Positions 1 through 64,000 of a stretch of DNA of 64,000 bases are shown here, in pieces. The notes under the pieces are model-generated. The model worked only from the letters and a program-made list of their open reading frames with translations, made no database searches and was not told the origin of the DNA. This DNA comes from Rhodobacterales bacterium HKCCA1288 (GTDB lineage: Bacteria > Pseudomonadota > Alphaproteobacteria > Rhodobacterales > Rhodobacteraceae): positions 1,240,001 to 1,304,000 of the forward strand of contig CP065161.1 in NCBI GenBank assembly GCA_015693905.1, given 5' to 3'. Position numbers and translations under genes: made by a program. Position 1 is the stretch's first letter; the number at the start of each line of letters is the position of its first letter.

Positions 1-434
1 GTCGCGACCGCCGCGAAGGTGAGGATACCGCCGCGATTGAGCGCACCTTCACCCCTGAATTCCGCAACCGCTTGGACGCGGTGATCAGTTTCGGCGCACT
101 GCCAAAAGATGTAATCCTGCAGGTGGTTGAGAAATTCGTGCTGCAACTTGAGGCGCAGCTGCTTGATCGCAATGTGACGATCGAGCTGACCAAACCCGCA
201 GCTGAACTTTTGGCCGATTTGGGCTATGATGATCGTATGGGCGCGCGCCCATTGGGCCGTGTCATCCAAGAACAAATCAAAAAGCCACTGGCCGAAGAAT
301 TACTGTTTGGCAAACTGGCCAAGGGTGGCAATGTGAAGGTTGGTGTTAAAGACGGCAAAATCGACCTGCGCATTGAAAACGGTGCGCCACCGCGGATCAG
401 TTCGAAAAAGCCACCGCTGCTCACGGCAGAATGA
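1..434 (+). CDS. clpA: ATP-dependent Clp protease ATP-binding subunit ClpA, C-terminal end
   Basis: This is the last ~143 residues of ClpA, the AAA+ unfoldase that feeds substrates to ClpP in the cytosol; the gene starts before the window. Reading from base 3, the segment FTPEFRNRLDAVISF is the sensor-2/arginine-finger region of the second AAA+ module. The later YDDRMGARPLGRVIQEQIKKP is the conserved ClpB D2-small domain with the GAR(P)L motif. The frame is intact to a TGA at 432-434. A rho-independent terminator follows 22 bases later, and the stop overlaps the ATG of the next gene (ATGA). Confidence 0.95.
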   Translation, partial: RDRREGEDTAAIERTFTPEFRNRLDAVISFGALPKDVILQVVEKFVLQLEAQLLDRNVTIELTKPAAELLADLGYDDRMGARPLGRVIQEQIKKPLAEELLFGKLAKGGNVKVGVKDGKIDLRIENGAPPRISSKKPPLLTAE

Positions 435-1417
435 CCTGCGGCGCAGCGTTAACATCAAAAGCGACCCCCTTTTTGAGTGGGGTCGCTTTTTTCTGCGCCT
501 CTTTTGCAGGTAATGCCACCCCGCCGAGCCTCAGCTTTCCTGTCGACTGCCGATTGGGTGAGACCTGTTTCATTCAGCAATATGTCGACCATGATCCAAG
601 CATAGCGGCGCGCGATTACACCTGCGGCCCCCAAAGCTATGACGGGCATCAAGGCACTGATTTCCGCCTTTCTGATCTGGCAGCCCTAACGCGCAATGTC
701 GCCGTTCTGGCTACGGCGGATGGTATTGTGCAGGCCACGCGAGATGGGGTTCTCGATCAAGGCATCGCCGCCATGCCCAAGGGGCAGGATTGCGGAAACG
801 GTGTTGTGATTGACCACGGCGATGGATGGCAAAGCCAATATTGCCACCTTGCCCAAGGCAGCATCGCCGTGACCCACGGGCAAAATGTTCAAGCCGGCGC
901 GCGGCTTGGGGTGATCGGGCTGTCAGGGCGCACCGAATTTCCGCATCTGCATTTCACCTTGCGCCACAATGGCACGGTGATTGATCCTTTCAATCAAAGT
1001 GCTGAGGGGCATTGCGGCCTCGACACGGCCCAACTCTGGCACCCTGCATTGCCCGCGCCCACCGCAGATGTCATGGCAGCAGGTTTTTCCGATGCCCTGC
1101 CCGATTATGATGCAATTCGCGCAGGGCGCGCGCATCTGCCCATGGCCACCCGCAGCGCAAGCGCCTTGGTGGTCTGGGGCTTTGCCCATAGTGGGCAGAT
1201 CGGCGATCGTATGGAGTTTGAAATCACAGGGCCGAACGGGGCGCTTCTGCACGAAAACAGTGTCACATTAGAGCGCGCCCAAGCGCAGTTTTTTCGCGCC
1301 TCTGGCCGCCGCGCGCCAAACGGGGGATGGGGCGCGGGACGATATATCGGGGAAATCCGACTGATCCGCGAAGGTGAACTTATCTCAATCCGTCAAACAG
1401 AAATCGAGCTGCGCTAA
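431..1417 (+). CDS. M23-family metallopeptidase (LytM-like, secreted)
   Basis: This is a predicted periplasmic zinc endopeptidase of the LytM/M23 family, which cleaves peptidoglycan cross-links or regulates amidases. Residues 1-29 look like a signal peptide (K10, a hydrophobic core, then AGNA). The zinc site is visible: GHQGTD gives the HxxxD ligand pair and FPHLHFTLR gives the final HxH. About 110 residues follow the catalytic domain, with no domain I can name. The ATG at 431 overlaps the clpA stop. The clpA terminator hairpin falls inside codons 10-21, so a later start such as TTG 473 is possible. The end overlaps the convergent gene by 4 bases. Confidence 0.8.
   Translation: MTCGAALTSKATPFLSGVAFFCASFAGNATPPSLSFPVDCRLGETCFIQQYVDHDPSIAARDYTCGPQSYDGHQGTDFRLSDLAALTRNVAVLATADGIVQATRDGVLDQGIAAMPKGQDCGNGVVIDHGDGWQSQYCHLAQGSIAVTHGQNVQAGARLGVIGLSGRTEFPHLHFTLRHNGTVIDPFNQSAEGHCGLDTAQLWHPALPAPTADVMAAGFSDALPDYDAIRAGRAHLPMATRSASALVVWGFAHSGQIGDRMEFEITGPNGALLHENSVTLERAQAQFFRASGRRAPNGGWGAGRYIGEIRLIREGELISIRQTEIELR
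457..492 (+). terminator. Rho-independent terminator of clpA, inside the 5' end of the next reading frame
   Basis: The arms AAAAGCGACCCC (457-468) and GGGGTCGCTTTTTT (479-492) form a 10-bp perfect G+C-rich stem with a 10-base loop and a run of six T. It is placed exactly as a clpA terminator should be, yet it lies within the region encoding the signal peptide of the M23 peptidase that begins at 431. Confidence 0.85.
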
Positions 1418-2907
1418 CGCTCAGTCAATTTAAGTTCTATCCTGCGGTTTTGCGCCCGCGCTGCGGCGCTATCCCCTTCGGCTACGGGGTGGAATTCACC
1501 AAACCCTGTGGCGGCCAATCGCTCGGACGGAATGCCCAATTCCTCGCTCATATAAAGAACCACGGACAAGGCGCGCGCCTGCGACAATTCCCAGTTGCTC
1601 GAAAATTCCGCATTGGCTGATAGGGGGACATTATCGGTATGGCCATCAACACGAATGATCCAATCGATGGTATCTGGAATTTCATCGGAAACCTGCAACA
1701 GCAATTCTGCCACATTGGCAATTTGTGCGCGCCCCTCAGGGCTCAGATCAGCGCGGGCGCTGTCAAACAAGACCTCAGACGAAAACACGAAACGGTCGCC
1801 CACGATCCGCACGCCATCACGCCCCTCAAGCACCTCTCTCAGGCGACCAAAGAAATCGGATCTGTAGCGTTCCAAACGCTGCGCTTCTGCGGCTTCGAGA
1901 TCAGCACGCGCGCGCTGCTCGGCCGCTACTTGCGCCAGAGCCGTGTTCAATCGCGTTCCTAGCGCGTCAATTTGGACTTGTGCCGCCTCATCGCGCGCCT
2001 CGGATTCGTCCAATGTAGTTTCAAGCGCGGCGAGCTGCGCGCGCAGGGCTGCAAGCTGCTCATTTAGCACAACCACACGCCGCTGCGCTTCGGTCGATTG
2101 CGCCTGCGCCGTGGCAAGCTCGGCATTGGCGACCGCTAAAAGGGCCTCTCGCTCAGACAGTTGGGATTGCAAATCTTCAACGGCGGGTAGGTTTTCTTGC
2201 GCCGCCCGCGCGGCGGCCAACAGGGTCAGCGTTTCTTCGGCCCTTGCGCGCTCCTCCTCTAATGCGAGGGTGAGCGCGGTCAATTCTGCGTCAGAATTGG
2301 CCAATCTCTCGCGTAGGGCTTCGGCTGCCGCGGCATCGGCCATGCGTGCGGCTTCTTCTCCAGACAGTTGGGTTTGCAGATCGCTGTTCTCACGGCGCAA
2401 ATCTGCCAACAATGCCTCAAGCGCCTCACGCCGCGCTGCTGCTAGGCGCGCGGCCTCAGCGGCGCTGTCAATCTCGCTGCGCGCTTGTGCAAGCGCAAGG
2501 TTCAACGCCTCCTCGCGGGAGAGTGTTTCTGCAAGTTCAGCGCGCGTGCTGTCCACTTGAGCGCGCAAATCAGCCTGACGCGCCAAGAGACTGGCCACCT
2601 GCTCCTCAAAGGAGGCGATGCTTGCCTGTGCCTCGGATAACTGGCCGCCCAATGTGGCAAGGCGGGTTTCCAGATCGCTGGAGCGGGCCTGTTCCAACCC
2701 AAGCGCATCGCTGAGCGCATTCAATTCTGCATTGAGCGCATCAAGCTCATTATCCTTCGTAGCAATCTGATCGCTTAGAACGAACTGCACTACCATGAAA
2801 ATGGTCAGCACAAAAATCATCACCATCAGCAATGCGGTGATGGCATCCACAAAACCCGGCCAAATCGCGGCAGAAAACCGATTGCCTGTTCTGCGGTGAA
2901 ACGCCAT
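1414..2907 (-). CDS. MotB/OmpA-like peptidoglycan-binding protein with long coiled coil
   Basis: The 497-residue protein has one N-terminal transmembrane helix (about residues 17-45, FVDAITALLMVMIFVLTIFM). A coiled coil of nearly 300 residues follows, rich in Ala, Glu, Leu and Arg, and then a C-terminal OmpA/MotB domain with the peptidoglycan-binding motif DGHTDNVPL and the tail RAQNRRIELKL. The architecture matches a stator-type subunit anchored in the inner membrane and gripping the cell wall. It starts at the stop of the MotA-like gene upstream (TGATG overlap), so the two are co-translated. No flagellar genes are near. The function is not established. Confidence 0.85.
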   Translation of the reverse strand: MAFHRRTGNRFSAAIWPGFVDAITALLMVMIFVLTIFMVVQFVLSDQIATKDNELDALNAELNALSDALGLEQARSSDLETRLATLGGQLSEAQASIASFEEQVASLLARQADLRAQVDSTRAELAETLSREEALNLALAQARSEIDSAAEAARLAAARREALEALLADLRRENSDLQTQLSGEEAARMADAAAAEALRERLANSDAELTALTLALEEERARAEETLTLLAAARAAQENLPAVEDLQSQLSEREALLAVANAELATAQAQSTEAQRRVVVLNEQLAALRAQLAALETTLDESEARDEAAQVQIDALGTRLNTALAQVAAEQRARADLEAAEAQRLERYRSDFFGRLREVLEGRDGVRIVGDRFVFSSEVLFDSARADLSPEGRAQIANVAELLLQVSDEIPDTIDWIIRVDGHTDNVPLSANAEFSSNWELSQARALSVVLYMSEELGIPSERLAATGFGEFHPVAEGDSAAARAQNRRIELKLTER

Positions 2908-4112
2908 CAGGCTTGCCCTTCCCCGTTTTCATCCGTCTCGGTCACACGCCGAATAGCCGCGGTCAGTGCCGCCATCTCACGGCGTAACGCGCGCACTTCG
3001 CCATCGCCTTCAGACGATTGGTTCACCCGCGCGGCCATTTGTTCAAAAATTTGCACAAGCTGCAGGTCAATCGACCGCATCCGCGCGCGGGCTTCATCGT
3101 CAAATCCGCCGAGACTACCCAGAATTTCCAATCGCTCGACCAGTTGTTCTTGAGCTTGGGCCTGACGCGCCGCGATTTCTTGCGATTGCGGGGTCATCCG
3201 TTCAGCTAAGGCCACAACCGCGCCTGTCATCTCTACCATCCGCGCTTCAACTTCGGCCTGCCGAGCGTTGGATTGCGTGAACATCGCCTGCAAGCTGTCG
3301 ATCTGGTCAACCATGTGATCCAAGACTGTGGCCACGGCCGCACGATCCACCCCACCGCCGTCCCCATCAGCATCTGACGAGGAAAAACTCATCCGCGTGA
3401 TGGAGGACAGCCATTCTTCCATTTCACGGTAAAATCGGTTCTGGCCATGTCCCGCGAAAAGTTCCAAAAGCCCCACAACCAAAGAACCCGCGAGCCCCAA
3501 AAGCGAGGAGGCGAAGGCCGTGCCCATCCCGCCCAACTGGCTTTCAAGCCCCGTCATCAGCCGCGCGAAAACCGCAAGCCCGTCTTCATCGGCACTGGGC
3601 TGTAGACCGCGAATTGTATCTACAACTGCAGGCACTGTTGTGGCCAATCCAAAAAACGTGCCCAAGAGCCCGAGAAAAATCAGCAAATTCGCCAAATAGC
3701 GGGTGATGTCGCGGCTTTCTTCCATCCGCGCGCCCACGGAATCCAAGACCGAACGGGTCGTCATGGTCGACAGTTGCATCCGTGCACCGCGCCCTTGCAA
3801 AGCGGCGGCCAAAGGCGCCAATAGTTCGGGACGCCGTTGATCTGTCAAACCTTGCTGCGCCGCGCCTTCGATCCAGCGCACCGAAGAAAATAACTGCAGC
3901 ACCTGCCAGAAACAGGCCATCACGCCGACCAAGAACACCACGCCTATCGTGCCATTGAGGTATGGGTTAGAGAGGAAAACAGGCAGCACCATAGGATAAA
4001 CCACTGCGCCCCCTGCCGCGACCAAGCCGCATATGATCATCATCAGGAAAATCTGGCGGGTGGGGCGTGTGAAACTAGACTGCGCCCCGCTTCTGTTGCT
4101 GCCGCTCATCAA
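2907..4112 (-). CDS. MotA/TolQ/ExbB-like membrane protein
   Basis: The 401-residue protein has hydrophobic helices at about residues 20-45, 55-75, 140-165 and 200-225. The last two carry the Gly/Thr-rich FLGLLGTFFGLATTVPAVV and the ALASSLLGLAGSLVVGLLELF stretches typical of the MotA/TolQ/ExbB proton-channel fold. The C-terminal ~170 residues are cytoplasmic, helical and end acidic. It is the probable channel partner of the OmpA-domain protein encoded immediately downstream. Together they should form a proton-driven inner-membrane complex. This pair is seen as an isolated two-gene unit here, without the TolAB-Pal or flagellar genes. Confidence 0.8.
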   Translation of the reverse strand: MMSGSNRSGAQSSFTRPTRQIFLMMIICGLVAAGGAVVYPMVLPVFLSNPYLNGTIGVVFLVGVMACFWQVLQLFSSVRWIEGAAQQGLTDQRRPELLAPLAAALQGRGARMQLSTMTTRSVLDSVGARMEESRDITRYLANLLIFLGLLGTFFGLATTVPAVVDTIRGLQPSADEDGLAVFARLMTGLESQLGGMGTAFASSLLGLAGSLVVGLLELFAGHGQNRFYREMEEWLSSITRMSFSSSDADGDGGGVDRAAVATVLDHMVDQIDSLQAMFTQSNARQAEVEARMVEMTGAVVALAERMTPQSQEIAARQAQAQEQLVERLEILGSLGGFDDEARARMRSIDLQLVQIFEQMAARVNQSSEGDGEVRALRREMAALTAAIRRVTETDENGEGQA

Positions 4113-4189
4113 AAACTCTCCTGCCCCGTGGCCTCGCTTGGGCCCAACCTACCGCCCTTCCATGGCTCTGCCAACAGGGGGGCGCAAGA

Positions 4190-4756
4190 TCACGATGGTT
4201 TTATCTCTGCTTTTATCTCGGCAACGCGTGATTGCAGCCACGATAATTCGGCATCAGGAACGCCGATTTGGTGCAAATGCTCGGCTGTGTTGATCAGATA
4301 TTCATCGTTTGGCCCCCGCCCACCCACAGCGCGCGCGATAATCTGGGCTTGGGTCTCAAGGTCAAGATCGCCGCGATATTGGCAATGGTCGGGGTCAATG
4401 ACAAAAGTCAGCACATTCTCAAGCGTCCCACCCGCTGACAGATGCACCGTTTGGCGCGTCTCAAGATAGGCAGAGCTGACCAACTCACGCTCGCGCAAAT
4501 ATTCCAAGGTTGCGCTTTCATGACCATCAGTCACGCGAAACGCTACCCCGTCACAATGGGCATTTTCGGCCTGATCCAAGGCCAAAACCAACCCTGGTGC
4601 CTCGGGCGTGCCGCGGTGGTGAATAGAGGACATGCAAAACGACCGCCGCCAGCCCATAAGCCGCGCATGCGCGGTCTGCGCCACAGGAAAGCCCGGGTTC
4701 CAGATTAGGCTGCCATAGCCAAAGACCCAAAGAGGTTCAAACTGTGCCTCAGACAT
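4190..4756 (-). CDS. chaC: Gamma-glutamylcyclotransferase (ChaC family)
   Basis: This is a cytosolic enzyme of the ChaC family that degrades glutathione to 5-oxoproline and Cys-Gly. The diagnostic N-terminal substrate loop VFGYGSLIWNPGFP is at residues 11-24. The body has the usual length (188 residues) and the family pattern YLRERE at about residue 88. The start at ATG 4756 leaves 59 bp to the divergent DUF2125 gene, so the two share a promoter region. It stands alone in its transcription unit. Confidence 0.9.
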   Translation of the reverse strand: MSEAQFEPLWVFGYGSLIWNPGFPVAQTAHARLMGWRRSFCMSSIHHRGTPEAPGLVLALDQAENAHCDGVAFRVTDGHESATLEYLRERELVSSAYLETRQTVHLSAGGTLENVLTFVIDPDHCQYRGDLDLETQAQIIARAVGGRGPNDEYLINTAEHLHQIGVPDAELSWLQSRVAEIKAEIKPS

Positions 4757-4815
4757 GAGATGCCACCTCGCTTTGGCGCTTGGCAGTCCTGACGCGCAGC
4801 GTTAAGGAATAGCGC

Positions 4816-5823
4816 ATGAAAAAGGTTCTTATCATCATCGCGGCCCTTTGCCTGTTGGCCAGTGGGGTTTGGTTTGGGCTTGCCGCAGCAAGCAAATCGA
4901 CCCTCGCAGCATGGTTTGAAGCACGCCAAGCCGATGGGTGGCTTGTCTCACATGATCCGATTGAGGTGAAGGGCTTTCCCCTCAGCCTGAATGCCACAAT
5001 CCCGAATTTGGAACTGGCTGACCCTGAAACAGGGTGGCTTTGGTCAGGCCCAGCAATCTTGATTGATCAGGCCTTGCTGTCTGCAGGGGACATATCCGTT
5101 ACATGGCCAAGCGCCCATGTTTTTGCCACGCCCGAAGCACGTTTCGATATCGCCTCGGCGCAGTTTCAGTCCAATTTGCAGCTTGAACCAACCCGCAATC
5201 TGGCAGTGTCAGGGGCGGCGACCCAGTTGCGCGATCTCACCCTTCAGCGCGCGAATGACGCTGCTTGGCAGGCCAGTTTAGACGCGGCCACGATCACATT
5301 CACCCGATTGCAGAATGAGGATCAAACCTATGATCTGAATGCCGCAATCGAGGGGTTATCTCTCCCCCAAGGCCTGCGCGCGCGGCTTGATCCTGCGGGG
5401 GTCATGCCTACGATTTTCGAGCAATCCAGCCTTGATGCCACTTTGACCTTTGATCGCCCGTGGGATTTGGAAGCGCTTGAACAGGCCCGCCCGCAATTTA
5501 CGGCCATCCAAATTGACGAAGCCTCTGCCATCTGGGGGGATATGGTTTTGCGCGCTTCGGGTGCGGTCACAGTGGATGCACAAGGCATAGCTGAGGGTGA
5601 TCTGGCGCTGAGGGCAGAAAACTGGCGCGCGATGTTAGATATGGCCTTGCGCGCTCGGGTCATCTCGCAAGACCTGTATCAAATGCTAGATGGCGGGCTT
5701 GGGCTTTTTGCGCAGCTCTCGGGCCAGCCCGAAAACCTTGATATCATCTTACGCTTTAGCGGGGGTGCGGTCTTTGCAGGGCCGATCCCCATTGGCCCCG
5801 CACCACGCTTGATCCTGCGTTAA
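4816..5823 (+). CDS. DUF2125 domain-containing membrane-anchored protein
   Basis: The 335-residue protein has an N-terminal hydrophobic helix (residues 4-24) with no obvious cleavage site, followed by a periplasmic beta-rich body typical of the DUF2125 family found in Rhodobacterales. Recognition rests on the opening DPIEVKGFPLSLNATIPNLEL block and the length. Function is unknown. Its stop codon TAA shares the palindrome TTAA with the stop of the convergent tyrA gene. Confidence 0.75.
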   Translation: MKKVLIIIAALCLLASGVWFGLAAASKSTLAAWFEARQADGWLVSHDPIEVKGFPLSLNATIPNLELADPETGWLWSGPAILIDQALLSAGDISVTWPSAHVFATPEARFDIASAQFQSNLQLEPTRNLAVSGAATQLRDLTLQRANDAAWQASLDAATITFTRLQNEDQTYDLNAAIEGLSLPQGLRARLDPAGVMPTIFEQSSLDATLTFDRPWDLEALEQARPQFTAIQIDEASAIWGDMVLRASGAVTVDAQGIAEGDLALRAENWRAMLDMALRARVISQDLYQMLDGGLGLFAQLSGQPENLDIILRFSGGAVFAGPIPIGPAPRLILR

Positions 5824-6743
5824 TCTTTCTTGCGCGCAATCCGCCCAAAATCAGGCGCATCTGTATCCTGCCCCGCCTCAATAATGCCGCGCCGAATGGC
5901 GCGGGTGCGGGTGAAATAGGCGTGCAGATGATCCCCATCGCCCCGCCGAATAGCGCGCTGCAATGCGAATAATTCTTCGGTAAAGCGCCCCAAAATCTCT
6001 AGGGTGGCATCTTTGTTGGACAAAAAAACATCGCGCCACATGGTCGGATCAGAGGCTGCAATGCGGGTGAAATCACGGAAACCCGCCGCAGAATATTTGA
6101 TCACTTCGCTATCCGTCACGCGGCGCAAATCATCGGCGACACCGACCATCGTGTAGGCGATCAAATGCGGTGTATGGCTGGTGACGGCAAGAACCAGATC
6201 GTGATGATCTGCGTCCATCTCCTCAACCTTAGCACCGCACCCTTCCCATAGGGCGCGCAATCGCGCCACCGCATCAGGGTTGCTGTCTGCCTCTGGGGTG
6301 AGGAGCACGTAGCGATTATCAAACAACTCGGCAAAGCCCGAGCGAGGGCCAGAATGTTCGGTGCCTGCAAGCGGGTGCGCAGGGATGAAATCCACCCCGT
6401 TCGGCAAATGCGGGGCGACCGCATCGATCACCGCGCGCTTCACCGATCCCACATCAGAGATTGTGGCACCTGTGGCCAAATGCGGGGCCATTTCACGCGC
6501 TACGGCCTCCATCGCGCCAACAGGAACGCAAAGAACCACCAAATCCGCACCCGCGACCGCGCTGGCCAGATCATCCGCGATATGATCACAAAGCCCGATT
6601 TCGCGCGCAACATCCCGCGTCTGGGGCGAGCGGGCATAGCCCACCACCTCGCCTGCAAGACCCGCGCGGCGCATCGCAAGCGACATTGAGCCTGCAATCA
6701 GCCCCAGACCGATGAGGGCAACACGAGTGTAAAGCTGGCTCAT
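5820..6743 (-). CDS. tyrA: Prephenate/arogenate dehydrogenase
   Basis: This enzyme oxidatively decarboxylates prephenate or arogenate in tyrosine synthesis, in the cytosol. The N-terminal Rossmann motif is VALIGLGLIAGSMSLAM (residues 8-24). HPLAGTEHSG, with the substrate-binding histidines, is at about residues 122-131. The 307-residue length fits the stand-alone dehydrogenase without a chorismate mutase domain. It overlaps hisC upstream by ATGA, which fits a shared aromatic amino-acid operon in which the aminotransferase supplies the paired transamination. Confidence 0.9.
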   Translation of the reverse strand: MSQLYTRVALIGLGLIAGSMSLAMRRAGLAGEVVGYARSPQTRDVAREIGLCDHIADDLASAVAGADLVVLCVPVGAMEAVAREMAPHLATGATISDVGSVKRAVIDAVAPHLPNGVDFIPAHPLAGTEHSGPRSGFAELFDNRYVLLTPEADSNPDAVARLRALWEGCGAKVEEMDADHHDLVLAVTSHTPHLIAYTMVGVADDLRRVTDSEVIKYSAAGFRDFTRIAASDPTMWRDVFLSNKDATLEILGRFTEELFALQRAIRRGDGDHLHAYFTRTRAIRRGIIEAGQDTDAPDFGRIARKKD

Positions 6744-7834
6744 TCCGCCCCCCTGAAGGCGCGCATTGCCGCCAGAACATGAACATTATCCTCGGGCCGC
6801 CCGATGGTGATCCGCAGCCCATGCGGAATTTTATAAGACTTTGGCGCCCGCACGATAATGCCGCGCGATTTGAAAAACGCATCAGCCGCGTCAGCGGTCG
6901 CCTCATCCTCGAAACGGGCCAAGATGAAGTTCGCTTCACTGTCCGACACTTTGATCCCCAACTCACGCAAGCCTCGCGTCAGGGTATCGCGCTCGGCATT
7001 GTTGATGCGCACCGAATTTTGGGCGAAATCTTGGTCTGCAATCGCCGCCTCTGCCCCTGCAAGCGCAAGGGTTGAGAGGTTAAAGGGCTGACGCAAACGC
7101 GTTAAAATTTCAATTAACCCTTTCGCGCCATAGCCCCACCCCACCCGGAGGCCCCCAAGCCCATAAAGCTTGGAAAACGTGCGGGTCATCACAACATTGT
7201 CGCGCTCTGTTGCAAGGCTTGCACCGCCATCATACCCATCAACAAACTCTGCATAGGCCGCATCAATCACCAACAAACAATTTGGCGGGATAGCATCGGC
7301 CAAACGCGTCAATTCCTCATGGCTGAGAAAAGTGCCTGTTGGGTTTGCAGGGTTAGCAATAAACACCAATCGGGTGCGCGGCGTTATCCCCGCGATCACG
7401 GCATCAATATCGACACGAAAATCCGCCTCGGGAACCTCAACGGGTGTGGCGCCAACCATCAGCGCACAGATGCGATACATGGCAAATCCATGCTCGGTGA
7501 ACAGAACCTCATCCCCCTGCCCCGCAAAAGCGTGGCACAGAAACTGGATCACCTCATCCGAACCAACGCCACAGATAATGCGATCAGGGTCAAGCCCGTG
7601 CAACGCGCCTATGGCTGCGCGCAAGGCCGTGTGACCCGTGTCAGGGTAGCGGTGCATATCCGCCGTTGCCGCCTCAATCGCCGCGCGAGCCTTGGGGCTT
7701 GGCCCGAACGGATTTTCGTTTGACGAAAGTTTAATCGGGTTTTGATGCCCCTGAAGCGCACTTAATCCGCCCTGATAAAGGGCAATCTGCATGATCCCTG
7801 CCTTGGGGTCAGGATATGTGCCGCGCGCGCTCAT
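6740..7834 (-). CDS. hisC: Histidinol-phosphate aminotransferase (aromatic aminotransferase branch)
   Basis: This is a fold-type I PLP aminotransferase. The lysine-containing motif TFSKLYGLGGLRVGWG carries the Schiff-base Lys, NPANPTG is the cofactor clamp, and KLSSNENPFG is the N-terminal substrate motif. The gene sits directly upstream of tyrA with overlapping codons. The protein therefore probably also transaminates aromatic keto acids, as HisC paralogues next to tyrA do. The ATG at 7834 is preferred over an upstream TTG because AAGGA lies 8 bases before it. Confidence 0.9.
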   Translation of the reverse strand: MSARGTYPDPKAGIMQIALYQGGLSALQGHQNPIKLSSNENPFGPSPKARAAIEAATADMHRYPDTGHTALRAAIGALHGLDPDRIICGVGSDEVIQFLCHAFAGQGDEVLFTEHGFAMYRICALMVGATPVEVPEADFRVDIDAVIAGITPRTRLVFIANPANPTGTFLSHEELTRLADAIPPNCLLVIDAAYAEFVDGYDGGASLATERDNVVMTRTFSKLYGLGGLRVGWGYGAKGLIEILTRLRQPFNLSTLALAGAEAAIADQDFAQNSVRINNAERDTLTRGLRELGIKVSDSEANFILARFEDEATADAADAFFKSRGIIVRAPKSYKIPHGLRITIGRPEDNVHVLAAMRAFRGAE

Positions 7835-7918
7835 GGATGCGATCCTTCTTGTCAAATCACCCCCGCCTTCTAACGGGGCTTGCGCGCCAAGGGAAGTTCC
7901 CGCGCAAAAATTGCCAGA

Positions 7919-10126
7919 TCAATAGAAACTTTGCGGATCAATATCGACCGAGAGACGCAGCTTGTTGGAATATTTCAATCCGTTCAGCCAATGCGCAAGC
8001 GCAGCTTGAATGGGCGCGCCTTTTGGGGCCTTGACCAAAAGGCGCACACGATGCCGCCCCCGCACCCGTGCGACAGGCGCAGGGGCAGGGCCAAAAACCT
8101 GCGCCTCAATCTGACGCAGCGGGCCATCATGGCGGGCCAGATGATTGCCCAGATCAAAACATTCGGCCAAATCGGGGCTTGAGATCACGATCCCCGCAAG
8201 CCTGCCATAGGGTGGCATCGCGGCCGCTTCGCGCATCGCGGCCTCGGCACGCCAGAACCCCTCATCATCATTTGCCAGAATGGCGGTGATCACGGGGTGC
8301 TCGGGCTGATAGGTCTGCATCATGGCGACCCCTGCTTTTTCAGCGCGCCCTGCGCGGCCTGCAACTTGGCGCATCAGCTGAAAACTGCGCTCAGCCGCGC
8401 GCAGGTCAGAGCCGTGCAACCCAAGATCAGCATCCACCACCCCCACCAAGGTGAGGTTCGGGAAATTATGCCCCTTGGCCACCAATTGCGTGCCGATAAT
8501 AATATCGCATCCGCCTTCTGCAATCTCAGCAATCTGCGCTTTCAGCGCGCGGGCGGAGCCAAACAAATCAGATGATAAAATCGCCACGCGCGCCTGTGGA
8601 AATAGGGCTTGCGCCTCTTCGGCAATGCGTTCGACCCCAGGCCCTAAGGCCGTCAACTTACCATCAACGCCACAGGCGGGGCAGGTTTCGGGAATATCTT
8701 TCGTCTCGCCGCATTGATGGCACATCAACCGCTTTTGAAAGCGGTGTTCAACCATGCGAGCATCACAATGATCACAGGCGATTTGCACACCGCAAGCACG
8801 GCATAGGGTAATCGGCGCAAACCCACGGCGATTGAGGAATAGCAAGCTTTGCTCACCTGCTGAAATACGCGCCGCCACCTCATGCGCCAAGCTCGGTGAA
8901 ATCCATTGCCCCGAGGGCACATCCTCAAGGCGCATATCAATCGCGCTCATCTGTGGCAATTCAGACGCGCCAAACCGCGCGGGCAGATCAAAGCGTTCAT
9001 ATTTGCCCGCCTCCGCATTCGCCCATGTCTCAAGCGAAGGGGTCGCCGATGCCAAGATCACCTGCGCGCCTGCAACGGAGCCGCGCAGAACAGCCATGTC
9101 GCGGGCATTGTAGAACACGCCGTCTTCCTGCTTGTAAGAGGCATCATGTTCTTCATCGACCACGATCAAACCCAAATCTCGGAACGGCAGGAACAGGCTA
9201 GAGCGCGCGCCCACCACCAATTGCGCCTCCCCTTCGCCCACCATTTTCCAGACGCGCCGCCGTTCTGCCATGGTGATCCCTGAATGCCATTCGGCAGGGC
9301 GCGCACCAAACCGCGCTTCAACCCGCGTCAGGAATTCCGCAGAAAGGGCAATCTCAGGCAAAAGGACAAGCGCCTGTTGGCCTTTTGCCAAAGCCTCGGC
9401 AACCGCCTCAAGATAGACTTCGGTTTTGCCTGACCCCGTGACCCCCTTGAGTAAACTAGCTCCAAAGCCGCCTGCCGCAATTTTGTGGCGCAAGCGGCGT
9501 GAGATATCGGCCTGATCGGGGCTGAGGTTCTTGCCCTCAAGGTGATGATCCAAAGCGGGGAAAGGCGCATCGCGGGGGGCCTCGACTTGCGCCAATGCGC
9601 CTTGTTCGACCAATCCTTTGATGACCGCGCTGCTGACCCCTGCCGCCTGCGCCAATTCGGATTGCGACAGCGCGGCCCCCCCATATTCGTCAATCACATC
9701 CATGACACGGGCCCGCGCATCCGTCATCCGCGCAGGCGTGCTTGCCCCCCGCGTGTATAGTCTGCGCGCTTGAGGCGAAGCCCCCAATGCAGGCGCGCGC
9801 GTGGCCAAACGCAGCATCGCCGACAAGGGCGTAAAGGTGTATTGCGCCGCGCGCTCTAGAAATTGGCGCATTTCAGGGCGCATTGGCGCCACATCCACCA
9901 CATTCGCGATTTTACGAATTTTTGCAGGGTCATAGCCCCCCTGCCCCCGGCCCCAAACCACGCCAATCACGCGGCGCGGCCCAAGCGGCACTTCGACAAA
10001 GGCACCGATCCCACAGCCACCCTCTGGCGCGCGATAATCCAGCACGCGATCCAGCGGTTCAGCGGTCAGCACACCAACAAGCGCCCCTTCAGTGAAATAA
10101 TCAGCTTCCATCGCGTTGGCGTTCAT
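7919..10126 (-). CDS. priA: Primosomal protein N' (replication restart helicase PriA)
   Basis: PriA recognises stalled forks and reloads the replicative helicase. Visible features are the Walker A GVTGSGKTEVYL, the DEEH box VVDEEHDASYKQEDG, and a zinc module with eight cysteines (CRACG, CDHC, CHQCG, CPACG). The C-terminal helicase half contains GTQLVAKGHNFPNLTLVGV. The length (735 residues from this start) is normal. ATG 10126 has AAGAGA just before it; ATG 10138 and 10111 are alternatives in frame. The 226 bp upstream separate it from the divergent DUF484 gene. Confidence 0.93.
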   Translation of the reverse strand: MNANAMEADYFTEGALVGVLTAEPLDRVLDYRAPEGGCGIGAFVEVPLGPRRVIGVVWGRGQGGYDPAKIRKIANVVDVAPMRPEMRQFLERAAQYTFTPLSAMLRLATRAPALGASPQARRLYTRGASTPARMTDARARVMDVIDEYGGAALSQSELAQAAGVSSAVIKGLVEQGALAQVEAPRDAPFPALDHHLEGKNLSPDQADISRRLRHKIAAGGFGASLLKGVTGSGKTEVYLEAVAEALAKGQQALVLLPEIALSAEFLTRVEARFGARPAEWHSGITMAERRRVWKMVGEGEAQLVVGARSSLFLPFRDLGLIVVDEEHDASYKQEDGVFYNARDMAVLRGSVAGAQVILASATPSLETWANAEAGKYERFDLPARFGASELPQMSAIDMRLEDVPSGQWISPSLAHEVAARISAGEQSLLFLNRRGFAPITLCRACGVQIACDHCDARMVEHRFQKRLMCHQCGETKDIPETCPACGVDGKLTALGPGVERIAEEAQALFPQARVAILSSDLFGSARALKAQIAEIAEGGCDIIIGTQLVAKGHNFPNLTLVGVVDADLGLHGSDLRAAERSFQLMRQVAGRAGRAEKAGVAMMQTYQPEHPVITAILANDDEGFWRAEAAMREAAAMPPYGRLAGIVISSPDLAECFDLGNHLARHDGPLRQIEAQVFGPAPAPVARVRGRHRVRLLVKAPKGAPIQAALAHWLNGLKYSNKLRLSVDIDPQSFY

Positions 10127-10364
10127 TCTCTTTTGCATTCAAGGTCAAGCGGGATATATGCAAAGAACCACGCAAGCGCCGCGATGAAAAGCACCAAAAC
10201 CAAGCCCCCACCGCCCCATAATTTGCAGAAGCGAAAAAACAGGGCAGAAATCGGAAAAGCTTTGGTGTAAGGTGACGGCGTAGCAAGTAAACAGCACGGC
10301 ACCAGACCGTGGCACAAATGAGATGCCCCCCAAAAGGCGGGGCGCGCAGAATGAGGCAAGGACA

Positions 10365-11078
10365 GTGACACAGAAAGCAGAAATGCTCGGCGATTGGCGT
10401 GAGCGCGTTCTCAAAGACCCCGAACTCATCCTAGAGGATCGCGACCTAATGCGCGTTCTGATCTCGGCCAATGATCGGCTGATGGGCGGTAATGTGGTCG
10501 ATATGCGCGGCATTGCAATGGAGCGATTGGAAAGCCGCCTTGAACGCCTAGAGGACACGCATCGCTCTGTGATCGCGGCAGCCTATGAAAATCTGACGGG
10601 CACTAATCAAATTCACCGCGCCGTTTTGCGTGTGTTAGAGGCCGAGAATTTCGAAGATTTTTTAAAAATTACAGCCGCAGACCTACCTGAAATCCTGCGT
10701 GTTGATCGCGCGAAACTGGTTCTCGAAAGTCATGAGGCCGAAGAACGTGACCCCGATGACCTGAGCGGTCTTGATGAGGTTCTCTCCATCGTGCCGGCAG
10801 GTTTTGTTGATGCCTATCTCACAGGCGGGCGCGATGTGCCCTCGCGTCAGGTTACATTGCGCGGCGCAAGCCCCCATGCCGAACAGGTTTTTGGCACGGC
10901 CGCAGAATGGATCAAATCCGAAGGTCTTGTGCGTCTGGATATGGGGCCAGATCGGCTGCCTGGGATGTTGGCTTTTGCCGCAGAAGACCCGCATCAATTC
11001 CGCCCCAGCCAAGGGACTGACCTCTTGGCGTTTTTTGCAGGCGTCTATGAGCGCGTGATGCATACCTATTTGGGCTAA
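10365..11078 (+). CDS. DUF484 family protein
   Basis: This 237-residue cytosolic protein belongs to the DUF484 family, a GAF-like domain protein usually encoded directly before xerC, as it is here with only four bases between. The block DPELILEDRDLMRVL near the N-terminus is characteristic. The GTG at 10365 is chosen because the protein aligns with family starts from there; an in-frame ATG at 10323 has no better ribosome site. The neighbourhood suggests a link to chromosome-dimer resolution, but no activity is known to me. Confidence 0.8.
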   Translation: MTQKAEMLGDWRERVLKDPELILEDRDLMRVLISANDRLMGGNVVDMRGIAMERLESRLERLEDTHRSVIAAAYENLTGTNQIHRAVLRVLEAENFEDFLKITAADLPEILRVDRAKLVLESHEAEERDPDDLSGLDEVLSIVPAGFVDAYLTGGRDVPSRQVTLRGASPHAEQVFGTAAEWIKSEGLVRLDMGPDRLPGMLAFAAEDPHQFRPSQGTDLLAFFAGVYERVMHTYLG

Positions 11079-11082
11079 ACCC

Positions 11083-12009
11083 ATGCTGATTGCCCCCGCC
11101 ACCCGTGATCTTTTCGAGCGATGGATCACCCATTTGCGCGGGGTGGAGGGGCGTGCGGAGGCCACGATCGAGGCCTATGGGCGGGATCTGCGTGATTTTC
11201 TTGAATTTCACGCCCGCCATGACCCAGACAACCGCGGCCCAAACGCCCTAAAATCTATCAGCTTGCGCGACATGCGGGCCTATATGGCCGCGATGCGCGC
11301 GCGCGGTGTATCAGCCCGATCTTTGGCGCGCGCCTTGTCATCGGTGCGCAGTTTTTACAATTGGTGGTCAGACCACGATGGCTTTGATGCAAGCGTGGTG
11401 CTCTCTATGCGCGCGCCCCGCTATCAACGCAGCCTGCCGCGCCCTCTGAGCGAAGGGGATGCACGCCACCTGCTTGACCAAGTGGCGAGCGAAGATCACC
11501 GCCCGTGGGTGCAGGCCCGAGATTTGGCGATTGTCACGCTGCTGTATGGGTGCGGTTTGCGCCGTGGTGAGGCTTTGGCCCTTACAGGGGCGACCCTCCC
11601 CTTAGGCGATGTCTTACGGGTGCGCGGCAAGGGCAATAAGGAACGCGAATTGCCCGTTTTGCCCGCTGCACGCAACGCATTGGCGCGCTATGCTGACCTG
11701 TGCCCTTATGAATTGACCGCCGATGCGCCGCTTTTTCGCGGCATTCGCGGCGGCGCGCTAAACCCGCGCATCATTGCACTGATTGTCGAGAAAGCACGGA
11801 TGCAGCTTGGCCTGCCCCCAAGCGCGACACCGCACGCGCTGCGACACAGTTTTGCTACCCATCTGCTAAATGCAGGGGGCGATTTGCGCGCCATTCAAGA
11901 ATTGCTTGGCCATGCAAGCCTATCGACAACCCAAGCCTATACTGCGATTGACACGAAAAGATTGGTTGAGATTTACGAAACCGCCCATCCCAAAGCGCGC
12001 GCGGTTTAA
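11083..12009 (+). CDS. xerC: Tyrosine recombinase XerC
   Basis: This is a site-specific recombinase that acts with XerD at dif to resolve chromosome dimers. The N-terminal SAM-like core-binding domain covers residues 8-100. The catalytic domain shows GLRRGEAL (Arg), HALRHSFATHLL (His-x-x-Arg), the LLGHASLSTTQAYTAID box with His and the nucleophile Tyr, and a normal length of 308 residues. The context after DUF484 is the standard housekeeping arrangement, not an integrase at a mobile element. The end shares TTAA with the convergent phosphatase gene. Confidence 0.93.
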   Translation: MLIAPATRDLFERWITHLRGVEGRAEATIEAYGRDLRDFLEFHARHDPDNRGPNALKSISLRDMRAYMAAMRARGVSARSLARALSSVRSFYNWWSDHDGFDASVVLSMRAPRYQRSLPRPLSEGDARHLLDQVASEDHRPWVQARDLAIVTLLYGCGLRRGEALALTGATLPLGDVLRVRGKGNKERELPVLPAARNALARYADLCPYELTADAPLFRGIRGGALNPRIIALIVEKARMQLGLPPSATPHALRHSFATHLLNAGGDLRAIQELLGHASLSTTQAYTAIDTKRLVEIYETAHPKARAV

Positions 12010-12806
12010 CTGTCCTCGCGGCTGCGGATGATTTTCGCGAAAGCCTCAAAAATCGGCTCAGCAGCGGCAATTAGGTGGCCATCCACCATCATATCCTGCC
12101 CTTCGCGGATCGGCTCAACAAAGCCGCCCGCTTCGCGCACGATCAACAGACCTGCGGCAAAATCCCATGGCTTCAGGTGGTAATCCCAAAAACCCTCATA
12201 CCGCCCCGCCGCCACATAGGCGAGATCAAGCGAGCCTGCACCCAAGCGGCGAACCCCCGCGCAAACAGGCAAAAGCTGCCCCATATCGCGCAAGACAGCG
12301 GGCAGATATTTCTGCGTGCCGAAAGGAACGCCCATTGCAAAGATTGATTCAATCAAACGATTGCGGGCCGAGACGCGCAAGCGTTGACTGTCATTAAGCC
12401 AGGCACCCGCACCTTTTTCGGCAAAAAACAATTCATCGCGGCTTGGATCATATACCACCGCAGAGACGACCTCGCCCTTATGCTCAAGCGCGATGGACAC
12501 GGCCCAATGGGGCAGACCATGCAAATAGTTTGTCGTGCCATCAAGCGGGTCAACAATCCAACGGCGGGTTGGGTCAGTGCCTGCAATCTCGCCACCTTCT
12601 TCGCCCAAGAAACCATAATTGGGGCGTGCGCCCATCAATTCTTCGCGCAGAATTTCCTCCGCGGCCCGATCCGCACGGCTTACGAAATCGCCCGGCCCCT
12701 TTGAAGAAACTTGAAGGTTCTCAACCTCACGGAAATCTTTCAACAAGCTGCGCCCCGCTTTACGGGCAGCTTTGATCATGACGTTGAGATTTGCAGAACC
12801 TTGCAT
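12006..12806 (-). CDS. suhB: Inositol monophosphatase family protein
   Basis: This is a Mg2+-dependent, Li+-sensitive phosphatase of the IMPase/SuhB family. The metal-binding residues are in FLGEEGGE and WIVDPLDGTTNYLHG, and the C-terminal WDYHLKPWDFAAG motif completes the site. The ATG at 12806 has AAAGGA seven bases upstream, so the longer frame reaching 12881 is rejected. SuhB-type proteins hydrolyse inositol-1-phosphate and also bind the transcription machinery; which role applies here cannot be read from sequence. Confidence 0.9.
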   Translation of the reverse strand: MQGSANLNVMIKAARKAGRSLLKDFREVENLQVSSKGPGDFVSRADRAAEEILREELMGARPNYGFLGEEGGEIAGTDPTRRWIVDPLDGTTNYLHGLPHWAVSIALEHKGEVVSAVVYDPSRDELFFAEKGAGAWLNDSQRLRVSARNRLIESIFAMGVPFGTQKYLPAVLRDMGQLLPVCAGVRRLGAGSLDLAYVAAGRYEGFWDYHLKPWDFAAGLLIVREAGGFVEPIREGQDMMVDGHLIAAAEPIFEAFAKIIRSREDS

Positions 12807-12920
12807 CGCGGTATTCCTTTCGGGGGGCGTTTCGCCCAAGCAACAGGCGCGCCCTATAGCCCGCGCGGGGCCAAGTGCCAAGGGTGCAGGGGCGCGATTT
12901 CTTCAAAATCTGCGCGCGCC

Positions 12921-13832
12921 TTAACCACGGCGCTGTAATTTTGGTGGCTCAGTGCGCGCAAGGCGCAGCACATTGGCCATGAAGGGCTTGGCCGTATCTT
13001 CGGCACGCGTAGCCCCATAGAGACGTTTGGTCACCCCGTTTTGCGTCAGGCGTTTCGAGACAATAGAGGCGTTTTGCAACGCCTGCCCCCGCACAACCCA
13101 ATCGGGCAAAACTGCCACCCCGCGCATAGAGGCCACCAAAAGCACGATCACGGCAGATAGCTCGACCCGCCGAATTGCTTTTGGCTCGATCCCTGCGGGC
13201 ATCAAAACTTCGGTAAATACATCCAGCCGCGCGCGATCTACGGGGTATGTGATCAAGGTTTCCTGCGCGAAATCCTCGGCGCTGATGAAATCCTTTTGTG
13301 CAAGCGGATGATCCTTAGAGCAGATGAAAACGGGCTCGTAATCAAAGAGCGGGGTAAAATCGACCCCATCCAAATCTTCTGGATCAGAGGAGACAACCAA
13401 ATCCACCTCCTCGCGCAGAAGGGCAGGCAGGGCCTCGAATTGCAAACCGGGGCGAATATCGACATCAACCTCTGGCCATGCGGTGCGGAAGGCCTCAAGC
13501 ACGGGCAAAAGCCAGTCAAAACAGGCGTGGCATTCAATGGCGATATGCAACCGCCCCGCTTTGCCAGACCGAAGGCCTGAAAACTCATCTTCTAAGGCCT
13601 CGATGCGTGGCAAAACCTCTTCAGCCAAACGCAGCAGCTTCATCCCCGCCGCAGAAAGCCGCATGGGTTTGGAGCGGCGCACAAATAGTTCCAACCCCGC
13701 TTGATCCTCCAGCCCCTTGATCTGGTGGCTCAAAGCACTTTGCGTGATGTGCAACTGATCCGCCGCTTTGGCGAGGCCACCGCATTCATGGATCGCTTTG
13801 ATCGTGCGCAGGTGACGAAACTCGATATGCAT
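12921..13832 (-). CDS. metR: LysR-family regulator, MetR-like
   Basis: The 303-residue protein has the LysR winged helix-turn-helix at residues 1-60 (AADQLHITQSALSHQIKGLE) and a substrate-binding effector domain after it. It is divergent from metF, and a perfect TGAA-N5-TTCA site lies between them. This matches MetR, which activates methionine biosynthesis genes with homocysteine as co-effector. The ATG at 13832 is chosen because the conserved start MHIEFRHLRTI aligns there; upstream residues are His-rich filler. Confidence 0.85.
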   Translation of the reverse strand: MHIEFRHLRTIKAIHECGGLAKAADQLHITQSALSHQIKGLEDQAGLELFVRRSKPMRLSAAGMKLLRLAEEVLPRIEALEDEFSGLRSGKAGRLHIAIECHACFDWLLPVLEAFRTAWPEVDVDIRPGLQFEALPALLREEVDLVVSSDPEDLDGVDFTPLFDYEPVFICSKDHPLAQKDFISAEDFAQETLITYPVDRARLDVFTEVLMPAGIEPKAIRRVELSAVIVLLVASMRGVAVLPDWVVRGQALQNASIVSKRLTQNGVTKRLYGATRAEDTAKPFMANVLRLARTEPPKLQRRG

Positions 13833-13860
13833 ATCAACCTCATGTTGATGATGAATTTTA

Positions 13861-13873
13861 TGAATTTGCTTCA
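13861..13873. promoter_or_regulatory. MetR-type operator in the metR/metF divergent promoter
   Basis: TGAATTTGCTTCA reads TGAA-N5-TTCA, the known MetR consensus, with perfect dyad arms. A second, looser dyad TCATGTTGATGA lies at about 13839-13850. The site is 28 bp before the metR start and 54 bp before the metF start, suitable for autoregulation and metF activation. Confidence 0.75.
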
Positions 13874-13927
13874 CTGAACATCTCTATGCGACAAGATCTC
13901 AAGCAATTCAAGGATTTCAGAATCACC

Positions 13928-14794
13928 ATGTCCACACCGCGCATTTCATTCGAGTTCTTTCCACCTCAGTCGATTGAGGCCTCCTTCCGCCTGTGGGACA
14001 CATTGGGCAAGTTGGCCCCGCTCTCGCCCGAGTTTGTCTCCGTGACCTATGGCGCAGGCGGCACAACGCGGGACTTGACCCATGATGCCGTGAAAACAAT
14101 TCACGCTAATTATGGCGTTGCGGTTGCAGCGCATCTGACTTGCGTGAACGCGACCCGCGAAGAAACTTTGGCCATTGCGGACAGCTATGCTGAGGCGGGC
14201 GTGACCGAGATCGTGGCATTGCGCGGCGACCCACCGAAAGGTGCAGGCAAATTCACCCCCCATCCTGAGGGATTTGCAAGTTCGGTCGAATTGGTTGAGG
14301 CCTTGGCCAAAACGGGCAAATTTCACCTACGTGTGGGCGCCTATCCTGACCCGCATCCAGAGGCAGAAAACCTAGATGCCTGTGTCGAGTTCCTGAAGCG
14401 CAAGGTTGATGCAGGTGCGAATTCCGCAATCACACAGTTTTTCTTTGAAGCTGATACGTTTTTCCGCTTCCGCGATGCTTGTGCGGATGCGGGGATCAAT
14501 GCACCCATTATTCCTGGAATTCTGCCCGTCAACAATTGGACACGCGTGCGCCGATTTGCATCGGCCTGCGGTGCGCATATTCCCGCTTGGGTGGATGAGG
14601 CCTATGAAAAGGCCATCCGCGATGACCGCGAAACGCTGCTGTCGACCGCCCTGTGCACCGAACTTTGCAGCGATTTGATCGAAGGCGGCGTTGACGATTT
14701 GCATTTTTACACTCTCAACACGCCTGAATTGACGCGCGATATTTGCGCTGCCCTTGGCGTGACACCGAAACAAGCCTTGGCACAAGTTGCATAA
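13928..14794 (+). CDS. metF: Methylenetetrahydrofolate reductase
   Basis: This flavoenzyme reduces 5,10-methylene-THF to 5-methyl-THF for methionine synthesis. ISFEFFPP at the N-terminus (catalytic Glu), VTYGAGGTTRD, HLTC, ALRGDPP and QFFFEAD are all signature blocks of the MTHFR TIM barrel. The length of 288 residues is normal. The ATG at 13928 is chosen over a frame starting at 13886, since family proteins begin just before the FEFFPP block. A strong terminator follows at once, so the gene is probably monocistronic. Confidence 0.93.
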   Translation: MSTPRISFEFFPPQSIEASFRLWDTLGKLAPLSPEFVSVTYGAGGTTRDLTHDAVKTIHANYGVAVAAHLTCVNATREETLAIADSYAEAGVTEIVALRGDPPKGAGKFTPHPEGFASSVELVEALAKTGKFHLRVGAYPDPHPEAENLDACVEFLKRKVDAGANSAITQFFFEADTFFRFRDACADAGINAPIIPGILPVNNWTRVRRFASACGAHIPAWVDEAYEKAIRDDRETLLSTALCTELCSDLIEGGVDDLHFYTLNTPELTRDICAALGVTPKQALAQVA

Positions 14795-14800
14795 AGCATA

Positions 14801-14832
14801 AAAACGGCGCCCTGAGATGGGCGCCGTTTTTT
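14801..14832 (+). terminator. Rho-independent terminator of metF
   Basis: AAAACGGCGCCC (14801-14812) pairs with GGGCGCCGTTTTTT (14819-14832): a 12-bp stem including A-T pairs, a six-base loop and six T. It lies six bases after the metF stop. Confidence 0.9.
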
Positions 14833-15063
14833 CTCTGGCCTGTTGGCAGAAAACACTTTATGCCGCAGCCTATGATAACAAAACCGCATCCTATCGCGCA
14901 AAAGCGCCGCCGACGCTAAGGCCTTGGCCCTCCCCGCCGCTTCTGGTGTGGGATTTGGTGCATTTTTTGTCCCGCTGCCCTTGCGCAGCAGCTTTTTCCT
15001 CTGTTCAATCTCGACTTTCACAAAACCGCTGATGACGCGGTCAACCACAAGGATTTCCGAGCG
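14833..15063. other. Intergenic region upstream of argD, no convincing gene
   Basis: Between the metF terminator and argD I see no RNA motif that I can name and no well-supported gene. A minus-strand frame with a basic, Ala-rich product (including VDRVISGFVKVEIEQRKKLL) crosses it. It lacks a clear ribosome site and would run through the metF terminator, so I do not call it. The argD promoter should lie here. Confidence 0.5.
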
Positions 15064-16242
15064 ATGACTTCCTCGATTCTTCCAACCTATAACCGCACCC
15101 CGCTTTCCTTCGTGAAGGGTGAAGGCGCTTGGCTGGTCGAGGCAGATGGTCGCCGATTTTTGGACATGACGGCGGGCATTGCGGTCAACGCGCTCGGTCA
15201 TGCCCATCCCAAACTGGTGCAGGCGCTCAACGATCAAGCACAAAAACTGTGGCACGTCTCCAATCTCTACACGATCCCTGAACAGGAGCGCCTTGGTGAT
15301 CTATTGACCGAACATACATTCGCAGATCGGGTCTTTTTCACCAATTCAGGCACCGAGAGCGCCGAGTTGGCGATCAAGATGGCGCGCAAATATCATGCTG
15401 AAAAAGGCGCGGCGCATCGTGTCGAGATTGTCGCCTTTGAGGGCGCGTTTCACGGCCGTTCAACGGGTGCAATTGCGGCGGCAGGGTCTGAGAAGATGAT
15501 CAAGGGCTTTGGCCCGTTAATGCCAAATTTCACGCATTTGAAATGGGGCGACCACGCCGCGCTTGAAGGGGCTATCACAGATCAAACCTGCGCCGTCATC
15601 ATTGAGCCAATCCAAGGCGAAGGCGGAATTCGTCGGGTGCCTGAGCAATGCCTAAAAGGTCTGCGTGATCTGTGCGACAAGACAGGCACGCTGCTGATCT
15701 TTGATGAGGTGCAATGTGGCATGGGCCGCACGGGGCGGCTGTTCGCCCATGAATGGGCAGGCGTGACCCCTGATATCATGATGGTCGCCAAGGGCATTGG
15801 CGGCGGCTTTCCACTGGGTGCAGTTCTGGCCACCGAAGACGCGGGCAGCGGCATGGTTGCAGGCAGCCATGGGTCAACCTATGGCGGCAATCCTTTGGCC
15901 TGTGCGGTTGGCACCGCCGTTATGGAGGCCATGCTAGAGGATGGGTTTTTTGATCATGTCTCGCGGGTCAGCGGTGTGTTGCGTCAGGGCTTGGAGGGTT
16001 TGATCGCACAATTCCCCAACCATCTCGAGGAGGTGCGCGGCAAAGGTCTGATGCTCGGTCTGAAGTGCAAAATCAGCAACCTTGACCTTGTGCGCGCCGC
16101 GCAAACGCAATTGATGCTCAGCGTGCCTGCCGCAGATAATGTGGTGCGCCTGCTGCCCCCCCTCACCTTGACCGAAAACGAAGCGCAAGAGGCTGTGTCT
16201 CGCCTGTCACATGCGCTTGAAACCCTTGACGCAGGCGCGTGA
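15064..16242 (+). CDS. argD: Acetylornithine/succinyldiaminopimelate aminotransferase
   Basis: This class-III PLP aminotransferase of arginine synthesis converts N-acetylglutamate semialdehyde to N-acetylornithine. [21 protein letters not shown], the cofactor aspartate in [15 protein letters not shown], and the Schiff-base lysine in [15 protein letters not shown] identify the family. The 392-residue length fits ArgD. argF begins 26 bases after its stop on the same strand, giving an argD-argF operon. Confidence 0.93.
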
Positions 16243-16268
16243 TCGCTGCCGCGAATGGAAAAAAAACA

Positions 16269-17195
16269 ATGAACCATTTTCTCGATATCCATAAAACAAC
16301 GCCAAGCGATTTACGGGCCATGATTGATCAGGCGGCCGCGATGAAACAAGCACGGGCAGGCAGGCCTAAAGGGGCAGCCGATGACACGCAGCCGCTTGCG
16401 GGGCATATGGTGGCGCTGATCTTTGAAAAGCCCTCGACCCGCACCCGCGTCTCGTTCGATGTGGGCGTGCGCCAGATGGGCGGTCAATCCATGGTGCTTT
16501 CTGGCAGCGAAATGCAGCTTGGCCATGGCGAAACCATTGCAGATACGGCGCGGGTGTTGTCTCGCTATGTTGATCTGATCATGATCCGCACCTTCGAGGA
16601 AGATGTGCTGTTGGAATTGGCAGAGAATGCCACCGTGCCTGTCATCAACGGGCTGACCAATCGCACCCACCCCTGCCAGATCATGGCCGACATCCTGACC
16701 TATGAGGAACATCGCGGGCCGATTGCAGGCAAAAAAGTGGTCTGGTCGGGAGACGGGAACAATGTCTGCGCCTCAATGATCCATGCCGCGGGGCAGTTTG
16801 GGTTTGACCTGACCTTCACGGGCCCCGAAACCCTTGATCCTGAGCGCGTCTTCATCGAAGAAGCCCGCGCCAAAGGCTCGAAAATCGAAATTGTGCGCGA
16901 TCCTGCTCGTGCTGTGGAAGGGGCGGATTTGGTGGTGACAGATACATGGGTGTCGATGCATGACAGCCAAACCACCAAGGAACGCCGCCACAACCAATTG
17001 CGCCCCTATCAGATCAATGCCGCGCTGATGGCACAGGCCAAGGAAGATGCGTTATTCATGCATTGCCTGCCCGCGCATCGCGGCGAAGAAGTCACCAATG
17101 AGGTGATGGATGGCCCACAATCCGTGATCTTTGACGAGGCCGAAAACCGCCTGCACGCTCAAAAAGCCGTGATGCGGTGGTGTCTTGGTCTTTAA
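16269..17195 (+). CDS. argF: Ornithine carbamoyltransferase
   Basis: The enzyme makes citrulline from ornithine and carbamoyl phosphate. [11 protein letters not shown] is the carbamoyl-phosphate site, HPCQ completes it, and [12 protein letters not shown] contains the ornithine-binding Cys. The length of 308 residues is typical. The ATG at 16269 is used because the family opening NHFLDI starts there. The stop shares TTAA with the convergent ABC permease gene. Confidence 0.95.
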
Positions 17196-17989
17196 CTTTT
17201 GAGGCGATAGCCTGAACGAAACATCGCCCAAGCCACAAAGGCAATGGCAACCGTGGCGCCACCTGCGACAGCGAGTCCCAAAACGGGGCTGCTGTCCGAC
17301 ACCCCCAAGACTGAATAGCGCAAACCATCAATCAGGTAGAAAACTGGGTTAACGTGGCTCACCACATAAAGCCAATTAGGCAGGCCTTCGATCGAATAGA
17401 ATGTGCCTGAAAGAAAGCTCAGCGGGGTCACAATGAAATTTGTGATCGCGGCAATCTGGTCGAATTTCTGCGCGATGATCCCCGCGACAACGCCCACAAG
17501 CCCCAAAAACCCCGCGCCAAGGATCACAAAGACAAGCGCCCAAAGGGGATGCGCAACCCCAAGCCCGATGAAGGGGAAAATCACCGCCATCGTGCAAAGC
17601 GCCACCAAAATCCCACGCGCGATGCCGCCCGCCATATAGCCCACAACCAATTCTAGCGGGCTAAGAGGTGGCATCAATGTATCAACGATATTGCCCTGCA
17701 CCTTTGAAATGACGAGGGAGGAGGACGTGTTGGCAAAGGCGTTCTGGATGACTGTCATCATCAATATCCCCGGCGCAATGAAATGCACAAACGGCACCCC
17801 CATCACATCCCCGCGCTTTGCACCAATGGCGAGTGAGAAAATCGCAATGAATAAGGCGGCCGTGACCAATGGCGCGAGAATTGTTTGGCTCCAGACCGTG
17901 GCAAAGCGCATCACCTCGCGCCAGATCAAGGTATAAAGACCCAACCAATTCATCCGACCAAATCGGCGCGCGCCCATCTCTGCTGACAT
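17192..17989 (-). CDS. ABC-2 type transporter permease
   Basis: The 265-residue inner-membrane protein has six hydrophobic segments and the ABC-2 signature region, including [19 protein letters not shown] and [20 protein letters not shown]. Its relatives export polysaccharides, lipids or drugs. No ATPase gene is next to it: upstream is gcrA on the other strand and downstream is argF. Its nucleotide-binding partner must therefore lie elsewhere. The ATG at 17989 with GGAG before it is preferred; upstream sequence to 18232 is open but not protein-like. Confidence 0.85.
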
Positions 17990-18253
17990 TGCCTGCTCTC
18001 CGCCCTTTATCAATGCCCAACAGGTAGAGCAGCCCCTGTCGCATCTCAACCCCCCATGCTTTGACAAGGTCAGCCCCCACCTTGACCTTTCGCCACCGCT
18101 TCGCCTCTTGTCTTGGCGAGTGGGACAGTTAGAATAGGGCTTCACTTTCGGGTGTAAAACGCCCATATCCCTATCTTTATGACTGGCGCGATTGCGCTGT
18201 GTAAGGATGGGCCGCAAGGGCCACAAAGCCATATCTGATGCAGGAGGGACGTG

Positions 18254-18892
18254 ATGTCCTGGACCGATGAGCGCGTAGAGCTACTCAAGAAAATGTGGGC
18301 CGAAGGGCAATCCGCAAGCCAAATCGCTAAAGAGTTGGGCGGGGTGACGCGCAATGCCGTCATCGGCAAAGTGCATCGCTTGGGTTTGTCGAACCGCTCG
18401 ACCACCACCCCTGCAAGCACGGCCAAAGCCCCCAAAGAGACAAAGGCCCCCGCCGAGCCAAATGCCGCAACAGCGCGCGCCAATGCAAAGCGCGACACAG
18501 CCGCAGAGACGAAACCAAGCCCCAAGCCGCGCCCCGCAGCAGAAGCCAAGCCCGCGACAGAAGCCCCTGCCGCAGCCCCTGTGCCACGCGCGAATAATGT
18601 CACGCCTTTGCGCAAGCCGATTGTCCCCGCAGGTCAACCATTGCCGCCGCAGCCTTCGGCAAATGAAATCAGCCCCGAGGCTTTGGCGAAGGTGAAAGAA
18701 GTGGAAAACCACGCCAAGCGGATCAGCCTGATGGAATTGACCGAGCGCACCTGCAAATGGCCCATTGGCGACCCCGCCACAGAGAATTTTTATTTCTGCG
18801 GCCTGCCTGTGCAACAGGGGAAACCCTATTGCGAGGCCCATGTTGGCGTTGCCTTCCAACCCATGAGCACCAGACGCGACCGCCGCCGTTAA
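18254..18892 (+). CDS. gcrA: Cell-cycle regulator GcrA
   Basis: GcrA is an alphaproteobacterial sigma-70 cofactor that binds promoters with methylated GANTC sites. The N-terminal DNA-binding domain MSWTDERVELLKKMWAEG...GGVTRNAVIGKVHRLGL is at residues 1-48. An Ala/Pro/Lys-rich linker follows at about 50-120. The C-terminal RNA-polymerase-binding domain has CKWPIGDP and FCGLP...YCEAH. ATG 18254 is six bases after AGGAGG; GTG 18251 is too close. The 264-bp divergent region upstream should hold its cell-cycle promoter. Confidence 0.93.
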   Translation: MSWTDERVELLKKMWAEGQSASQIAKELGGVTRNAVIGKVHRLGLSNRSTTTPASTAKAPKETKAPAEPNAATARANAKRDTAAETKPSPKPRPAAEAKPATEAPAAAPVPRANNVTPLRKPIVPAGQPLPPQPSANEISPEALAKVKEVENHAKRISLMELTERTCKWPIGDPATENFYFCGLPVQQGKPYCEAHVGVAFQPMSTRRDRRR

Positions 18893-19932
18893 AGCGCGGC
18901 TTCGATCTCATCCACGATTTGGGCTATCTCTGCAGGGCCTAAGCTGTCTTTTGTGATGCGCATCATCTGCGACGCCTCTGCCTCTGTGCTGCGCAAGCGC
19001 GCATAGGCAGGGTCATAATGATGCTTGATCAACTCAAGCGCCAAATCGGGCCACGCCCCTTGGCGGATCATATCTTGCCACTGATCAAGGCGTTCGTTGC
19101 TTTGCAGCCCGCGCAAATGCTCAAGTCGCGCGGCAAATTCCGCCTGATCTGCGGTTAAATCTGCATAGGCTTTGGCCAGATAGGTGGCGCGGGCAGCAGG
19201 GCTGATATCGAGCATGATACGCGGGCTGTCGCGCATCGCGACCCACAGCATGGGCGGTATGCGCAACGTGCCAATACGCGCGGATTCTGCCTCAACCAAA
19301 ACAGGTCGTGACGGGTCAAAGCGACTCAGTTTTGCGGCAATCGCAGATTCATAGGCTTTTTGGCTCGGCTGCGCCCCTGCCATTTGACCCAAGCTCGAAC
19401 CGCGATGGCGCGCCATGCCTTCAAGATCCAGAACCTGCACCCCGCGCGCCTCAAGGCGGTTCAAAATTTCCGTCTTGGCGCTGCCCGTATTGCCATCAAG
19501 GCGAATGATCCGCAGCCCCAAAGGCTGTTCGTAAAGCCGTGCCACGACCAATCTGCGATAGGCGCGATAGCCCCCCTCAACCACTTCTGCCCGCCATCCG
19601 ATTTGGCGCAATATGGTTGCGAAAGAATTGGATCTCTGCCCGCCGCGCCAACAGTAAACCAAGGGCCGCCATGCGCCGTCATGATGGGACAGTTGGGTTT
19701 CAATGTGATGCGCCGCGTTCCGCGCAACCAAGGCCGCCCCGATCTTGCGCGCGGCAAAGGGGCTGTCTTGTTTGTAAACTGTGCCAACCCGCGCGCGCTC
19801 CTCATCAGACAGCACGGGGCAACTGATGGCATTGGGCATATGATCTTCTGCAAATTCAGATGGGCTGCGCACATCCAAAATCGCGTCAAATTCGGAAAGG
19901 GCCGTAAAATTCAGACCATCAAGGGCAATCAT
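18889..19932 (-). CDS. mnmH: tRNA 2-selenouridine synthase
   Basis: MnmH (SelU) replaces sulfur by selenium at the wobble 2-thiouridine of some tRNAs, through a geranylated intermediate. The N-terminal rhodanese domain (residues 8-125) has the catalytic cysteine in YCWRGGQRS. A P-loop domain follows with LDGNTGSAKTEIL at about 155. The full length is 347 residues. The stop shares TTAA with gcrA, and the start overlaps the stop of the glycerate kinase gene by four bases. No selenophosphate synthetase gene is in the window. Confidence 0.9.
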   Translation of the reverse strand: MIALDGLNFTALSEFDAILDVRSPSEFAEDHMPNAISCPVLSDEERARVGTVYKQDSPFAARKIGAALVARNAAHHIETQLSHHDGAWRPLVYCWRGGQRSNSFATILRQIGWRAEVVEGGYRAYRRLVVARLYEQPLGLRIIRLDGNTGSAKTEILNRLEARGVQVLDLEGMARHRGSSLGQMAGAQPSQKAYESAIAAKLSRFDPSRPVLVEAESARIGTLRIPPMLWVAMRDSPRIMLDISPAARATYLAKAYADLTADQAEFAARLEHLRGLQSNERLDQWQDMIRQGAWPDLALELIKHHYDPAYARLRSTEAEASQMMRITKDSLGPAEIAQIVDEIEAAL

Positions 19933-21215
19933 AGCGCGGCATCCGCAGGGATCAGGATGGCCCGAAAATCATTCACGTTGGTATGGGTTGGGCCAGTGGT
20001 GACAACACCATCTGCCATCTCAAAAAACTGCAATGCATCATGGGCAGCAAGAAAGGCGCGTTTGTCGAGATCTGCGCCTAGGCGGGCCACGCGCGGCGAC
20101 CAGATCGCGCCTGCATTGGTGCCTGCCCCATCTATCCCATCCGTATCACATGCCAAAGCATAAACCCCTTTAGGCGCATGGGTGGCAAAAGACAAAAGAA
20201 ACTCGGAATTGCGGCCACCTCGCCCGGGCTTGGTCTGCCCAATGGTGACAGTGGTTTCCCCACCCGACAAGAGCAACACAGGCGCCGAAAATGGTGCGCC
20301 GTGACGCAAGATGGATTGCGTGATCCCTGCCATGGCTTGCCCCAAATCGCGCGCTTCCCCCTCCAAAGCGTCACCCAAGATCACCACGCTCAGATCAGGC
20401 CAAAGCGCCTTCGCACGGGCCTGCGCGGCGCGTAACGCTGCCATGGGCGTTGCGATCATATTGGTCTGTGCGGCCCCGAATACAGGGTGATCCGCGGACG
20501 GCGTGCCCTGTCCTGACGCAAGGCGCGCCGATACGCTTGGCGGCAGATCAAGGGCGTAGCGCCCCACGATGGCGCGCGCCTCATCTATGGTTGATGGGTC
20601 AGGGACAGTCGGCCCTGATGCAATAATCGCGGGGTCATCGCCTGGCACATCCGAGATCAAGAGGGTCACCACCTGCGCGGGATGGGCCGCCACAGCCAGA
20701 TGGCCGCCTTTGATCGCAGAGAGTTGCTTTCGCAAAATATTCATTTGCGAAATGGACGCGCCCGAGCGCAAAAGCGCGCGATGCACCGCCTGCTTATCAG
20801 CGAGACTAACCCCTTGGGCGGGGGCGGCCAACAGCGCCGATCCCCCACCAGAGATGAGAAACAGCGCAAGATCATCGGCGCCTAGGCCTTGCGCCAGTTC
20901 AAGCAGACGCACGGCCGTGGCTTCACTGGCCGCGTCAGGCACGGGGTGGGCGGTTTCCACCACCTCAATACCCTGCAAAGGCAGGCTTGCGCCATGGGGC
21001 ACGGCAATAAGCCCCTCGCATGGCCCCCATGCGGCCTCAACCGCCTGCGCCATACGCGCTGTGGCCTTACCCGCCCCCATAACCACCACGCGTCCCTTTG
21101 GGCGTTGAGGCAAATAAGGGGCAAGGATTGCGCGCGGATCAACGGCGGCAATCGCCGCGTCAAAGATATCCCGCAAAAACCCCTCAAGATCTGTGGGGGC
21201 CGCCGACTGTTCCAT
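19929..21215 (-). CDS. Type-2 glycerate kinase (MOFRL/DUF4147 family)
   Basis: This is a cytosolic kinase of the GLYCTK/TtuD family that phosphorylates D-glycerate to 2-phosphoglycerate; older annotations call it hydroxypyruvate reductase. The N-terminal DUF4147 domain has VVMGAGKA, and LFLISGGGSALL is the nucleotide-binding block. The C-terminal MOFRL domain has LLSGGETTVTI, GRNSEF and ALACDTDGIDG. Three bases separate it from the tartronate-semialdehyde-reductase-like gene upstream, whose product would supply its substrate. Confidence 0.88.
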   Translation of the reverse strand: MEQSAAPTDLEGFLRDIFDAAIAAVDPRAILAPYLPQRPKGRVVVMGAGKATARMAQAVEAAWGPCEGLIAVPHGASLPLQGIEVVETAHPVPDAASEATAVRLLELAQGLGADDLALFLISGGGSALLAAPAQGVSLADKQAVHRALLRSGASISQMNILRKQLSAIKGGHLAVAAHPAQVVTLLISDVPGDDPAIIASGPTVPDPSTIDEARAIVGRYALDLPPSVSARLASGQGTPSADHPVFGAAQTNMIATPMAALRAAQARAKALWPDLSVVILGDALEGEARDLGQAMAGITQSILRHGAPFSAPVLLLSGGETTVTIGQTKPGRGGRNSEFLLSFATHAPKGVYALACDTDGIDGAGTNAGAIWSPRVARLGADLDKRAFLAAHDALQFFEMADGVVTTGPTHTNVNDFRAILIPADAAL

Positions 21216-21218
21216 GCG

Positions 21219-22103
21219 TTAGATATCCATATCATGCAATTTGCGGAAGCGTTGGATCAGGCTAGACGTATCCCAACGTCCGCCCCCCAAAGCCTGCACA
21301 TCGCCGTAATATTGATCCACTATGGCAGTCACAGGCAGTGAAATGCCCAATTCCTTGGCCTGCCCCAAGGCAATGGCGAGGTCTTTGCGCATCCAATCCA
21401 CCGCAAATCCGTGATTGAACTTATTGTCCACCATTGTCTCGGCGCGGTTGGCCAATTGCCATGACCCACCCGCCCCTTGCGACACAAGGGCTGCCACCTT
21501 TTTCGCATCAAGACCTGCCTGCATAGCGAAAAACAGCCCTTCAGAAACGGCTTGAATAGCGCCTGCGATGCAGACTTGATTGATCATTTTGGTGATTTGG
21601 CCATTGCCCAATTCCCCGAAATGGACTGTCGCCTTGGAATAGGCGGCAACGATGCTCTCTGCACGGACGAAATCGGCTTCCGCGCCACCGCACATGATGG
21701 CAAGCTGTCCATTTTCTGCGCCTGCCTGCCCCCCTGAGACGGGGGCATCAACCCAACCCACGCCAGATGCGGCGGCGGTTGCGCCAAGCTCACGCGTGAC
21801 AATCGCGGAAACTGTCGTGTGATCCACGTAAAGCGCGCCCTTGGCCATACCCGCCAAAGCGCCCTCATCCCCTAGCACAACGGCGCGCAAATCATCGTCA
21901 TTGCCCACGCAAGACAAAACCACATCTGCGCCCTCGGCGGCAGCGCGCGGGGTGGTGGCGAAGCCGCCCCCATACTCTGCCGCCCATTTCTCTGCCTTGG
22001 CTGTGGTGCGGTTATAGACTGTCACCTCGTGACCCGCTTTTTGCAGATGACCCGCCATCGGATAGCCCATCACGCCCAAGCCCAAAAATGCAAGTTTTGC
22101 CAT
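21219..22103 (-). CDS. NAD(P)-dependent beta-hydroxyacid dehydrogenase, probably tartronate semialdehyde reductase
   Basis: The 294-residue protein of the 3-hydroxyisobutyrate dehydrogenase family has the dinucleotide fold MAKLAFLGLGVMGYPMAGHL at the N-terminus. The substrate loop is VDAPVSGGQAGAENGQLAIM and the catalytic lysine is in GQITKMINQV. The next gene is a glycerate kinase, so reduction of tartronate semialdehyde to glycerate is the likely reaction. 3-hydroxyisobutyrate oxidation remains possible. GGGAGAG provides the ribosome site. Confidence 0.85.
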   Translation of the reverse strand: MAKLAFLGLGVMGYPMAGHLQKAGHEVTVYNRTTAKAEKWAAEYGGGFATTPRAAAEGADVVLSCVGNDDDLRAVVLGDEGALAGMAKGALYVDHTTVSAIVTRELGATAAASGVGWVDAPVSGGQAGAENGQLAIMCGGAEADFVRAESIVAAYSKATVHFGELGNGQITKMINQVCIAGAIQAVSEGLFFAMQAGLDAKKVAALVSQGAGGSWQLANRAETMVDNKFNHGFAVDWMRKDLAIALGQAKELGISLPVTAIVDQYYGDVQALGGGRWDTSSLIQRFRKLHDMDI

Positions 22104-22174
22104 TGCCGTCTCTCTCCCTGCCGAAGTTTTTCAGATTTCTGCTATCCTAGCCCGCAGCGCGGCACGAGCAAGCT

Positions 22175-23668
22175 TTAGATCAGCCAGATCAACGTGATCG
22201 CAGGAAAGGCCACCAATAAGGCCACGCGCAAGAGATCACTGGTGACAAAATAAAGAACCGCCCTATACGTGGCCGAGACAGGCGTGTCGCGATCCATTGC
22301 GGAAATCACAAAGAGGTTCATCCCAACGGGTGGCGTAATCAACCCTGTTTCCACCACAATCAGCACAAGGATGCCGAACCAAATAGCCACCAATTCGGCC
22401 TCCATCCGCGCGACACGCGCCTCGGTCAAAGTGATCCCCAATGCCCGCGCCGTATCTTGCGCAAGGGGGAGGCCTGCCTCAAGAGCGGCCCGCGCCTCGG
22501 CCAATTGATCCGCTGCAAAGCCAGAGAGATCACCGCGCAGAACCTCGGCCACAGCCTCGAGCTGTAGCGAGGTGAAATCCAACAAGCCAAAATCAAGGGA
22601 TAAGATGACAGGGAAAAAAATCGGTATCGTAAGAAGGATCATCGACAAGCTGTCCATGACACAGCCGAACAGCAGGTAAAGACACAAGATCAGCAAGAGG
22701 ATCACATAGGGGTTCCATCCCAGCCCCCCAACCCATTCGGCCAAGCCTTGCGGCACTTGGGTGAGGGCAAGAAATCCATTGAAATAGGCAGCGCCTAGAA
22801 TGATAAAAAATATCATCGCGGTCGAACTGGCCGTTTGCAGCAGGCTTTGCGCGAGGGTTTCGCGCGTCAACCCGCCCTGCGCCCAAGCCACACCACCCGC
22901 CCCAAGCGCACCGATTGCAGCGCCCTCCGTGGGGGTGAAGATGCCCCCATAAATACCGCCCACCACCACCAAAAACACCGCCAACACAGGCCAAGTTGCG
23001 CGCAAAGCCCGCGCGCGCATCGCCCAAGGGGCACGCGGGCTCAGCCTGCCTTCCTGAGGGTGGCGGCGCATATAAATCGCAATGGCCGCCATATACCCCA
23101 GGGCCGCCAAAACCCCAGGGATGAGCGCGGCGGCAAAAAGCTTAGCGATATTTTGTTCCGTAAGGATCGCATAGATCACCAAAACGATGGAGGGGGGGAT
23201 CAAAATGCCCAAGGTGCCCCCTGCCGCCAATGTGGCGGTGGCAAGCCCCCCCGAATAGCCCTTGGCGCGCAGTTCGGGCAAGGCGACCCGCCCCATCGTG
23301 GCCGCTGTGGCCAGAGAGGAGCCACAAATGGCCCCGAAGCCCGCACAGGCCCCAATCGCAGCCATCGCCACCCCGCCCCGCCGATGCCCTAAGAAAGAGG
23401 CCGCCGCATCAAAAAGCGCACGGCTCATTCCACCCAAAGTGGCGAAATGGCCCATCAATAGAAACATCGGGATGATGAAGAGCGCATAATTTGCGAATGT
23501 CGTGTAGCTTTCACTGCGCAGCCGCCCTAAGGCCAAACTGGCGTCACCCTGCACGGCGCACAGGCCCAAAAAGCCAACCCCAAACATCGCCAACCCAATC
23601 GGAATGCGCAGAAAAATCAGCGCAAGCAAGGTCGGAAAAGACAGGATGCCGATCCAAAGATCACTCAT
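22175..23668 (-). CDS. dctM: TRAP transporter large permease (DctM)
   Basis: This is the large integral-membrane subunit of a TRAP C4-dicarboxylate-type transporter, with twelve or so hydrophobic segments. The typical blocks are IPMFLLMGHFA, GAICGSSLATAATMGRVALPE and TEGAAIGALGA. An insertion of about 70 polar residues near residue 400 (LQLEAVAEVLRGDLSGFAADQ and onward) is longer than usual. The start at ATG 23668 overlaps the dctQ stop by eight bases. The order P-Q-M on one strand gives a complete transporter. Confidence 0.9.
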   Translation of the reverse strand: MSDLWIGILSFPTLLALIFLRIPIGLAMFGVGFLGLCAVQGDASLALGRLRSESYTTFANYALFIIPMFLLMGHFATLGGMSRALFDAAASFLGHRRGGVAMAAIGACAGFGAICGSSLATAATMGRVALPELRAKGYSGGLATATLAAGGTLGILIPPSIVLVIYAILTEQNIAKLFAAALIPGVLAALGYMAAIAIYMRRHPQEGRLSPRAPWAMRARALRATWPVLAVFLVVVGGIYGGIFTPTEGAAIGALGAGGVAWAQGGLTRETLAQSLLQTASSTAMIFFIILGAAYFNGFLALTQVPQGLAEWVGGLGWNPYVILLLILCLYLLFGCVMDSLSMILLTIPIFFPVILSLDFGLLDFTSLQLEAVAEVLRGDLSGFAADQLAEARAALEAGLPLAQDTARALGITLTEARVARMEAELVAIWFGILVLIVVETGLITPPVGMNLFVISAMDRDTPVSATYRAVLYFVTSDLLRVALLVAFPAITLIWLI

Positions 23669-24215
23669 CTTGCGACCCTTGCCCAAATTGGCGCATCGCC
23701 ACATAGAGCGCGACTATGGCCGCCACCCAAGCCGCAATGACAGCCGCCGCTTGCGGCATCCATACGGGAATGGCGAGGATGAACGAGGTCTGACCTGATT
23801 GATATTTTGACCATGTTCCCACCGACAACATAGCCGCCATGACCGCAAATGCCGTGGCAAATCCCCATGCGCTCAAATGATCGCTTCCCCTCTTCACGCT
23901 ACGGGGCAGATAGGGGGTCAAGAGGTCAACCCGTGCATGCGCGCGCTGCAAAGACGCAAGGGGCATGAAGGCGAAAATGACAAACCCTAGGGCCGCTTCG
24001 ACCAATTCAAAATCACCACGAATAGCCCCAAGGCCCAGATCAATCAGCGCTTGTGCGAAAGGCAGGCTATCGCGCAGACCATGAGCAAGGTCGCTAGAGG
24101 CGCGCCCTAAAACGGACAGGCCCACCATCACAATCACAGCGCACAAAACAATGCCCCCCGCGAGGGCCATTCCAATCGCCACGCGATGAGTGAACCTGTC
24201 CAACATGGGGCGCAT
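23661..24215 (-). CDS. dctQ: TRAP transporter small permease (DctQ)
   Basis: This is a four-helix membrane protein of the DctQ family. It has hydrophobic segments at about residues 12-35, 60-80, 95-115 and 140-165, with the conserved RAHARVDLLTPYLP region between the middle pair. It couples the binding protein to DctM. ATG 24215 is preceded by GGAAGGGG; a GTG at 24227 and an ATG at 24206 are alternatives. Eighteen bases separate it from dctP. Confidence 0.85.
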   Translation of the reverse strand: MRPMLDRFTHRVAIGMALAGGIVLCAVIVMVGLSVLGRASSDLAHGLRDSLPFAQALIDLGLGAIRGDFELVEAALGFVIFAFMPLASLQRAHARVDLLTPYLPRSVKRGSDHLSAWGFATAFAVMAAMLSVGTWSKYQSGQTSFILAIPVWMPQAAAVIAAWVAAIVALYVAMRQFGQGSQDE

Positions 24216-24233
24216 ATCCCCTTCCACTTGGGC

Positions 24234-25304
24234 TTAGGGGTTTGCGGCCTCATATTCGGCCATCAAGGCGCGCGCCTCGTCAATCAGAGCCGCGCCATCA
24301 CGCCCCTGCGACGCCATATCGGCCACCCATGCCTCGTATACGGGCGCGGCAAGATCGCGCCATTGGGCTGCATCCGCCTCTGGGATCGTGATGATCTCAT
24401 TTCCCAAATCAACAGCAATATCGCGTGCAGGCGCATCGGCGGCTTGCTGTGTGCGTCCTGCAAAAACCGAGAACTCTAGCCCTGAATTTGCGTCAATGAC
24501 CGCCTTCAGATCATCGGGCAGCCCCGCGTAAACATCCTTATTCATCGCCATAACGAAGGTCAGGTTGTAGACAGCAGGCCCTTCGAATTCGGTGTGATAA
24601 GAGATCAACTCAGCCACGCGCACAGAGGATGTAACCTCCCACGGGAAGGTCGCACCATCAATCACGCCCCGCGAGAGTGCCTCGGGAACAGCGGGGGCAG
24701 GCATACCAACTGGCTCAGCCCCCAATTGCTCTAGCAATTGGTTCACAAGTCGCGAGCCACCACGGATTTTCATCCCCTCAAGGTCACTGGGCACTGAAAT
24801 GGGCGCATTGGCATGGAACACGCCTGGGCCATGAACCCAAGTCCCCAAAACATGATAATCTGCAAATTCGCCTTGCGCCATGTGCCGCTCGAACATCGTC
24901 CAATAGGCGTATGAGGCCGCTGCTGCATCTTCGACCATGAAGGGCAGCTCAAAAACCTCAGTGGTTGGGAAGCGGCCCGGCGTATAGCCCACCACAGTCC
25001 AAACAATATCCGCCACACCATCGCGGAGTTGGTCAATCAATTCAGGCGGCGTGCCGCCAAGCTGCATCGATGGATAGCGTTCAATCTCAATCCGACCGCC
25101 AGAGGCCGCTTCGACAGTATCGGCCCAGACATCCAAAATCTGCGCAGGCACAACGGATTGTGCGGGCAAGAATTGGTGAAGTCGTAACGTCACTTCTTGC
25201 GCCAGAGACATCGAGGGAAGCGCGGCAAAGCCAACGGCCGCCGCTATCAAGCTGCGCCGTGTCAGCCCAGTGAGTTTATTTGAAAGTCCTGAAAAAGAGG
25301 TCAT
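24234..25304 (-). CDS. dctP: TRAP transporter substrate-binding protein (DctP)
   Basis: This periplasmic binding protein begins with a signal peptide that contains a Tat-like RRSLIAAAVGFAALPSM stretch ending at SLAQ. The mature part starts EVTLRLHQF and has the DctP blocks GMKIRGGSRLVNQLLEQLGA and GVIDGATFPWE, including the conserved arginine that binds carboxylates. The ligand is not identifiable. The genes for glycerate metabolism just downstream make a small hydroxy- or oxo-acid plausible. ATG 25304 starts the signal sequence. Confidence 0.9.
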   Translation of the reverse strand: MTSFSGLSNKLTGLTRRSLIAAAVGFAALPSMSLAQEVTLRLHQFLPAQSVVPAQILDVWADTVEAASGGRIEIERYPSMQLGGTPPELIDQLRDGVADIVWTVVGYTPGRFPTTEVFELPFMVEDAAAASYAYWTMFERHMAQGEFADYHVLGTWVHGPGVFHANAPISVPSDLEGMKIRGGSRLVNQLLEQLGAEPVGMPAPAVPEALSRGVIDGATFPWEVTSSVRVAELISYHTEFEGPAVYNLTFVMAMNKDVYAGLPDDLKAVIDANSGLEFSVFAGRTQQAADAPARDIAVDLGNEIITIPEADAAQWRDLAAPVYEAWVADMASQGRDGAALIDEARALMAEYEAANP

Positions 25305-25498
25305 CACCAACCATCCCCCAAAATGATAGCCCAAGGTTCATATCCGCAAGATAGGCGCGGCCAATTGCGTTTGCTATCACGCTGATAAACCCTGCCATGG
25401 GGCATGTGAAACACCTATTTCACCAATCTGCGCCCTCAATGCTGCGACACTGCGCCTGCCAAAGGCGACTTGCGGCGCAGTTCAGGGCGCGTTTTGGC

Positions 25499-25852
25499 TT
25501 AGGCTTGCTCTTTCATCAAGCGAGTGCGAAGCGCAAAGTAGTTCTCGACCTCTGCCTTCAGGCTGTTGGACAAGGTCAGGGTTTTGCGGCTTTTCTTGGC
25601 GCCAAATTGCACCTCCAAAGCGCCATTCGAAATTTGCGCGCGTAGGAAATTGGACAGCGTCAATCGGGTCACACTGCCCGTTTTGCACATGTCGATATAG
25701 TCGTTGATGCCATAGGTTTCATCGCCATCTAGGACATAGATATTGCACAGCAATTCCCAATGCGCTGGCGAACGCATAAAACCTTTCAAAACTGGAAATC
25801 GGCTTGTTTCGGCCAATAGATTAAGATCGACCAGCGCCATCTGCTTTGACAT
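25499..25852 (-). CDS. Small hypothetical protein, possible winged-helix DNA-binding protein
   Basis: The 117-residue protein has no transmembrane segment and reads as a run of helices ending in a basic wing-like segment (LEVQFGAKKSRKTLTLSNSLK). The block RSPAHWELLCNIYVLDGDE, then a helix pair VTRLTLSNFLRA, resembles MarR-like winged-helix folds, but the match is weak. GAGGGT lies before ATG 25852. It is monocistronic, followed by 164 bp with nothing I can identify. Confidence 0.6.
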   Translation of the reverse strand: MSKQMALVDLNLLAETSRFPVLKGFMRSPAHWELLCNIYVLDGDETYGINDYIDMCKTGSVTRLTLSNFLRAQISNGALEVQFGAKKSRKTLTLSNSLKAEVENYFALRTRLMKEQA

Positions 25853-26010
25853 CAAACTACCCTCACCAACTAACATACGAAACCAAAACGCCGTCCCAAA
25901 CTCCTAAATGGGCAGCGCTGCTTAAGCCGAGCCTATAAAATTACTACCTATCATAAAAGATCAAAATGATAATTTTTTTGATTTGCCTAATTTCCGCTTT
26001 TACCATCAAA

Positions 26011-26053
26011 ACGAAAACGGCGTATGGGGCGACTTTCCCACCCCATACGCCGT
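26011..26053 (-). terminator. Strong hairpin terminator downstream of a 39-residue gene
   Basis: ACGGCGTATGGGG (26017-26029) and CCCCATACGCCGT (26041-26053) are perfect 13-bp arms with an 11-base loop. On the minus strand the stem is followed by TTTTCGTTTT. It lies 43 bases after the stop of the small gene at 26096-26215. Confidence 0.8.
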
Positions 26054-26095
26054 CACGCGCCCCGTCTTTTTCGTTCGATGTATTTGATTGCGCGC

Positions 26096-26215
26096 TTAAA
26101 TCACGCCCATGCTCAAAGTGGCCAATATGACCAATGCCAGAACGGCCTTTCCAAATGAAGACAGCGCATTATGCCACGATGCACGGCGATAGGTGCGCCC
26201 ACTTGGGTCAAACAT
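26096..26215 (-). CDS. 39-residue single-span membrane protein, uncharacterised
   Basis: The frame starts at ATG 26215 with AGGGGG eight bases upstream, and ends in TAA at 26096. The product is basic at the N-terminus (GRTYRRASWHN), followed by one hydrophobic helix (about residues 21-39, FGKAVLALVILATLSMGVI). A strong terminator follows. The ribosome site, the terminator and the N-in membrane topology support a real gene. I know no family for it. Confidence 0.6.
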   Translation of the reverse strand: MFDPSGRTYRRASWHNALSSFGKAVLALVILATLSMGVI

Positions 26216-26387
26216 ATCTCAGCCCCCTAATTTTCCCCTAAACCTATGCGTCTTTCCAAGAGCTTAGGTAACATTGGATTCGCATCTAAAAAATATATAG
26301 AATCATATATACTCATGCAGTCGAGAAGTGCCAAAATAAGGGCATGAAACGGGGCACTGAACGCCCAAAGGCTCGGCGGGGGCGAAG

Positions 26388-27029
26388 ATGCATTCAGTCA
26401 TCATCCTTGAAGATAAGCTCGAAATTCTTTCACGGCTGCAAACCGCAGTGAATGAAACAGAGGGTCTCTGCGTTGTGGGAACCGCCACGCATCTCAGCGA
26501 TGGCCTTGATTTGATTTACGACAAAAAACCAAGGGTGGTTTTGGTTGATCTTGGCCTGCCAGATGGTTCGGGCATCGAGGCAATCCGCGCCGCCGCGCAA
26601 GCGGATTGGCCCATTGATACGCTGGTGATTTCTATCTTCGGGGATGAGGCCCGCGTGGTTGAAGCAATCCGCGCTGGCGCAAAAGGCTATATTCTAAAAG
26701 GCGGCCCCATTGACCAAGTAGGGGCAGATATTCACGCGATCCTTAAGGGTGGCAGCCCCATCAGCCCATCGATTGCCCGCCACCTTTTGGGAATTGTGAC
26801 CCGCGAATATCACACCGCCGAAATTGAAATGGGGAAATGCCCCCTCAGTGAGCGTGAGATGGAAATCCTAAATGCTGTTTCTCGGGGCTATAAAAGGCGC
26901 GAGATCGCCCAAAAGCTATCCATCAGCGAGGGGACAGTCGGCAATCACATCAACTCCATCTATCGCAAATTAGGGGTCGCCTCGAACTTGCAAGCCGTGG
27001 CAACCGCAACACGGATGGGGCTACTTTGA
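26388..27029 (+). CDS. NarL/LuxR-type response regulator
   Basis: The receiver domain covers residues 1-120 with phospho-acceptor D54 in VLVDLGLPDGSG and K104 in YILKGG. The first acidic pair is E8-D9. The C-terminal LuxR helix-turn-helix (about residues 150-213) has LSEREMEILNAVSRGYKRREIA and TVGNHINSIYRKLG. It is encoded just before and overlapping its probable histidine kinase. Upstream, 172 bp contain an A+T-rich stretch around 26290-26310 that could be promoter. Confidence 0.9.
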   Translation: MHSVIILEDKLEILSRLQTAVNETEGLCVVGTATHLSDGLDLIYDKKPRVVLVDLGLPDGSGIEAIRAAAQADWPIDTLVISIFGDEARVVEAIRAGAKGYILKGGPIDQVGADIHAILKGGSPISPSIARHLLGIVTREYHTAEIEMGKCPLSEREMEILNAVSRGYKRREIAQKLSISEGTVGNHINSIYRKLGVASNLQAVATATRMGLL

Positions 27030-28894
27030 CCAACAGCACGGCGCACAGGGGTGCGGCCGATCCCGTTTCGCTTAAAGCCTATCTGTTGAACGGGGGCATG
27101 GCCATATTTCTGACAGGCCTCGTCTTGTTGGTCATGATTTTCGTGCGTTTTGGCAATGTGCAGCCCATCGAAGGCACGCTTATGATCACCGAAGCGGTGC
27201 TGTGCCCGATGCCGCCCACCGCAGCAGCCTGTGATACGGGCACCCCCGTCACCCTGCCCTATAACATACCCGCCCGTGGCAGCGCAGATATTCATGACCC
27301 AAGGTTTCGGATCACGGCAGAGCTTGACGGGCTACAGCGCCCTTTGGCGATATTTTTACCACGGGTAAAACGCAGCCTCGAAATCACAGCGAACGGCACG
27401 ATCATCCAAACGCTTGAGCCTTTGGAAACACGGCAATGGAACCGCTCCATTCTCGTTGATATCAACGAAGCTACGGCACCAGAAAACACCATAGTGCTTG
27501 ATCTTCGGGTGCAAGGGTTCGGGCAAGAAGGTCTGCAGCTTTGGCCCGTTTTCCTTGGTCCAAGTGAAATACTGACAGCCCGCAAAATCCTGCGCGACCG
27601 TGTTGCCATCGACTTGGCCGTATTTGCACAAGCGATGTCGGTGCTTTTGTTTTTTGGCCATTTGATTGTGCGCCGCGCCCTGCCCGATGAAGAAATCCAT
27701 CTCTGGCTTGCCGCATCAGCGCTTTGTGCGATTGTGTTCCTGACCCATTTCACCACGCCCGTTGCCTTGTTGCCTTATCCCCTCTGGACGGTGATCTGGA
27801 CAACCATGCCTGCGCTTTATGTGTTGTTCCTGCTAAAATTTGTAACGCGCTTTTTCGGGGTTAAGCTGCCCATGATTGAGGCCAGTTTCACGCTGCTCAT
27901 TGGGCTCTCTTTCCTCTACGCCGCAACGATCATGCCCGAAGGCTATGCGCTGCTATATGGGGCTGCGTTAAACTCGACCAACATATTTTTTGGAACAGTG
28001 GTTTTGACGACCTTTTGGGTGCATCGAAGGAATATGGGACAAGGCACCTTTGTGTTGTTCTTCTTTTGCTTCTGCGTTCCGCTTGCGGCAGGGATGTTTG
28101 AAATTGTCCTCACCCTCAGCCCCACCGCCCTTACGCCCCTGTCCCTGTTCCATCTTGCGCCTGTCTTTTTGGCTTCGGTGGCGATTTACCTCTTTATCTC
28201 ACAGCTCATCACCGCAATGAAAACCAGCAAAGCTCGCGCTGGCGAATTGGAGCGTTTGGCTGAGGAAATCCAAGCCGAATTGGCGTTAAGCTATGAAACC
28301 TTGGCACGCGAACGCGAGAAAAGTGCGATTGACAAAGAACGTTCGCGAATTTTGCTGGATTTGCACGATGGGGTTGGGGGGATTTTGGCCAATACCATCG
28401 CCTATATCGACAATCATGGGCGCGGCGATGATGTGATCCGCGCCTCCCTCTCCGAGGCTCTCCGCGATCTTGGGTTAATGTTGGACGGGTTGGAAAACAG
28501 TCATTCCTTGGCCACACTTTTAGGCATGATGCGCGAAAGGCTCGAGCCTTTGATGAATGACCACAATCTCAGCTTTGATTGGCAGGTTGAAGAGGAACCT
28601 CAAATTCCACATCAAGGCCCATCTCATAATCTGGCCGTTGCGCGTATCGTGCAGGAGGCAATCACCAATACGATCAAACACGCGAATGCCAGTTCAATCC
28701 GCATCTATACCCAACAGGATCTGGTGCGGGTCAGTGATAATGGCCGCGGCTTCGATGTCACGGCAGAGCCCCGACAAGGCTATGGCCTAATGGGAATGCG
28801 GCGGCGCGCGGCAGATTTGGGAATTGGTCTTGAGATCAAGAGCGGCCAAAGCGGCACGCAGATCAGTCTCTTTCTCAACCCCCAAACCGTTTGA
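27026..28894 (+). CDS. Sensor histidine kinase, NarX-type with 7TM sensor region
   Basis: This is a 622-residue membrane kinase. An N-terminal helix (about 15-38) precedes a periplasmic domain of about 155 residues that resembles the 7TMR-DISM extracellular fold. Some seven hydrophobic helices follow (about 200-390), then a short coiled coil. The HisKA_3 dimerisation motif has the phosphorylated His in LLDLHDGVGGILANTIAY. The ATPase domain has VQEAITNTIKHA, DNGRGFD and YGLMGMRRRA. It starts with TTG 27026 overlapping the regulator's TGA (TTGA), so translation is probably coupled. The signal is unknown. Confidence 0.88.
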   Translation: MTNSTAHRGAADPVSLKAYLLNGGMAIFLTGLVLLVMIFVRFGNVQPIEGTLMITEAVLCPMPPTAAACDTGTPVTLPYNIPARGSADIHDPRFRITAELDGLQRPLAIFLPRVKRSLEITANGTIIQTLEPLETRQWNRSILVDINEATAPENTIVLDLRVQGFGQEGLQLWPVFLGPSEILTARKILRDRVAIDLAVFAQAMSVLLFFGHLIVRRALPDEEIHLWLAASALCAIVFLTHFTTPVALLPYPLWTVIWTTMPALYVLFLLKFVTRFFGVKLPMIEASFTLLIGLSFLYAATIMPEGYALLYGAALNSTNIFFGTVVLTTFWVHRRNMGQGTFVLFFFCFCVPLAAGMFEIVLTLSPTALTPLSLFHLAPVFLASVAIYLFISQLITAMKTSKARAGELERLAEEIQAELALSYETLAREREKSAIDKERSRILLDLHDGVGGILANTIAYIDNHGRGDDVIRASLSEALRDLGLMLDGLENSHSLATLLGMMRERLEPLMNDHNLSFDWQVEEEPQIPHQGPSHNLAVARIVQEAITNTIKHANASSIRIYTQQDLVRVSDNGRGFDVTAEPRQGYGLMGMRRRAADLGIGLEIKSGQSGTQISLFLNPQTV

Positions 28895-28906
28895 GTGCCG
28901 CGCGGA

Positions 28907-29035
28907 TCACTTGGCGTCTTTTTCGGCCTGACGCTTTTCCCAAGCGGCTTTCTTTTCGAGATATTCTTCTTCGGTCAGATTATGCCAACCCACACATTTA
29001 CCCGTTGGCGAACGTCCGCATCCACAATCACTCAT
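28907..29035 (-). CDS. 42-residue Cys/His protein, possible metal-binding mini-protein
   Basis: ATG 29035 has GAGGAAA a few bases upstream. The product opens MSDCGCGRSPTGKCVGWHNL, giving a CxC-x6-C-x3-H cluster that could hold zinc or iron. It continues with an amphipathic charged helix (TEEEYLEKKAAWEKRQAEKD). I recognise it only as a type of small protein that recurs in Rhodobacteraceae, with no known function. The longer frame to 29197 is rejected because its N-terminus is not protein-like. Confidence 0.65.
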   Translation of the reverse strand: MSDCGCGRSPTGKCVGWHNLTEEEYLEKKAAWEKRQAEKDAK

Positions 29036-29106
29036 TATTTTTTCCTCGGCTTTGATCTGTGTAAGGGGGGAGATAGAGAGAGAATGCCCGCTGGAAACCC
29101 CCCATC

Positions 29107-29547
29107 TCAAAAGAAATGCACAGCACCCAAAACAGTGGTCGCCAAAACGATATATCGACCAAATTTGGCGATGCTGACAACCAATACAAACCGCCAAAGA
29201 GGCTCGCGCATCACCCCTGCGGCAAGCGTAATCGGATCACCGATAATTGGCACCCATGAGGCCAAAAGGCTGATCCAACCCCAACGCTGATAGCGGTCTT
29301 GCGCACGGGCCAAATTCGCGCGGGATATCGGAAACCAGCGTTTATCGGCTTGTGTCTCAGCCACGCGCCCCAAGCCCCAATTAACACAAGAGCCCAGAAC
29401 ATTGCCAATCCCAGCGACCAAGACCAACAGCCAGACGGGATAGGTCTGGCCCAGGATTAGCCCAACCAAGACCGCCTCAGATTGCGCAGGGATTAGGCTT
29501 GCCGCAAGGAAGGCCGCCCCAAAGAGAAGCCACAGACCCCCCATCAT
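29107..29547 (-). CDS. yqaA: YqaA family membrane protein (DedA/SNARE-associated type)
   Basis: The 146-residue inner-membrane protein has a re-entrant-type N-terminal segment (FLAASLIPAQSEAVLVGLIL) and GIGNVLGSCVNWGLGR, both characteristic of YqaA, a short DedA relative. Hydrophobic helices lie at about 4-24, 34-58, 95-115 and 120-142. DedA-type proteins move lipid carriers across the membrane, but YqaA itself is uncharacterised. Its start overlaps the stop of the VOC gene by four bases. Confidence 0.85.
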   Translation of the reverse strand: MMGGLWLLFGAAFLAASLIPAQSEAVLVGLILGQTYPVWLLVLVAGIGNVLGSCVNWGLGRVAETQADKRWFPISRANLARAQDRYQRWGWISLLASWVPIIGDPITLAAGVMREPLWRFVLVVSIAKFGRYIVLATTVLGAVHFF

Positions 29548-29957
29548 ACAGCTTGGTGCACCTCGATCACATTGCCCTCGGGATCATGGAAAAAGACCTG
29601 ATGCCATTCTTTCGCAAAGGCAGTGCCGTAATCGGAATAAGGAATGTTATGTTGGTCAAGCAGGGCCATAAAGGCTGCAATGTCATCTGTGCGAAAGGCA
29701 ATATGACCGCGTTCGACAGGGTTGATCACCTCGCCATTGCGAAAGGCGACAGACAAATCCTTTGTGGCAAGATGCATCTGCATCTGCCCATCCGTGGCAA
29801 AACGAATTTTACCATCATACCCGCTTTGCGATGTTGCCTCAGGGCGCGGGAAAGATTGGATTGGGATGTCGTCCAACCCCAAAACACCCGTGTAGAACGC
29901 GTGCAACCGATCCACATCTTCGGAGACGAAATTGATATGGTGAAATTCTAGCTTCAT
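29544..29957 (-). CDS. VOC-family (glyoxalase/bleomycin-resistance-like) protein
   Basis: The 137-residue cytosolic protein has two beta-alpha-beta-beta-beta modules. The first starts LEFHHINFVSEDVDRLHAFY, with the metal-ligand His. The second has ERGHIAFRTDDIAAF and ends VFFHDPEGNVIEVHQ, with the usual Glu ligand. The substrate cannot be told. It is co-transcribed with yqaA. A fosfomycin- or dioxygenase-like activity is possible but unsupported. Confidence 0.85.
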   Translation of the reverse strand: MKLEFHHINFVSEDVDRLHAFYTGVLGLDDIPIQSFPRPEATSQSGYDGKIRFATDGQMQMHLATKDLSVAFRNGEVINPVERGHIAFRTDDIAAFMALLDQHNIPYSDYGTAFAKEWHQVFFHDPEGNVIEVHQAV

Positions 29958-30027
29958 GCTGCGGGCCTTTGTTGTCGAAGATCTGTGCCCCGACTATAGG
30001 CGCAAAGACCCTGCAAATGCCAAGGGC

Positions 30028-31515
30028 TTAATCCGCCGCCACATAGGCGCGCAAAGCAGCGCGCAACCCTTGCGACCAAATCAAAGTCAACCAATCGCAA
30101 AAGGCTGTCGCAAAGCGCGGATCATCGGCCAGATCACCATAGATCCGCGACATAGAAAGCCATGCCATTGGATCAGATTTTGCGACAAGCGCCGTCTGAT
30201 GCAAATCAGACCAATTAGGGTCATTCGCTTCAATCACTGTTCCATCTTCGCGGGTAGCGGCACACATGCGCGCCCATGCGGCCTCGACCAAAGCGAGCCC
30301 TGAAATTGAGCTGCCCTTTTCCAAACCATCGCGCAACGAAGGCAGCACAAAACCTGGATGACGGGACGAGCCATCAAACGCCACGCGGCGCGTTGTGTCG
30401 ACAATCATCTCATTTCCAAAGCGCCGTTCAATCAGCGTCACATAATCGGCGGGGGTCATATCTGGCACGGGCTGCACATGGGGCGCGATTTCCTCGCGCA
30501 CCACTTTTGCAAAAAAGGGCGCAACATCCGCATCCCCCATCGCAGCAGAGATTGTGGCAAGTGACAGAACCTCACCTGCATTGGCCAACACCTGATGTCC
30601 GCCGTTTAGAATGCGAATTTTCATCGCCTCGAACGCGTGAACGTGATCCGAGAAGGTCGCACCGGCCAAATCCCAATCGGGGCGGCCCGCACAAAAATCA
30701 TCTTCGATCACCCATTGGCGAAAGGCCTCGTGGGTGACGGGCACTTGATCATGCAGTCCAAACTCCTCGACCAAGGCCAATTCATTCGGCCCTGTCGCAG
30801 GGACGATGCAATCCACCATCGAATTGGGAAAGCTGCAGGCGGTGTTGATCCAATCGGCCAAATCAGCATCCATCAGACGCGCAAGCGACACAATCGTCTG
30901 ACGCAGAACCGCGCCATTGCCCTGTAGGTTATCGCAAGATTGCAACGTGATTGGCCCCTGCCCCTTGGCACGGCGCAGACGCAAGGCCGCAACAATCGCG
31001 CCAAAGGCCGTGCGCGGCTGGTCAGGATAGGCCACATCATGCACAATATCAGGATGCGCCGCATCAAACCCGAGCGTAACAGGGTCGATATAATAGCCAC
31101 CTTCGGTCACAGTTAGGGCGACAATCCGAATATCCGCCTCAGCCATGCGCGCGATCAGCGGGCCGTTACCCTCAACCACAGGGATGTAATCAATCATCGA
31201 CCCGACCACTTCGGCAGAGACACCTTCGGGATCAAGCTTGATCAATGTCGTCAGGCAATCTTGTGCCAGCATTTTTTGACGCTGCACGTCATCGTAAGGG
31301 CGCACGCCTGCACCGATAATCGCCCAATCATGCGCCAGACCCTGCTCCATCAGGCGATGCAAATACCACGATTGGTGCGCGCGGTGGAAATTCCCAAGAC
31401 CAATATGAACAATTCCCGCCGAAAGCGCACTTCGATCATAACTGGGCCGCGCAATCTTTGAAGGCAGGCTTGAAAGGTTATCTTGGCTAAGGGCAATCAT
31501 CGGCACGTCTCGCAT
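30028..31515 (-). CDS. mtlK: Mannitol 2-dehydrogenase
   Basis: This polyol-specific long-chain dehydrogenase oxidises D-mannitol to fructose with NAD+. The N-terminal nucleotide site is IVHIGLGNFHRAHQSWYLHRL, and the catalytic lysine region is MKIRILNGGHQVLANAG with the family motif KxxxxN(G)xH. The length of 495 residues is typical. ATG 31515 overlaps the SDR stop (ATGA); a TTG at 31527 also exists in frame. It is the last gene of the polyol operon, as in Rhodobacter smo operons. Confidence 0.92.
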   Translation of the reverse strand: MRDVPMIALSQDNLSSLPSKIARPSYDRSALSAGIVHIGLGNFHRAHQSWYLHRLMEQGLAHDWAIIGAGVRPYDDVQRQKMLAQDCLTTLIKLDPEGVSAEVVGSMIDYIPVVEGNGPLIARMAEADIRIVALTVTEGGYYIDPVTLGFDAAHPDIVHDVAYPDQPRTAFGAIVAALRLRRAKGQGPITLQSCDNLQGNGAVLRQTIVSLARLMDADLADWINTACSFPNSMVDCIVPATGPNELALVEEFGLHDQVPVTHEAFRQWVIEDDFCAGRPDWDLAGATFSDHVHAFEAMKIRILNGGHQVLANAGEVLSLATISAAMGDADVAPFFAKVVREEIAPHVQPVPDMTPADYVTLIERRFGNEMIVDTTRRVAFDGSSRHPGFVLPSLRDGLEKGSSISGLALVEAAWARMCAATREDGTVIEANDPNWSDLHQTALVAKSDPMAWLSMSRIYGDLADDPRFATAFCDWLTLIWSQGLRAALRAYVAAD

Positions 31516-32288
31516 CAGCTCATCCAATTCCCGCCATCGACATTATATGTCTGGGCCACGATGTAATCGGCATCCGCGCTTGCCAGAAACACGGCCATGC
31601 CTGTTAAATCTTCAGCTTGCCCCATGCGCCCGAAAGGCACGGCTTCGCCGACTTCGCGCTTTTTCTGGCCAAGGGGCTTGCCCTCATATTTTGCAAAAAA
31701 CGCATCCACCCCGTCCCAATGCTCGCCATCCACCACACCAGGCGCGATCGCATTCACATTGATCCCATGGGAAATGAGGTTCAGCCCTGCGGATTGGGTC
31801 AGACTGATCACAGCCGCCTTAGAAGCACAGTAGACTCCCACCAAGGCCTCACCGCGCCGCCCTGCTTGGCTGGCCATATTGATAATCTTGCCCCCCTGCC
31901 CGCGGGCAATCATTTTCTTGGCGACAGCCTGCATGGTAAACAGAACGCCCGCCACGTTGATCGCAAAGACCTTGTCAAAATCGGCGCGCGTGATTTCGAC
32001 AATGGGGGCAGCGGTGAAAAGCGCTGCATTGTTGATCAAGATATCAATGCCACCAAGATTGGATTCAACCTGATCCACGGCTGCTTCGATACTGGCTTGG
32101 TCTGTCACATCCATTTCAACCGCGCACGCCTTGGGGCCAAGCGCCGCTGCCGCCTCGCCGGCGCGGGTGATGTTAATGTCGCCAATCGCAACCTCTGCGC
32201 CTTCTGCAATGTAGCGCTGCGCAAACGCGTATCCGATGCCGCGCGCAGCCCCCGTGATCAGCGCCTTTTTCCCAAGAAGCCGTGTCAT
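31515..32288 (-). CDS. smoS: Sorbitol dehydrogenase (short-chain, SmoS type)
   Basis: This is a classical SDR of 257 residues. It has the coenzyme motif [25 protein letters not shown] (an NNAG variant), and the catalytic YCASK with Ser before it in [14 protein letters not shown]. The C-terminal [13 protein letters not shown] is typical of L-iditol/sorbitol 2-dehydrogenases. It oxidises D-glucitol to fructose. It overlaps both the ATPase gene upstream and mtlK downstream by four bases or fewer. Confidence 0.92.
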
Positions 32289-33289
32289 GACTGGCGGAGC
32301 CCCTTTGCATCAAAGCGGTGGATGTGATCGGGGTTTGGCGTCAAATGCACAGTCGCGCCGTAATCTACGTCCATCTCACCCGAGATCCGCACGGTGATCG
32401 GTTCGGCATGGCCCTCGATTTGAACGTGCAAAAACGTGTCAGACCCCAAATGTTCAGACACACCAACCTGTCCTGACCATGTGCCTTTGCTTGTGGAAAT
32501 TTCCAAATGCTCGGGGCGGATGCCAATCGTATGGGCGCCATAAGGTGTAGCCAGATCACCGCCTAACAGGTTCATCTTGGGTGATCCGATAAAGCCTGCG
32601 ACAAAGGTGTTGCACGGGCGCTGATACAGCTCCAACGGGCTGCCCACCTGTTCGATAACGCCTGCACGCAAGACCACGATCTTATCGGCCATGGTCATCG
32701 CTTCGACCTGATCATGGGTCACATAGATCATCGTGGTCTTCAGGCGCTTGTGCAATTCGCTGATCTCAAGGCGCATCCCAACCCGCAGCGCCGCATCTAG
32801 GTTTGACAAAGGCTCGTCAAACAAGAATGCGGCAGGCTCGCGCACGATGGCACGGCCAATGGCCACGCGCTGGCGCTGACCACCCGATAATTGCCCTGGC
32901 TTACGGTCGAGATAATCCGTTAGGTTCAACACCTCTGCCGCTTGCGCAACACGGGCGTCTTGTTCCGATTTGCTCAGCCCCGCCATACGCAGCGGAAACG
33001 CGATATTCTTGCGCACCGACATATGCGGATAAAGTGCGTAAGACTGGAACACCATCGCCAGACCACGCTTGGCTGGGGCAATGTCAGTTGCATTCACCCC
33101 GTCAATCATCACCGCGCCATCGCTGACATCCTCAAGCCCTGCGATCAAACGCAAAAGCGTGGATTTCCCGCAGCCTGATGGGCCGACAAAGACGACAAAC
33201 TCGCCATCATTAATGTCCAAATCTAGCGGCGGAATAACTTCGACATCCCCGAATTTCTTGGACACTTTGTTTAATGTGATCTGTCCCAT
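32285..33289 (-). CDS. smoK: Polyol ABC transporter ATP-binding protein
   Basis: This is an ATPase of the MalK/UgpC family. It has Walker [11 protein letters not shown]-loop [13 protein letters not shown], signature [14 protein letters not shown], Walker [13 protein letters not shown] and switch THDQ. The C-terminal TOBE-type regulatory domain covers about residues 235-334. It energises the two permeases encoded upstream. The gene starts 11 bases after smoG. Confidence 0.93.
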
Positions 33290-33300
33290 TTCCGCTCCGC

Positions 33301-34131
33301 TTATTTAACCGCGCCAAAGGTCAGGCCGCGCACAAGTTGTTTCTGGCTGAACCACCCCATCACAAGAATGGGCGCAATCGCCATGGTCGAAGCTGCCGAT
33401 AGCTTCGCGTAGAACAGCCCTTCTGGACTAGAATAACTGGCGATGAAGGCCGTCAGCGGGGCCGCATTGGCCGCTGTGAGGTTCAATGTCCAAAACGCCT
33501 CGTTCCACGCCAAAATGACATTGAGCAAAATGGTTGAGGCAATTCCAGGAATAGCCATTGGTGTCAGCACATACAGGATTTCCTCGCGCAAGGTGGCGCC
33601 ATCCATCCGCGCGGCCTCTAGGATCTCGCTCGGGATTTCCTTGAAATAAGTATAGAGCATCCAGACAATGATCGGCAGGTTGATGAGCATCATAACCACA
33701 ACCAAACCAAAACGGCTGTCGAGAAGGCCAAGCTCAATGAAGAGCAGGTAAATGGGATAAAGCACCCCAACCGCAGGCAGCATTTTGGTGGACAACATCC
33801 AAAGCAAAATATCCTTGGTGCGTTTGGACGGCACAAAGGCCATAGCCCAAGCGGCAGGGATCGCCACCAACAGGCCAAGCGCGGTTGAACCAAACGCGAT
33901 GATGATCGAATTCCACAGATAGCGGGTGTAGTCCGACCGCTCCTGCACAACGCCATAATTCTCTAGCGTCCAGTCAAAGAACAAGAATAAAGGCGGGTCA
34001 TTGATCGCTTGCGCCTCGGTTTTGAAGCTTGTCAGGATCGTCCACAAAATCGGGAAGAAGATCAAAAAGCCAATCGTCCATGCAACCAAAGTATTGATGA
34101 GCTTACGGTTTGGGGTGACTGCGCGGGCCAT
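33301..34131 (-). CDS. smoG: Polyol ABC transporter permease, MalG type
   Basis: The 276-residue protein has six transmembrane helices. The EAA loop, [25 protein letters not shown], contacts the ATPase and lies about residues 170-195. The first helix is [20 protein letters not shown], with the large periplasmic loop after it. This is the second permease of the sorbitol/mannitol importer. The gene begins 12 bases after smoF ends. Confidence 0.92.
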
Positions 34132-34143
34132 AGCGTTTCCTCC

Positions 34144-35010
34144 TCACGCGTCCAAATTCTTGCCAACGATGCGCATCAAGAAGACGGCAACAATATTGGC
34201 AAGGATGATGGCGTAGACCCCGCCCGCAGACCCCAGACCCACATTCTGGCTTTCCAACACGCGTTGGAAGATCAGGTAGGTCAGCGTCCGCGTGCCAAAG
34301 GCCCCGCCCGTGGTCACAAAAATTTCGGCGAAAATAGACAGTAAGAAAATCGTCTGGATTAAGATCACAATCGTGATCGCCCGCGCCAAATGCGGCAGCA
34401 CCAGATTGAAAAACCGTGCAACAGGGCCTGCGCCATCCATTTCGGCGGCCTCTAGTTGCTCACCATCCAAAGATTGGATCGCGGTTAGTAAAATCAGCGT
34501 GGCAAAAGGCAGCCATTGCCACGAGACAATCATGATCAACGATGTAATCGGCACATCCGACAACCACACAACAGGTTCGGCCCCAAAGGCGCGCCACAAA
34601 TGCGCAAACAGGCCATTGACGGGATCCATAAAGATATTCTTCCACACCAAAGCCGATACAGTGGGCATAACGAAAAAGGGCGCGATGACCATGATCCGCA
34701 CGACACCCTGCCCCCAAATGGGCTGATCCAACAGCATGGCGAGGAATATGCCAAGGATAACAGTGATGGCCAAAACCCCGAGCACGATCACAAGGGTGGT
34801 TTGAACCGCAGGCCAAAACGAACTTGAGCTGATAAAGCGGATGTAATTCTCAAACCCGATAAAGCCTTGGTCGCCACCGCGCAGCGGCAGATATTGCCGA
34901 AACGAAAACCACAAGGTCATGGTCAACGGAACAAGCATCCAACCAAGCAGCAAGATCACGGCAGGGGCCATCATCACACGCGCAGCGGATCGTGAATGTT
35001 GGGTGGCCAT
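34144..35010 (-). CDS. smoF: Polyol ABC transporter permease, MalF type
   Basis: The 288-residue protein has six transmembrane helices and an EAA loop, EAAEMDGAGPVARFFNLVLPHL. The start at ATG 35010 gives the family's usual short cytoplasmic tail MATQHSRSAARVMM before the first helix. It is separated from smoE by 128 bp that contain a stem-loop. This is the usual way to make much more binding protein than permease. Confidence 0.92.
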   Translation of the reverse strand: MATQHSRSAARVMMAPAVILLLGWMLVPLTMTLWFSFRQYLPLRGGDQGFIGFENYIRFISSSSFWPAVQTTLVIVLGVLAITVILGIFLAMLLDQPIWGQGVVRIMVIAPFFVMPTVSALVWKNIFMDPVNGLFAHLWRAFGAEPVVWLSDVPITSLIMIVSWQWLPFATLILLTAIQSLDGEQLEAAEMDGAGPVARFFNLVLPHLARAITIVILIQTIFLLSIFAEIFVTTGGAFGTRTLTYLIFQRVLESQNVGLGSAGGVYAIILANIVAVFLMRIVGKNLDA

Positions 35011-35082
35011 CGGCAAATCCTTCACGGGACAGACATCGGGTCTGGTCAATATATATTAACAAATACGGGGGCGATGTCGGAA

Positions 35083-35117
35083 AATGTGGGAGGCGACCTT
35101 GAGACGCCTCCCACGTT
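35083..35117 (-). terminator. Intercistronic stem-loop after smoE (mRNA-stabilising or partial terminator)
   Basis: GTGGGAGGCG (35086-35095) pairs with CGCCTCCCAC (35105-35114), extended by a G-T wobble and two A-T pairs, with a nine-base loop. On the minus strand it is followed by ACATTTT. It sits 22 bases after the smoE stop. Confidence 0.75.
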
Positions 35118-35138
35118 CTTGGGGAGGTGGGTTACCGC

Positions 35139-36443
35139 TTAGCGATAGCCCGCTGCTTCCATTGCTTCATTGGTGATGGCTTGTGCTTTTTCCAAAGCCT
35201 CATCAATCGACTGCTGGCCTGCATAAACTGCCGAGAATTCTTGGCTCACTTCAGATGCGATGCCCGCAAATTCTGGGATCGCTGCGAACTGAATGCCGAC
35301 ATAGGGGCTTGGCTCTACGGTCGAGTCGTTCGGGTCTGCGGACAAGATCGAACGAAGTGTCATGTCTGCAAATGGAACGTCTGCGTAGTTGGGGTTCTCA
35401 TAGAGCGAGGTGCGCGCGCCTGGAGGCACGTTTGCCCAACCTTCATTGGCGGCAACCAATTCGATATATTCTTTGGAAGTCGCCCATTCGATGAACTGCT
35501 TGGCTGCATCTGCTTGCTGTGTGCCCGCAGGGATAGCCAAGGCCCAAGCCCAGAGCCAGTTGGAACGCTTGCCAAGGCCATTATCAGGTGCCAGGGCAAA
35601 ACCTACGTGATCTGCAACAGTCGAGTCATTGGGGTTGGTGACGAAGGATGCCGCAACAGTCGCGTCAATCCACATACCGCACTTGCCCTGCTGGAACAGC
35701 GACAGGTTCTCGTTGAAGCCGTTGGTGGCATAGCCCGCAGGGCCCGATTCATTCATCATGCCAACAAAGAATTCCAACGTGTCACGCCATGGCTGTGTGT
35801 CGAACTGTGCGTTCCAGTCCATGTCGAACCAACGTGCGCCAAACGAGTTGGACATTGCAGTGATGAAAGCGCCGCCTTCACCCCAGCCTGCCTTACCACG
35901 CAGACAGATGCCGTTGATGTCATTTGCGCGATCTGTCATCGCTGCCGCCGCTTCGCGGATGAAGGCCCAAGTTGGCGCTTCTGGCATTTCCAGACCCGCT
36001 GCTTCCATCAGGTCTGTGCGATACATCACCATCGAGCTTTCGCCGTAGAAAGGTGCCGCGTAAAGCGTGCCATCATGGCTCAAACCGCCTGCCATTGCGG
36101 GCAGAAGGTCAGCCACATCGTACTCGGCGCTGAGGTCGTCCAAAGGCACAAGCCAGTCATTAGAACCCCAGATCGGCGCCTCATACATGCCGATGGTCAT
36201 GATGTCGAACTGGCCACCATTTGTGGTGATGTCGGTGGTCACGCGCTGACGCAGCACGTTTTCCTCAAGGGTCACCCACTCAACATTGATACCAGTTTGT
36301 TCTGTGAATGTATCCGTATAGCCCTGCATACGGATCATATCGCCATTGTTTACGGTTGCGATTGTGATGGTCTGCGCCATCGCAGCGCCAGCAGTCAGCA
36401 CAGACAAAGCTGTCGCTGCAAGCAACGAGCGTTTCATAGTCAT
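35139..36443 (-). CDS. smoE: Sorbitol/mannitol ABC transporter substrate-binding protein
   Basis: This 434-residue periplasmic binding protein of the MalE-like family has a clear signal peptide, MTMKRSLLAATALSVLTAG then AAMAQ. The mature part begins TITIATVNNGDMIRMQGYTD, followed by the family hinge blocks and the repeated NPNDSTV. Position at the head of smoE-F-G-K-S-mtlK identifies the ligand as a hexitol. GGAGGAG lies six bases before ATG 36443, and a long palindrome sits in its promoter. Confidence 0.93.
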   Translation of the reverse strand: MTMKRSLLAATALSVLTAGAAMAQTITIATVNNGDMIRMQGYTDTFTEQTGINVEWVTLEENVLRQRVTTDITTNGGQFDIMTIGMYEAPIWGSNDWLVPLDDLSAEYDVADLLPAMAGGLSHDGTLYAAPFYGESSMVMYRTDLMEAAGLEMPEAPTWAFIREAAAAMTDRANDINGICLRGKAGWGEGGAFITAMSNSFGARWFDMDWNAQFDTQPWRDTLEFFVGMMNESGPAGYATNGFNENLSLFQQGKCGMWIDATVAASFVTNPNDSTVADHVGFALAPDNGLGKRSNWLWAWALAIPAGTQQADAAKQFIEWATSKEYIELVAANEGWANVPPGARTSLYENPNYADVPFADMTLRSILSADPNDSTVEPSPYVGIQFAAIPEFAGIASEVSQEFSAVYAGQQSIDEALEKAQAITNEAMEAAGYR

Positions 36444-36510
36444 CCTACTCCTCCCAAGGATTCTATTCAGTGAACAGACGTTACTGACAAGACTTGTTTC
36501 CCGTCAATAA

Positions 36511-36534
36511 AAAAATTTACGCGTGTAAATTTTT
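36511..36534. promoter_or_regulatory. Palindromic operator upstream of the polyol operon
   Basis: AAAAATTTAC-GCGT-GTAAATTTTT has perfect 10-bp arms around a 4-base centre and lies 68 bp upstream of smoE, between it and the LacI-family gene. A central CG within an even palindrome fits LacI-family operators. It is the best candidate binding site for the regulator encoded at 36559-37590. Confidence 0.7.
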
Positions 36535-36558
36535 ATTTTAGCCCTTGATAATCTTGGA

Positions 36559-37590
36559 TTATGCCGAAGCGCGCATAATCAACTCGCCATCAAACAGCGT
36601 CACTTGTCGGGTATCGCCGCGTTCGCCCGACTCGATCAAAGCCATCATTGTCTCAACGCTTTTCGTGGCAATGCGCGCATAATCATGCGAGATCGTGGTC
36701 AAGGTCGGGCAGGTAAACCGCGCCACGGGGTGGTTGTCATGCCCCGCCACCCGCAGCGCGCAATCCGCCTCGCGCCCCACGCGCAAACCCAATTCATAAG
36801 CCGCTGCCAAAAAGCCAATGGCCAAGCGGTCATTACTGCAAAAAATCGTATTGCTTGAAAAGGCGCGTTCCATAATCACCCGCCGCCCTTCGTTATAGCC
36901 GATCTCCTCGAGCGCCCACCCTTCCCCATGGGCCTGCACGACCTGTGGTGCGAACCCCAATCGCTCCATCGCGCCGATATAGGCCAAGCGGCGCTTATTC
37001 GCATTTGGGTTGGGCGGCGTGCGCATCTCGAAAAATACGGGCGGCTCGCCTGTGCGGGTCAGATATTCGACCATCTTATCGGTTGCTTGTTCGTTGTTGT
37101 GACCCACAAAGGCCTCGCCGATCCCCTCAATATTGGCATCAAAATTCACTGTAGGCACATCAGCGCAAAAGCTTTCCAAAGCCGCCCGATCAGAGGCGCG
37201 CCCAAGCGGGGCCAGTAGAACAGCCGCAGGCTTAATCGCGCGTAGTGCGTCCAAATTGCCAACCTCAAGCTGCGGATCGCCATGCGAGCTCAGCAAAATT
37301 GGACGAAACCCCTGCGCAATCACCAATGTCTCGATCCGCCTTGCGATTTCGGCAAAAAACGGGTCTGCCAGATAGGGCAAAACAATGCCGATATTTTTCG
37401 TCAGTTTGCGGTTCTGGTTCACCGCAAAGATATTGGGACGATAATTGCTTTCCTCCAACGCCTGCTCAATTTTGGCGCGGGTGGCGGGGCGGACGCTGTC
37501 GGGGTCGTGAAAATATTTTGACACAGTCGGACGCGACACTCCGCAAAAGGCGGCAAACTCCTCCATATTGCGCACGGGCCGATCTTCCAT
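36559..37590 (-). CDS. LacI-family transcriptional regulator of the polyol operon
   Basis: The 343-residue regulator has an N-terminal helix-turn-helix FAAFCGVSRPTVSKYFHDPDSV and hinge helix IEQALEESNYRPNIFAVNQN. A periplasmic-binding-protein-like effector domain follows, starting KNIGIVLPYLADPFFAEI. It lies immediately upstream of smoE on the same strand, with a palindromic operator between. ATG 37590 is preferred over a TTG at 37605. In Rhodobacter the equivalent operon is induced by hexitols, so the effector is probably sorbitol or mannitol. Confidence 0.9.
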   Translation of the reverse strand: MEDRPVRNMEEFAAFCGVSRPTVSKYFHDPDSVRPATRAKIEQALEESNYRPNIFAVNQNRKLTKNIGIVLPYLADPFFAEIARRIETLVIAQGFRPILLSSHGDPQLEVGNLDALRAIKPAAVLLAPLGRASDRAALESFCADVPTVNFDANIEGIGEAFVGHNNEQATDKMVEYLTRTGEPPVFFEMRTPPNPNANKRRLAYIGAMERLGFAPQVVQAHGEGWALEEIGYNEGRRVIMERAFSSNTIFCSNDRLAIGFLAAAYELGLRVGREADCALRVAGHDNHPVARFTCPTLTTISHDYARIATKSVETMMALIESGERGDTRQVTLFDGELIMRASA

Positions 37591-37717
37591 TTGTCTCACT
37601 TTCAATTTTTTACCAAGCTTTACGTTTTCTTATCGCGCGAAAAAAATCAAGACTTGAGAAAATCTCGGATACGGCCCGCAGTTCAACCTGACGCCTTGCC
37701 TTTCGCGCCACGGCACT

Positions 37718-37736
37718 AAGTCAGCGGGACTGACTT
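37718..37736. promoter_or_regulatory. Inverted repeat before the 37753 gene
   Basis: AAGTCAG (37718-37724) and CTGACTT (37730-37736) are perfect 7-bp arms around CGGGA, ending a few bases before the TAGGAGGCGAGG ribosome site. It may be an operator or a leader hairpin that affects translation. Confidence 0.4.
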
Positions 37737-37752
37737 GATTTAGGAGGCGAGG

Positions 37753-38016
37753 ATGAATGACCAATCAATGACCCGCGACATGGTGCAACAAGGTCAAATT
37801 GATCTCAAAGCGCGCTATGCCCAGTCACAGGCATCACTCAAACAAGAACAGCTGAAACGCGAAGCGGCGGGCTATGCAGTCGGTGCGTTTTTGGGGTGGT
37901 TTGGTGAAATGACCACCGGTAAAGGCCCGCTAGCCTGCGCCGTGTGCCTGTCGAAAGCGGCCTGTGCAACTTTTGCAATCGCGGCCCCGATCTATTTTCT
38001 GTCGCAGATGCTGTAA
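37753..38016 (+). CDS. Hypothetical 87-residue membrane-associated protein
   Basis: The start ATG 37753 has a strong AGGAGG. The first 45 residues are charged and glutamine-rich, predicted helical (QQGQIDLKARYAQSQASLKQE). The rest is Gly/Ala/Cys-rich and hydrophobic (about 40-85), with CAVCLSKAACATFA holding three cysteines. I do not recognise a family. It precedes the next hypothetical gene on the same strand by 158 bp. Confidence 0.6.
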   Translation: MNDQSMTRDMVQQGQIDLKARYAQSQASLKQEQLKREAAGYAVGAFLGWFGEMTTGKGPLACAVCLSKAACATFAIAAPIYFLSQML

Positions 38017-38174
38017 TCATCGGCGAGATCAAAACACGATGCGACAGGGGGCCAGAGATGGCTCCCTGTCCATTTAGAGCAACCTTTTTTGGTTTACGCG
38101 AAAGCTGTTATACGCGAGACAGGTGTTCGATAGCTCTGTGGCCCCTGCCACGCCTGTGTGACGAAAGCGGAACT

Positions 38175-38735
38175 GTGCAAACGGAAAATCGCGACAAACA
38201 ACCCACCCTGCGCCAGATCAAAACCTTTACCGCAGAATATGTGCCCATCGAAGATCGCGTGCGCCTCAATTGCGTGGATGCGCAAGGCATGACCTTTGCG
38301 TTTTGGCTAACCCGCCGATTGAGCGATAATTTTGTGACTGTCGCCGCCGATAAGATCGCAGAGGTCGCCACCACAAAGGGCCTCGGCGGTGCGTCTGCGC
38401 ATAGCGCAACGCTGAACCAACTTGAACAACAGGTGGCCCGACAAGAACGCGCCGCCGCCCCAAGCGTGGCGCCCGTGAAACTTGCCGATGATCAACAGGC
38501 ATGGCTCTGTCATTCAATCGACTTTGTCCCGACAAATGATGGCTTTAACCTGCTGTTCAAATCGCACCAAGACATTGCGGAAATCTATGCGATGTCCCTC
38601 TCGATCCAAGATTTTCGTAACGTGCTTGATGTGCTGTTTCGCACCTATGCAAAAGCCACATGGGCCACCGCCGCCTTCCCCAACTGGCTGCGCGAAGATG
38701 ACAAGATCGACCCATCCATCTCGCTGCTGAACTAA
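38175..38735 (+). CDS. Hypothetical cytosolic protein, 186 residues
   Basis: The reading frame is open well upstream, but a protein-like sequence begins near GTG 38175 (VQTENRDKQPTLRQIKTFTAEY). The product is soluble with a beta-rich N-terminal half (RVRLNCVDAQGMTFAFWLTRRLSD) and a C-terminal helical half (DFRNVLDVLFRTYAKATW). No family recognised. It is the last gene before the change of sequence character at 38.8 kb. Confidence 0.55.
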   Translation: MQTENRDKQPTLRQIKTFTAEYVPIEDRVRLNCVDAQGMTFAFWLTRRLSDNFVTVAADKIAEVATTKGLGGASAHSATLNQLEQQVARQERAAAPSVAPVKLADDQQAWLCHSIDFVPTNDGFNLLFKSHQDIAEIYAMSLSIQDFRNVLDVLFRTYAKATWATAAFPNWLREDDKIDPSISLLN

Positions 38736-38805
38736 CGCAGCGGCAACATCCAAACGACCCCACCAAAGCAGCAGGCCCGACTTTATACCGCCAAATAAAG
38801 GAAGA

Positions 38806-38834
38806 TGGCGGAGGGGACGGGACTGGAATCGAAC
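38806..38834 (-). other. tRNA 3'-end-like remnant, candidate integration scar
   Basis: Read on the minus strand this ends CCCGTCCCCTCCGCCA, which has the form of a Ser-type tRNA 3' end: T-stem strand CCCGT, acceptor strand CCCCTCC, discriminator G, then CCA. The preceding TTCGATTCCAGT cannot complete a T arm with it, and no tRNA body follows, so this is not an intact tRNA. It lies exactly where the core genes end and the copper island begins. Confidence 0.45.
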
Positions 38835-38899
38835 GTTCTCCGCCGCCTAGATCATTGATATTAATATGTTTCTGATCGCCGGGAGCACAGAAACGAGAA

Positions 38900-39853
38900 T
38901 CAATGGTCAGGTGCTACCAGCCTATCTGAAGCTCCATGCTCGCTTTCATGCGTCCGCGTAATATCGATGTCCTCGGCTCCTGCTTCGTCGAGGCATCTGT
39001 CTTCAACCTGAAGCGTGATAAGGAAGAAGCCGAATTTTTCCTTCAGCAAAGCATGCGCGGCTGGCAAAACCGCGGCGGCATCGGCACCGGATGACATCAG
39101 CACGTGCCCGGAAAAGACGTCCTTGCCACTGGTCAACGTCCATGCGTGGACGTGATGTACGTCGGCGACGCCCTCGAGACCGCCAATTGCCGCGATGACA
39201 TCATTCAAGTCCACATCTTCCGGCGTTCCCTCCATCAACATGTGGATCGACTCCTTCAGGATACCCCAGCTCGCCCAAACAAGGACAAAGCCGAAGGCCA
39301 TGCCGAGGAGCGGGTCGATCAGCAGGAAGCCAGTGAACTGGATCACGAGTGCGGTGACGATGATGAGCAGACTGCCAACGAATGTCTGCACGATGTGCCA
39401 GACGGCCCCACGCGTGTTCAGATCTCCGCGCCCTTCCTTCCAGAGCAGTCCGAGCGAGATCACCTCGGTCACAAGCCCTCCGGCGGCAGCCAAGAGCATC
39501 GGACCAGTCGGCAGATCGATCGGTGCCGAAAGCCGCATCGCCGCCATTCCGATGACGAACAGCGCCATGGCCAGAAGAAAGGCCCCGTTGATTGCCGCAC
39601 CGACGATTTCGGCCCTGTACCAGCCAAAGCTCCGGTCGCTGTCGGCGGGACGTCGAGCGATCCGCGCTGCGACGATGGCGACAAGAACACCACCAACGGC
39701 CGAAAAGGTATGGAACGCATCGGAAATCACCGCGATCGAACCCGTCCATATGCCGATCCCGAGTTCGACGACGAAGTAAAGGCCAGTCAACCAGGCCGAG
39801 ATCGTCAAAGCCCGACCTCCGCTGGGCAGATGCCCTGAGTGTCCATGATCCAT
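38900..39853 (-). CDS. Cation diffusion facilitator (CDF) transporter with altered metal site
   Basis: The 317-residue inner-membrane antiporter of the CzcD/ZitB branch has six transmembrane helices and a C-terminal cytoplasmic domain (VADVHHVHAWTLTSGKDVFSGHV). In canonical zinc CDF proteins helices 2 and 5 each carry H-x3-D. Here the aligned residues are HTFSA (helix 2) and HIVQT (helix 5), so both aspartates are missing. Specificity may therefore not be zinc. AGGAGGGG lies before ATG 39853. The nearby copper genes suggest a copper-related role. Confidence 0.88.
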   Translation of the reverse strand: MDHGHSGHLPSGGRALTISAWLTGLYFVVELGIGIWTGSIAVISDAFHTFSAVGGVLVAIVAARIARRPADSDRSFGWYRAEIVGAAINGAFLLAMALFVIGMAAMRLSAPIDLPTGPMLLAAAGGLVTEVISLGLLWKEGRGDLNTRGAVWHIVQTFVGSLLIIVTALVIQFTGFLLIDPLLGMAFGFVLVWASWGILKESIHMLMEGTPEDVDLNDVIAAIGGLEGVADVHHVHAWTLTSGKDVFSGHVLMSSGADAAAVLPAAHALLKEKFGFFLITLQVEDRCLDEAGAEDIDITRTHESEHGASDRLVAPDH

Positions 39854-39914
39854 GTCTTCCCCTCCTAATGCCGCCAGCGGCGACGCACGCGCGGCCGACT
39901 AAACGGCAATGTAA

Positions 39915-40379
39915 TCAGCGCTTTGCGGTCTGAATTGCCGCCCCGATCGCACCGGCCCGGGGCTTGGGCTTGCCTCGGCCGCTTCCTGGGTCGGTCTTCG
40001 CGAGATCGGCGATGATTGGGCAGTCCGGGCGATGATCGCCGTGGCAGGACTCGATCAGCGTCTCCAGCGTCTCCGACATGGCCTCAAGTTCTTCGATCTT
40101 GCGGCGAAGGTTGCTCAGATGGCCCTCTGCCAGCTGCCTAACATCCGCGCTCCTGCGCGATTGATCCGTCCAGAGCCCCAGCAGTTCACCGATCACCTCG
40201 ACCGAAAACCCGAGGTCCCGGGCACGGCGCACGAAGCTGAGCATATGCACGTCTCGGTCGCTGTAGTCCCGGTAGCCGGAATCGGTACGCTGCGCGGGCG
40301 GGATCAGGCCGGTCTGCTCATAGTAGCGGATCATCTTTGCCGAAACGCCGGATTTCTTGGCGGCTTCTCCGATGTTCAT
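39915..40379 (-). CDS. cueR: MerR-family copper-responsive regulator (CueR-like)
   Basis: The 154-residue activator has the winged helix MNIGEAAKKSGVSAKMIRYYEQTGL at the N-terminus and a dimerisation helix. Its metal loop, CHGDHRPDCPI, has two cysteines spaced as in CueR, which senses Cu(I). It should act on the CopA promoter at 43286-43316, where the spacer is 19 bp. The stop-side tail is Pro/Lys-rich. The start overlaps the stop of the glutaredoxin-like gene (ATGA). Confidence 0.88.
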   Translation of the reverse strand: MNIGEAAKKSGVSAKMIRYYEQTGLIPPAQRTDSGYRDYSDRDVHMLSFVRRARDLGFSVEVIGELLGLWTDQSRRSADVRQLAEGHLSNLRRKIEELEAMSETLETLIESCHGDHRPDCPIIADLAKTDPGSGRGKPKPRAGAIGAAIQTAKR

Positions 40380-40633
40380 GTGCGTTCCTCCTCAAACAGC
40401 TTCAGCGCTGCTGCGATCCTGGGTCTCTGTTCGGAGTAAGTTCCATAGGTGAACCAGTCCCCGATCACCGTGATCGGCGCAACGCGCACACCGTAGCGCG
40501 CCTTGGCTTCCTGCATCACCTCCGGCTCGGCCAGATCACGTTCCTCGTAGACGATGCCGCTCCGCTCCATCCATGCCTTGAGCTGGCGGCAATCGGGACA
40601 GGTGGGCGTGGTGTAGAGGACGACATGGGCCAT
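40376..40633 (-). CDS. Glutaredoxin-like protein
   Basis: The 85-residue thioredoxin-fold protein opens MAHVVLYTTPTCPDCRQLK, with the redox pair CPDC, followed by the cis-proline segment RVAPITVIGDW. Proteins of this kind reduce disulfides or, in copper operons, shuttle or protect thiols. ATG 40633 fits the fold start. It lies between CopA and the regulator on the same strand, 85 bp after copA. Confidence 0.85.
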   Translation of the reverse strand: MAHVVLYTTPTCPDCRQLKAWMERSGIVYEERDLAEPEVMQEAKARYGVRVAPITVIGDWFTYGTYSEQRPRIAAALKLFEEERT

Positions 40634-40718
40634 GTTCTTCGTTCGCTTTTGCACTGGTCCGCTCCTTCAATCTGCTTCGGTGAGTGCCCCGGGCATGGAC
40701 AGCCCGGAGCGATCGTGG

Positions 40719-43247
40719 TCATTCCGCCGGAACGGCCGTGGGCGCAGCGGCCCAGCTGCCGGCAGGCGCATCGGCTGGCGACGGAACAGCAAACCGCTTG
40801 AGCCGCAGCGCGTTGCCGAGGACGAACACGCTGGACATTGCCATGGCGCCCGCCGCGAAGACGGGTGATAGCAAGATACCGAAGGCCGGATAGAGAACGC
40901 CGGCAGCGACCGGGATCAGCGCCGTGTTGTAGGCGAAGGCCCAGAACAGGTTTTGCCGGATGTTGCCGATAGTAGCCTGGCTGAGTGCAATGGCATTGGG
41001 GATGCCTCTCAGGCTGCCCGACATCAAGACCACGTCGGCCGCCTCGATGGCCACATCCGTGCCGGTTCCTATGGCGAGGCCCACATCCGCTTCGGCGAGC
41101 GCCGGGGCGTCGTTGATGCCGTCCCCGACATAGGCCAGCCGGCCTAGAGCCTTCAGTCGCTTCACGGCTTCGACCTTGCCGTCGGGCAGCACTTCGGACA
41201 CGACCTCGTCGATCCCGAGCCGACGGGCGATGGCATCGGCCGTGCGCGCATTGTCGCCGGTGATCATCGCGACCTTGAGGCCGAGAGCGTGGAGCGCCGA
41301 AATTGCCTCGGAGGTTGTCTCTTTGATCGGATCGGCCACGGCGATGATCGCAGCAAGTTTGCCGTCGATGGCAGCATAGAGCGGCGTCTTGCCTTCGTCG
41401 CCAAGGCGCTCGGCCGTCTGGTCGAACGCGTCGATAGCGAGGCCGAGCTTGCGCATGTAACGGTCGGCACCGATCTGGACGCGTCTGTTCGCAACCGTCG
41501 CCTCGACGCCGTAGCCAGTCACGGAGTTGAACCCCGCGACAGGAAGCGACCCTGCCCCTTCTGCTTGCGCCGCCTCGACGATAGCCCGCGCGATAGGATG
41601 CTCGGACCGATCCTCGACCGCGGCAACCAGCTCCAGTACCTCCGCCCGGTCGAATCCCTCCGCAAGTTCGAGATCAGTGAGCGCGGGCTTGCCCTCGGTC
41701 AGCGTGCCGGTCTTGTCGAGCGCGACCACCCGTGTCTCCTTGAGAAGCTGCAGGGCTTCACCCTTGCGGAAGAGCACACCCATTTCGGCGCCGCGCCCCG
41801 TCCCGACCATGATCGAGGTCGGCGTTGCGAGGCCCATGGCGCAGGGGCACGCGATGATCAGCACGGCCACAGCATTCACGAGGCCGAAGGTCAGCGCGGG
41901 ATCGGGCCCCCAGATCAACCAGACACCGAAGGTCAGGGCTGCCAGCGTCATCACCGCCGGGACGAACCACATGGTCACACGGTCGACGAGCGCCTGGATC
42001 GGCAGTTTCGAGCCTTGTGCCGCCTCGACCATCCGGATGATCTGCGACAGCATCGTGTCACCGCCTACCGCGGTTGCGCGGAAGGCCAAGGCGCCGTTCT
42101 GGTTCACCGTGCCACCGACAACCTGCGCGCCGGCGCTCTTGGCAACGGGGACCGGCTCTCCCGTAATCATCGACTCGTCGACGTAGCTTTCACCCTCGAC
42201 AACTTCGCCGTCCACGGGCAACCGGTCGCCCGGTCGGATCTCGACAATATCGCCCGCGGTGACATCGGCCACCGGGATCTCCATCACCGTGCCCTCGCGA
42301 CGCACGCGGGCCGTCTTGGCCTGGAGCCCGACGAGCCGCTTGATCGCTTCGGAGGTTCGACCCTTGGCGCGCGCCTCCAGGTAGCGACCCAGCAGGATGA
42401 GCGTGACGATCACCGCCGCGGCCTCGTAGTAGACGTTCACTGTGCCGTCGGGGAGAACACCCGACGCAAAGGTCGCTACGACCGAGTAGAAGTAGGCCGC
42501 CAACGTCCCCACCGCGACCAAGCTGTTCATGTCGGGCGTGCCACGGAGGAGCGCCGGGATGCCCTTGGTGTAGAAACGCAGTCCCGGCACCGCGAGCACG
42601 AAACTCGTGAGCGCGAATTGAAGGAGCCAGCTCGCCTGATGCCCAATTGTGGACCCGATCAGTGCGTGCATGCCGGGAATGAGGTGGCTGCCCATCTCAA
42701 GCACGAAGACCGGCAGGGTCAGCACCGCGGCAAGGCTAAGGTCACGTCTTAGGGCCGCCTGTTCGGCATCCTTGCGCGCTGTTTTTCCTTCCTCGTCACC
42801 GGCCTGTTGGGAGACTTCCCGGGCTGTGTATCCGGTTTCCGCGACGGCGGCGATCAGCGTCGATACGTCCGCTGTGCCCTCGACGGTCGCCTGCTCGGTC
42901 GCGAGATTAACGCTGGCTCTGGTGACACCGGGGATGGCCTGAATCGCCCGCTCGACACGGCCGACGCAAGACGCGCACGTCATGCCGTCAACGGCGAGCA
43001 CGATCGTCTGTCCAGGCACAGCATAGCCTGTCGCCTCGATCGCTCGGATCAGTTCCGGCCGAAGGGACGGCTTGGCGATACGCACCTCCGCAGACTCGGT
43101 CGCGAGGTTGACGTTGGCCGACAGCACACCGGGCACTGCCGACAGCGCTCGTTCGACCCGGCCAACACAGGAGGCGCAGGTCATGCCTTCTATCGGGATC
43201 CGCACCGTCCCGCCCGTCCGCGGCGGCCTATCCGTGTGAGCTTTCAT
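40719..43247 (-). CDS. copA: Cu(I)-exporting P-type ATPase CopA
   Basis: This P1B-type ATPase of 842 residues exports Cu(I) to the periplasm. It has two N-terminal metal-binding domains, each with [14 protein letters not shown], and a transmembrane copper site ACPCAMG in helix 6. The phosphorylation site is DKTGTLTEG, with TGE in [11 protein letters not shown] in SEHPIARA and the hinge [10 protein letters not shown]. The C-terminal YNTALIP and [15 protein letters not shown] blocks are diagnostic of Cu(I) transport. ATG 43247 has AAAGGACA upstream. The MerR-type promoter lies 39 bp before it. Confidence 0.95.
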
Positions 43248-43285
43248 GGCTTGTCCTTTCGAGTTCGAATCATTGCTCACATGTC

Positions 43286-43316
43286 GAGATAAGGGTTCCA
43301 ACGATTGGAAGGTCAA
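43286..43316 (-). promoter_or_regulatory. MerR/CueR-type copA promoter with 19-bp spacer
   Basis: On the minus strand TTGACC (43316-43311) and TATCTC (43291-43286) are -35 and -10 hexamers separated by 19 bp. The spacer contains the dyad TTCCAA-TCG-TTGGAA (43296-43310). The over-long spacer with a central dyad is the hallmark of promoters untwisted by MerR-family activators. Confidence 0.85.
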
Positions 43317-43320
43317 GCGC

Positions 43321-43567
43321 CATGCGAGTACGCGAAAGTCGAGAGATCAATCGGCAAGCTCGCAGAAATGACCAGGTCGGATCATCCAGCTCGTTAGACG
43401 GCGGCGAACGGCGATGTCCCTATGTCCAGCCGAGACTTTTCGGCGTGGGCAACACAGCCTATTCGAGGCTGAAGAGGACCAAACCTGAAGCCAGGCCGAC
43501 AAGTTCACAGAACATTCTGCGGCGATGGGCCTGATCAGCGTTGCCGTAGTAGGCTACAGACACAAGG
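43321..43567. other. Region with no supported gene
   Basis: This stretch separates the copA promoter from the membrane protein at 43568. A short minus-strand frame ends at 43459 with a hydrophobic tail (MFCELVGLASGLVLFSLE), but it has no ribosome site and overlaps the next gene, so I do not call it. Nothing else is evident. Confidence 0.5.
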
Positions 43568-44215
43568 ATGCAGCGCTTCTTCTCACTCGAAATGCCGTTC
43601 TCGCGGTTTGCATGGAACACCATGCTTGTCAGCCTCGCAGGGCTGCTGCCGCTCCTTGCGATCTTCGTCGCGCTGACGCCAGGCTTCGCGACCGCATTGT
43701 CCGAGAACCAACAGGCGCTCGAGCGGTTCCTGCGCCAGGTTGTCACCAACGGGCTACCCGTCGCCTTCGTTGTGAATTATCTCGCCTTCTTCCTCTACGC
43801 CTCGACCAACGCGCGCGGAAACCTTGAGCGACGACCAGGCTTGGTCCTGTTCCTTGACGTCGCCGCAAGGCTCGTTGCCTTCATTGTGCTGCACATCTTG
43901 ATCTACGTGCTTTCCGCTGATTGGTTCGGGTCTTTCGGAGGCAGTCGCGCAACGGCCATCCGCGTCGTCGCACCCACCCTCGCGCGCTCGGCTTTCTTCG
44001 AGAATATCTCGGGGGTCTATCTCTACGCGACGCTGGTCAGCGCAATTCCACTCTATGTCTCCGTGATCGAGGGTTGGCTCGCGCAGGGCCGATCATTTGC
44101 GCATAGCCGTTCTCGGGGAATCGCTGTGTTCTTGTCGCTCGTGCTCTTCGGTGCAGTCGTCGTGCTTTTGACCGGCATCGGCTATCTTGTGTCCGCGCTC
44201 CAATCATCCAGCTGA
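43568..44215 (+). CDS. Uncharacterised five-helix membrane protein
   Basis: The 215-residue protein has hydrophobic segments at about 19-40, 62-82, 92-118, 143-168 and 185-210, joined by short loops. I see no conserved metal ligand pattern and no known family. ATG 43568 has only a weak ribosome site, so an ATG at 43592 or 43622 may be used. It lies between the cytoplasmic copper module and periplasmic cluster 1, on the opposite strand to both. Its relation to copper is inferred only from place. Confidence 0.65.
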   Translation: MQRFFSLEMPFSRFAWNTMLVSLAGLLPLLAIFVALTPGFATALSENQQALERFLRQVVTNGLPVAFVVNYLAFFLYASTNARGNLERRPGLVLFLDVAARLVAFIVLHILIYVLSADWFGSFGGSRATAIRVVAPTLARSAFFENISGVYLYATLVSAIPLYVSVIEGWLAQGRSFAHSRSRGIAVFLSLVLFGAVVVLLTGIGYLVSALQSSS

Positions 44216-44343
44216 TGCAATGACGCAGCCCGGTTGAGGATTGGGCCACGCATAACGCGAAATTCATATGGCCATCGTTGCTACCCGTGGCCAGATTGTT
44301 CACTCTGGGAACAACAAAAATCTACTGGCAGAGGGCAGTACGC

Positions 44344-44631
44344 GTGAAGTCGAGACATCTGGCGCAAGGAAGTCTGGTATTGGTCCTTGGCGGATGTTCG
44401 CCTTCGTTCGATCAGGGAGGCCGCGGAACTGAACGGGCTGAAGCGCCGGTGCCCGAAGCCGTCATCCAGATCGCGGCCCCTTACCAGGATCTCGCGACGG
44501 CCCGCCTTCGTACGGAAGACGGATGCTACTGGTATCTCCACTCTGGGCCCGTTGAAACGACCCTTCTGCCACTTCGAACGGTGGAGGGTCGCCCGATCTG
44601 CACAGCATCCAGCCCGGCAGTTTCCGGCTGA
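44344..44631 (+). CDS. Cys-rich lipoprotein, copy 1 (GCYWYLH family)
   Basis: The 95-residue product starts at GTG 44344. A basic N-terminus and hydrophobic core end in the lipobox VLGGC, so it should be an acylated periplasmic protein. The C-terminal half carries APYQDLATARL, DGCYWYLH and PLRTVEGRPICTA, with two further cysteines that may pair or bind metal. A paralogue is at 57820-58080. Here it points toward the L,D-transpeptidase gene (convergent), while in copy 2 it runs with the operon. No named family. Confidence 0.75.
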   Translation: MKSRHLAQGSLVLVLGGCSPSFDQGGRGTERAEAPVPEAVIQIAAPYQDLATARLRTEDGCYWYLHSGPVETTLLPLRTVEGRPICTASSPAVSG

Positions 44632-44697
44632 TTAATTTTGGCGCTGGCACGGTAGAACGGGCTCACGTCCGCTCGTGGCCCTTGAGCGCCGGACACT

Positions 44698-45363
44698 TCA
44701 GGTCCTTGAGCCGAGGGAATTTTCGGCCGGGTAAAGACGCGCAGTGACACCGATTGCGACTTGATCGAAGAGTCCGTTGATATGCGCCATGACCATTCGG
44801 ACGCAGCCCGAGCTGGCTCTCGATCCGATCGATCTTGGATACGGTGTACCATGGATACGAAGATAAGTGTCCCGTTCGCCCACATATAGATAGAGCGCGC
44901 GAGATCCCAAAGCGTTGCTCGGTCCGGGCTCCATCCCGTCTTCGTACTGCGCATAAAGATCGGGCTCTCGCTCGATCATGGAACGGGTGGGCGTCCAGTG
45001 CGGCCAGCGGACCTTGCGACGGATCGCGTAGGTGCCAGGCTCATAAAGGTCGCCGCGCCCGATAGCCACTCCATAGCGCATGGCCGTTCCGCCTTCTTCG
45101 ATGTGGTAAAGGTAGCGCGCGACCGCGTCGACATGGATGTCGCCCGGTCTCAAACCATCGTTTGCGATCACCCGGGTTGGCAGGAAGCGCGGATGAAGGC
45201 CCCAGGGGTTCGACGCGGCCGGATCGTAGTTCACAGGCGTGACCTGCGCATCCCATTCCGCTTTCTGTGCCTCGCTCGGCCAGGTGCTGGCAACCAGCGG
45301 ACCGGTGATGGGCGGCGAGAACAAAGCGGCCGTAGAAGCGATGAAATGGCGGCGGGTCAGCAT
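44698..45363 (-). CDS. L,D-transpeptidase (YkuD family), copy 1
   Basis: The 221-residue exported enzyme has a Tat-type signal peptide (MLTRRHFIASTAALF). The YkuD catalytic core has the histidine in RIHGTPYPRSIG and the nucleophile in SRASSGCVRM. Such enzymes form 3-3 cross-links in peptidoglycan or attach proteins to it. It is the last gene of the leftward arm of copper cluster 1, 37 bp after the DsbA-like gene. Its presence in both clusters suggests a role in wall repair under copper stress, since Cu ions inhibit L,D-transpeptidases. Confidence 0.88.
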   Translation of the reverse strand: MLTRRHFIASTAALFSPPITGPLVASTWPSEAQKAEWDAQVTPVNYDPAASNPWGLHPRFLPTRVIANDGLRPGDIHVDAVARYLYHIEEGGTAMRYGVAIGRGDLYEPGTYAIRRKVRWPHWTPTRSMIEREPDLYAQYEDGMEPGPSNALGSRALYLYVGERDTYLRIHGTPYPRSIGSRASSGCVRMVMAHINGLFDQVAIGVTARLYPAENSLGSRT

Positions 45364-45400
45364 CGCGCGTAACTCCGGTCAGTCGATCGCAGGCTTGCGG

Positions 45401-46129
45401 TCATTCGGACCCGTCACGCACCTGCGCGACCAAGGCCTGCAACTGCTCCTGTTCGACGAGACCCGGAACGAGCGCCTCACCGATCACGAAGGACGGAGTG
45501 CCGTTGAACCCCAGAGCCTGGCTAAGGCGCATGGAGGTTGCGATATGCTCTTCGATCTCGGGCGCCGCCATGTCCCGACGGAGCTGCACGAGATCGAGCC
45601 CGACTTCTTCGGCCACCCGCATGACGGCTGCCTCCTCCGCCCGGCCGTTCATCCCCATCAGAGCCCAGTGGAATTCCTCATAAAGGTCCTGTTCGCGTGC
45701 GGCGAGTGCGGCCCGCGCTGCAAAAACAGATCCCTCGCCCAGAATGGGCCACTCGCGATAGACGAGCCGAACGTTTGGATCGGCGGCCAGCAAAGCCTCG
45801 ATCTCCGGTTTTACCCGCCTGCAGTAGGGGCAGTTGTAGTCGAAGAACTCGACGATGGTGACGTCGCCATCAGGATTTCCGAGTACGGGCGCATTCGGAT
45901 CCCGCTCGAGAAGATCGCGCTCGTCCTCCAGAACCTGCGCTTGTGCCTCGGCCTGTGCGTCGGCCTCCTGACGTTGCAGGATGGCGACGGCCTCCATCAC
46001 GATTTGCGGGTTCTCTCGAATGGTCTCGAGGACCAGCTCGCGTACCCGATCCTCCGACAGGTCGTCCGCGGACGCGGCGATCGGCAGAAAAACGGCCAAT
46101 ACCGTGGCGCAGAGAATGGATTTCTTCAT
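45401..46129 (-). CDS. ScsC-like DsbA-family thiol oxidoreductase, copy 1
   Basis: The 242-residue periplasmic protein has a signal peptide (MKKSILCATVLAVFLPIAAS). A helical extension of about 60 residues (DLSEDRVRELVLETIRENP and on) resembles the ScsC trimerisation domain. A DsbA domain follows with FFDYNCPYCRR and cis-Pro loop NGTPSFVIG. ScsC proteins are disulfide isomerases linked to copper tolerance and are kept reduced by ScsB, which is encoded in the same cluster. The longer frame to 46186 is rejected for lack of a signal sequence at its start. Confidence 0.87.
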   Translation of the reverse strand: MKKSILCATVLAVFLPIAASADDLSEDRVRELVLETIRENPQIVMEAVAILQRQEADAQAEAQAQVLEDERDLLERDPNAPVLGNPDGDVTIVEFFDYNCPYCRRVKPEIEALLAADPNVRLVYREWPILGEGSVFAARAALAAREQDLYEEFHWALMGMNGRAEEAAVMRVAEEVGLDLVQLRRDMAAPEIEEHIATSMRLSQALGFNGTPSFVIGEALVPGLVEQEQLQALVAQVRDGSE

Positions 46130-46133
46130 TGGG

Positions 46134-46622
46134 TCAACTCCCTTCGTTGGCGAAGCTCGCCTCCGTACGGGCAGCCTGCGCGGCACGCGCGCGCTCCGGC
46201 CACGTCGATCGGATGTAGGCGAGAATGGTCCAGATTTCCTGATCGCTCAGCTGCCCGGAGAAGCCGGGCATGCCGCTGTCGAACTCGATGCCCTGCATGG
46301 CCAGCGTCTCACGGCCGCCAAGCTTCGTGTATTGGAACAGGACACTGTCGGGGTGGTGCCATGTATGCCCGGTCTCGTCGTGAGGGGGCGCCGGCAACCG
46401 GCCGTCGGGCCCCGGGCTTTGCCAGTCAGGCTGCCCTTCCAGGTTTGCGCCATGACAGGACGCGCAGTACTCGCCGTAGAGCACCTCACCTTGTGCCAGG
46501 TCGAGACCTTCTGGAATGACCATTGCAGCCTCAGACTCCGAGCCCCCGCCCTTCCACCAGAAAGCAACCAGCGCGACGGAGACGATGGCGGCAGCAGCTA
46601 CCGCGACGACACTCCTCCGCAT
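46134..46622 (-). CDS. c-type cytochrome, copy 1 of the MCO-adjacent type
   Basis: The 162-residue membrane-anchored or secreted monoheme cytochrome has an N-terminal helix (RSVVAVAAAAIVSVALVAFWW) and heme site CASCH at about 59-63. The axial methionine is probably the one in SGMPGFSGQLSDQEIW. An unusual loop PPHDETGHTWHHPDSVLF is conserved in copy 2. The ATG overlaps the stop of the multicopper oxidase gene (TGATG), so the two are made together. It is a likely electron acceptor for the oxidase or its substrate. Confidence 0.88.
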   Translation of the reverse strand: MRRSVVAVAAAAIVSVALVAFWWKGGGSESEAAMVIPEGLDLAQGEVLYGEYCASCHGANLEGQPDWQSPGPDGRLPAPPHDETGHTWHHPDSVLFQYTKLGGRETLAMQGIEFDSGMPGFSGQLSDQEIWTILAYIRSTWPERARAAQAARTEASFANEGS

Positions 46623-48016
46623 CAGGTCACCCTGACCCAAGTCGTCATCCCTGACGCGGCATGAGAAAGCATGTGGCAGTGAAACAGCCAGTCGCCGGGA
46701 TTATGCGCCGAAAACGCGATCTCGCGCGTCTCCCCCCCGAATGTCAGGACGGTATCCCGGAGCGGTCCTAGCGTGCCGTCTGCCGCGATCTCGCGGAAGT
46801 GCATTCCGTGAAGGTGCATGGCATGCGGAAAGGAGGTGTCATTGACTATTTCAAGACGGACCGGCTCATCACGTGCCAGAACGGCCAGTGGGTCATCTGT
46901 CATGCCGATGACGTCATTGAAGGCCCAGAACTGGTTGGCATCGACCAGTTGGCGAAAGGTTCTCCGCTCACCGTTGAATTGGGCCGACTGCAGGCGGCCC
47001 ATCGCGCCTCCACCCATGTGAAGGCGCACATGCCGGGCTTGTGAGAGATCCGGACGAGCCATGTTGGCGTTCGGGGGCAAGGCCTGCGGGGCATCCCTGC
47101 GCGCGCCGGACGATGCCGCGATCACCGGGAAGGCCGACTGAACGAACCCCTCACCGTTGTCGACACGAACCAGATAGGCCGTCTCACCTTGCTCCGCCAC
47201 GACGTCCACAAGGAGGTCGGCCCGCTGCCCCGGCCCGAGCAAAACCGTATCGGACACGGGCTGCGGCGCCTCCAGCGGCATGCCGTCGAGCGCCATCACC
47301 CAGCCTTCGAGGCCGGCCAGCGCCAGTTCGAAGATCCTGGCATTTGCCGCGTTCACGAGGCGAAGCCGCAGCCGCTCATGGCGGCGCACATCGAGGCTGT
47401 GCCCGTATTGTCCGTTCGTCGCGATGAAGTTCCCGACCCGGCCCGCGTGACTGCGATCATGGCGCGAGGTGAAGTCGGGATCGATCTGGGCAGTGTCAGG
47501 GTTCAGGAGCCAGTCGTCGAGGATCAGGACCTCGTCGCGATACACGTCGGGCCCCTCCGGCTCTTCGACCACGAGCGCTCCGTAAAGACCGCGCGCGACC
47601 TGTTCAACGGAGCGATTGTGGGCGTGGTACCAGTAGGTGCCGGCATCGGGCGCGACGAAATCGATGTCGAAGGACGCAGCCGGCGCGACGGCCTCCTGCG
47701 TCAGGCCCGCGACACCGTCCATCGCATTGTCGATCCGGACGCCGTGCCAGTGGAGCGACGTGGCCTGAGGCAGTTCATTGACCAGCCGGCGCGTGACACG
47801 ACCGCCCTGCCGAACCCGGATCACCGGTCCCGGCATGGAGCCGTCAAAGCCCCAGATGGCGGTCTGCGGATAGTCCGGCGGCGCCAGTTGCAGGCTGGCT
47901 TCGCGGGCCGTCAGCGGCACGGCCGAGTTGCTCTGCGCGAACAGATTGGACGGTGCGGTCGAGGCGAACCCCGCGGCCGCACCGATCTTCAGGATATCGC
48001 GTCTTGAGTAGGTCAT
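46622..48016 (-). CDS. Multicopper oxidase, copy 1
   Basis: The 464-residue periplasmic oxidase has a Tat signal (SRRDILKIGAAAGF) and three cupredoxin domains. All four copper motifs are intact: HWH at 89-91, HAH at 131-133, HxxHxH at 398-403 and HCH-x3-H-x4-M at 446-457, so the type 1 site has Met as axial ligand. Relatives (CueO, CopA) oxidise Cu(I). There is no large Met-rich insert. ATG 48016 has GAGGAAGA upstream; the open frame to 48442 is only the shadow of the next gene. Confidence 0.92.
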   Translation of the reverse strand: MTYSRRDILKIGAAAGFASTAPSNLFAQSNSAVPLTAREASLQLAPPDYPQTAIWGFDGSMPGPVIRVRQGGRVTRRLVNELPQATSLHWHGVRIDNAMDGVAGLTQEAVAPAASFDIDFVAPDAGTYWYHAHNRSVEQVARGLYGALVVEEPEGPDVYRDEVLILDDWLLNPDTAQIDPDFTSRHDRSHAGRVGNFIATNGQYGHSLDVRRHERLRLRLVNAANARIFELALAGLEGWVMALDGMPLEAPQPVSDTVLLGPGQRADLLVDVVAEQGETAYLVRVDNGEGFVQSAFPVIAASSGARRDAPQALPPNANMARPDLSQARHVRLHMGGGAMGRLQSAQFNGERRTFRQLVDANQFWAFNDVIGMTDDPLAVLARDEPVRLEIVNDTSFPHAMHLHGMHFREIAADGTLGPLRDTVLTFGGETREIAFSAHNPGDWLFHCHMLSHAASGMTTWVRVT

Positions 48017-48060
48017 GTCATCTTCCTCGGGGGCGCACGCCAGGATTGGATCGCGCCATC

Positions 48061-48999
48061 TCAGTCGGCCTCGCCTTCCGTCGCATGCACACCTGCCATC
48101 TCGATCCCGGCGACATCGCTGTCGAGCAGGTATGTAGCCATCGCTTCGAGATCCGCGGGTGTCAGGAAGCTCGTCCCGTACATGACGACCTCTCCCATCG
48201 AGCCTCCGAAAGCGTCGCCGGAGGGCGTGATGCCCGTTCTGAGAGCGTAGGCGAGGTTGGAGACGGTCCAGCCGCCCGCAATCAGGTCGGGGGATCTGAT
48301 CGACGGAGCGTCGTTGCCGCCGGGAAGCGCATCGTTGCCGGCGAACACGGCGTCGAGCACGCGCCCACCCGCAAGGTTCCGCTCCGTATGGCAGGCGCCG
48401 CAATGCGTCGCGCCCCGAACCAGTTCCCGCCCGCGGTTCCACATCTCACTCTGCCCATCGACCGGCTCCGTCTCAGGATCATCGAGATAGGCCGCCCGCC
48501 AGAGCTTCAGACCCCAGCGCTGATCGAAAGGGAACATCACGTCATGCGAGGGCGCATTTTCGGCCACCGGAGGAACAGTCTGGAATGCGGCCCAGAGGTC
48601 GGCAATGTCCTGGTCGGAAAAGTCAGCGTAGAACGGATAGGTGAATGTCGGATAGTAGGGCGCGCCATCCGGCCCGATGCCTTGCCGCACCGCGCGCGCA
48701 AAGTCCTCGACAGTCCACGCTCCGATGCCAAAGTCGGGGTCAGTGGTAATATTCGGCGGATAGAACGTGCCGAAATCGGTTGGAAGCGGCGCGCCGCCGG
48801 CAAGCGGCGCGCCTCCGTCCTCGAAGTTGGTGTGACAGGCAATGCAGCCGCTGGCGCGGGCCAGATAGGCCCCGCGCTCGATATCTCCGACCAGCTCGAT
48901 TGGTTCCGGCTCCACCCCAACCGGCCATGCGGCCAGCGCAGCGACGGTCGCGACACCAAGCACCGCAGCCGCTGCGCCGAATTTCAGGACCGGGCGCAT
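48061..48999 (-). CDS. Diheme cytochrome c, cluster 1 only
   Basis: The 312-residue secreted or anchored protein has a hydrophobic N-terminus and two heme-binding motifs, CIACH (about 52) and CGACH (about 200). The blocks between them (GTFYPPNITTDPDFGIGAWT, VRQGIGPDGAPYYPTFTY) are those of the cytochrome subunits of membrane alcohol/gluconate dehydrogenases. Here it stands beside a copper oxidase instead. ATG 48999 follows GAGG; a GTG at 49005 overlapping the previous stop is also possible. Cluster 2 has no counterpart. Confidence 0.88.
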   Translation of the reverse strand: MRPVLKFGAAAAVLGVATVAALAAWPVGVEPEPIELVGDIERGAYLARASGCIACHTNFEDGGAPLAGGAPLPTDFGTFYPPNITTDPDFGIGAWTVEDFARAVRQGIGPDGAPYYPTFTYPFYADFSDQDIADLWAAFQTVPPVAENAPSHDVMFPFDQRWGLKLWRAAYLDDPETEPVDGQSEMWNRGRELVRGATHCGACHTERNLAGGRVLDAVFAGNDALPGGNDAPSIRSPDLIAGGWTVSNLAYALRTGITPSGDAFGGSMGEVVMYGTSFLTPADLEAMATYLLDSDVAGIEMAGVHATEGEAD

Positions 49000-49001
49000 C
49001 G

Positions 49002-49601
49002 TCACTCGTCCTCGGCGCGAAACCGGGTGTGACAGGCCGAACAGACCTGGCTCGTCATTGCGAATGCCGCATCGGCGGGCATGGCGCCGATATCTGCGGC
49101 GGTCATGCCACTCATCATGCCGCCGCCCATCATGCCGTTGCCACTGCCCATCATGGCGCTGCCGTTTCCGCCCATCATGCTGCCGCCGCCCATCATGGTG
49201 CCGGTAGACATCCCACCTTGCTCATGAGCGAGGCCGTTGTCTGCGGCCAGGGCGAGACCGCGTGCGGCCACCTGCATCTGCTCAGCGAGGGCGGCGAACC
49301 TGTCCCACTCATCCCAGATCAGATCGCGGGCCTCGGAGGGTGCGCCGTTGCTCCCTTCCGGGAAGAGATCCGTCATGGCGCTGCCGGAATGCGCCTCGAT
49401 GGTTTCCGCCGCGCGCCTCACGGCGTCTGCATCGTATTCGCGTTCGCCGCGCATCATGGGGGCGACGGCCTGCACCGCATCGCCCATAGCCTTCATGCCT
49501 TCCATGCGCTTCAGGACGACGCCGGTGGCGCCCGTGTGCGCCAGCGCCGCCGCACCGGCGACAACACTCGCGATAGCAATGCTCGTCAGTCTGATGTTCA
49601 T
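49002..49601 (-). CDS. Cytochrome c' (class II) with a Met-rich insertion
   Basis: The 199-residue periplasmic protein has a signal peptide (to about residue 21). The four-helix cytochrome c' pattern has the heme motif CSACHTRFR at 187-195, almost at the C-terminus, as in class II cytochromes. Between helices 3 and 4, residues 131-166 are a Met/Gly/Ser stretch with twelve methionines in pairs (MMGG, MMGS), unlike ordinary cytochrome c'. Paired methionines commonly bind Cu(I). ATG 49601 begins the signal sequence. Confidence 0.85.
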   Translation of the reverse strand: MNIRLTSIAIASVVAGAAALAHTGATGVVLKRMEGMKAMGDAVQAVAPMMRGEREYDADAVRRAAETIEAHSGSAMTDLFPEGSNGAPSEARDLIWDEWDRFAALAEQMQVAARGLALAADNGLAHEQGGMSTGTMMGGGSMMGGNGSAMMGSGNGMMGGGMMSGMTAADIGAMPADAAFAMTSQVCSACHTRFRAEDE

Positions 49602-49642
49602 AGGGTTTCTCCTCGTCTCGGGGGTCGAAATTCTAGCAAGGC

Positions 49643-49972
49643 TCACGACCCATTTCGGGGAGGCGGTAGATCAAAAGGTATCGTCACGCTTTGGCCATCG
49701 CTTCTGGTCAAAGCAAAGCGATGGCCGAATTCCGCAACTTGGATTTCGAACCGGGGATTATTCAGAAACACGGATACGGTCTTGCAATCGAGCCCCGGAT
49801 GACAATGCCGGTCCACCGCTGCGTTTTCATCCTCGGCATGGCCTCGATGAGCGTCCGCATGGTCGTGCAAGTCCACTTGCTCCGACACTCCGCCCATTGC
49901 GGAAGCGGTATCGGGCAAAGACGAGAGGGCCATCGACAGCACGACGCAGACGACGAGAATGGCTCTGGCCAA
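49643..49972 (-). CDS. Small His-rich secreted protein, copy 1
   Basis: The 109-residue product starts at TTG 49972 and has a signal peptide (ILVVCVVLSMALSSL). A His/Asp segment follows, VDLHDHADAHRGHAED, then RHCHPGLDC with two cysteines. The C-terminus IPFDLPPPRNGS resembles the VDLPPPR tail of the copy-2 protein. The pattern suggests a periplasmic metal-binding protein or small chaperone. It lies between two cytochrome genes. Confidence 0.7.
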   Translation of the reverse strand: MARAILVVCVVLSMALSSLPDTASAMGGVSEQVDLHDHADAHRGHAEDENAAVDRHCHPGLDCKTVSVFLNNPRFEIQVAEFGHRFALTRSDGQSVTIPFDLPPPRNGS

Positions 49973-49992
49973 GGTGCGATGCCCGGTTCACA

Positions 49993-50448
49993 TCAATTGA
50001 TCCCGTTCGCACGCTGCAGTTCACGGACATACGCCGTGATGGCCATGACATCGGCGCGCGTGACGCCTTCAACCGGCGGCATGTTCCCGAAATTCCAATG
50101 ATGCGCCATCACGCCGTTCTGGGCAGCCAGAAGAAACGCGGCATCTGCGTGGTGGCTGGGTTCATAGATACGGTGAACGAGCGGCGGCCCGATCCCCTGA
50201 CGTCCGGCCGCGTTCTCGCCATGACACTGGGCGCACAGACCCTCAAACCCGCGTTGCCCGATCTGCGCCTGCCCCGAGAGTGTTTCAGGCACCTGCACCT
50301 CGACCATGGGCGAGCCTTGTGCGACCGCCACTGCGTCCGAGGCAGCCGTTGGATTCTGCTCGTTGCCGCCCGGCGCGAATAGCCACCAGCCAACTCCGAC
50401 GAAAACCGCAATGAATGCGATCGCGACCGTGACAGTCTTTGAATTCAT
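49993..50448 (-). CDS. c-type cytochrome at the head of cluster 1
   Basis: The 151-residue protein has one N-terminal anchor (VTVAIAFIAVFVGVGWWLF), a heme motif CAQCH at about 73-77 and likely axial Met in FGNMPPVEG. The stretch YEPSHHADAAFLLAAQNGV is shared with the copy-2 homologue at 62426-62890. It is the first gene of the leftward arm, reading away from the shared promoter. It probably passes electrons from the periplasmic oxidation steps to a terminal oxidase. Confidence 0.88.
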   Translation of the reverse strand: MNSKTVTVAIAFIAVFVGVGWWLFAPGGNEQNPTAASDAVAVAQGSPMVEVQVPETLSGQAQIGQRGFEGLCAQCHGENAAGRQGIGPPLVHRIYEPSHHADAAFLLAAQNGVMAHHWNFGNMPPVEGVTRADVMAITAYVRELQRANGIN

Positions 50449-50537
50449 TCTGCTCTCACATCTTGTCGTGTGCTCGGTTTGGCGCCCATGGATTTCTTAC
50501 ACGCTTCGCGCTATCCATCAACCTGACAAGGCAGTGA

Positions 50538-50565
50538 TTTTTGTATCGGTATGTATCCTTGACCT
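50538..50565. promoter_or_regulatory. Direct-repeat element in the cluster 1 bidirectional control region
   Basis: TGTATC at 50542-50547 and 50552-50557 is repeated with a 10-bp period and followed by TTGACC (50559-50564), which may be the -35 of the rightward promoter. The same arrangement, including ATGTATCCTTGACCT, occurs at 63028-63056 before cluster 2. Tandem 10-bp repeats are how OmpR/PhoB-type regulators bind. Confidence 0.65.
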
Positions 50566-50614
50566 ACCGGCGGTGATGGACTGCAAATGGCTTCGAAGGT
50601 TCGGGAACGGTTTG

Positions 50615-51379
50615 ATGGCCGACAGGCGCACACTTCTCTTGATGCTTGTTGCAGGCGGCGCCGTGGTCGGCGGATTTCGCGTGCTGCCTTCCCTGTTCGA
50701 AGGTTTGCCCGAGTTTGAACCCCTCGATGACCCGCCGGGATTTCGACGGGTTGCGGGCGGGTCCGTCTCTTCGGGCTTCAATCCGTTTGCGGGTCTGAGC
50801 GTCGGCGCAGCGGAGGAAACACCGGCGCGAGTGACCCCCGACAGCCTCCGTGCAGATCTGTGCTCGCATCTCTTCGGGACTGCGGCGAGATCCGAAGGCG
50901 TGGTCCCGATTGCGTCTTTCGCCGACTACTACTGTCCATATTGCAGGGTGCAGACCAAGCGGCTTTCAGAACTGGGATCCGAACTTGGCTCAGAGGTCGC
51001 CATCGAGTGGCATGAGCTGCCGCTTCTTGGCGAAACCTCGATCCTTGCAGCGCGCGCTGCGCTCGCCGCAAAGCGCCAGGACGCCTACGTATCGTTCCAC
51101 GAGAGCCTTCTGACAAGCCCGTTCCGCGCGAACGCGGAATATTTGTCCCTGTTGTCCGAGCGGATTGGTGTGGACCATGCTCGATTGATCGCAGACATGG
51201 AGAGCGACAGCGTCTCTCGCGAACTTGAAATCAGTGCTGCGCTCTCTCGCCTGTTCGCTTTCGTGGGGACGCCTGCAATGGTGGTCGGTCGGACTGTGAT
51301 CCAGGGAGAGGTGTCGGATCGAACCTTGCGCCGGATCATCAGCCTGGAGCGAGAGGAAGGCTGGTCCTCGGTATGCTGA
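50615..51379 (+). CDS. DsbA-family thiol oxidoreductase of the ScsC type
   Basis: The 254-residue protein has an N-terminal hydrophobic anchor or signal (LLLMLVAGGAVVGGF) and a DsbA domain with FADYYCPYCRVQ and cis-Pro loop VGTPAMVVG. About 70 residues lie between them. It starts the rightward arm and overlaps scsB by seven bases, so it is a direct partner of that reductase. ATG 50615 is preferred because the direct-repeat element and likely promoter end near 50590; ATG 50576 is in frame but lies within that promoter. Confidence 0.82.
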   Translation: MADRRTLLLMLVAGGAVVGGFRVLPSLFEGLPEFEPLDDPPGFRRVAGGSVSSGFNPFAGLSVGAAEETPARVTPDSLRADLCSHLFGTAARSEGVVPIASFADYYCPYCRVQTKRLSELGSELGSEVAIEWHELPLLGETSILAARAALAAKRQDAYVSFHESLLTSPFRANAEYLSLLSERIGVDHARLIADMESDSVSRELEISAALSRLFAFVGTPAMVVGRTVIQGEVSDRTLRRIISLEREEGWSSVC

Positions 51380-53511
51380 CCCGTTTCAAGGCAGATTGTC
51401 TCCGCATTCTGGCGGGCGCCATGCTCGCGGCCATCTTCTTTTCCGCCGCCTCGTCCCAAGTCGGCGCCGCCAGTTCGGATCCCGTCACGACACCGGCAGT
51501 GACCGCGCGGCTTCTGACCGTCGAGAACGGGATTGCGCCCGGCGCCGGCACGCTTTCGGCCGGGTTGGCGCTGGATCTCGCCGAGGGCTGGAAGACCTAC
51601 TGGCGCACGCCCGGAGAGGTTGGCTTTCCGCCGGAGATCGACTGGTCGGGATCGCAGAATATTGCGTCGATCGATTTCCAGTGGCCGGCGCCGGACCGCT
51701 TCATCGCATTCGGCATCGAGAACTTCGGCTATCACGACGAAGTTGTCTTTCCGATCCGCATAACGCTGGAGGAACCGGGCGCGCCGGTTCGGCTTTCTGC
51801 GGACGTGACGCTGCTCACATGCTCGGACATCTGCGTTCCACAGGAGTTCTCCTTGTCCCTCGATGTGCCGACCGGCATCGGCATCGACGAGGCGAGCGCC
51901 GCGCGCATCACGGCCTTTGCTGATCGGGTTCCTGTCGATCCGTCCGCCGGGGGCATCACCGACGTGTCCGCATATGTCGATCCGGCAATGAGCGCGGTGG
52001 TGGTCTCGCTGCTGGGCGAAGCGCCCTTCACCGCGCCGGACATCTTTGTCGAGCTTGGGCCGTTTACCTCTCTCGGCCGCCCGGACATCCGCCTTGGCGA
52101 CGATGGATATCTCCTCTGGGCCCGCGTTCCGATACTCTCTGCGCTGGACAGCCCTTTGCAGGACCTCTTGGTGACAGTGACTGACGCGGGCGGGTTCGCT
52201 GTCACCGCAGCCCCCCGATCCCTTTCGGAACCGCCTGAACCACCCTTCGCTGTCGCGACCTCAGGCGTCGATCTTGCGGCGCTGGTCTGGATCGCTGCCA
52301 CCGCGTTCATTGGAGGCCTCGTTCTCAACGCGATGCCTTGTGTCCTTCCAGTTCTGTCGATCAAGCTCGCTTCCGCCATGCGGCTGGGTGGCGACGACAG
52401 GATTGCGGTCCGACGGGGGTTTCTCGCTTCGGCCGCAGGCGTGATGGCATTCATGTGGGGCCTCGCTGCCGTTCTTTTCATGCTGCGGGAGATCGGCGTC
52501 ACGGTGGGATGGGGCCTTCAATTCCAGAACCCGGTCTTCCTCTCCCTGATGGTGCTGGTTGTTGGGGTATTCGCAGCCAATCTCGCGGGCGCGTTCGAGA
52601 TTGCGCTGCCGTCTCGCCTGCAGACGCGGCTGGCGAATGCAGGCTCAGCGCAAGGCCTGTCCGGGGATTTTGCCGCGGGGGCTTTCGCAGCCATCCTCGC
52701 GACCCCGTGTTCGGCCCCCTTCCTCGGAACCGCCGTCGCCTTCGCGCTGGCCGGTCGCGGCATCGACATCGCGGTCGTCTTCACGTTCCTCGGGCTTGGA
52801 CTGGCAGCCCCGTACCTGGTCATCGCCGCGCGGCCCGGATTGGTCCGGCGCCTCCCGAAACCAGGGAGGTGGATGAGCCTGCTACGCGCGGTTCTCGGTC
52901 TCCTGCTTGGCGGGACCGCTCTTTGGCTGGTGTGGGTCATGATTGGCGTTGCAGGACCGATCGCGACCCTCGCGTCCGTTGCAGTGACCGCCGTCATCGT
53001 CGGGGTTCTATCTATGCGCGGTCTGAGCGGTACGGCGCGGAGTGCAACCGCAGCCGCTCTCGCCTTCGTGATGCTGTTCGCCACCGGAACCCTGTCCGAT
53101 CACCTTTCGTCGCCCGGAACCATTGCATCCGAGTCGGGCGGAATTGCCTGGCTCCCGTTTGAACGGGCCGAAATCGCCCGACGCATCTCCACGGGGGAAA
53201 TTGTCTTCGTCGACGTGACGGCGGACTGGTGCCTGACATGCAAGGCCAATAAGGCGCTTGTGCTGGACCGAGACCCGGTCGCGGCTTTGTTGGGCTCTCC
53301 CGGGGTCGTAGCGATGCAGGCCGACTGGACCCGCCCGGACGAGGCGATTTCCCGCTATCTCGAGGGCTTCGGCCGCTTCGGTATCCCGTTCAACGTCGTC
53401 TATGGGCGGGGTGCGCCGGAGGGTATCGTTCTGCCGGAACTGCTGACGGCCGACGCAGTCATGGACGCCCTCGATCGGGCCGGAACCCGCGAGTTCAGCC
53501 GAACCGAGTGA
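51373..53511 (+). CDS. scsB: ScsB/DsbD-family protein-disulfide reductase
   Basis: The 712-residue inner-membrane protein carries electrons from cytosolic thioredoxin to periplasmic thiol proteins. A signal peptide is followed by a periplasmic domain with CSDICVP (about 153). Eight transmembrane helices hold the redox pair in LNAMPCVLPVLSIK and ATPCSAPFLGTA. A C-terminal thioredoxin-like domain has TADWCLTCKANK. That set matches ScsB, the partner of ScsC in copper tolerance. A second copy begins at 63662. Both start their mature part with the same TYWRTPGEVGFPPEIDWSGS. Confidence 0.92.
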   Translation: MLTRFKADCLRILAGAMLAAIFFSAASSQVGAASSDPVTTPAVTARLLTVENGIAPGAGTLSAGLALDLAEGWKTYWRTPGEVGFPPEIDWSGSQNIASIDFQWPAPDRFIAFGIENFGYHDEVVFPIRITLEEPGAPVRLSADVTLLTCSDICVPQEFSLSLDVPTGIGIDEASAARITAFADRVPVDPSAGGITDVSAYVDPAMSAVVVSLLGEAPFTAPDIFVELGPFTSLGRPDIRLGDDGYLLWARVPILSALDSPLQDLLVTVTDAGGFAVTAAPRSLSEPPEPPFAVATSGVDLAALVWIAATAFIGGLVLNAMPCVLPVLSIKLASAMRLGGDDRIAVRRGFLASAAGVMAFMWGLAAVLFMLREIGVTVGWGLQFQNPVFLSLMVLVVGVFAANLAGAFEIALPSRLQTRLANAGSAQGLSGDFAAGAFAAILATPCSAPFLGTAVAFALAGRGIDIAVVFTFLGLGLAAPYLVIAARPGLVRRLPKPGRWMSLLRAVLGLLLGGTALWLVWVMIGVAGPIATLASVAVTAVIVGVLSMRGLSGTARSATAAALAFVMLFATGTLSDHLSSPGTIASESGGIAWLPFERAEIARRISTGEIVFVDVTADWCLTCKANKALVLDRDPVAALLGSPGVVAMQADWTRPDEAISRYLEGFGRFGIPFNVVYGRGAPEGIVLPELLTADAVMDALDRAGTREFSRTE

Positions 53512-53532
53512 CCGGCCCGACGGGGTGATGCT

Positions 53533-53853
53533 TCAGCGTTCCAGCGCCTTCTTCCGGCGCTCGAATTCCTCTTCGTCGATCTCGCCGGCGGCGAAGCGCT
53601 CGCGCAGAATATCGACTGCATCGCGCCCTCCACGATTGCCACCGGCCTGGTTGTCGGTGAACCATTTCACGGCAAGAACGATCAAGACGATGACGACGCC
53701 CCAGAAAAGAAGCATCACCAGGCCGCCCACCATGCCGTAGCCGCCGCCCCACATCATGTGATCATACCTCCCCTGCCAATCCGCCGGAGGATCGGCCGCC
53801 ACTGCCGTCGGAAGCATGGCGAACGTCGCCATTATCGCTATCGATCTCAGCAT
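53533..53853 (-). CDS. SHOCT-domain small membrane protein
   Basis: The 106-residue protein has a signal peptide (MLRSIAIMATFAMLPTAVAA) and a Met/Gly-rich segment (DHMMWGGGYGMVGG). One transmembrane helix (about 48-66) is followed by a C-terminal SHOCT motif, DILRERFAAGEIDEEEFERRKKALE. Such proteins are common beside copper genes, but their role is unknown. AGGAG precedes ATG 53853. The gene starts inside the end of the histidine kinase gene, overlapping it by 92 bases. Confidence 0.85.
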   Translation of the reverse strand: MLRSIAIMATFAMLPTAVAADPPADWQGRYDHMMWGGGYGMVGGLVMLLFWGVVIVLIVLAVKWFTDNQAGGNRGGRDAVDILRERFAAGEIDEEEFERRKKALER

Positions 53854-55273
53854 TCTTCCACTCCTCTTTCGCCGATGACGTCTTGTGAGATCGCCTGCCT
53901 GCGAGCGGGACGACCATGGTCGCCACGAGTCCGCCGTTCCTGCGGTTCGCGAGATGAATCTCGCCGCCATGCGCACGGACGATGGATCGGGCAATGGAGA
54001 GCCCCAGACCATGCCCGCCGGTCTCAAGCGAACGCGAGCCTTCGAGCCGGAAGAACGGATCGAAGACCTGCTCGAGCTTGTCGGATGGGATGCCAGGGCC
54101 CTGGTCGCGTATCTCGATGACGAGGGTATCGCCTTCGGCCCGCCAGGCGATGTCGGCGTCTCCTCCATAGCGCAGGGCGTTCTCCGCGACGTTTCGCACG
54201 GCGCGACGAAACGAGACCGGGCGCAGGCGCGCATGAACGACGGGGCCACCGAGGATCTTGGGCTGATCCGGCATGTCGGATGCCAGGTCGTGAAGAAACG
54301 TACCGACATCGACCTCTCGCGGCTCTTCAGTTCCGGTCAGGTCCTCGGCGAAGCTCAACGTCGCCTCCGCCATGGTCTGCATTTCCTCGATCGACTCGAT
54401 CAGGCTTTCTCGGGTCTCGTCGTCGTCCACCATCTCGGCGCGCACCCTGAGCGCTGTAAGCGGCGAGCGCAGATCATGGCCCACGGCGGCAAGAACACGC
54501 GTCCTGTCGGCCACGTATCTGGTCAGGCGTTCCTGCATCAGATTGAACGCCCGCGTCAGGTCCTCGACCTCTGCGGGACCCACGAGGGGCAACGGTACCG
54601 CGTCTTCACCTCGCCCGAGCCGCTCGGCCGCACCGGCCAGCTTGCGCAATGGCCCGGTAAGGCGCGTGACCAGAAACCAGCACACCGTGACGAGGATGAG
54701 CGCCGCCGTCAGAGCGAAGGTGAACGTGGAAAACAGGGGCCATTGCAGCGGCGGCCGCTCGAACCGGGTCCCGACGTTCAGCCACTGCCCTCCGGCGAGC
54801 GCAATGGACAGCGTCATCTCCAGCGCCGCCATTTCGCCCCGCATCATCGAGCGGTGCATTTCCGCCATCTCCGGCGAGAGGTTGGGCAGCGGCAGGACCG
54901 GCGTCTCGATATCATCGAGTTGGACACGGATATCGCGGCTGTAGCTGTCGCCAAGAAGTGCTCGCACGCGGGCTTCCACCGGCGCCGCATGGTGGTGGTC
55001 CGGCTCGGTCACGCTCGGTGCGTCGGATAATTCGAAACGGACGAGCGGCGAGTTCGCGGCACGCAGGATCGACGCCTGAAGGTCGGGCGGCGCTTCTTCA
55101 AGGAGCCGGGCGACGTTGGCGGCCCTGCCGGCGGCCTCGAAGCCAAGCGCCGCGCGGATGGCCAGGCTGCGCTCGTCCACGAAGAGCCACAGGCTGATAG
55201 CCTGCGCGACGACGAGTGCGGCGACGATCAGAATGACCAGTTGTGCGCGCAGGCTTCGGAACGGCCGTCTCAT
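53762..55273 (-). CDS. Sensor histidine kinase, probable copper sensor
   Basis: The 503-residue kinase has transmembrane helices at about 10-32 and 182-203. The periplasmic loop holds HHH (93-95) and a Met/His segment, EMAEMHRSMMRGEMAALEM (about 135-153), both plausible Cu(I) ligands. A HAMP domain, H-box AAVGHDLRSPLTALR (His266), N-box NVAENALRYG and G-boxes DQGPGIP and GGHGLGLSIAR follow. The last ~40 residues are low-complexity and overlap the SHOCT gene. It overlaps the regulator gene by ATGA. CusS and CopS are the functional analogues. Confidence 0.9.
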   Translation of the reverse strand: MRRPFRSLRAQLVILIVAALVVAQAISLWLFVDERSLAIRAALGFEAAGRAANVARLLEEAPPDLQASILRAANSPLVRFELSDAPSVTEPDHHHAAPVEARVRALLGDSYSRDIRVQLDDIETPVLPLPNLSPEMAEMHRSMMRGEMAALEMTLSIALAGGQWLNVGTRFERPPLQWPLFSTFTFALTAALILVTVCWFLVTRLTGPLRKLAGAAERLGRGEDAVPLPLVGPAEVEDLTRAFNLMQERLTRYVADRTRVLAAVGHDLRSPLTALRVRAEMVDDDETRESLIESIEEMQTMAEATLSFAEDLTGTEEPREVDVGTFLHDLASDMPDQPKILGGPVVHARLRPVSFRRAVRNVAENALRYGGDADIAWRAEGDTLVIEIRDQGPGIPSDKLEQVFDPFFRLEGSRSLETGGHGLGLSIARSIVRAHGGEIHLANRRNGGLVATMVVPLAGRRSHKTSSAKEEWKNAEIDSDNGDVRHASDGSGGRSSGGLAGEV

Positions 55274-55995
55274 TCGACGACCTCGACATCCGTTGCGAGG
55301 CAGTAGCCGCCGTTTCGGACCGTCTTGATGATCCTCGGCCGCAGGGGATCGGGCTCGATCTTGCGCCGGAGCCTGCTGATCTGGTTGTCGATGGTCCGGT
55401 CCATGGGGCCGGCGGCCCGGCCCGAGGTCAGGTCGAGCAGCTGATCCCGGCTCAGGACCTTCCGGGGGCGCTCCAGGAGGACCGTCAGCAGGCGAAAGTC
55501 CGCGGTCGTCAGCGGCAAACGTTCCCCGCCTGGCGTCTCGATCGCCTGTCCATCCGTGTCGAGCGTCATGCCGGCGAAGCGCACGCGTTTTCCTGCGAGT
55601 TCCCCGGCGTGATTCTCGGCGGATGAACTCCTGCGCAACACAGCCTTGATGCGCGCCAGAAGCTCACGGGGGTTGAAGGGCTTCGGCAGGTAGTCGTCCG
55701 CACCGAGTTCCAGGCCTACAATCCGGTCCGTCTCCTTGCCGAGTGCGGTCAACATTATGATTGGGAGGCTCGATTGCCTCGCAAGCCTTCGGCAGACGGA
55801 AAGACCGTCCTCGCCCGGCATCATCACATCCAGCACCAGCAGATCGTAATGGCCAGAGGCCAACTGGGCGTCCATTTCGACCGCGTCCTTGGCCGCGGTT
55901 GCGCGCATGCCGTTTTTTTCCAGGAACCGGGTGACCGACTCCCGGATCTGCCTGTGGTCATCCACGACCAGGATATGAGGGCTGCTGGACATCAT
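55270..55995 (-). CDS. OmpR/PhoB-type response regulator
   Basis: The receiver domain (residues 1-120) has the acidic pair VVDDH, phospho-Asp near residue 55 in LVLDVMMPGEDG and Lys in DYLPKPFNPREL. The C-terminal winged helix has LTTADFRLLTVLLERPRKVLSRDQLLDL and RTIDNQISRLRRKIE. It pairs with the kinase just downstream. Such regulators bind tandem repeats, as seen at 50538 and 63028. ATG 55995 and 55992 are equally possible. An IS630 element ends about 10 bp upstream, so its original promoter is gone. Confidence 0.92.
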   Translation of the reverse strand: MMSSSPHILVVDDHRQIRESVTRFLEKNGMRATAAKDAVEMDAQLASGHYDLLVLDVMMPGEDGLSVCRRLARQSSLPIIMLTALGKETDRIVGLELGADDYLPKPFNPRELLARIKAVLRRSSSAENHAGELAGKRVRFAGMTLDTDGQAIETPGGERLPLTTADFRLLTVLLERPRKVLSRDQLLDLTSGRAAGPMDRTIDNQISRLRRKIEPDPLRPRIIKTVRNGGYCLATDVEVVE

Positions 55996-56004
55996 TTTCT
56001 TGTT

Positions 56005-57148
56005 TATACCGCGCTTACTCCAAAACCCGAAAATCCTCGTGAGTGACGACCCTGAAGCTATCTGACACCTGATCACGGAATGTTTTCCACTCTTTGGGCA
56101 GGGTCTCTCGAAAGAACCTCAGGATCGCATCTGCGAACTTCTTTTGTGTGGGGTAGTAGCGATTGTGAGTGACGTATTGGTGCATGACCGCCCATAATCG
56201 TTCTATCGGATTTAGGTGCGGGCAATAAGGCGGTAGCTGGATCAGTCGTATGCGGCAGTCTGGTCGTTTGAGGAATTCGCGCACGTCCGGGCCCTTATGG
56301 TAAGCCGCATTATCCCAGATGACATAGATGATCCGCGAGAGAGGATTGCGTTCCTCAATCTTGGCCAGAAGCTGGGCGGCACTGACCCCGTCTACGGTGG
56401 TTGGTTCGACAAAGGGCGCATCAAAATTCTCAAGGTTGAGCGCGCCATGGATATTAACCCGCCCGCGTCCCGCGGTGGTTGTCACGGTGGGCTTTGATCC
56501 TGCCTTGACCCAGCCAAACGCAGGCTTTGTCTGATATTCGGGATGCACCGCATCGGCGAAATACACGGCTTCATCGGCGCCCAACCCGTTCAGCAGCTGC
56601 TCGTATAGCGCAATGAATTCGGCTTGTTTCTCTTCAGATGCAACGCGTGGCAGCCCTTTCGGCTTCCGGTATTCATAGCCCAGCCGCGACAGAAGCTTGA
56701 TGCAGCCCGAGTGGGAATAGTCCACGCCATATTGTGCCGCGATGTACGCCCTGATCTCGACAGTCGATCGACAGAAGCGGTCGTCCAGCCAGGTGCAAAG
56801 CTCCGTCTCTTGAGCTGTCGTCATGCGGGACTGACCACCCTTCCAGCCGTCGGTCGAAAGCGCGTCCCAGCCGCCCTCTCGGTAGGTCTTGTACCAGCCC
56901 CGAATGGTATCATCGTCCAGATACAGAAACTCCGCGATAGCCTGACAGGACTTACCGTCATCAAGGAGCAGGATTGCATTGGCGCGCCGTGCAACGCCGT
57001 GATCTTCGCGCTGGCTACGCACGCAAACCTCAAGTTCACGCCGTTCTGAAGAGGAGAGAAAACCGGGACGGATCATGCGCATATCTGAATCGTTGCCCAC
57101 TCGAACGTCAACCCTTCAAATCTCGGTTCTTCAATGACTCCCAGTATA
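56005..57148 (-). mobile_element. IS630-family insertion sequence
   Basis: The element is about 1.14 kb. Its ends read TATACCGCG at 56005 and, on the opposite strand, TATACTGGG at 57148. The outer 30 bases match imperfectly at about 18 positions. Both ends are flanked by TA, the target that IS630/Tc1-type elements duplicate. It contains one transposase gene, apparently intact. One end abuts the response regulator start, the other a gene fragment of unknown function. Confidence 0.7.
56015..57082 (-). CDS. IS630-family transposase
   Basis: The 355-residue DDE transposase has an N-terminal helix-turn-helix region (CQAIAEFLYLDDDTIRGWYKTY) and a DDE core. The first Asp is in VYFADAVHPEYQTKPAFGW, the second in VIWDNAAYHKG and the Glu in CPHLNPIERLWAVMH. 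The frame is unbroken, so it may be active. The start is taken at ATG 57082; GTG 57100 is also in frame. It reads in the same direction as the two-component genes downstream. Confidence 0.9.
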   Translation of the reverse strand: MRMIRPGFLSSSERRELEVCVRSQREDHGVARRANAILLLDDGKSCQAIAEFLYLDDDTIRGWYKTYREGGWDALSTDGWKGGQSRMTTAQETELCTWLDDRFCRSTVEIRAYIAAQYGVDYSHSGCIKLLSRLGYEYRKPKGLPRVASEEKQAEFIALYEQLLNGLGADEAVYFADAVHPEYQTKPAFGWVKAGSKPTVTTTAGRGRVNIHGALNLENFDAPFVEPTTVDGVSAAQLLAKIEERNPLSRIIYVIWDNAAYHKGPDVREFLKRPDCRIRLIQLPPYCPHLNPIERLWAVMHQYVTHNRYYPTQKKFADAILRFFRETLPKEWKTFRDQVSDSFRVVTHEDFRVLE

Positions 57149-57633
57149 ATAACAAAACTATCTTCTCAGGACTGATCGACATCACCGCGAGTTCGAACGT
57201 TTTTCAGACGGGTTGGGCGGAACTCATCAAAGCGGCGAAAGCCACACTGCCCTGCTGGAACGTCGACACCCAGGTCATCTGGGATCGTTTCCTCGCCTTC
57301 AATCGGTCCCGAGGCAACGGCAGGGTGCCGGCCGGCTTCCTGCTTGGCTTCATGCGCCGTTGGCGGAATTCGCCGGCGACTCCACCTCGTCCCGAGGTGA
57401 AATCATCGCAGAAACGGGTAGCAGCCCCCAAAGAGCGCGAATTGCTGAGACAGATGCAAGCCGCACCGACTGCAAACCGCCAGTTCCACGCGTCCGACCT
57501 GTGTCGTTTGATCGGGCACGCTGCCTACGAAGCGCGGGTACTCGACGTGATGAGTAAGTTTGGGTGCCAGAGGTTTTCAGCAACCTTGGCAGTGCACGGA
57601 CGAGCGGTGTTGGCAGGGGAGATATCCAGGTGA
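57149..57633 (+). pseudogene. Gene fragment of unknown function next to the IS element
   Basis: This is an open rightward frame whose upstream part is cut off by the IS630 element. About 160 residues read in a protein-like way, including WDRFLAFNRSRGNGRVP, AGFLLGFMRRW and HASDLCRLIGHAAYEARVLD. I do not recognise the family; a plasmid-replication-type protein is possible on general look only. The codons are sensible through the TGA, so it is probably a remnant of a real gene. The next 186 bp hold nothing I can identify. Confidence 0.4.
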
Positions 57634-57819
57634 AGGGTATGTAAGGTGTTCAGTGCCGGTATCACTGCGATGCTGTTGTCACTGAGGCAAGCTTCTTCGC
57701 AGGCTTGCCGAATGAAGACTTCCGGTCCGCCCTCTATCGCGAATTGGTGAGGCGCCGGGTCGTGGGCTCTGGAGCTCGAGCGAGGACGGAATAACCGAGG
57801 CCGATTACGGCGCAGCCCT

Positions 57820-58080
57820 CTACTCTCGCGCAGTGCAGATCGGTCGCCCGGCGGCTGTTCTGAGCGGTAATAGGGTTGCTTCGACGGGTCCCTCGTGAAG
57901 ATACCAGTAACATCCGTCACTTGGCAGAATGCGTGCGGTCGAGACGTCCTGATAGGGAGCGGCCAAAGCGGCAACCTGCTCGGAGATGGCGGCGGAGTTG
58001 TTGTCCCCGGTGCCAACGACAGTGGTGCATCCGCTCAGGAGGGCCGACAACACAAGGCTTTTGATGAGTTTTCGTCCCAA
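57820..58080 (-). CDS. Cys-rich lipoprotein, copy 2 (GCYWYLH family)
   Basis: The 86-residue paralogue of the protein at 44344-44631 starts at TTG 58080, eight bases after GAAGGA. It has a short basic N-terminus, the lipobox LLSGC, a middle part of varied sequence (AAPYQDVSTARIL) and the shared block SDGCYWYLHEGPVEATLLPLR then GRPICTARE. The block is far better conserved than the rest, so it is the functional core. Here it runs with the operon, 58 bp after the L,D-transpeptidase gene. Confidence 0.75.
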   Translation of the reverse strand: MGRKLIKSLVLSALLSGCTTVVGTGDNNSAAISEQVAALAAPYQDVSTARILPSDGCYWYLHEGPVEATLLPLRTAAGRPICTARE

Positions 58081-58138
58081 GTTCGGTCCTTCTGCGCAAT
58101 TGGTTCGCCGGCTTCTCTCGGTCGCCCGAAGTTTGTAC

Positions 58139-58825
58139 TCAACTCTGTGCACTGACGTAGTCTTCGGGCGGATGCAGGTAGGCTGTCACGCCGGTCTCGA
58201 CCAAAGGGTAGAGCGCGATGGCATGGGCATTGACCATCCGCACGCAGCCCGAACTCGCACGCCCCCCGATGGAGCGGGGATACGGCGAGCCGTGGATGCG
58301 CAGATAGGTGTCGCGATTTCCGACGTAGAGATACAGTGCCCGAGAACCTAACGGATTGGTCGGACCCGGTTCCATTCCGTCCGCGATATCCGCGTAAAGC
58401 TCCGGATCGCGCTCGATCATCGAGCGCGTTGGCGTCCAGTGTGGCCACCGGACCTTGCGCCGGATCGTGTAGGTGCCGGGCTCGTAGAGATTGCCGCGGG
58501 CGATGGCCACGCCATAGCGCATGGCCGTCCCACCGTCTTCAACGTGGTAGAGGTAACGGGCGATGGCATCGACGTGGATATCACCTGATACAAGGCCCGC
58601 CCGCGCCTCCACCCGTTGTGGAAGAAAGCGCGGATGGAGGCCCCAGGGATTGGATGTCTCCAAGTGGAAGAACGGCGGCGTTACTTCGGCGTCCCAAGCA
58701 CTTTTCTGCGCCTCGCTCGGCCAGGTATCCGCCAGAACCGGCCCCGAGATAGACGGCGAGAACAGCACTGATGCGGTCACGATGAAGTGGCGCCGGGTTA
58801 TGTCCTTCTTACCGGCAGCGGTCAT
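58139..58825 (-). CDS. L,D-transpeptidase (YkuD family), copy 2
   Basis: The 228-residue paralogue of the enzyme at 44698 has a Tat-type signal (DITRRHFIVTASVLF). The catalytic His is in RIHGSPYPRSIG and the Cys in RASSGCVRMVNAH. Sequence between PWGLHPRFLP and the active site is nearly identical in the two copies. It overlaps the ScsC-like gene by ATGA, so it is translated in the same operon. As in copy 1 it likely acts on peptidoglycan in the periplasm. Confidence 0.88.
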   Translation of the reverse strand: MTAAGKKDITRRHFIVTASVLFSPSISGPVLADTWPSEAQKSAWDAEVTPPFFHLETSNPWGLHPRFLPQRVEARAGLVSGDIHVDAIARYLYHVEDGGTAMRYGVAIARGNLYEPGTYTIRRKVRWPHWTPTRSMIERDPELYADIADGMEPGPTNPLGSRALYLYVGNRDTYLRIHGSPYPRSIGGRASSGCVRMVNAHAIALYPLVETGVTAYLHPPEDYVSAQS

Positions 58826-59553
58826 TGTTCCGGTTCTCTCGCATCGGAGACAAGCACTTGCAACTGATCCGCATCCACGACACCGGGGACAAGTGCCTCA
58901 CCGATCACGAAGGATGGCGTGCCCGTGATACCAAGGGCTTGCGTCAGGCGCATTGACGATTCTATGTGTGCGTCGATCTCCGGCGCTTCCATGTCGCGGC
59001 GCAGTTGTGCGACGTCGAGACCGATGTCTTCCGCGATCCGAAGGACGGAAGATTCCTCGGCGCGGCCGCTCATGCCCATCAACGCCCAATGGAATTCTTC
59101 GTAAAGCCCCTGTTCGCGAGCTGCCAGCGCGGCTCGGGCGGCGAAAACCGACCCTTCGCCAAGGATCGGCCATTCGCGATAGACAAGACGAACGTTTGGA
59201 TCGGCCTCGAGCAGGGCCTCAATCTCGGGCTTTGCACGACGGCAATAGGGACAGTTGTAGTCGAAGAACTCCACCACCGTGACATCGCCATTCGGATTGC
59301 CCAAGACCGGCGCATTGGGGTCGCGTTCCAGCGCGTCGCGTTCCCGGGCAAGCACATTGGCCTGCGACGCAGCCTGCGCCTCGACCTGCCGGGCCTCCAG
59401 GATCGCGACCGCCTCCATGATGATCTCGGGGTTCTCGCGGATAGTTTCGAGGACCAGTTCGCGCACCCTGTCTTCGGAGAGGTCCTGGGCTGCTGCCTGG
59501 ACAGGCAGCGCCAATGAAAGCGCCACCAGGATTGTCGAGATCAGTCTTTTCAT
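58822..59553 (-). CDS. ScsC-like DsbA-family thiol oxidoreductase, copy 2
   Basis: The 243-residue paralogue of the protein at 45401 has signal peptide MKRLISTILVALSLALPVQA. The helical extension DLSEDRVRELVLETIRENP has one long shared run with copy 1. The active site is FFDYNCPYCRR, followed by PSFVIGEALVPG. The one-base gap to the cytochrome gene shows tight operon packing. The ATG at 59553 is chosen over 59568 because it begins the signal sequence. Confidence 0.88.
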   Translation of the reverse strand: MKRLISTILVALSLALPVQAAAQDLSEDRVRELVLETIRENPEIIMEAVAILEARQVEAQAASQANVLARERDALERDPNAPVLGNPNGDVTVVEFFDYNCPYCRRAKPEIEALLEADPNVRLVYREWPILGEGSVFAARAALAAREQGLYEEFHWALMGMSGRAEESSVLRIAEDIGLDVAQLRRDMEAPEIDAHIESSMRLTQALGITGTPSFVIGEALVPGVVDADQLQVLVSDAREPEQ

Positions 59554-59554
59554 G

Positions 59555-60052
59555 TCAGATGCCCCCATTGGCCAGATCGGCGGCCGTGCGTTCGGCCTGC
59601 GTTGCGCGCTCGCGCTCGGGCCAGGATGATTGGATATAGGCCAGGATGTTCCAGATCTCGCGATCTGTCAGGACGTCGCCGAAAGCGGGCATACCACTGT
59701 CGAACTCCACCCCTTGCAGCGCCAGAGCTTCCCGTCCACCGAGCTTCGAATATTCGAACAAGACCCGGTCGGGGTGGTGCCAGGTATGCCCGGTTTCATC
59801 GTGAGGCGGCGCGGGCAGACGTCCGGTCGCATCGGGCGTTCGCCAATCCGGCTGTCCTTCGAGGTTGGCGCCGTGGCAGGACGCGCAGCTCTGGACATAA
59901 AGCGTCTCTCCTTGCGCGATGTCCGCCGTAGCCGGCATCACCGGCATGGTGGGATCCATAGCGGCCTGCGTTGCGTCGCGCAGTGCCAGCCACACACTGG
60001 CCCCGGCAAGGCCAAGCACCACCGGCGCTGCGATCAGGATCCATGTCTTCAT
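59555..60052 (-). CDS. c-type cytochrome, copy 2 of the MCO-adjacent type
   Basis: The 165-residue monoheme cytochrome has anchor TWILIAAPVVLGLAGASVWL and heme motif CASCHGANLEGQPDW, with the same PPHDETGHTWHHPD loop as copy 1. The likely axial Met is in SGMPAFGDVLTDREIW. The ATG overlaps the multicopper oxidase stop (ATGA). It differs from copy 1 mainly at its N-terminal third. Confidence 0.88.
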   Translation of the reverse strand: MKTWILIAAPVVLGLAGASVWLALRDATQAAMDPTMPVMPATADIAQGETLYVQSCASCHGANLEGQPDWRTPDATGRLPAPPHDETGHTWHHPDRVLFEYSKLGGREALALQGVEFDSGMPAFGDVLTDREIWNILAYIQSSWPERERATQAERTAADLANGGI

Positions 60053-61443
60053 GTTACCCGCACCCATGTCATCATCCCGCTTTCGGCGTGGCTGAGCATG
60101 TGGCAGTGAAACAGCCAGTCGCCGGGGTTGTCCGCCACAAAGCCGATCTCGCGAGTCTCTTGCGCGGCCACAAGGAGCGTGTCGCGCATGGGGCCAACGG
60201 GACTGCCGTCGCGGGTTTCGCGGAAGTGCATCCCGTGAAGATGCATGGCGTGGGGAAAGACGGTTTCGTTAACGATCTCCAGCCGCACCGGTTCTCCAAG
60301 CGAAAGATCGGCCAGTGGGGCCTGCGTCATCTCGGCCATATCGTTGAAGGCCCAGAACCGTCCCCGCGCCGCAAGCGCGCGGAAGCCTAAGCGCTCTCCG
60401 CCCAGGAAAGCGCTATCCAACCGGCCCATGGCGCCGCCCGACATCACGAGCCGCAACGGTCGCGCATCGGCCAGCGACCGGATGCCGTCACCGCGATTGG
60501 GCGGCAGGGGTGCCGGTGCCGCGCGCGCCACTTGCGAGGTGCTGCCCGAGACAGGAAACGCCACTTGCGAGGCGGGTCGGTTGTCATTGCCGATGCGGAC
60601 GAGATGCACGGTCTCGCCCGCTTCGCCTGTCACATCGACGATCAGATCGATGCGTTGCGCCGGGGCGAGGATAAGGATGTCCTCCACAGGTTCGGGTTGG
60701 GCGAGCGGCATGCCGTCGAGCGCGACCGTCCAGCCCCGCAACCCGGCCAGCTGCAACGGGAAGATCCGCGCATTCGACGCGTTGATGAGCCGCAGGCGCA
60801 GACGCATGTGCCGCTGTACCGGGATCGAAAGGTCGAATTGACCATTGGTGGTAATCAGGTTCCCGATCCGGCCGCCATGGCTCATCATCATCGGCTGGTC
60901 GAAACTGTCGTCGATCAGTGCCGTTTCCGGATCGAGCAACCAGTCGTCGAGCACGAGGGTCTCTTCGCGATCTACCTCGGGCGGTTCGGCCTCTTCAATG
61001 ATCAGCGGCCCGTGCAGGCCGCGGGCGACCTGCACCCAGGAACGGTTATGCGCGTGATACCAATAGGTTCCGGCATCGGGCGCCACGAAATCATAGTCAA
61101 AGATCTGCCCCGGCGCGACGGCCTCTTGCGTCAGGCCCGAGACCCCGTCCATCGCGTTGTCGATGCGGATCCCGTGCCAGTGGACCGAAGTCGGCTCGGG
61201 CAGGTCATTGACCAGCCGCCGCTGCACCCGTTCGCCCCGGCGCACCCGGATGGCCGGGCCGGGCGCGCGGCCCTCATACCCCCAGATGGATGTCGCCGGA
61301 TAACCGTCGGGGGCAAGCTGGACCGTGGCTTCGCGCGCTGTCAGGATCGCGGGCGCATGAGAGGCGGCAAGCACCTGCCGACCGCTCATCACCATGCCCA
61401 GAGTGGCGGCGGTCTGTCCGATAAAGGCGCGTCGTGTCAGCAT
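60049..61443 (-). CDS. Multicopper oxidase, copy 2
   Basis: The 464-residue paralogue of the oxidase at 46622 has a Tat-like signal (LTRRAFIGQTAATLGMV). The four copper motifs are again intact: HWH (88-90), HAH in WYHAHNRSWVQVARG, HAMHLHGMHF and HCHMLSHAESGM. The two proteins have equal length and open with TAREA(S/T)(L/V)QLAP. The ATG at 61443 is used; the frame to 61491 is unneeded. The next gene upstream is a cupredoxin, in place of the diheme cytochrome of copy 1. Confidence 0.92.
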   Translation of the reverse strand: MLTRRAFIGQTAATLGMVMSGRQVLAASHAPAILTAREATVQLAPDGYPATSIWGYEGRAPGPAIRVRRGERVQRRLVNDLPEPTSVHWHGIRIDNAMDGVSGLTQEAVAPGQIFDYDFVAPDAGTYWYHAHNRSWVQVARGLHGPLIIEEAEPPEVDREETLVLDDWLLDPETALIDDSFDQPMMMSHGGRIGNLITTNGQFDLSIPVQRHMRLRLRLINASNARIFPLQLAGLRGWTVALDGMPLAQPEPVEDILILAPAQRIDLIVDVTGEAGETVHLVRIGNDNRPASQVAFPVSGSTSQVARAAPAPLPPNRGDGIRSLADARPLRLVMSGGAMGRLDSAFLGGERLGFRALAARGRFWAFNDMAEMTQAPLADLSLGEPVRLEIVNETVFPHAMHLHGMHFRETRDGSPVGPMRDTLLVAAQETREIGFVADNPGDWLFHCHMLSHAESGMMTWVRVT

Positions 61444-61509
61444 GGCCAATACCTCCTCAACAGTGTCGAGGCGGGCGAGAGTCTCGCCCACCCCCTTGTC
61501 GTTTGAGCG

Positions 61510-62043
61510 TCAGGAGTCGTGGCCCATCCGGAAATCGCCAACCATGCCGGCCTCGCGGTGACCGGGCACGTTGCAGGCGAATCCGATCTCGCCACCTTCG
61601 GGGAAGGTCCAGATGACTTCGCCCGTATCGCCCGGCTCCAGCAGGACGCTGTTGGCATCGTCATGCATCATCCCGGCTTCCATCATGCGGTCATGATTGA
61701 TGCTGCGCATCGTCATCATGCCTTCACGCATCATGGTACGCATTTCGTCGCGGTGGCCGTTCCAGGTTTCGTTCGTGCCGATGTTGAACTCGTGCACGGC
61801 ACGTCCAACATTCACCACTTGGAAACGGATTGTCTCACCGGGTGCAACCTCGATCGTCTCGGGGCTGAAGCTCATCTCGTCCATTTCGACGATGATGGTG
61901 CGGTCGACCTGCGCGGCGTCGCCAGGTTCACCGATGCCGTCACCATCTCCATGTCCAGGGCTGGCAACCGCGATGGAAGCGGCAAGGCTGGCCGCGAGGG
62001 CGGTCCCGGTCAGAAGTGTCTTGATCATGTCTTGGTCTCTCAT
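61510..62043 (-). CDS. Periplasmic cupredoxin (type 1 copper protein), cluster 2 only
   Basis: The 177-residue secreted protein has a signal peptide (LLTGTALAASLAASIAV) and a plastocyanin/azurin-like fold. The copper ligands are His in AVHEFNIG and the C-x4-H-x4-M set in FACNVPGHREAGMVG. A His/Met segment in the middle (MRTMMREGMMTMRSINHDRM) could hold extra Cu(I). ATG 62043 overlaps the stop of the His-rich gene (ATGA); ATG 62028 is in frame. It probably carries electrons between the oxidase and cytochromes, or stores copper. Confidence 0.87.
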   Translation of the reverse strand: MRDQDMIKTLLTGTALAASLAASIAVASPGHGDGDGIGEPGDAAQVDRTIIVEMDEMSFSPETIEVAPGETIRFQVVNVGRAVHEFNIGTNETWNGHRDEMRTMMREGMMTMRSINHDRMMEAGMMHDDANSVLLEPGDTGEVIWTFPEGGEIGFACNVPGHREAGMVGDFRMGHDS

Positions 62044-62426
62044 GTCTGTAGGTAGTTCAGGGGATTTGGTTGTGAGACGGCCCAAGGTCGCGGAGGTGGA
62101 AGATCTACGGGCGCAGTTCTTCCCCGTGTTGCTGTTTTCGCAAACGGATGACACGCGGCGCGGAAACCGCGTGCCCCGAAAATCGGTCGTGCCATCAGAA
62201 TGGCGGTCGAGGAACAGGTCGGGTCGGGATGGCAGGAGCGGTCAAGCGTGTCCTCAGGCGCGGCGTGCCCGGCACTCACGCCAGCACCGTCCACGCCCAC
62301 GGCGATCGCTGAATGCGCATCCGGCGTGCCTGCAAGGCCCGGCGACGGTGCGGCGAGGATTGCAAGCGCCATCATGAGCACCGCGACCAGTTCCTGGCGC
62401 GCGAAAAAAACCGATAGCACCCGCAT
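62040..62426 (-). CDS. Small secreted Cys/His protein, copy 2
   Basis: The 128-residue product has a hydrophobic signal (ELVAVLMMALAILAAPSPGLA), the pair SCHPDPTCSS and the tail PVDLPPPRPWAV. Copy 1 has CHPGLDC and PFDLPPPRNGS at the same places, so the two are homologous though the His-rich run of copy 1 is weaker here. ATG 62426 overlaps the cytochrome stop (ATGA). Function unknown; metal binding is likely. Confidence 0.7.
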   Translation of the reverse strand: MRVLSVFFARQELVAVLMMALAILAAPSPGLAGTPDAHSAIAVGVDGAGVSAGHAAPEDTLDRSCHPDPTCSSTAILMARPIFGARGFRAACHPFAKTATRGRTAPVDLPPPRPWAVSQPNPLNYLQT

Positions 62427-62890
62427 CAATTGATCCCATTCTCGCGCTGCACCTCGCGGATGTAGCGAGCGATATACTGAACGTCGGCGCGAGTCAGGCC
62501 CTCGACCGGGGGCATGTTGCCAAAGGGCCAGTGATGCGCGCGTACGCCGTTCCGAACCGCCATCTGAAAGGCCTCGTCGGAATGATGGCTCGGTTCGTAT
62601 GTGCGGTGGATCAGCGGCGGCGCGACACCGTTCTGACCAGCCGCGTTTGCCCCATGACAAGCCGCACACACGGTTTCGAAGGCGCGTTGACCAATCGCCG
62701 CCTCGGGCGACAACTGTTCGGGAAGCCTAACCTCGACGATGGGCGCGCCCTGAGCCAACTCGCTTATTGCTGTTGGGTCCGGGTGGACCATGGTCCCTGC
62801 CGGTTGCTCGACCGGTTGCATAAATTGCCAGATCGCCACGCCAAGCCCGGCGACAAACACACCGCCGATGAGAAGCCCGAGCTTGTTCAT
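62426..62890 (-). CDS. c-type cytochrome at the head of cluster 2
   Basis: The 154-residue paralogue of 49993-50448 has an N-terminal anchor (KLGLLIGGVFVAGLGVAIWQF) and heme motif CAACHGANAAGQNG. The shared stretch is YEPSHHSDEAFQMAVRNGV and the Met is in PFGNMPPVEGLTRADV. It is the first gene of the leftward arm and starts 138 bp from the direct-repeat element. ATG 62890 begins the anchor. Confidence 0.88.
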   Translation of the reverse strand: MNKLGLLIGGVFVAGLGVAIWQFMQPVEQPAGTMVHPDPTAISELAQGAPIVEVRLPEQLSPEAAIGQRAFETVCAACHGANAAGQNGVAPPLIHRTYEPSHHSDEAFQMAVRNGVRAHHWPFGNMPPVEGLTRADVQYIARYIREVQRENGIN

Positions 62891-63027
62891 GTTCCTTGCC
62901 CTTTTCTTGCCTTTGATCTGCTCCACTCCACCCAGGCGCCGGCCAAGGCACTGTGGGTTCAGACCGCTCGAAACTTGAGGATTTTTTTTACCGGCTCTCA
63001 GCCACGTTGCAATCCGTTAGCCCCGTG

Positions 63028-63056
63028 TTTTTTGTAACCGAATGTATCCTTGACCT
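63028..63056. promoter_or_regulatory. Direct-repeat element in the cluster 2 bidirectional control region
   Basis: TGTAAC (63033-63038) and TGTATC (63043-63048) repeat with a 10-bp period and run into TTGACC (63050-63055), followed about 19 bases later by CTAACG as a possible -10. The arrangement is the same as at 50538-50565. A shared regulator of the OmpR type is the simplest reading. Confidence 0.65.
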
Positions 63057-63109
63057 TCACCCGGAAAAGGCACCTAACGTGCGGCCGGTAGAGTGTAGCG
63101 GAGGATGTG

Positions 63110-63412
63110 ATGTCCTGGAACCCAAGGAACTTTTTATCGAATGGTGCCAGAATGAAGCTTGGCATGCTGGCCTGTTGTGCCGTGATGCTCGTCCCGCTCG
63201 GCGCCTTTCTTTTGGCGGGCGGAACGTTCGGCGGGCTTGCGAGCAATCTTGGGCTTTTGGCGCCGCTGGCGTTGTGCCTCGGCGCGCATGTCGTGATGCA
63301 TCGCATGATGGGCAGATCCTGCCACGACAGCGCAGTGAATACCCCCCAGGAGGACATCGAACAAGATCGCGACCCAGCTGCGGCGGTTGTCACGGTCAAT
63401 GCTGCGCGCTGA
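63110..63412 (+). CDS. DUF2933-like small membrane protein
   Basis: The 100-residue protein has two hydrophobic segments (about 17-42 and 46-66) and a short motif LGAHVVMHRMMGRSCHD near the end of the second, resembling the His/Met-rich membrane peptides grouped as DUF2933 near copper genes. CGGAGG lies just before ATG 63110; a GTG at 63107 is also possible. It opens the rightward arm of cluster 2, where cluster 1 has a DsbA-type gene. Confidence 0.65.
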   Translation: MSWNPRNFLSNGARMKLGMLACCAVMLVPLGAFLLAGGTFGGLASNLGLLAPLALCLGAHVVMHRMMGRSCHDSAVNTPQEDIEQDRDPAAAVVTVNAAR

Positions 63413-63662
63413 CTGGGTAGCAGCGGGTTCCGGACTGCGTCCGAAACTGGCGCTGGTTGTCCTTCTTGCGTTGGCCGGGTGCGGGACGACTTTGCAGCAG
63501 TGCCCGAATCCCGACGCCACGCAGTCAACACGTGGCGCGACATTGACGCTCCCGGATGGATGCCGTGCGGTCCAGACCGGCGCCGTTGGTGTCGTCACCC
63601 TCGCCTGCGATGGCGGACGGGTCGGTTATGCGTTCGACGCGCCCGTTTTTGCGGCGCAATGA
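63399..63662 (+). CDS. Small Cys-containing lipoprotein
   Basis: The 87-residue product has lipobox LLALAGC at about 22-28 and then GTTLQQCPNPDATQSTRG and DGCRAV with further cysteines. No family recognised. ATG 63399 lies within the end of the previous gene, which it overlaps by 14 bases, and its stop overlaps the scsB start (TGATG). It is in the rightward arm of cluster 2 only. Confidence 0.6.
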   Translation: MLRADWVAAGSGLRPKLALVVLLALAGCGTTLQQCPNPDATQSTRGATLTLPDGCRAVQTGAVGVVTLACDGGRVGYAFDAPVFAAQ

Positions 63663-64000
63663 TGGCCAGGGCCTCCGGCACAAAAAGGGAATCTGTAGCG
63701 GTGACGGACAATTTCGGCAGACTGAGCCGGTTGAAACGCAGGGGCGGCTCCCGGCTGGCAGCGGCTCTTGTTGTCATGGCCACGTCGGCACCGATGGCCC
63801 CCGCCGCGACCTCGGAACAGGTAGCGACATCAGCGGTCAGCGCGCAGCTTATCACGGCGGAAAATGGTGTTGCACCCGGGGCGGGAGCGATTTCGGCAGG
63901 GCTGGCGCTGGAACTTGGTGAAGGCTGGAAGACCTATTGGCGCACGCCGGGCGAGGTGGGCTTCCCGCCCGAGATCGACTGGAGCGGGTCGCGCAATGTC
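63662..64000 (+). CDS. scsB: ScsB/DsbD-family reductase, copy 2, N-terminal part
   Basis: The gene runs off the window after 113 residues. A signal peptide (LAAALVVMATSAPMAPAAT) is followed by ENGVAPGAGAISAGLALELGEG and TYWRTPGEVGFPPEIDWSGS, nearly identical to copy 1 at 51373. The ATG at 63662 is coupled to the lipoprotein stop; a GTG at 63701 is in frame too. Downstream sequence should give the transmembrane and thioredoxin domains. Confidence 0.85.
   Translation, partial: MARASGTKRESVAVTDNFGRLSRLKRRGGSRLAAALVVMATSAPMAPAATSEQVATSAVSAQLITAENGVAPGAGAISAGLALELGEGWKTYWRTPGEVGFPPEIDWSGSRNV

Follow-up and report, generated by a model that had tools for sequence, protein, structure and literature searches.

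A recurring attachment-site core at the junction that bounds an island for copper and mercury resistance in a Rhodobacterales genome

The site at position 38806 of the window (the whole 64,000-nucleotide stretch of Rhodobacterales bacterium HKCCA1288 analysed here) is a genuine attachment-site junction, attR. It bounds on the left an island of 62,082 bp, C1:1278806-1340887, which carries copper and mercury resistance. An intact tRNA-Ser(GCU) gene stands at the other end of the island, in the same orientation as the site, and the arms found at both ends recur in other genomes. This agrees with the original prediction that a tRNA-Ser gene was the target of an integration whose junction lies where the copper island starts. 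We consider it highly probable that the site is the attR of an island integrated at tRNA-Ser(GCU), the catalyst most likely being the large serine recombinase that the island itself encodes.

The attachment core and its recurrence

On the minus strand, window positions 38834 to 38806 read GTTCGATTCCAGTCCCGTCCCCTCCGCCA, and the slightly longer stretch 38806-38840 reads GAGAACGTTCGATTCCAGTCCCGTCCCCTCCGCCA. The prediction had described this as the shape of a tRNA-Ser 3' terminus with no tRNA body, and the description is accurate: the sequence is confirmed, and ARAGORN, run on the whole window, finds no tRNA in it. Rfam gives zero matches in the window at gathering scores, and zero in 38700-38950 up to E=10. 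The parts that can be recognised at the site are these:

38806..38840, minus strand: attR core, a recurring 35-base attachment arm ending ...CTCCGCCA; found in 85 of 296 family genomes, with 137 distinct copies compared
38806..38813, minus strand: CTCCGCCA, the 3'-terminal run common to the site and tRNA-Ser(GCU); presumed crossover region
38810..38841, minus strand: imperfect dyad 12-8-12, GGAGAACGTTCG / ATTCCAGT / CCCGTCCCCTCC, recognised by eye in this sequence and in the consensus of the copies
38848..38860, minus strand: IHF-like site TATCAATGATCTA, within the island and close to the core
38736..38805, no strand: sequence beyond the island at the junction (B' side), with a weak hairpin

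The 12-8-12 dyad is presumed to be a protein-binding site. The element TATCAATGATCTA is called IHF-like by comparison with the IHF consensus WATCAANNNNTTR.

When up to 3 mismatches are allowed, a 19-mer of the site has a single match in the 2.66 Mb genome, but the same 19-mer read backwards has two in the same search, and the 19-mer on its own is therefore little proof. The 35-base pattern GAGAASGTTNGRNNNCNGKCCCRTYCCCTCCGCCA, which was derived from this site together with related copies, also has a single match in the genome at up to 3 mismatches. With the same tolerance it is present in the 85 family genomes noted above, whereas the pattern read backwards scores 0 in each family genome listed, so that the site stands above chance. 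It could be argued that the site is a chance similarity in a GC-rich spacer, given that its match to the tRNA at the island end is only 8 bases and that the backwards 19-mer was found twice; with the 35-base pattern found again in so many genomes and its control scoring 0, this is practically negligible.

A decayed fragment of a tRNA-Ser or tmRNA gene, with no link to mobility, would account for the ending in CTCCGCCA and for the GTTCGA that the site contains. It is nevertheless very unlikely, since the T-arm spacing (judged by eye) is wrong and the pattern recurs at loci with differing flanks, while the silence of Rfam even at low thresholds weakens the tmRNA and the tRNA-relic ideas alike.

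A search of genome contigs with the pattern returned at least 120 stretches, and the 80 matches listed come chiefly from Rhodobacterales and Hyphomicrobiales. When window 37944-38900 was used as the query against 60 relatives, core-like pieces appeared in five genomes. One relative, G003, gave a single unrelated 40-base match that is not the flank; the core pattern is absent there, and G003 is thus not a case of a relative carrying the site without an island.

Among the 137 distinct copies the centre of the core is the most variable part (positions 10 and 13-15), and the invariance of the fixed positions is partly by construction because the copies were gathered with that pattern. Of the 136 distinct copies that have a full 40-base flank, 65 show an IHF-like match with at most 1 mismatch no more than 40 bases upstream of the core, compared with a mean of 2.3 and a largest value of 6 in 200 single-base shuffles, the copies not being independent of one another. 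One and the same upstream flank precedes differing downstream flanks, and vice versa, as is to be expected of junctions of mobile units.

Two other kinds of site were considered and set aside. For the ends of an inverted-repeat transposon, we note that, among the matches listed, cores less than 200 kb apart on one contig share the same direction, and that the opposed pairs (in G199, G282 and G026) are separated by more than 200 kb. The mixed, cassette-like flanks and the dyadic core suggested a site of the integron or res/cer kind; this was dropped as unneeded, because arms that directly follow tRNA-Ser genes, described below, give a better account of the flanks.

The core is also found in two records labelled Thermoanaerobaculia and Anaerolineae, both metagenome bins (L058, 93-127, and L101, 1140-1174), which reflects either inter-phylum transfer or contigs assigned to the wrong bin. 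Genome G124 has four cores, all facing one way, within 112 kb (C1:3058549, 3073174, 3103309 and 3170290). This stretch seems to be made of modules in tandem, and the genes between the cores, to judge from the translations, are metal, restriction-modification and phage-like ones.

The island and the arms at tRNA-Ser genes

The GC content jumps just to the right of the site, being 62.3% in the island as against 54.3% in the left flank and 55.8% in the right flank. For its cargo, 28 proteins were scanned, compared with 61 open reading frames of at least 90 aa given by a crude gene finder. The part of the island that falls inside the window includes the following:

38841..64000, no strand: island portion inside the window, which runs on to C1:1340887
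38903..39853, minus strand: CDF cation-efflux transporter, the island's first gene (PF01545; TIGR01297 above cut-off)
39918..40379, minus strand: CueR-type Cu(I)-responsive regulator (TIGR02044 above cut-off)
40722..43280, minus strand: copper-translocating P-type ATPase, CopA type (TIGR01511 above cut-off)
46625..48442, minus strand: multicopper-oxidase-like protein (best family below cut-off)
60052..61491, minus strand: second multicopper-oxidase-like protein (best family below cut-off)

Above their family cut-offs are the CDF transporter, CueR, two copper-type P-type ATPases, MerA, a zinc/cadmium-type P-type ATPase and an apolipoprotein N-acyltransferase. Matches below cut-off comprise two proteins each of the multicopper-oxidase-like, sensor-kinase-like, DsbD-like and L,D-transpeptidase-like types, an amino-acid-transporter-like protein and a glutathione-reductase-like protein. 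The island also has an IS110-type transposase and a second CDF transporter. Among the 28 proteins scanned there are no phage structural proteins (3 of the 28 having been compared with PHROGs), and no relaxase or type IV secretion genes.

The genome has 38 tRNA matches, four of them Ser. None of these four carries the full 3' end of the site, but all share a terminal run with it, of 8 bases (GCU), 9 (UGA), 7 (GGA) and 8 (CGA). The comparison with the tRNA-Ser genes that had been proposed thus comes out for the last 7-9 bases and fails for the whole end, and a rule that rejects the idea when no tRNA gene shares this 3' end would, taken literally, reject an idea that is largely correct. What does have to be given up is the duplicate of the tRNA 3' end: only CTCCGCCA is held in common, and the rest of the site, about 27 bases, is the element's own recurring attachment arm.

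The intact tRNA gene that had been anticipated at the far end, in the same orientation, is present. This is tRNA-Ser(GCU) at C1:1340888-1340977 on the minus strand, which runs in the core's direction. The distance from the site rightwards to this gene is 62 kb, of which 36.9 kb lie past the end of the window. The gene is followed immediately by an element arm (here called the own arm), opposite to the arm of the site. The 200 bases 3' of this tRNA gene align with arms that follow the core elsewhere. Against L244/G301, 157 of 187 aligned bases are identical (z 30 against shuffles), with 3 differences over the first 90 or so bases and the remainder only weakly alike, and against L175 the figure is 143 of 194 (z 30.5). 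Arms of this type lie 3' of the core in L244, L175, L176, L069, L072, L236, L250 and L253, where between 131 and 157 bases are identical over 174-195 aligned (z 14-30.5), and also, over 23 bases, in L170.

A second type of arm, D1, lies directly 3' of the core in 50 of the 137 distinct copies (51 of 142 core copies with duplicates still in). It is found directly after tRNA-Ser genes with three anticodons, these being GGA (L179, L261), UGA (L256) and GCU (L193/L226, L206/L227, L207/L228), and directly after tRNA-Ser-type 3' ends in L199 and L211, judged by the 3' end only. By eye, an arm stands at no fewer than 6 of the 30 listed tRNA-Ser-type 3' ends, five of them D1-like and the other the own arm; L197 is maybe a diverged seventh, and L195 has 3 bases only after the tRNA.

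Taken as a whole, the own arm is not significantly similar to D1 as found in L226 (z 1.0), or to the arm after tRNA-Ser(GGA) in L257 (z 0.0). Because of the first of these results, the word arm stands for two or more families with a common layout, and it is only the layout, a hairpin and then a T-run, that the own arm and D1 have in common. The hairpin and T-run near the start of the arm, in both types, may be an intrinsic terminator, substituting for the one that the tRNA gene would have lost by displacement. Arms are found after both tRNA-Ser and core, and so a tRNA-Ser gene with an arm is attL, an upstream flank with a core is attR, and a core with an arm is a tandem junction.

The D1 arms, for example L115:5709-5905, are about 200 bases long, far more than a serine integrase should need. 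Each strand of one D1 arm gives a better fold than its shuffled versions (z -2.5 and -3.0). In the alignment of the arms, the row for L165 is not an arm, and it enters none of the counts. At 4162-6158 of L188 (Haematobacter massiliensis plasmid pOT1-2), D1 adjoins genes for a reverse transcriptase, an ATP-dependent endonuclease and a UvrD-like helicase, a set that is possibly a defence system borne by the same kind of element.

The recombinase and the proposed integration

A tyrosine integrase had been expected at the far end of the island. PF00589 has no match there, with 0 of its 14 matches in the genome falling within C1:1278806-1340887. What the island has instead is one large serine recombinase, C1:1333729-1335057, with PF00239 and PF07508 in one long protein, which PHROGs assigns to the integrase family phrog_95. 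Its gene adjoins a DUF2924 gene, with an HTH gene and an IrrE-type peptidase gene nearby.

In the genomes examined, relatives of this recombinase are linked to tRNA-Ser sites or to sites with core plus arm. There are 15 matches at E<=1e-60, over 11 genomes, and for 13 of the 15 a tRNA-Ser gene or a core with arm lies 0.9-11 kb off, with transcription towards it. The 13 are in G000, G071, G027, G014, G124 (two), G008 (three), G129 (three, one of them with a degenerate tRNA-like end) and G301. Near the recombinase at G008:C8:235643 neither a tRNA-Ser gene nor a core was found, and the fifteenth match, the fragment G124:C1:254515, lies outside the loci examined for this tally. The proportion of 13 in 15 is to be read as linkage, not as a rate, because 8 of the 11 genomes were picked for their core or arm sites. 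G000, G071, G027 and G014 have one close copy each, in every case inside a tRNA-Ser(GCU) island; no copy is present in G002 or G003. Among 20 core loci fetched irrespective of recombinase (two of the stretches being short), 10 have an arm, and the recombinase is present in just 2 of these 10, both already among the 13. Over 136 core-bearing loci, mostly of 8 kb, it is matched in 11: in nine it is downstream in the opposite sense, in L109 downstream in the same sense, and in L104 upstream.

A full relative is found on contig 39 of G071 (675-63745), a 63 kb tRNA-Ser(GCU) island with a prophage. It begins with tRNA-Ser(GCU), adjoining a YchF-like gene, followed by D1, a gene for an ATP-binding protein and type I restriction-modification genes; then come the serine recombinase with DUF2924 and helicase, terminase, portal and tail genes; and finally more cargo, including a GroEL-like gene, and the core. 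The recombinase, helicase, terminase, portal and tail are PHROGs assignments, the remaining labels being a reading of the translations. PF00589 has no match in this complete island.

It might be objected that the same junction was made by a tyrosine integrase since lost, and that the serine recombinase came in with another element nested in the island. Serine integrases usually need sites of about 50 bp, and the arms here recur over about 300 bases with an IHF-like site. Long arms and an IHF-like site are more typical of tyrosine integrases, which counts against the serine recombinase, and the dyad core has the same resemblance. Many arm-bearing loci are without a serine recombinase, and G062, which lacks a close one, has D1 at a tRNA-Ser-type end and a PF00589 tyrosine integrase 14 kb away. 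Against this, PF00589 is matched neither in this island nor in that of G071, and the close serine recombinases beside such sites point at them in 13 of 15 cases. We therefore regard a lost tyrosine integrase as rather unlikely.

On the preferred reading, with the serine recombinase as catalyst, integration would have proceeded as follows. A circular element would have carried a long attachment site in three parts: the IHF-like site, then the 35-base dyad core with CTCCGCCA at its end, and then a right arm with a terminator-like hairpin. It would have recombined with the 3' end of tRNA-Ser(GCU) inside the common CTCCGCCA, so keeping the tRNA gene whole and bringing the right arm of the element directly behind it (attL, from C1:1340887 downwards). 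The other half of the element site, the left one, would with CTCCGCCA have become attR at the opposite end, window 38806. Most likely the reaction would have been catalysed by C1:1333729-1335057 with its DUF2924 neighbour. The predicted junction of the excised circle is the core ...CTCCGCCA followed by CAAACCATTCGCGAACCCGAG, in other words core plus 'CAAACCATTCGCG' arm, and the locus restored by excision is predicted to have tRNA-Ser(GCU) joined to TCTTCCTTTATTTGGCGG. The position of the crossover, the serine catalysis, the excision and the movement of the 62 kb as a single unit are what we infer, and attL and attR might come from two different elements.

More broadly, we lean towards a lineage of large serine integrases that is specialised for the tRNA-Ser 3' end, without regard to isoacceptor (GCU, GGA and UGA having been seen). 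It would use an unusually long site (IHF-like site, 35-base dyad core, and an arm of about 200 bases giving the tRNA a new terminator), and would be the vehicle by which prophages, defence systems and metal-resistance islands spread within Rhodobacterales and outside this order, frequently as tandem insertions.

For comparison with known systems, it is relevant that staphylococcal SCC elements show tandem build-up at a single site, and that the tRNA-targeted islands of Islander/TIGER mostly have tyrosine integrases. The closest printed precedent found is phiPam-6, a prophage of Paracoccus aminophilus at tRNA-Met (PMC3925955), which like the island has a serine recombinase, a tRNA target, an alphaproteobacterial host and a short direct repeat at its ends, of 17 bp in phiPam-6. 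It differs in its target, tRNA-Met not tRNA-Ser, in the repeat, and in being an inducible phage. In phage WO of Wolbachia a large serine recombinase likewise serves as integrase, but the integration loci described in the passages of PMC9203015 consulted are a protein gene or intergenic, and 'tRNA' is absent from its text. A possible DUF2924 link comes only from Wolbachia papers in which both terms, DUF2924 and the recombinase, occur; the word DUF2924 is absent from PMC9203015. SCC elements (PMC10581047) have large serine recombinases, direct repeats at their ends and restriction-modification cargo in common with the present system; they differ in their target, rlmH (or rimL), in having other recombinases and in their Gram-positive hosts. 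The Islander/TIGER islands (PMC12884075) resemble this one in their rebuilt tRNA 3' end, cargo, attL and attR, whereas here just 8 bases are common to attL and attR. In M. abscessus, 16 of 23 tyrosine systems are at tRNA or tmRNA genes, the available text naming no serine system there (PMC10654092), and in Streptococcus agalactiae 18 serine-integrase prophages are described in protein genes or intergenic positions (PMC11357604).

Serine integrases mostly have targets other than tRNA genes, and serine recombinases at tRNA genes are unusual, with a precedent in phiPam-6. Islands at tRNA genes and serine integrases are each known; it is less usual for the two to be combined at tRNA-Ser and with such long recurring arms, and no description of this system was found in the literature outside subscription journals. 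Because only 7-9 bases are common to the target, a family of this kind could escape finders that seek long direct repeats. In Rhodobacterales the recurring core provides a simple marker by which prophages, defence islands and metal-resistance islands can be delimited. The attachment sites may also be useful for genome integration.

The left side of the junction

On its right the island is flanked by genes that are collinear in G002 and G003: YchF is found in both, and a pentapeptide-like protein (below the Pfam cut-off) in G003 only. Both relatives have tRNA-Ser(GCU) without such an arm, and the right junction is clean. The left side is rearranged, with DNA similarity resuming only at window position 30,114 or so in G002 and about 29,957 in G003. 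The following feature lies in between:

30028..37605, minus strand: polyol operon (mannitol dehydrogenase, SDR, ABC transporter, solute-binding protein, LacI), left of the junction

This operon is missing at this locus in both G002 and G003. In two other genera it is found close to tRNA-Ser(GCU), at 6.5 kb (G009) and 0.9 kb (G018), in inverted orientation, and in G023 it is about 14 kb upstream of the same tRNA gene. G002 moreover retains about 87 terminal bases of mannitol dehydrogenase, the operon's last gene. Because of its nearness to tRNA-Ser(GCU) elsewhere and of this remnant, we take the operon to have been lost in G002 and G003, and the reading that we favour is that it is native DNA outside the island.

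The core at 38806 could instead be an internal tandem junction, with an older second element filling window 30.1-38.8 kb, which would make the locus a hotspot of about 71 kb of foreign DNA. This is compatible with the main explanation, and it would fit the lack of window 30.1-38.7 kb at this locus in G002 and G003 and the tandem cores known elsewhere, such as the four in 112 kb of G124. A by-eye comparison of 38736..38805 with the known arms nevertheless finds nothing similar leading leftwards from 38805, and there is no TGGCGGAG-type end near window 30.0 kb. The end of the mannitol dehydrogenase gene kept in G002, and the operon beside tRNA-Ser(GCU) in G009 and G018, though inverted there, also speak against a second element, which we regard as possible but doubtful.

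The DNA next to the junction contains a predicted protein of 191-263 aa (window 37944-38735), which has no Pfam family and whose gene (38160-38732) is unmatched in 120 relatives at E<=1e-10. In G002, the place of the polyol operon is occupied by an unrelated 2.4 kb with a GMC-oxidoreductase-like reading frame (G002:C1:737391-739806), and the tRNA-Ser(GCU) locus therefore varies within the genus.
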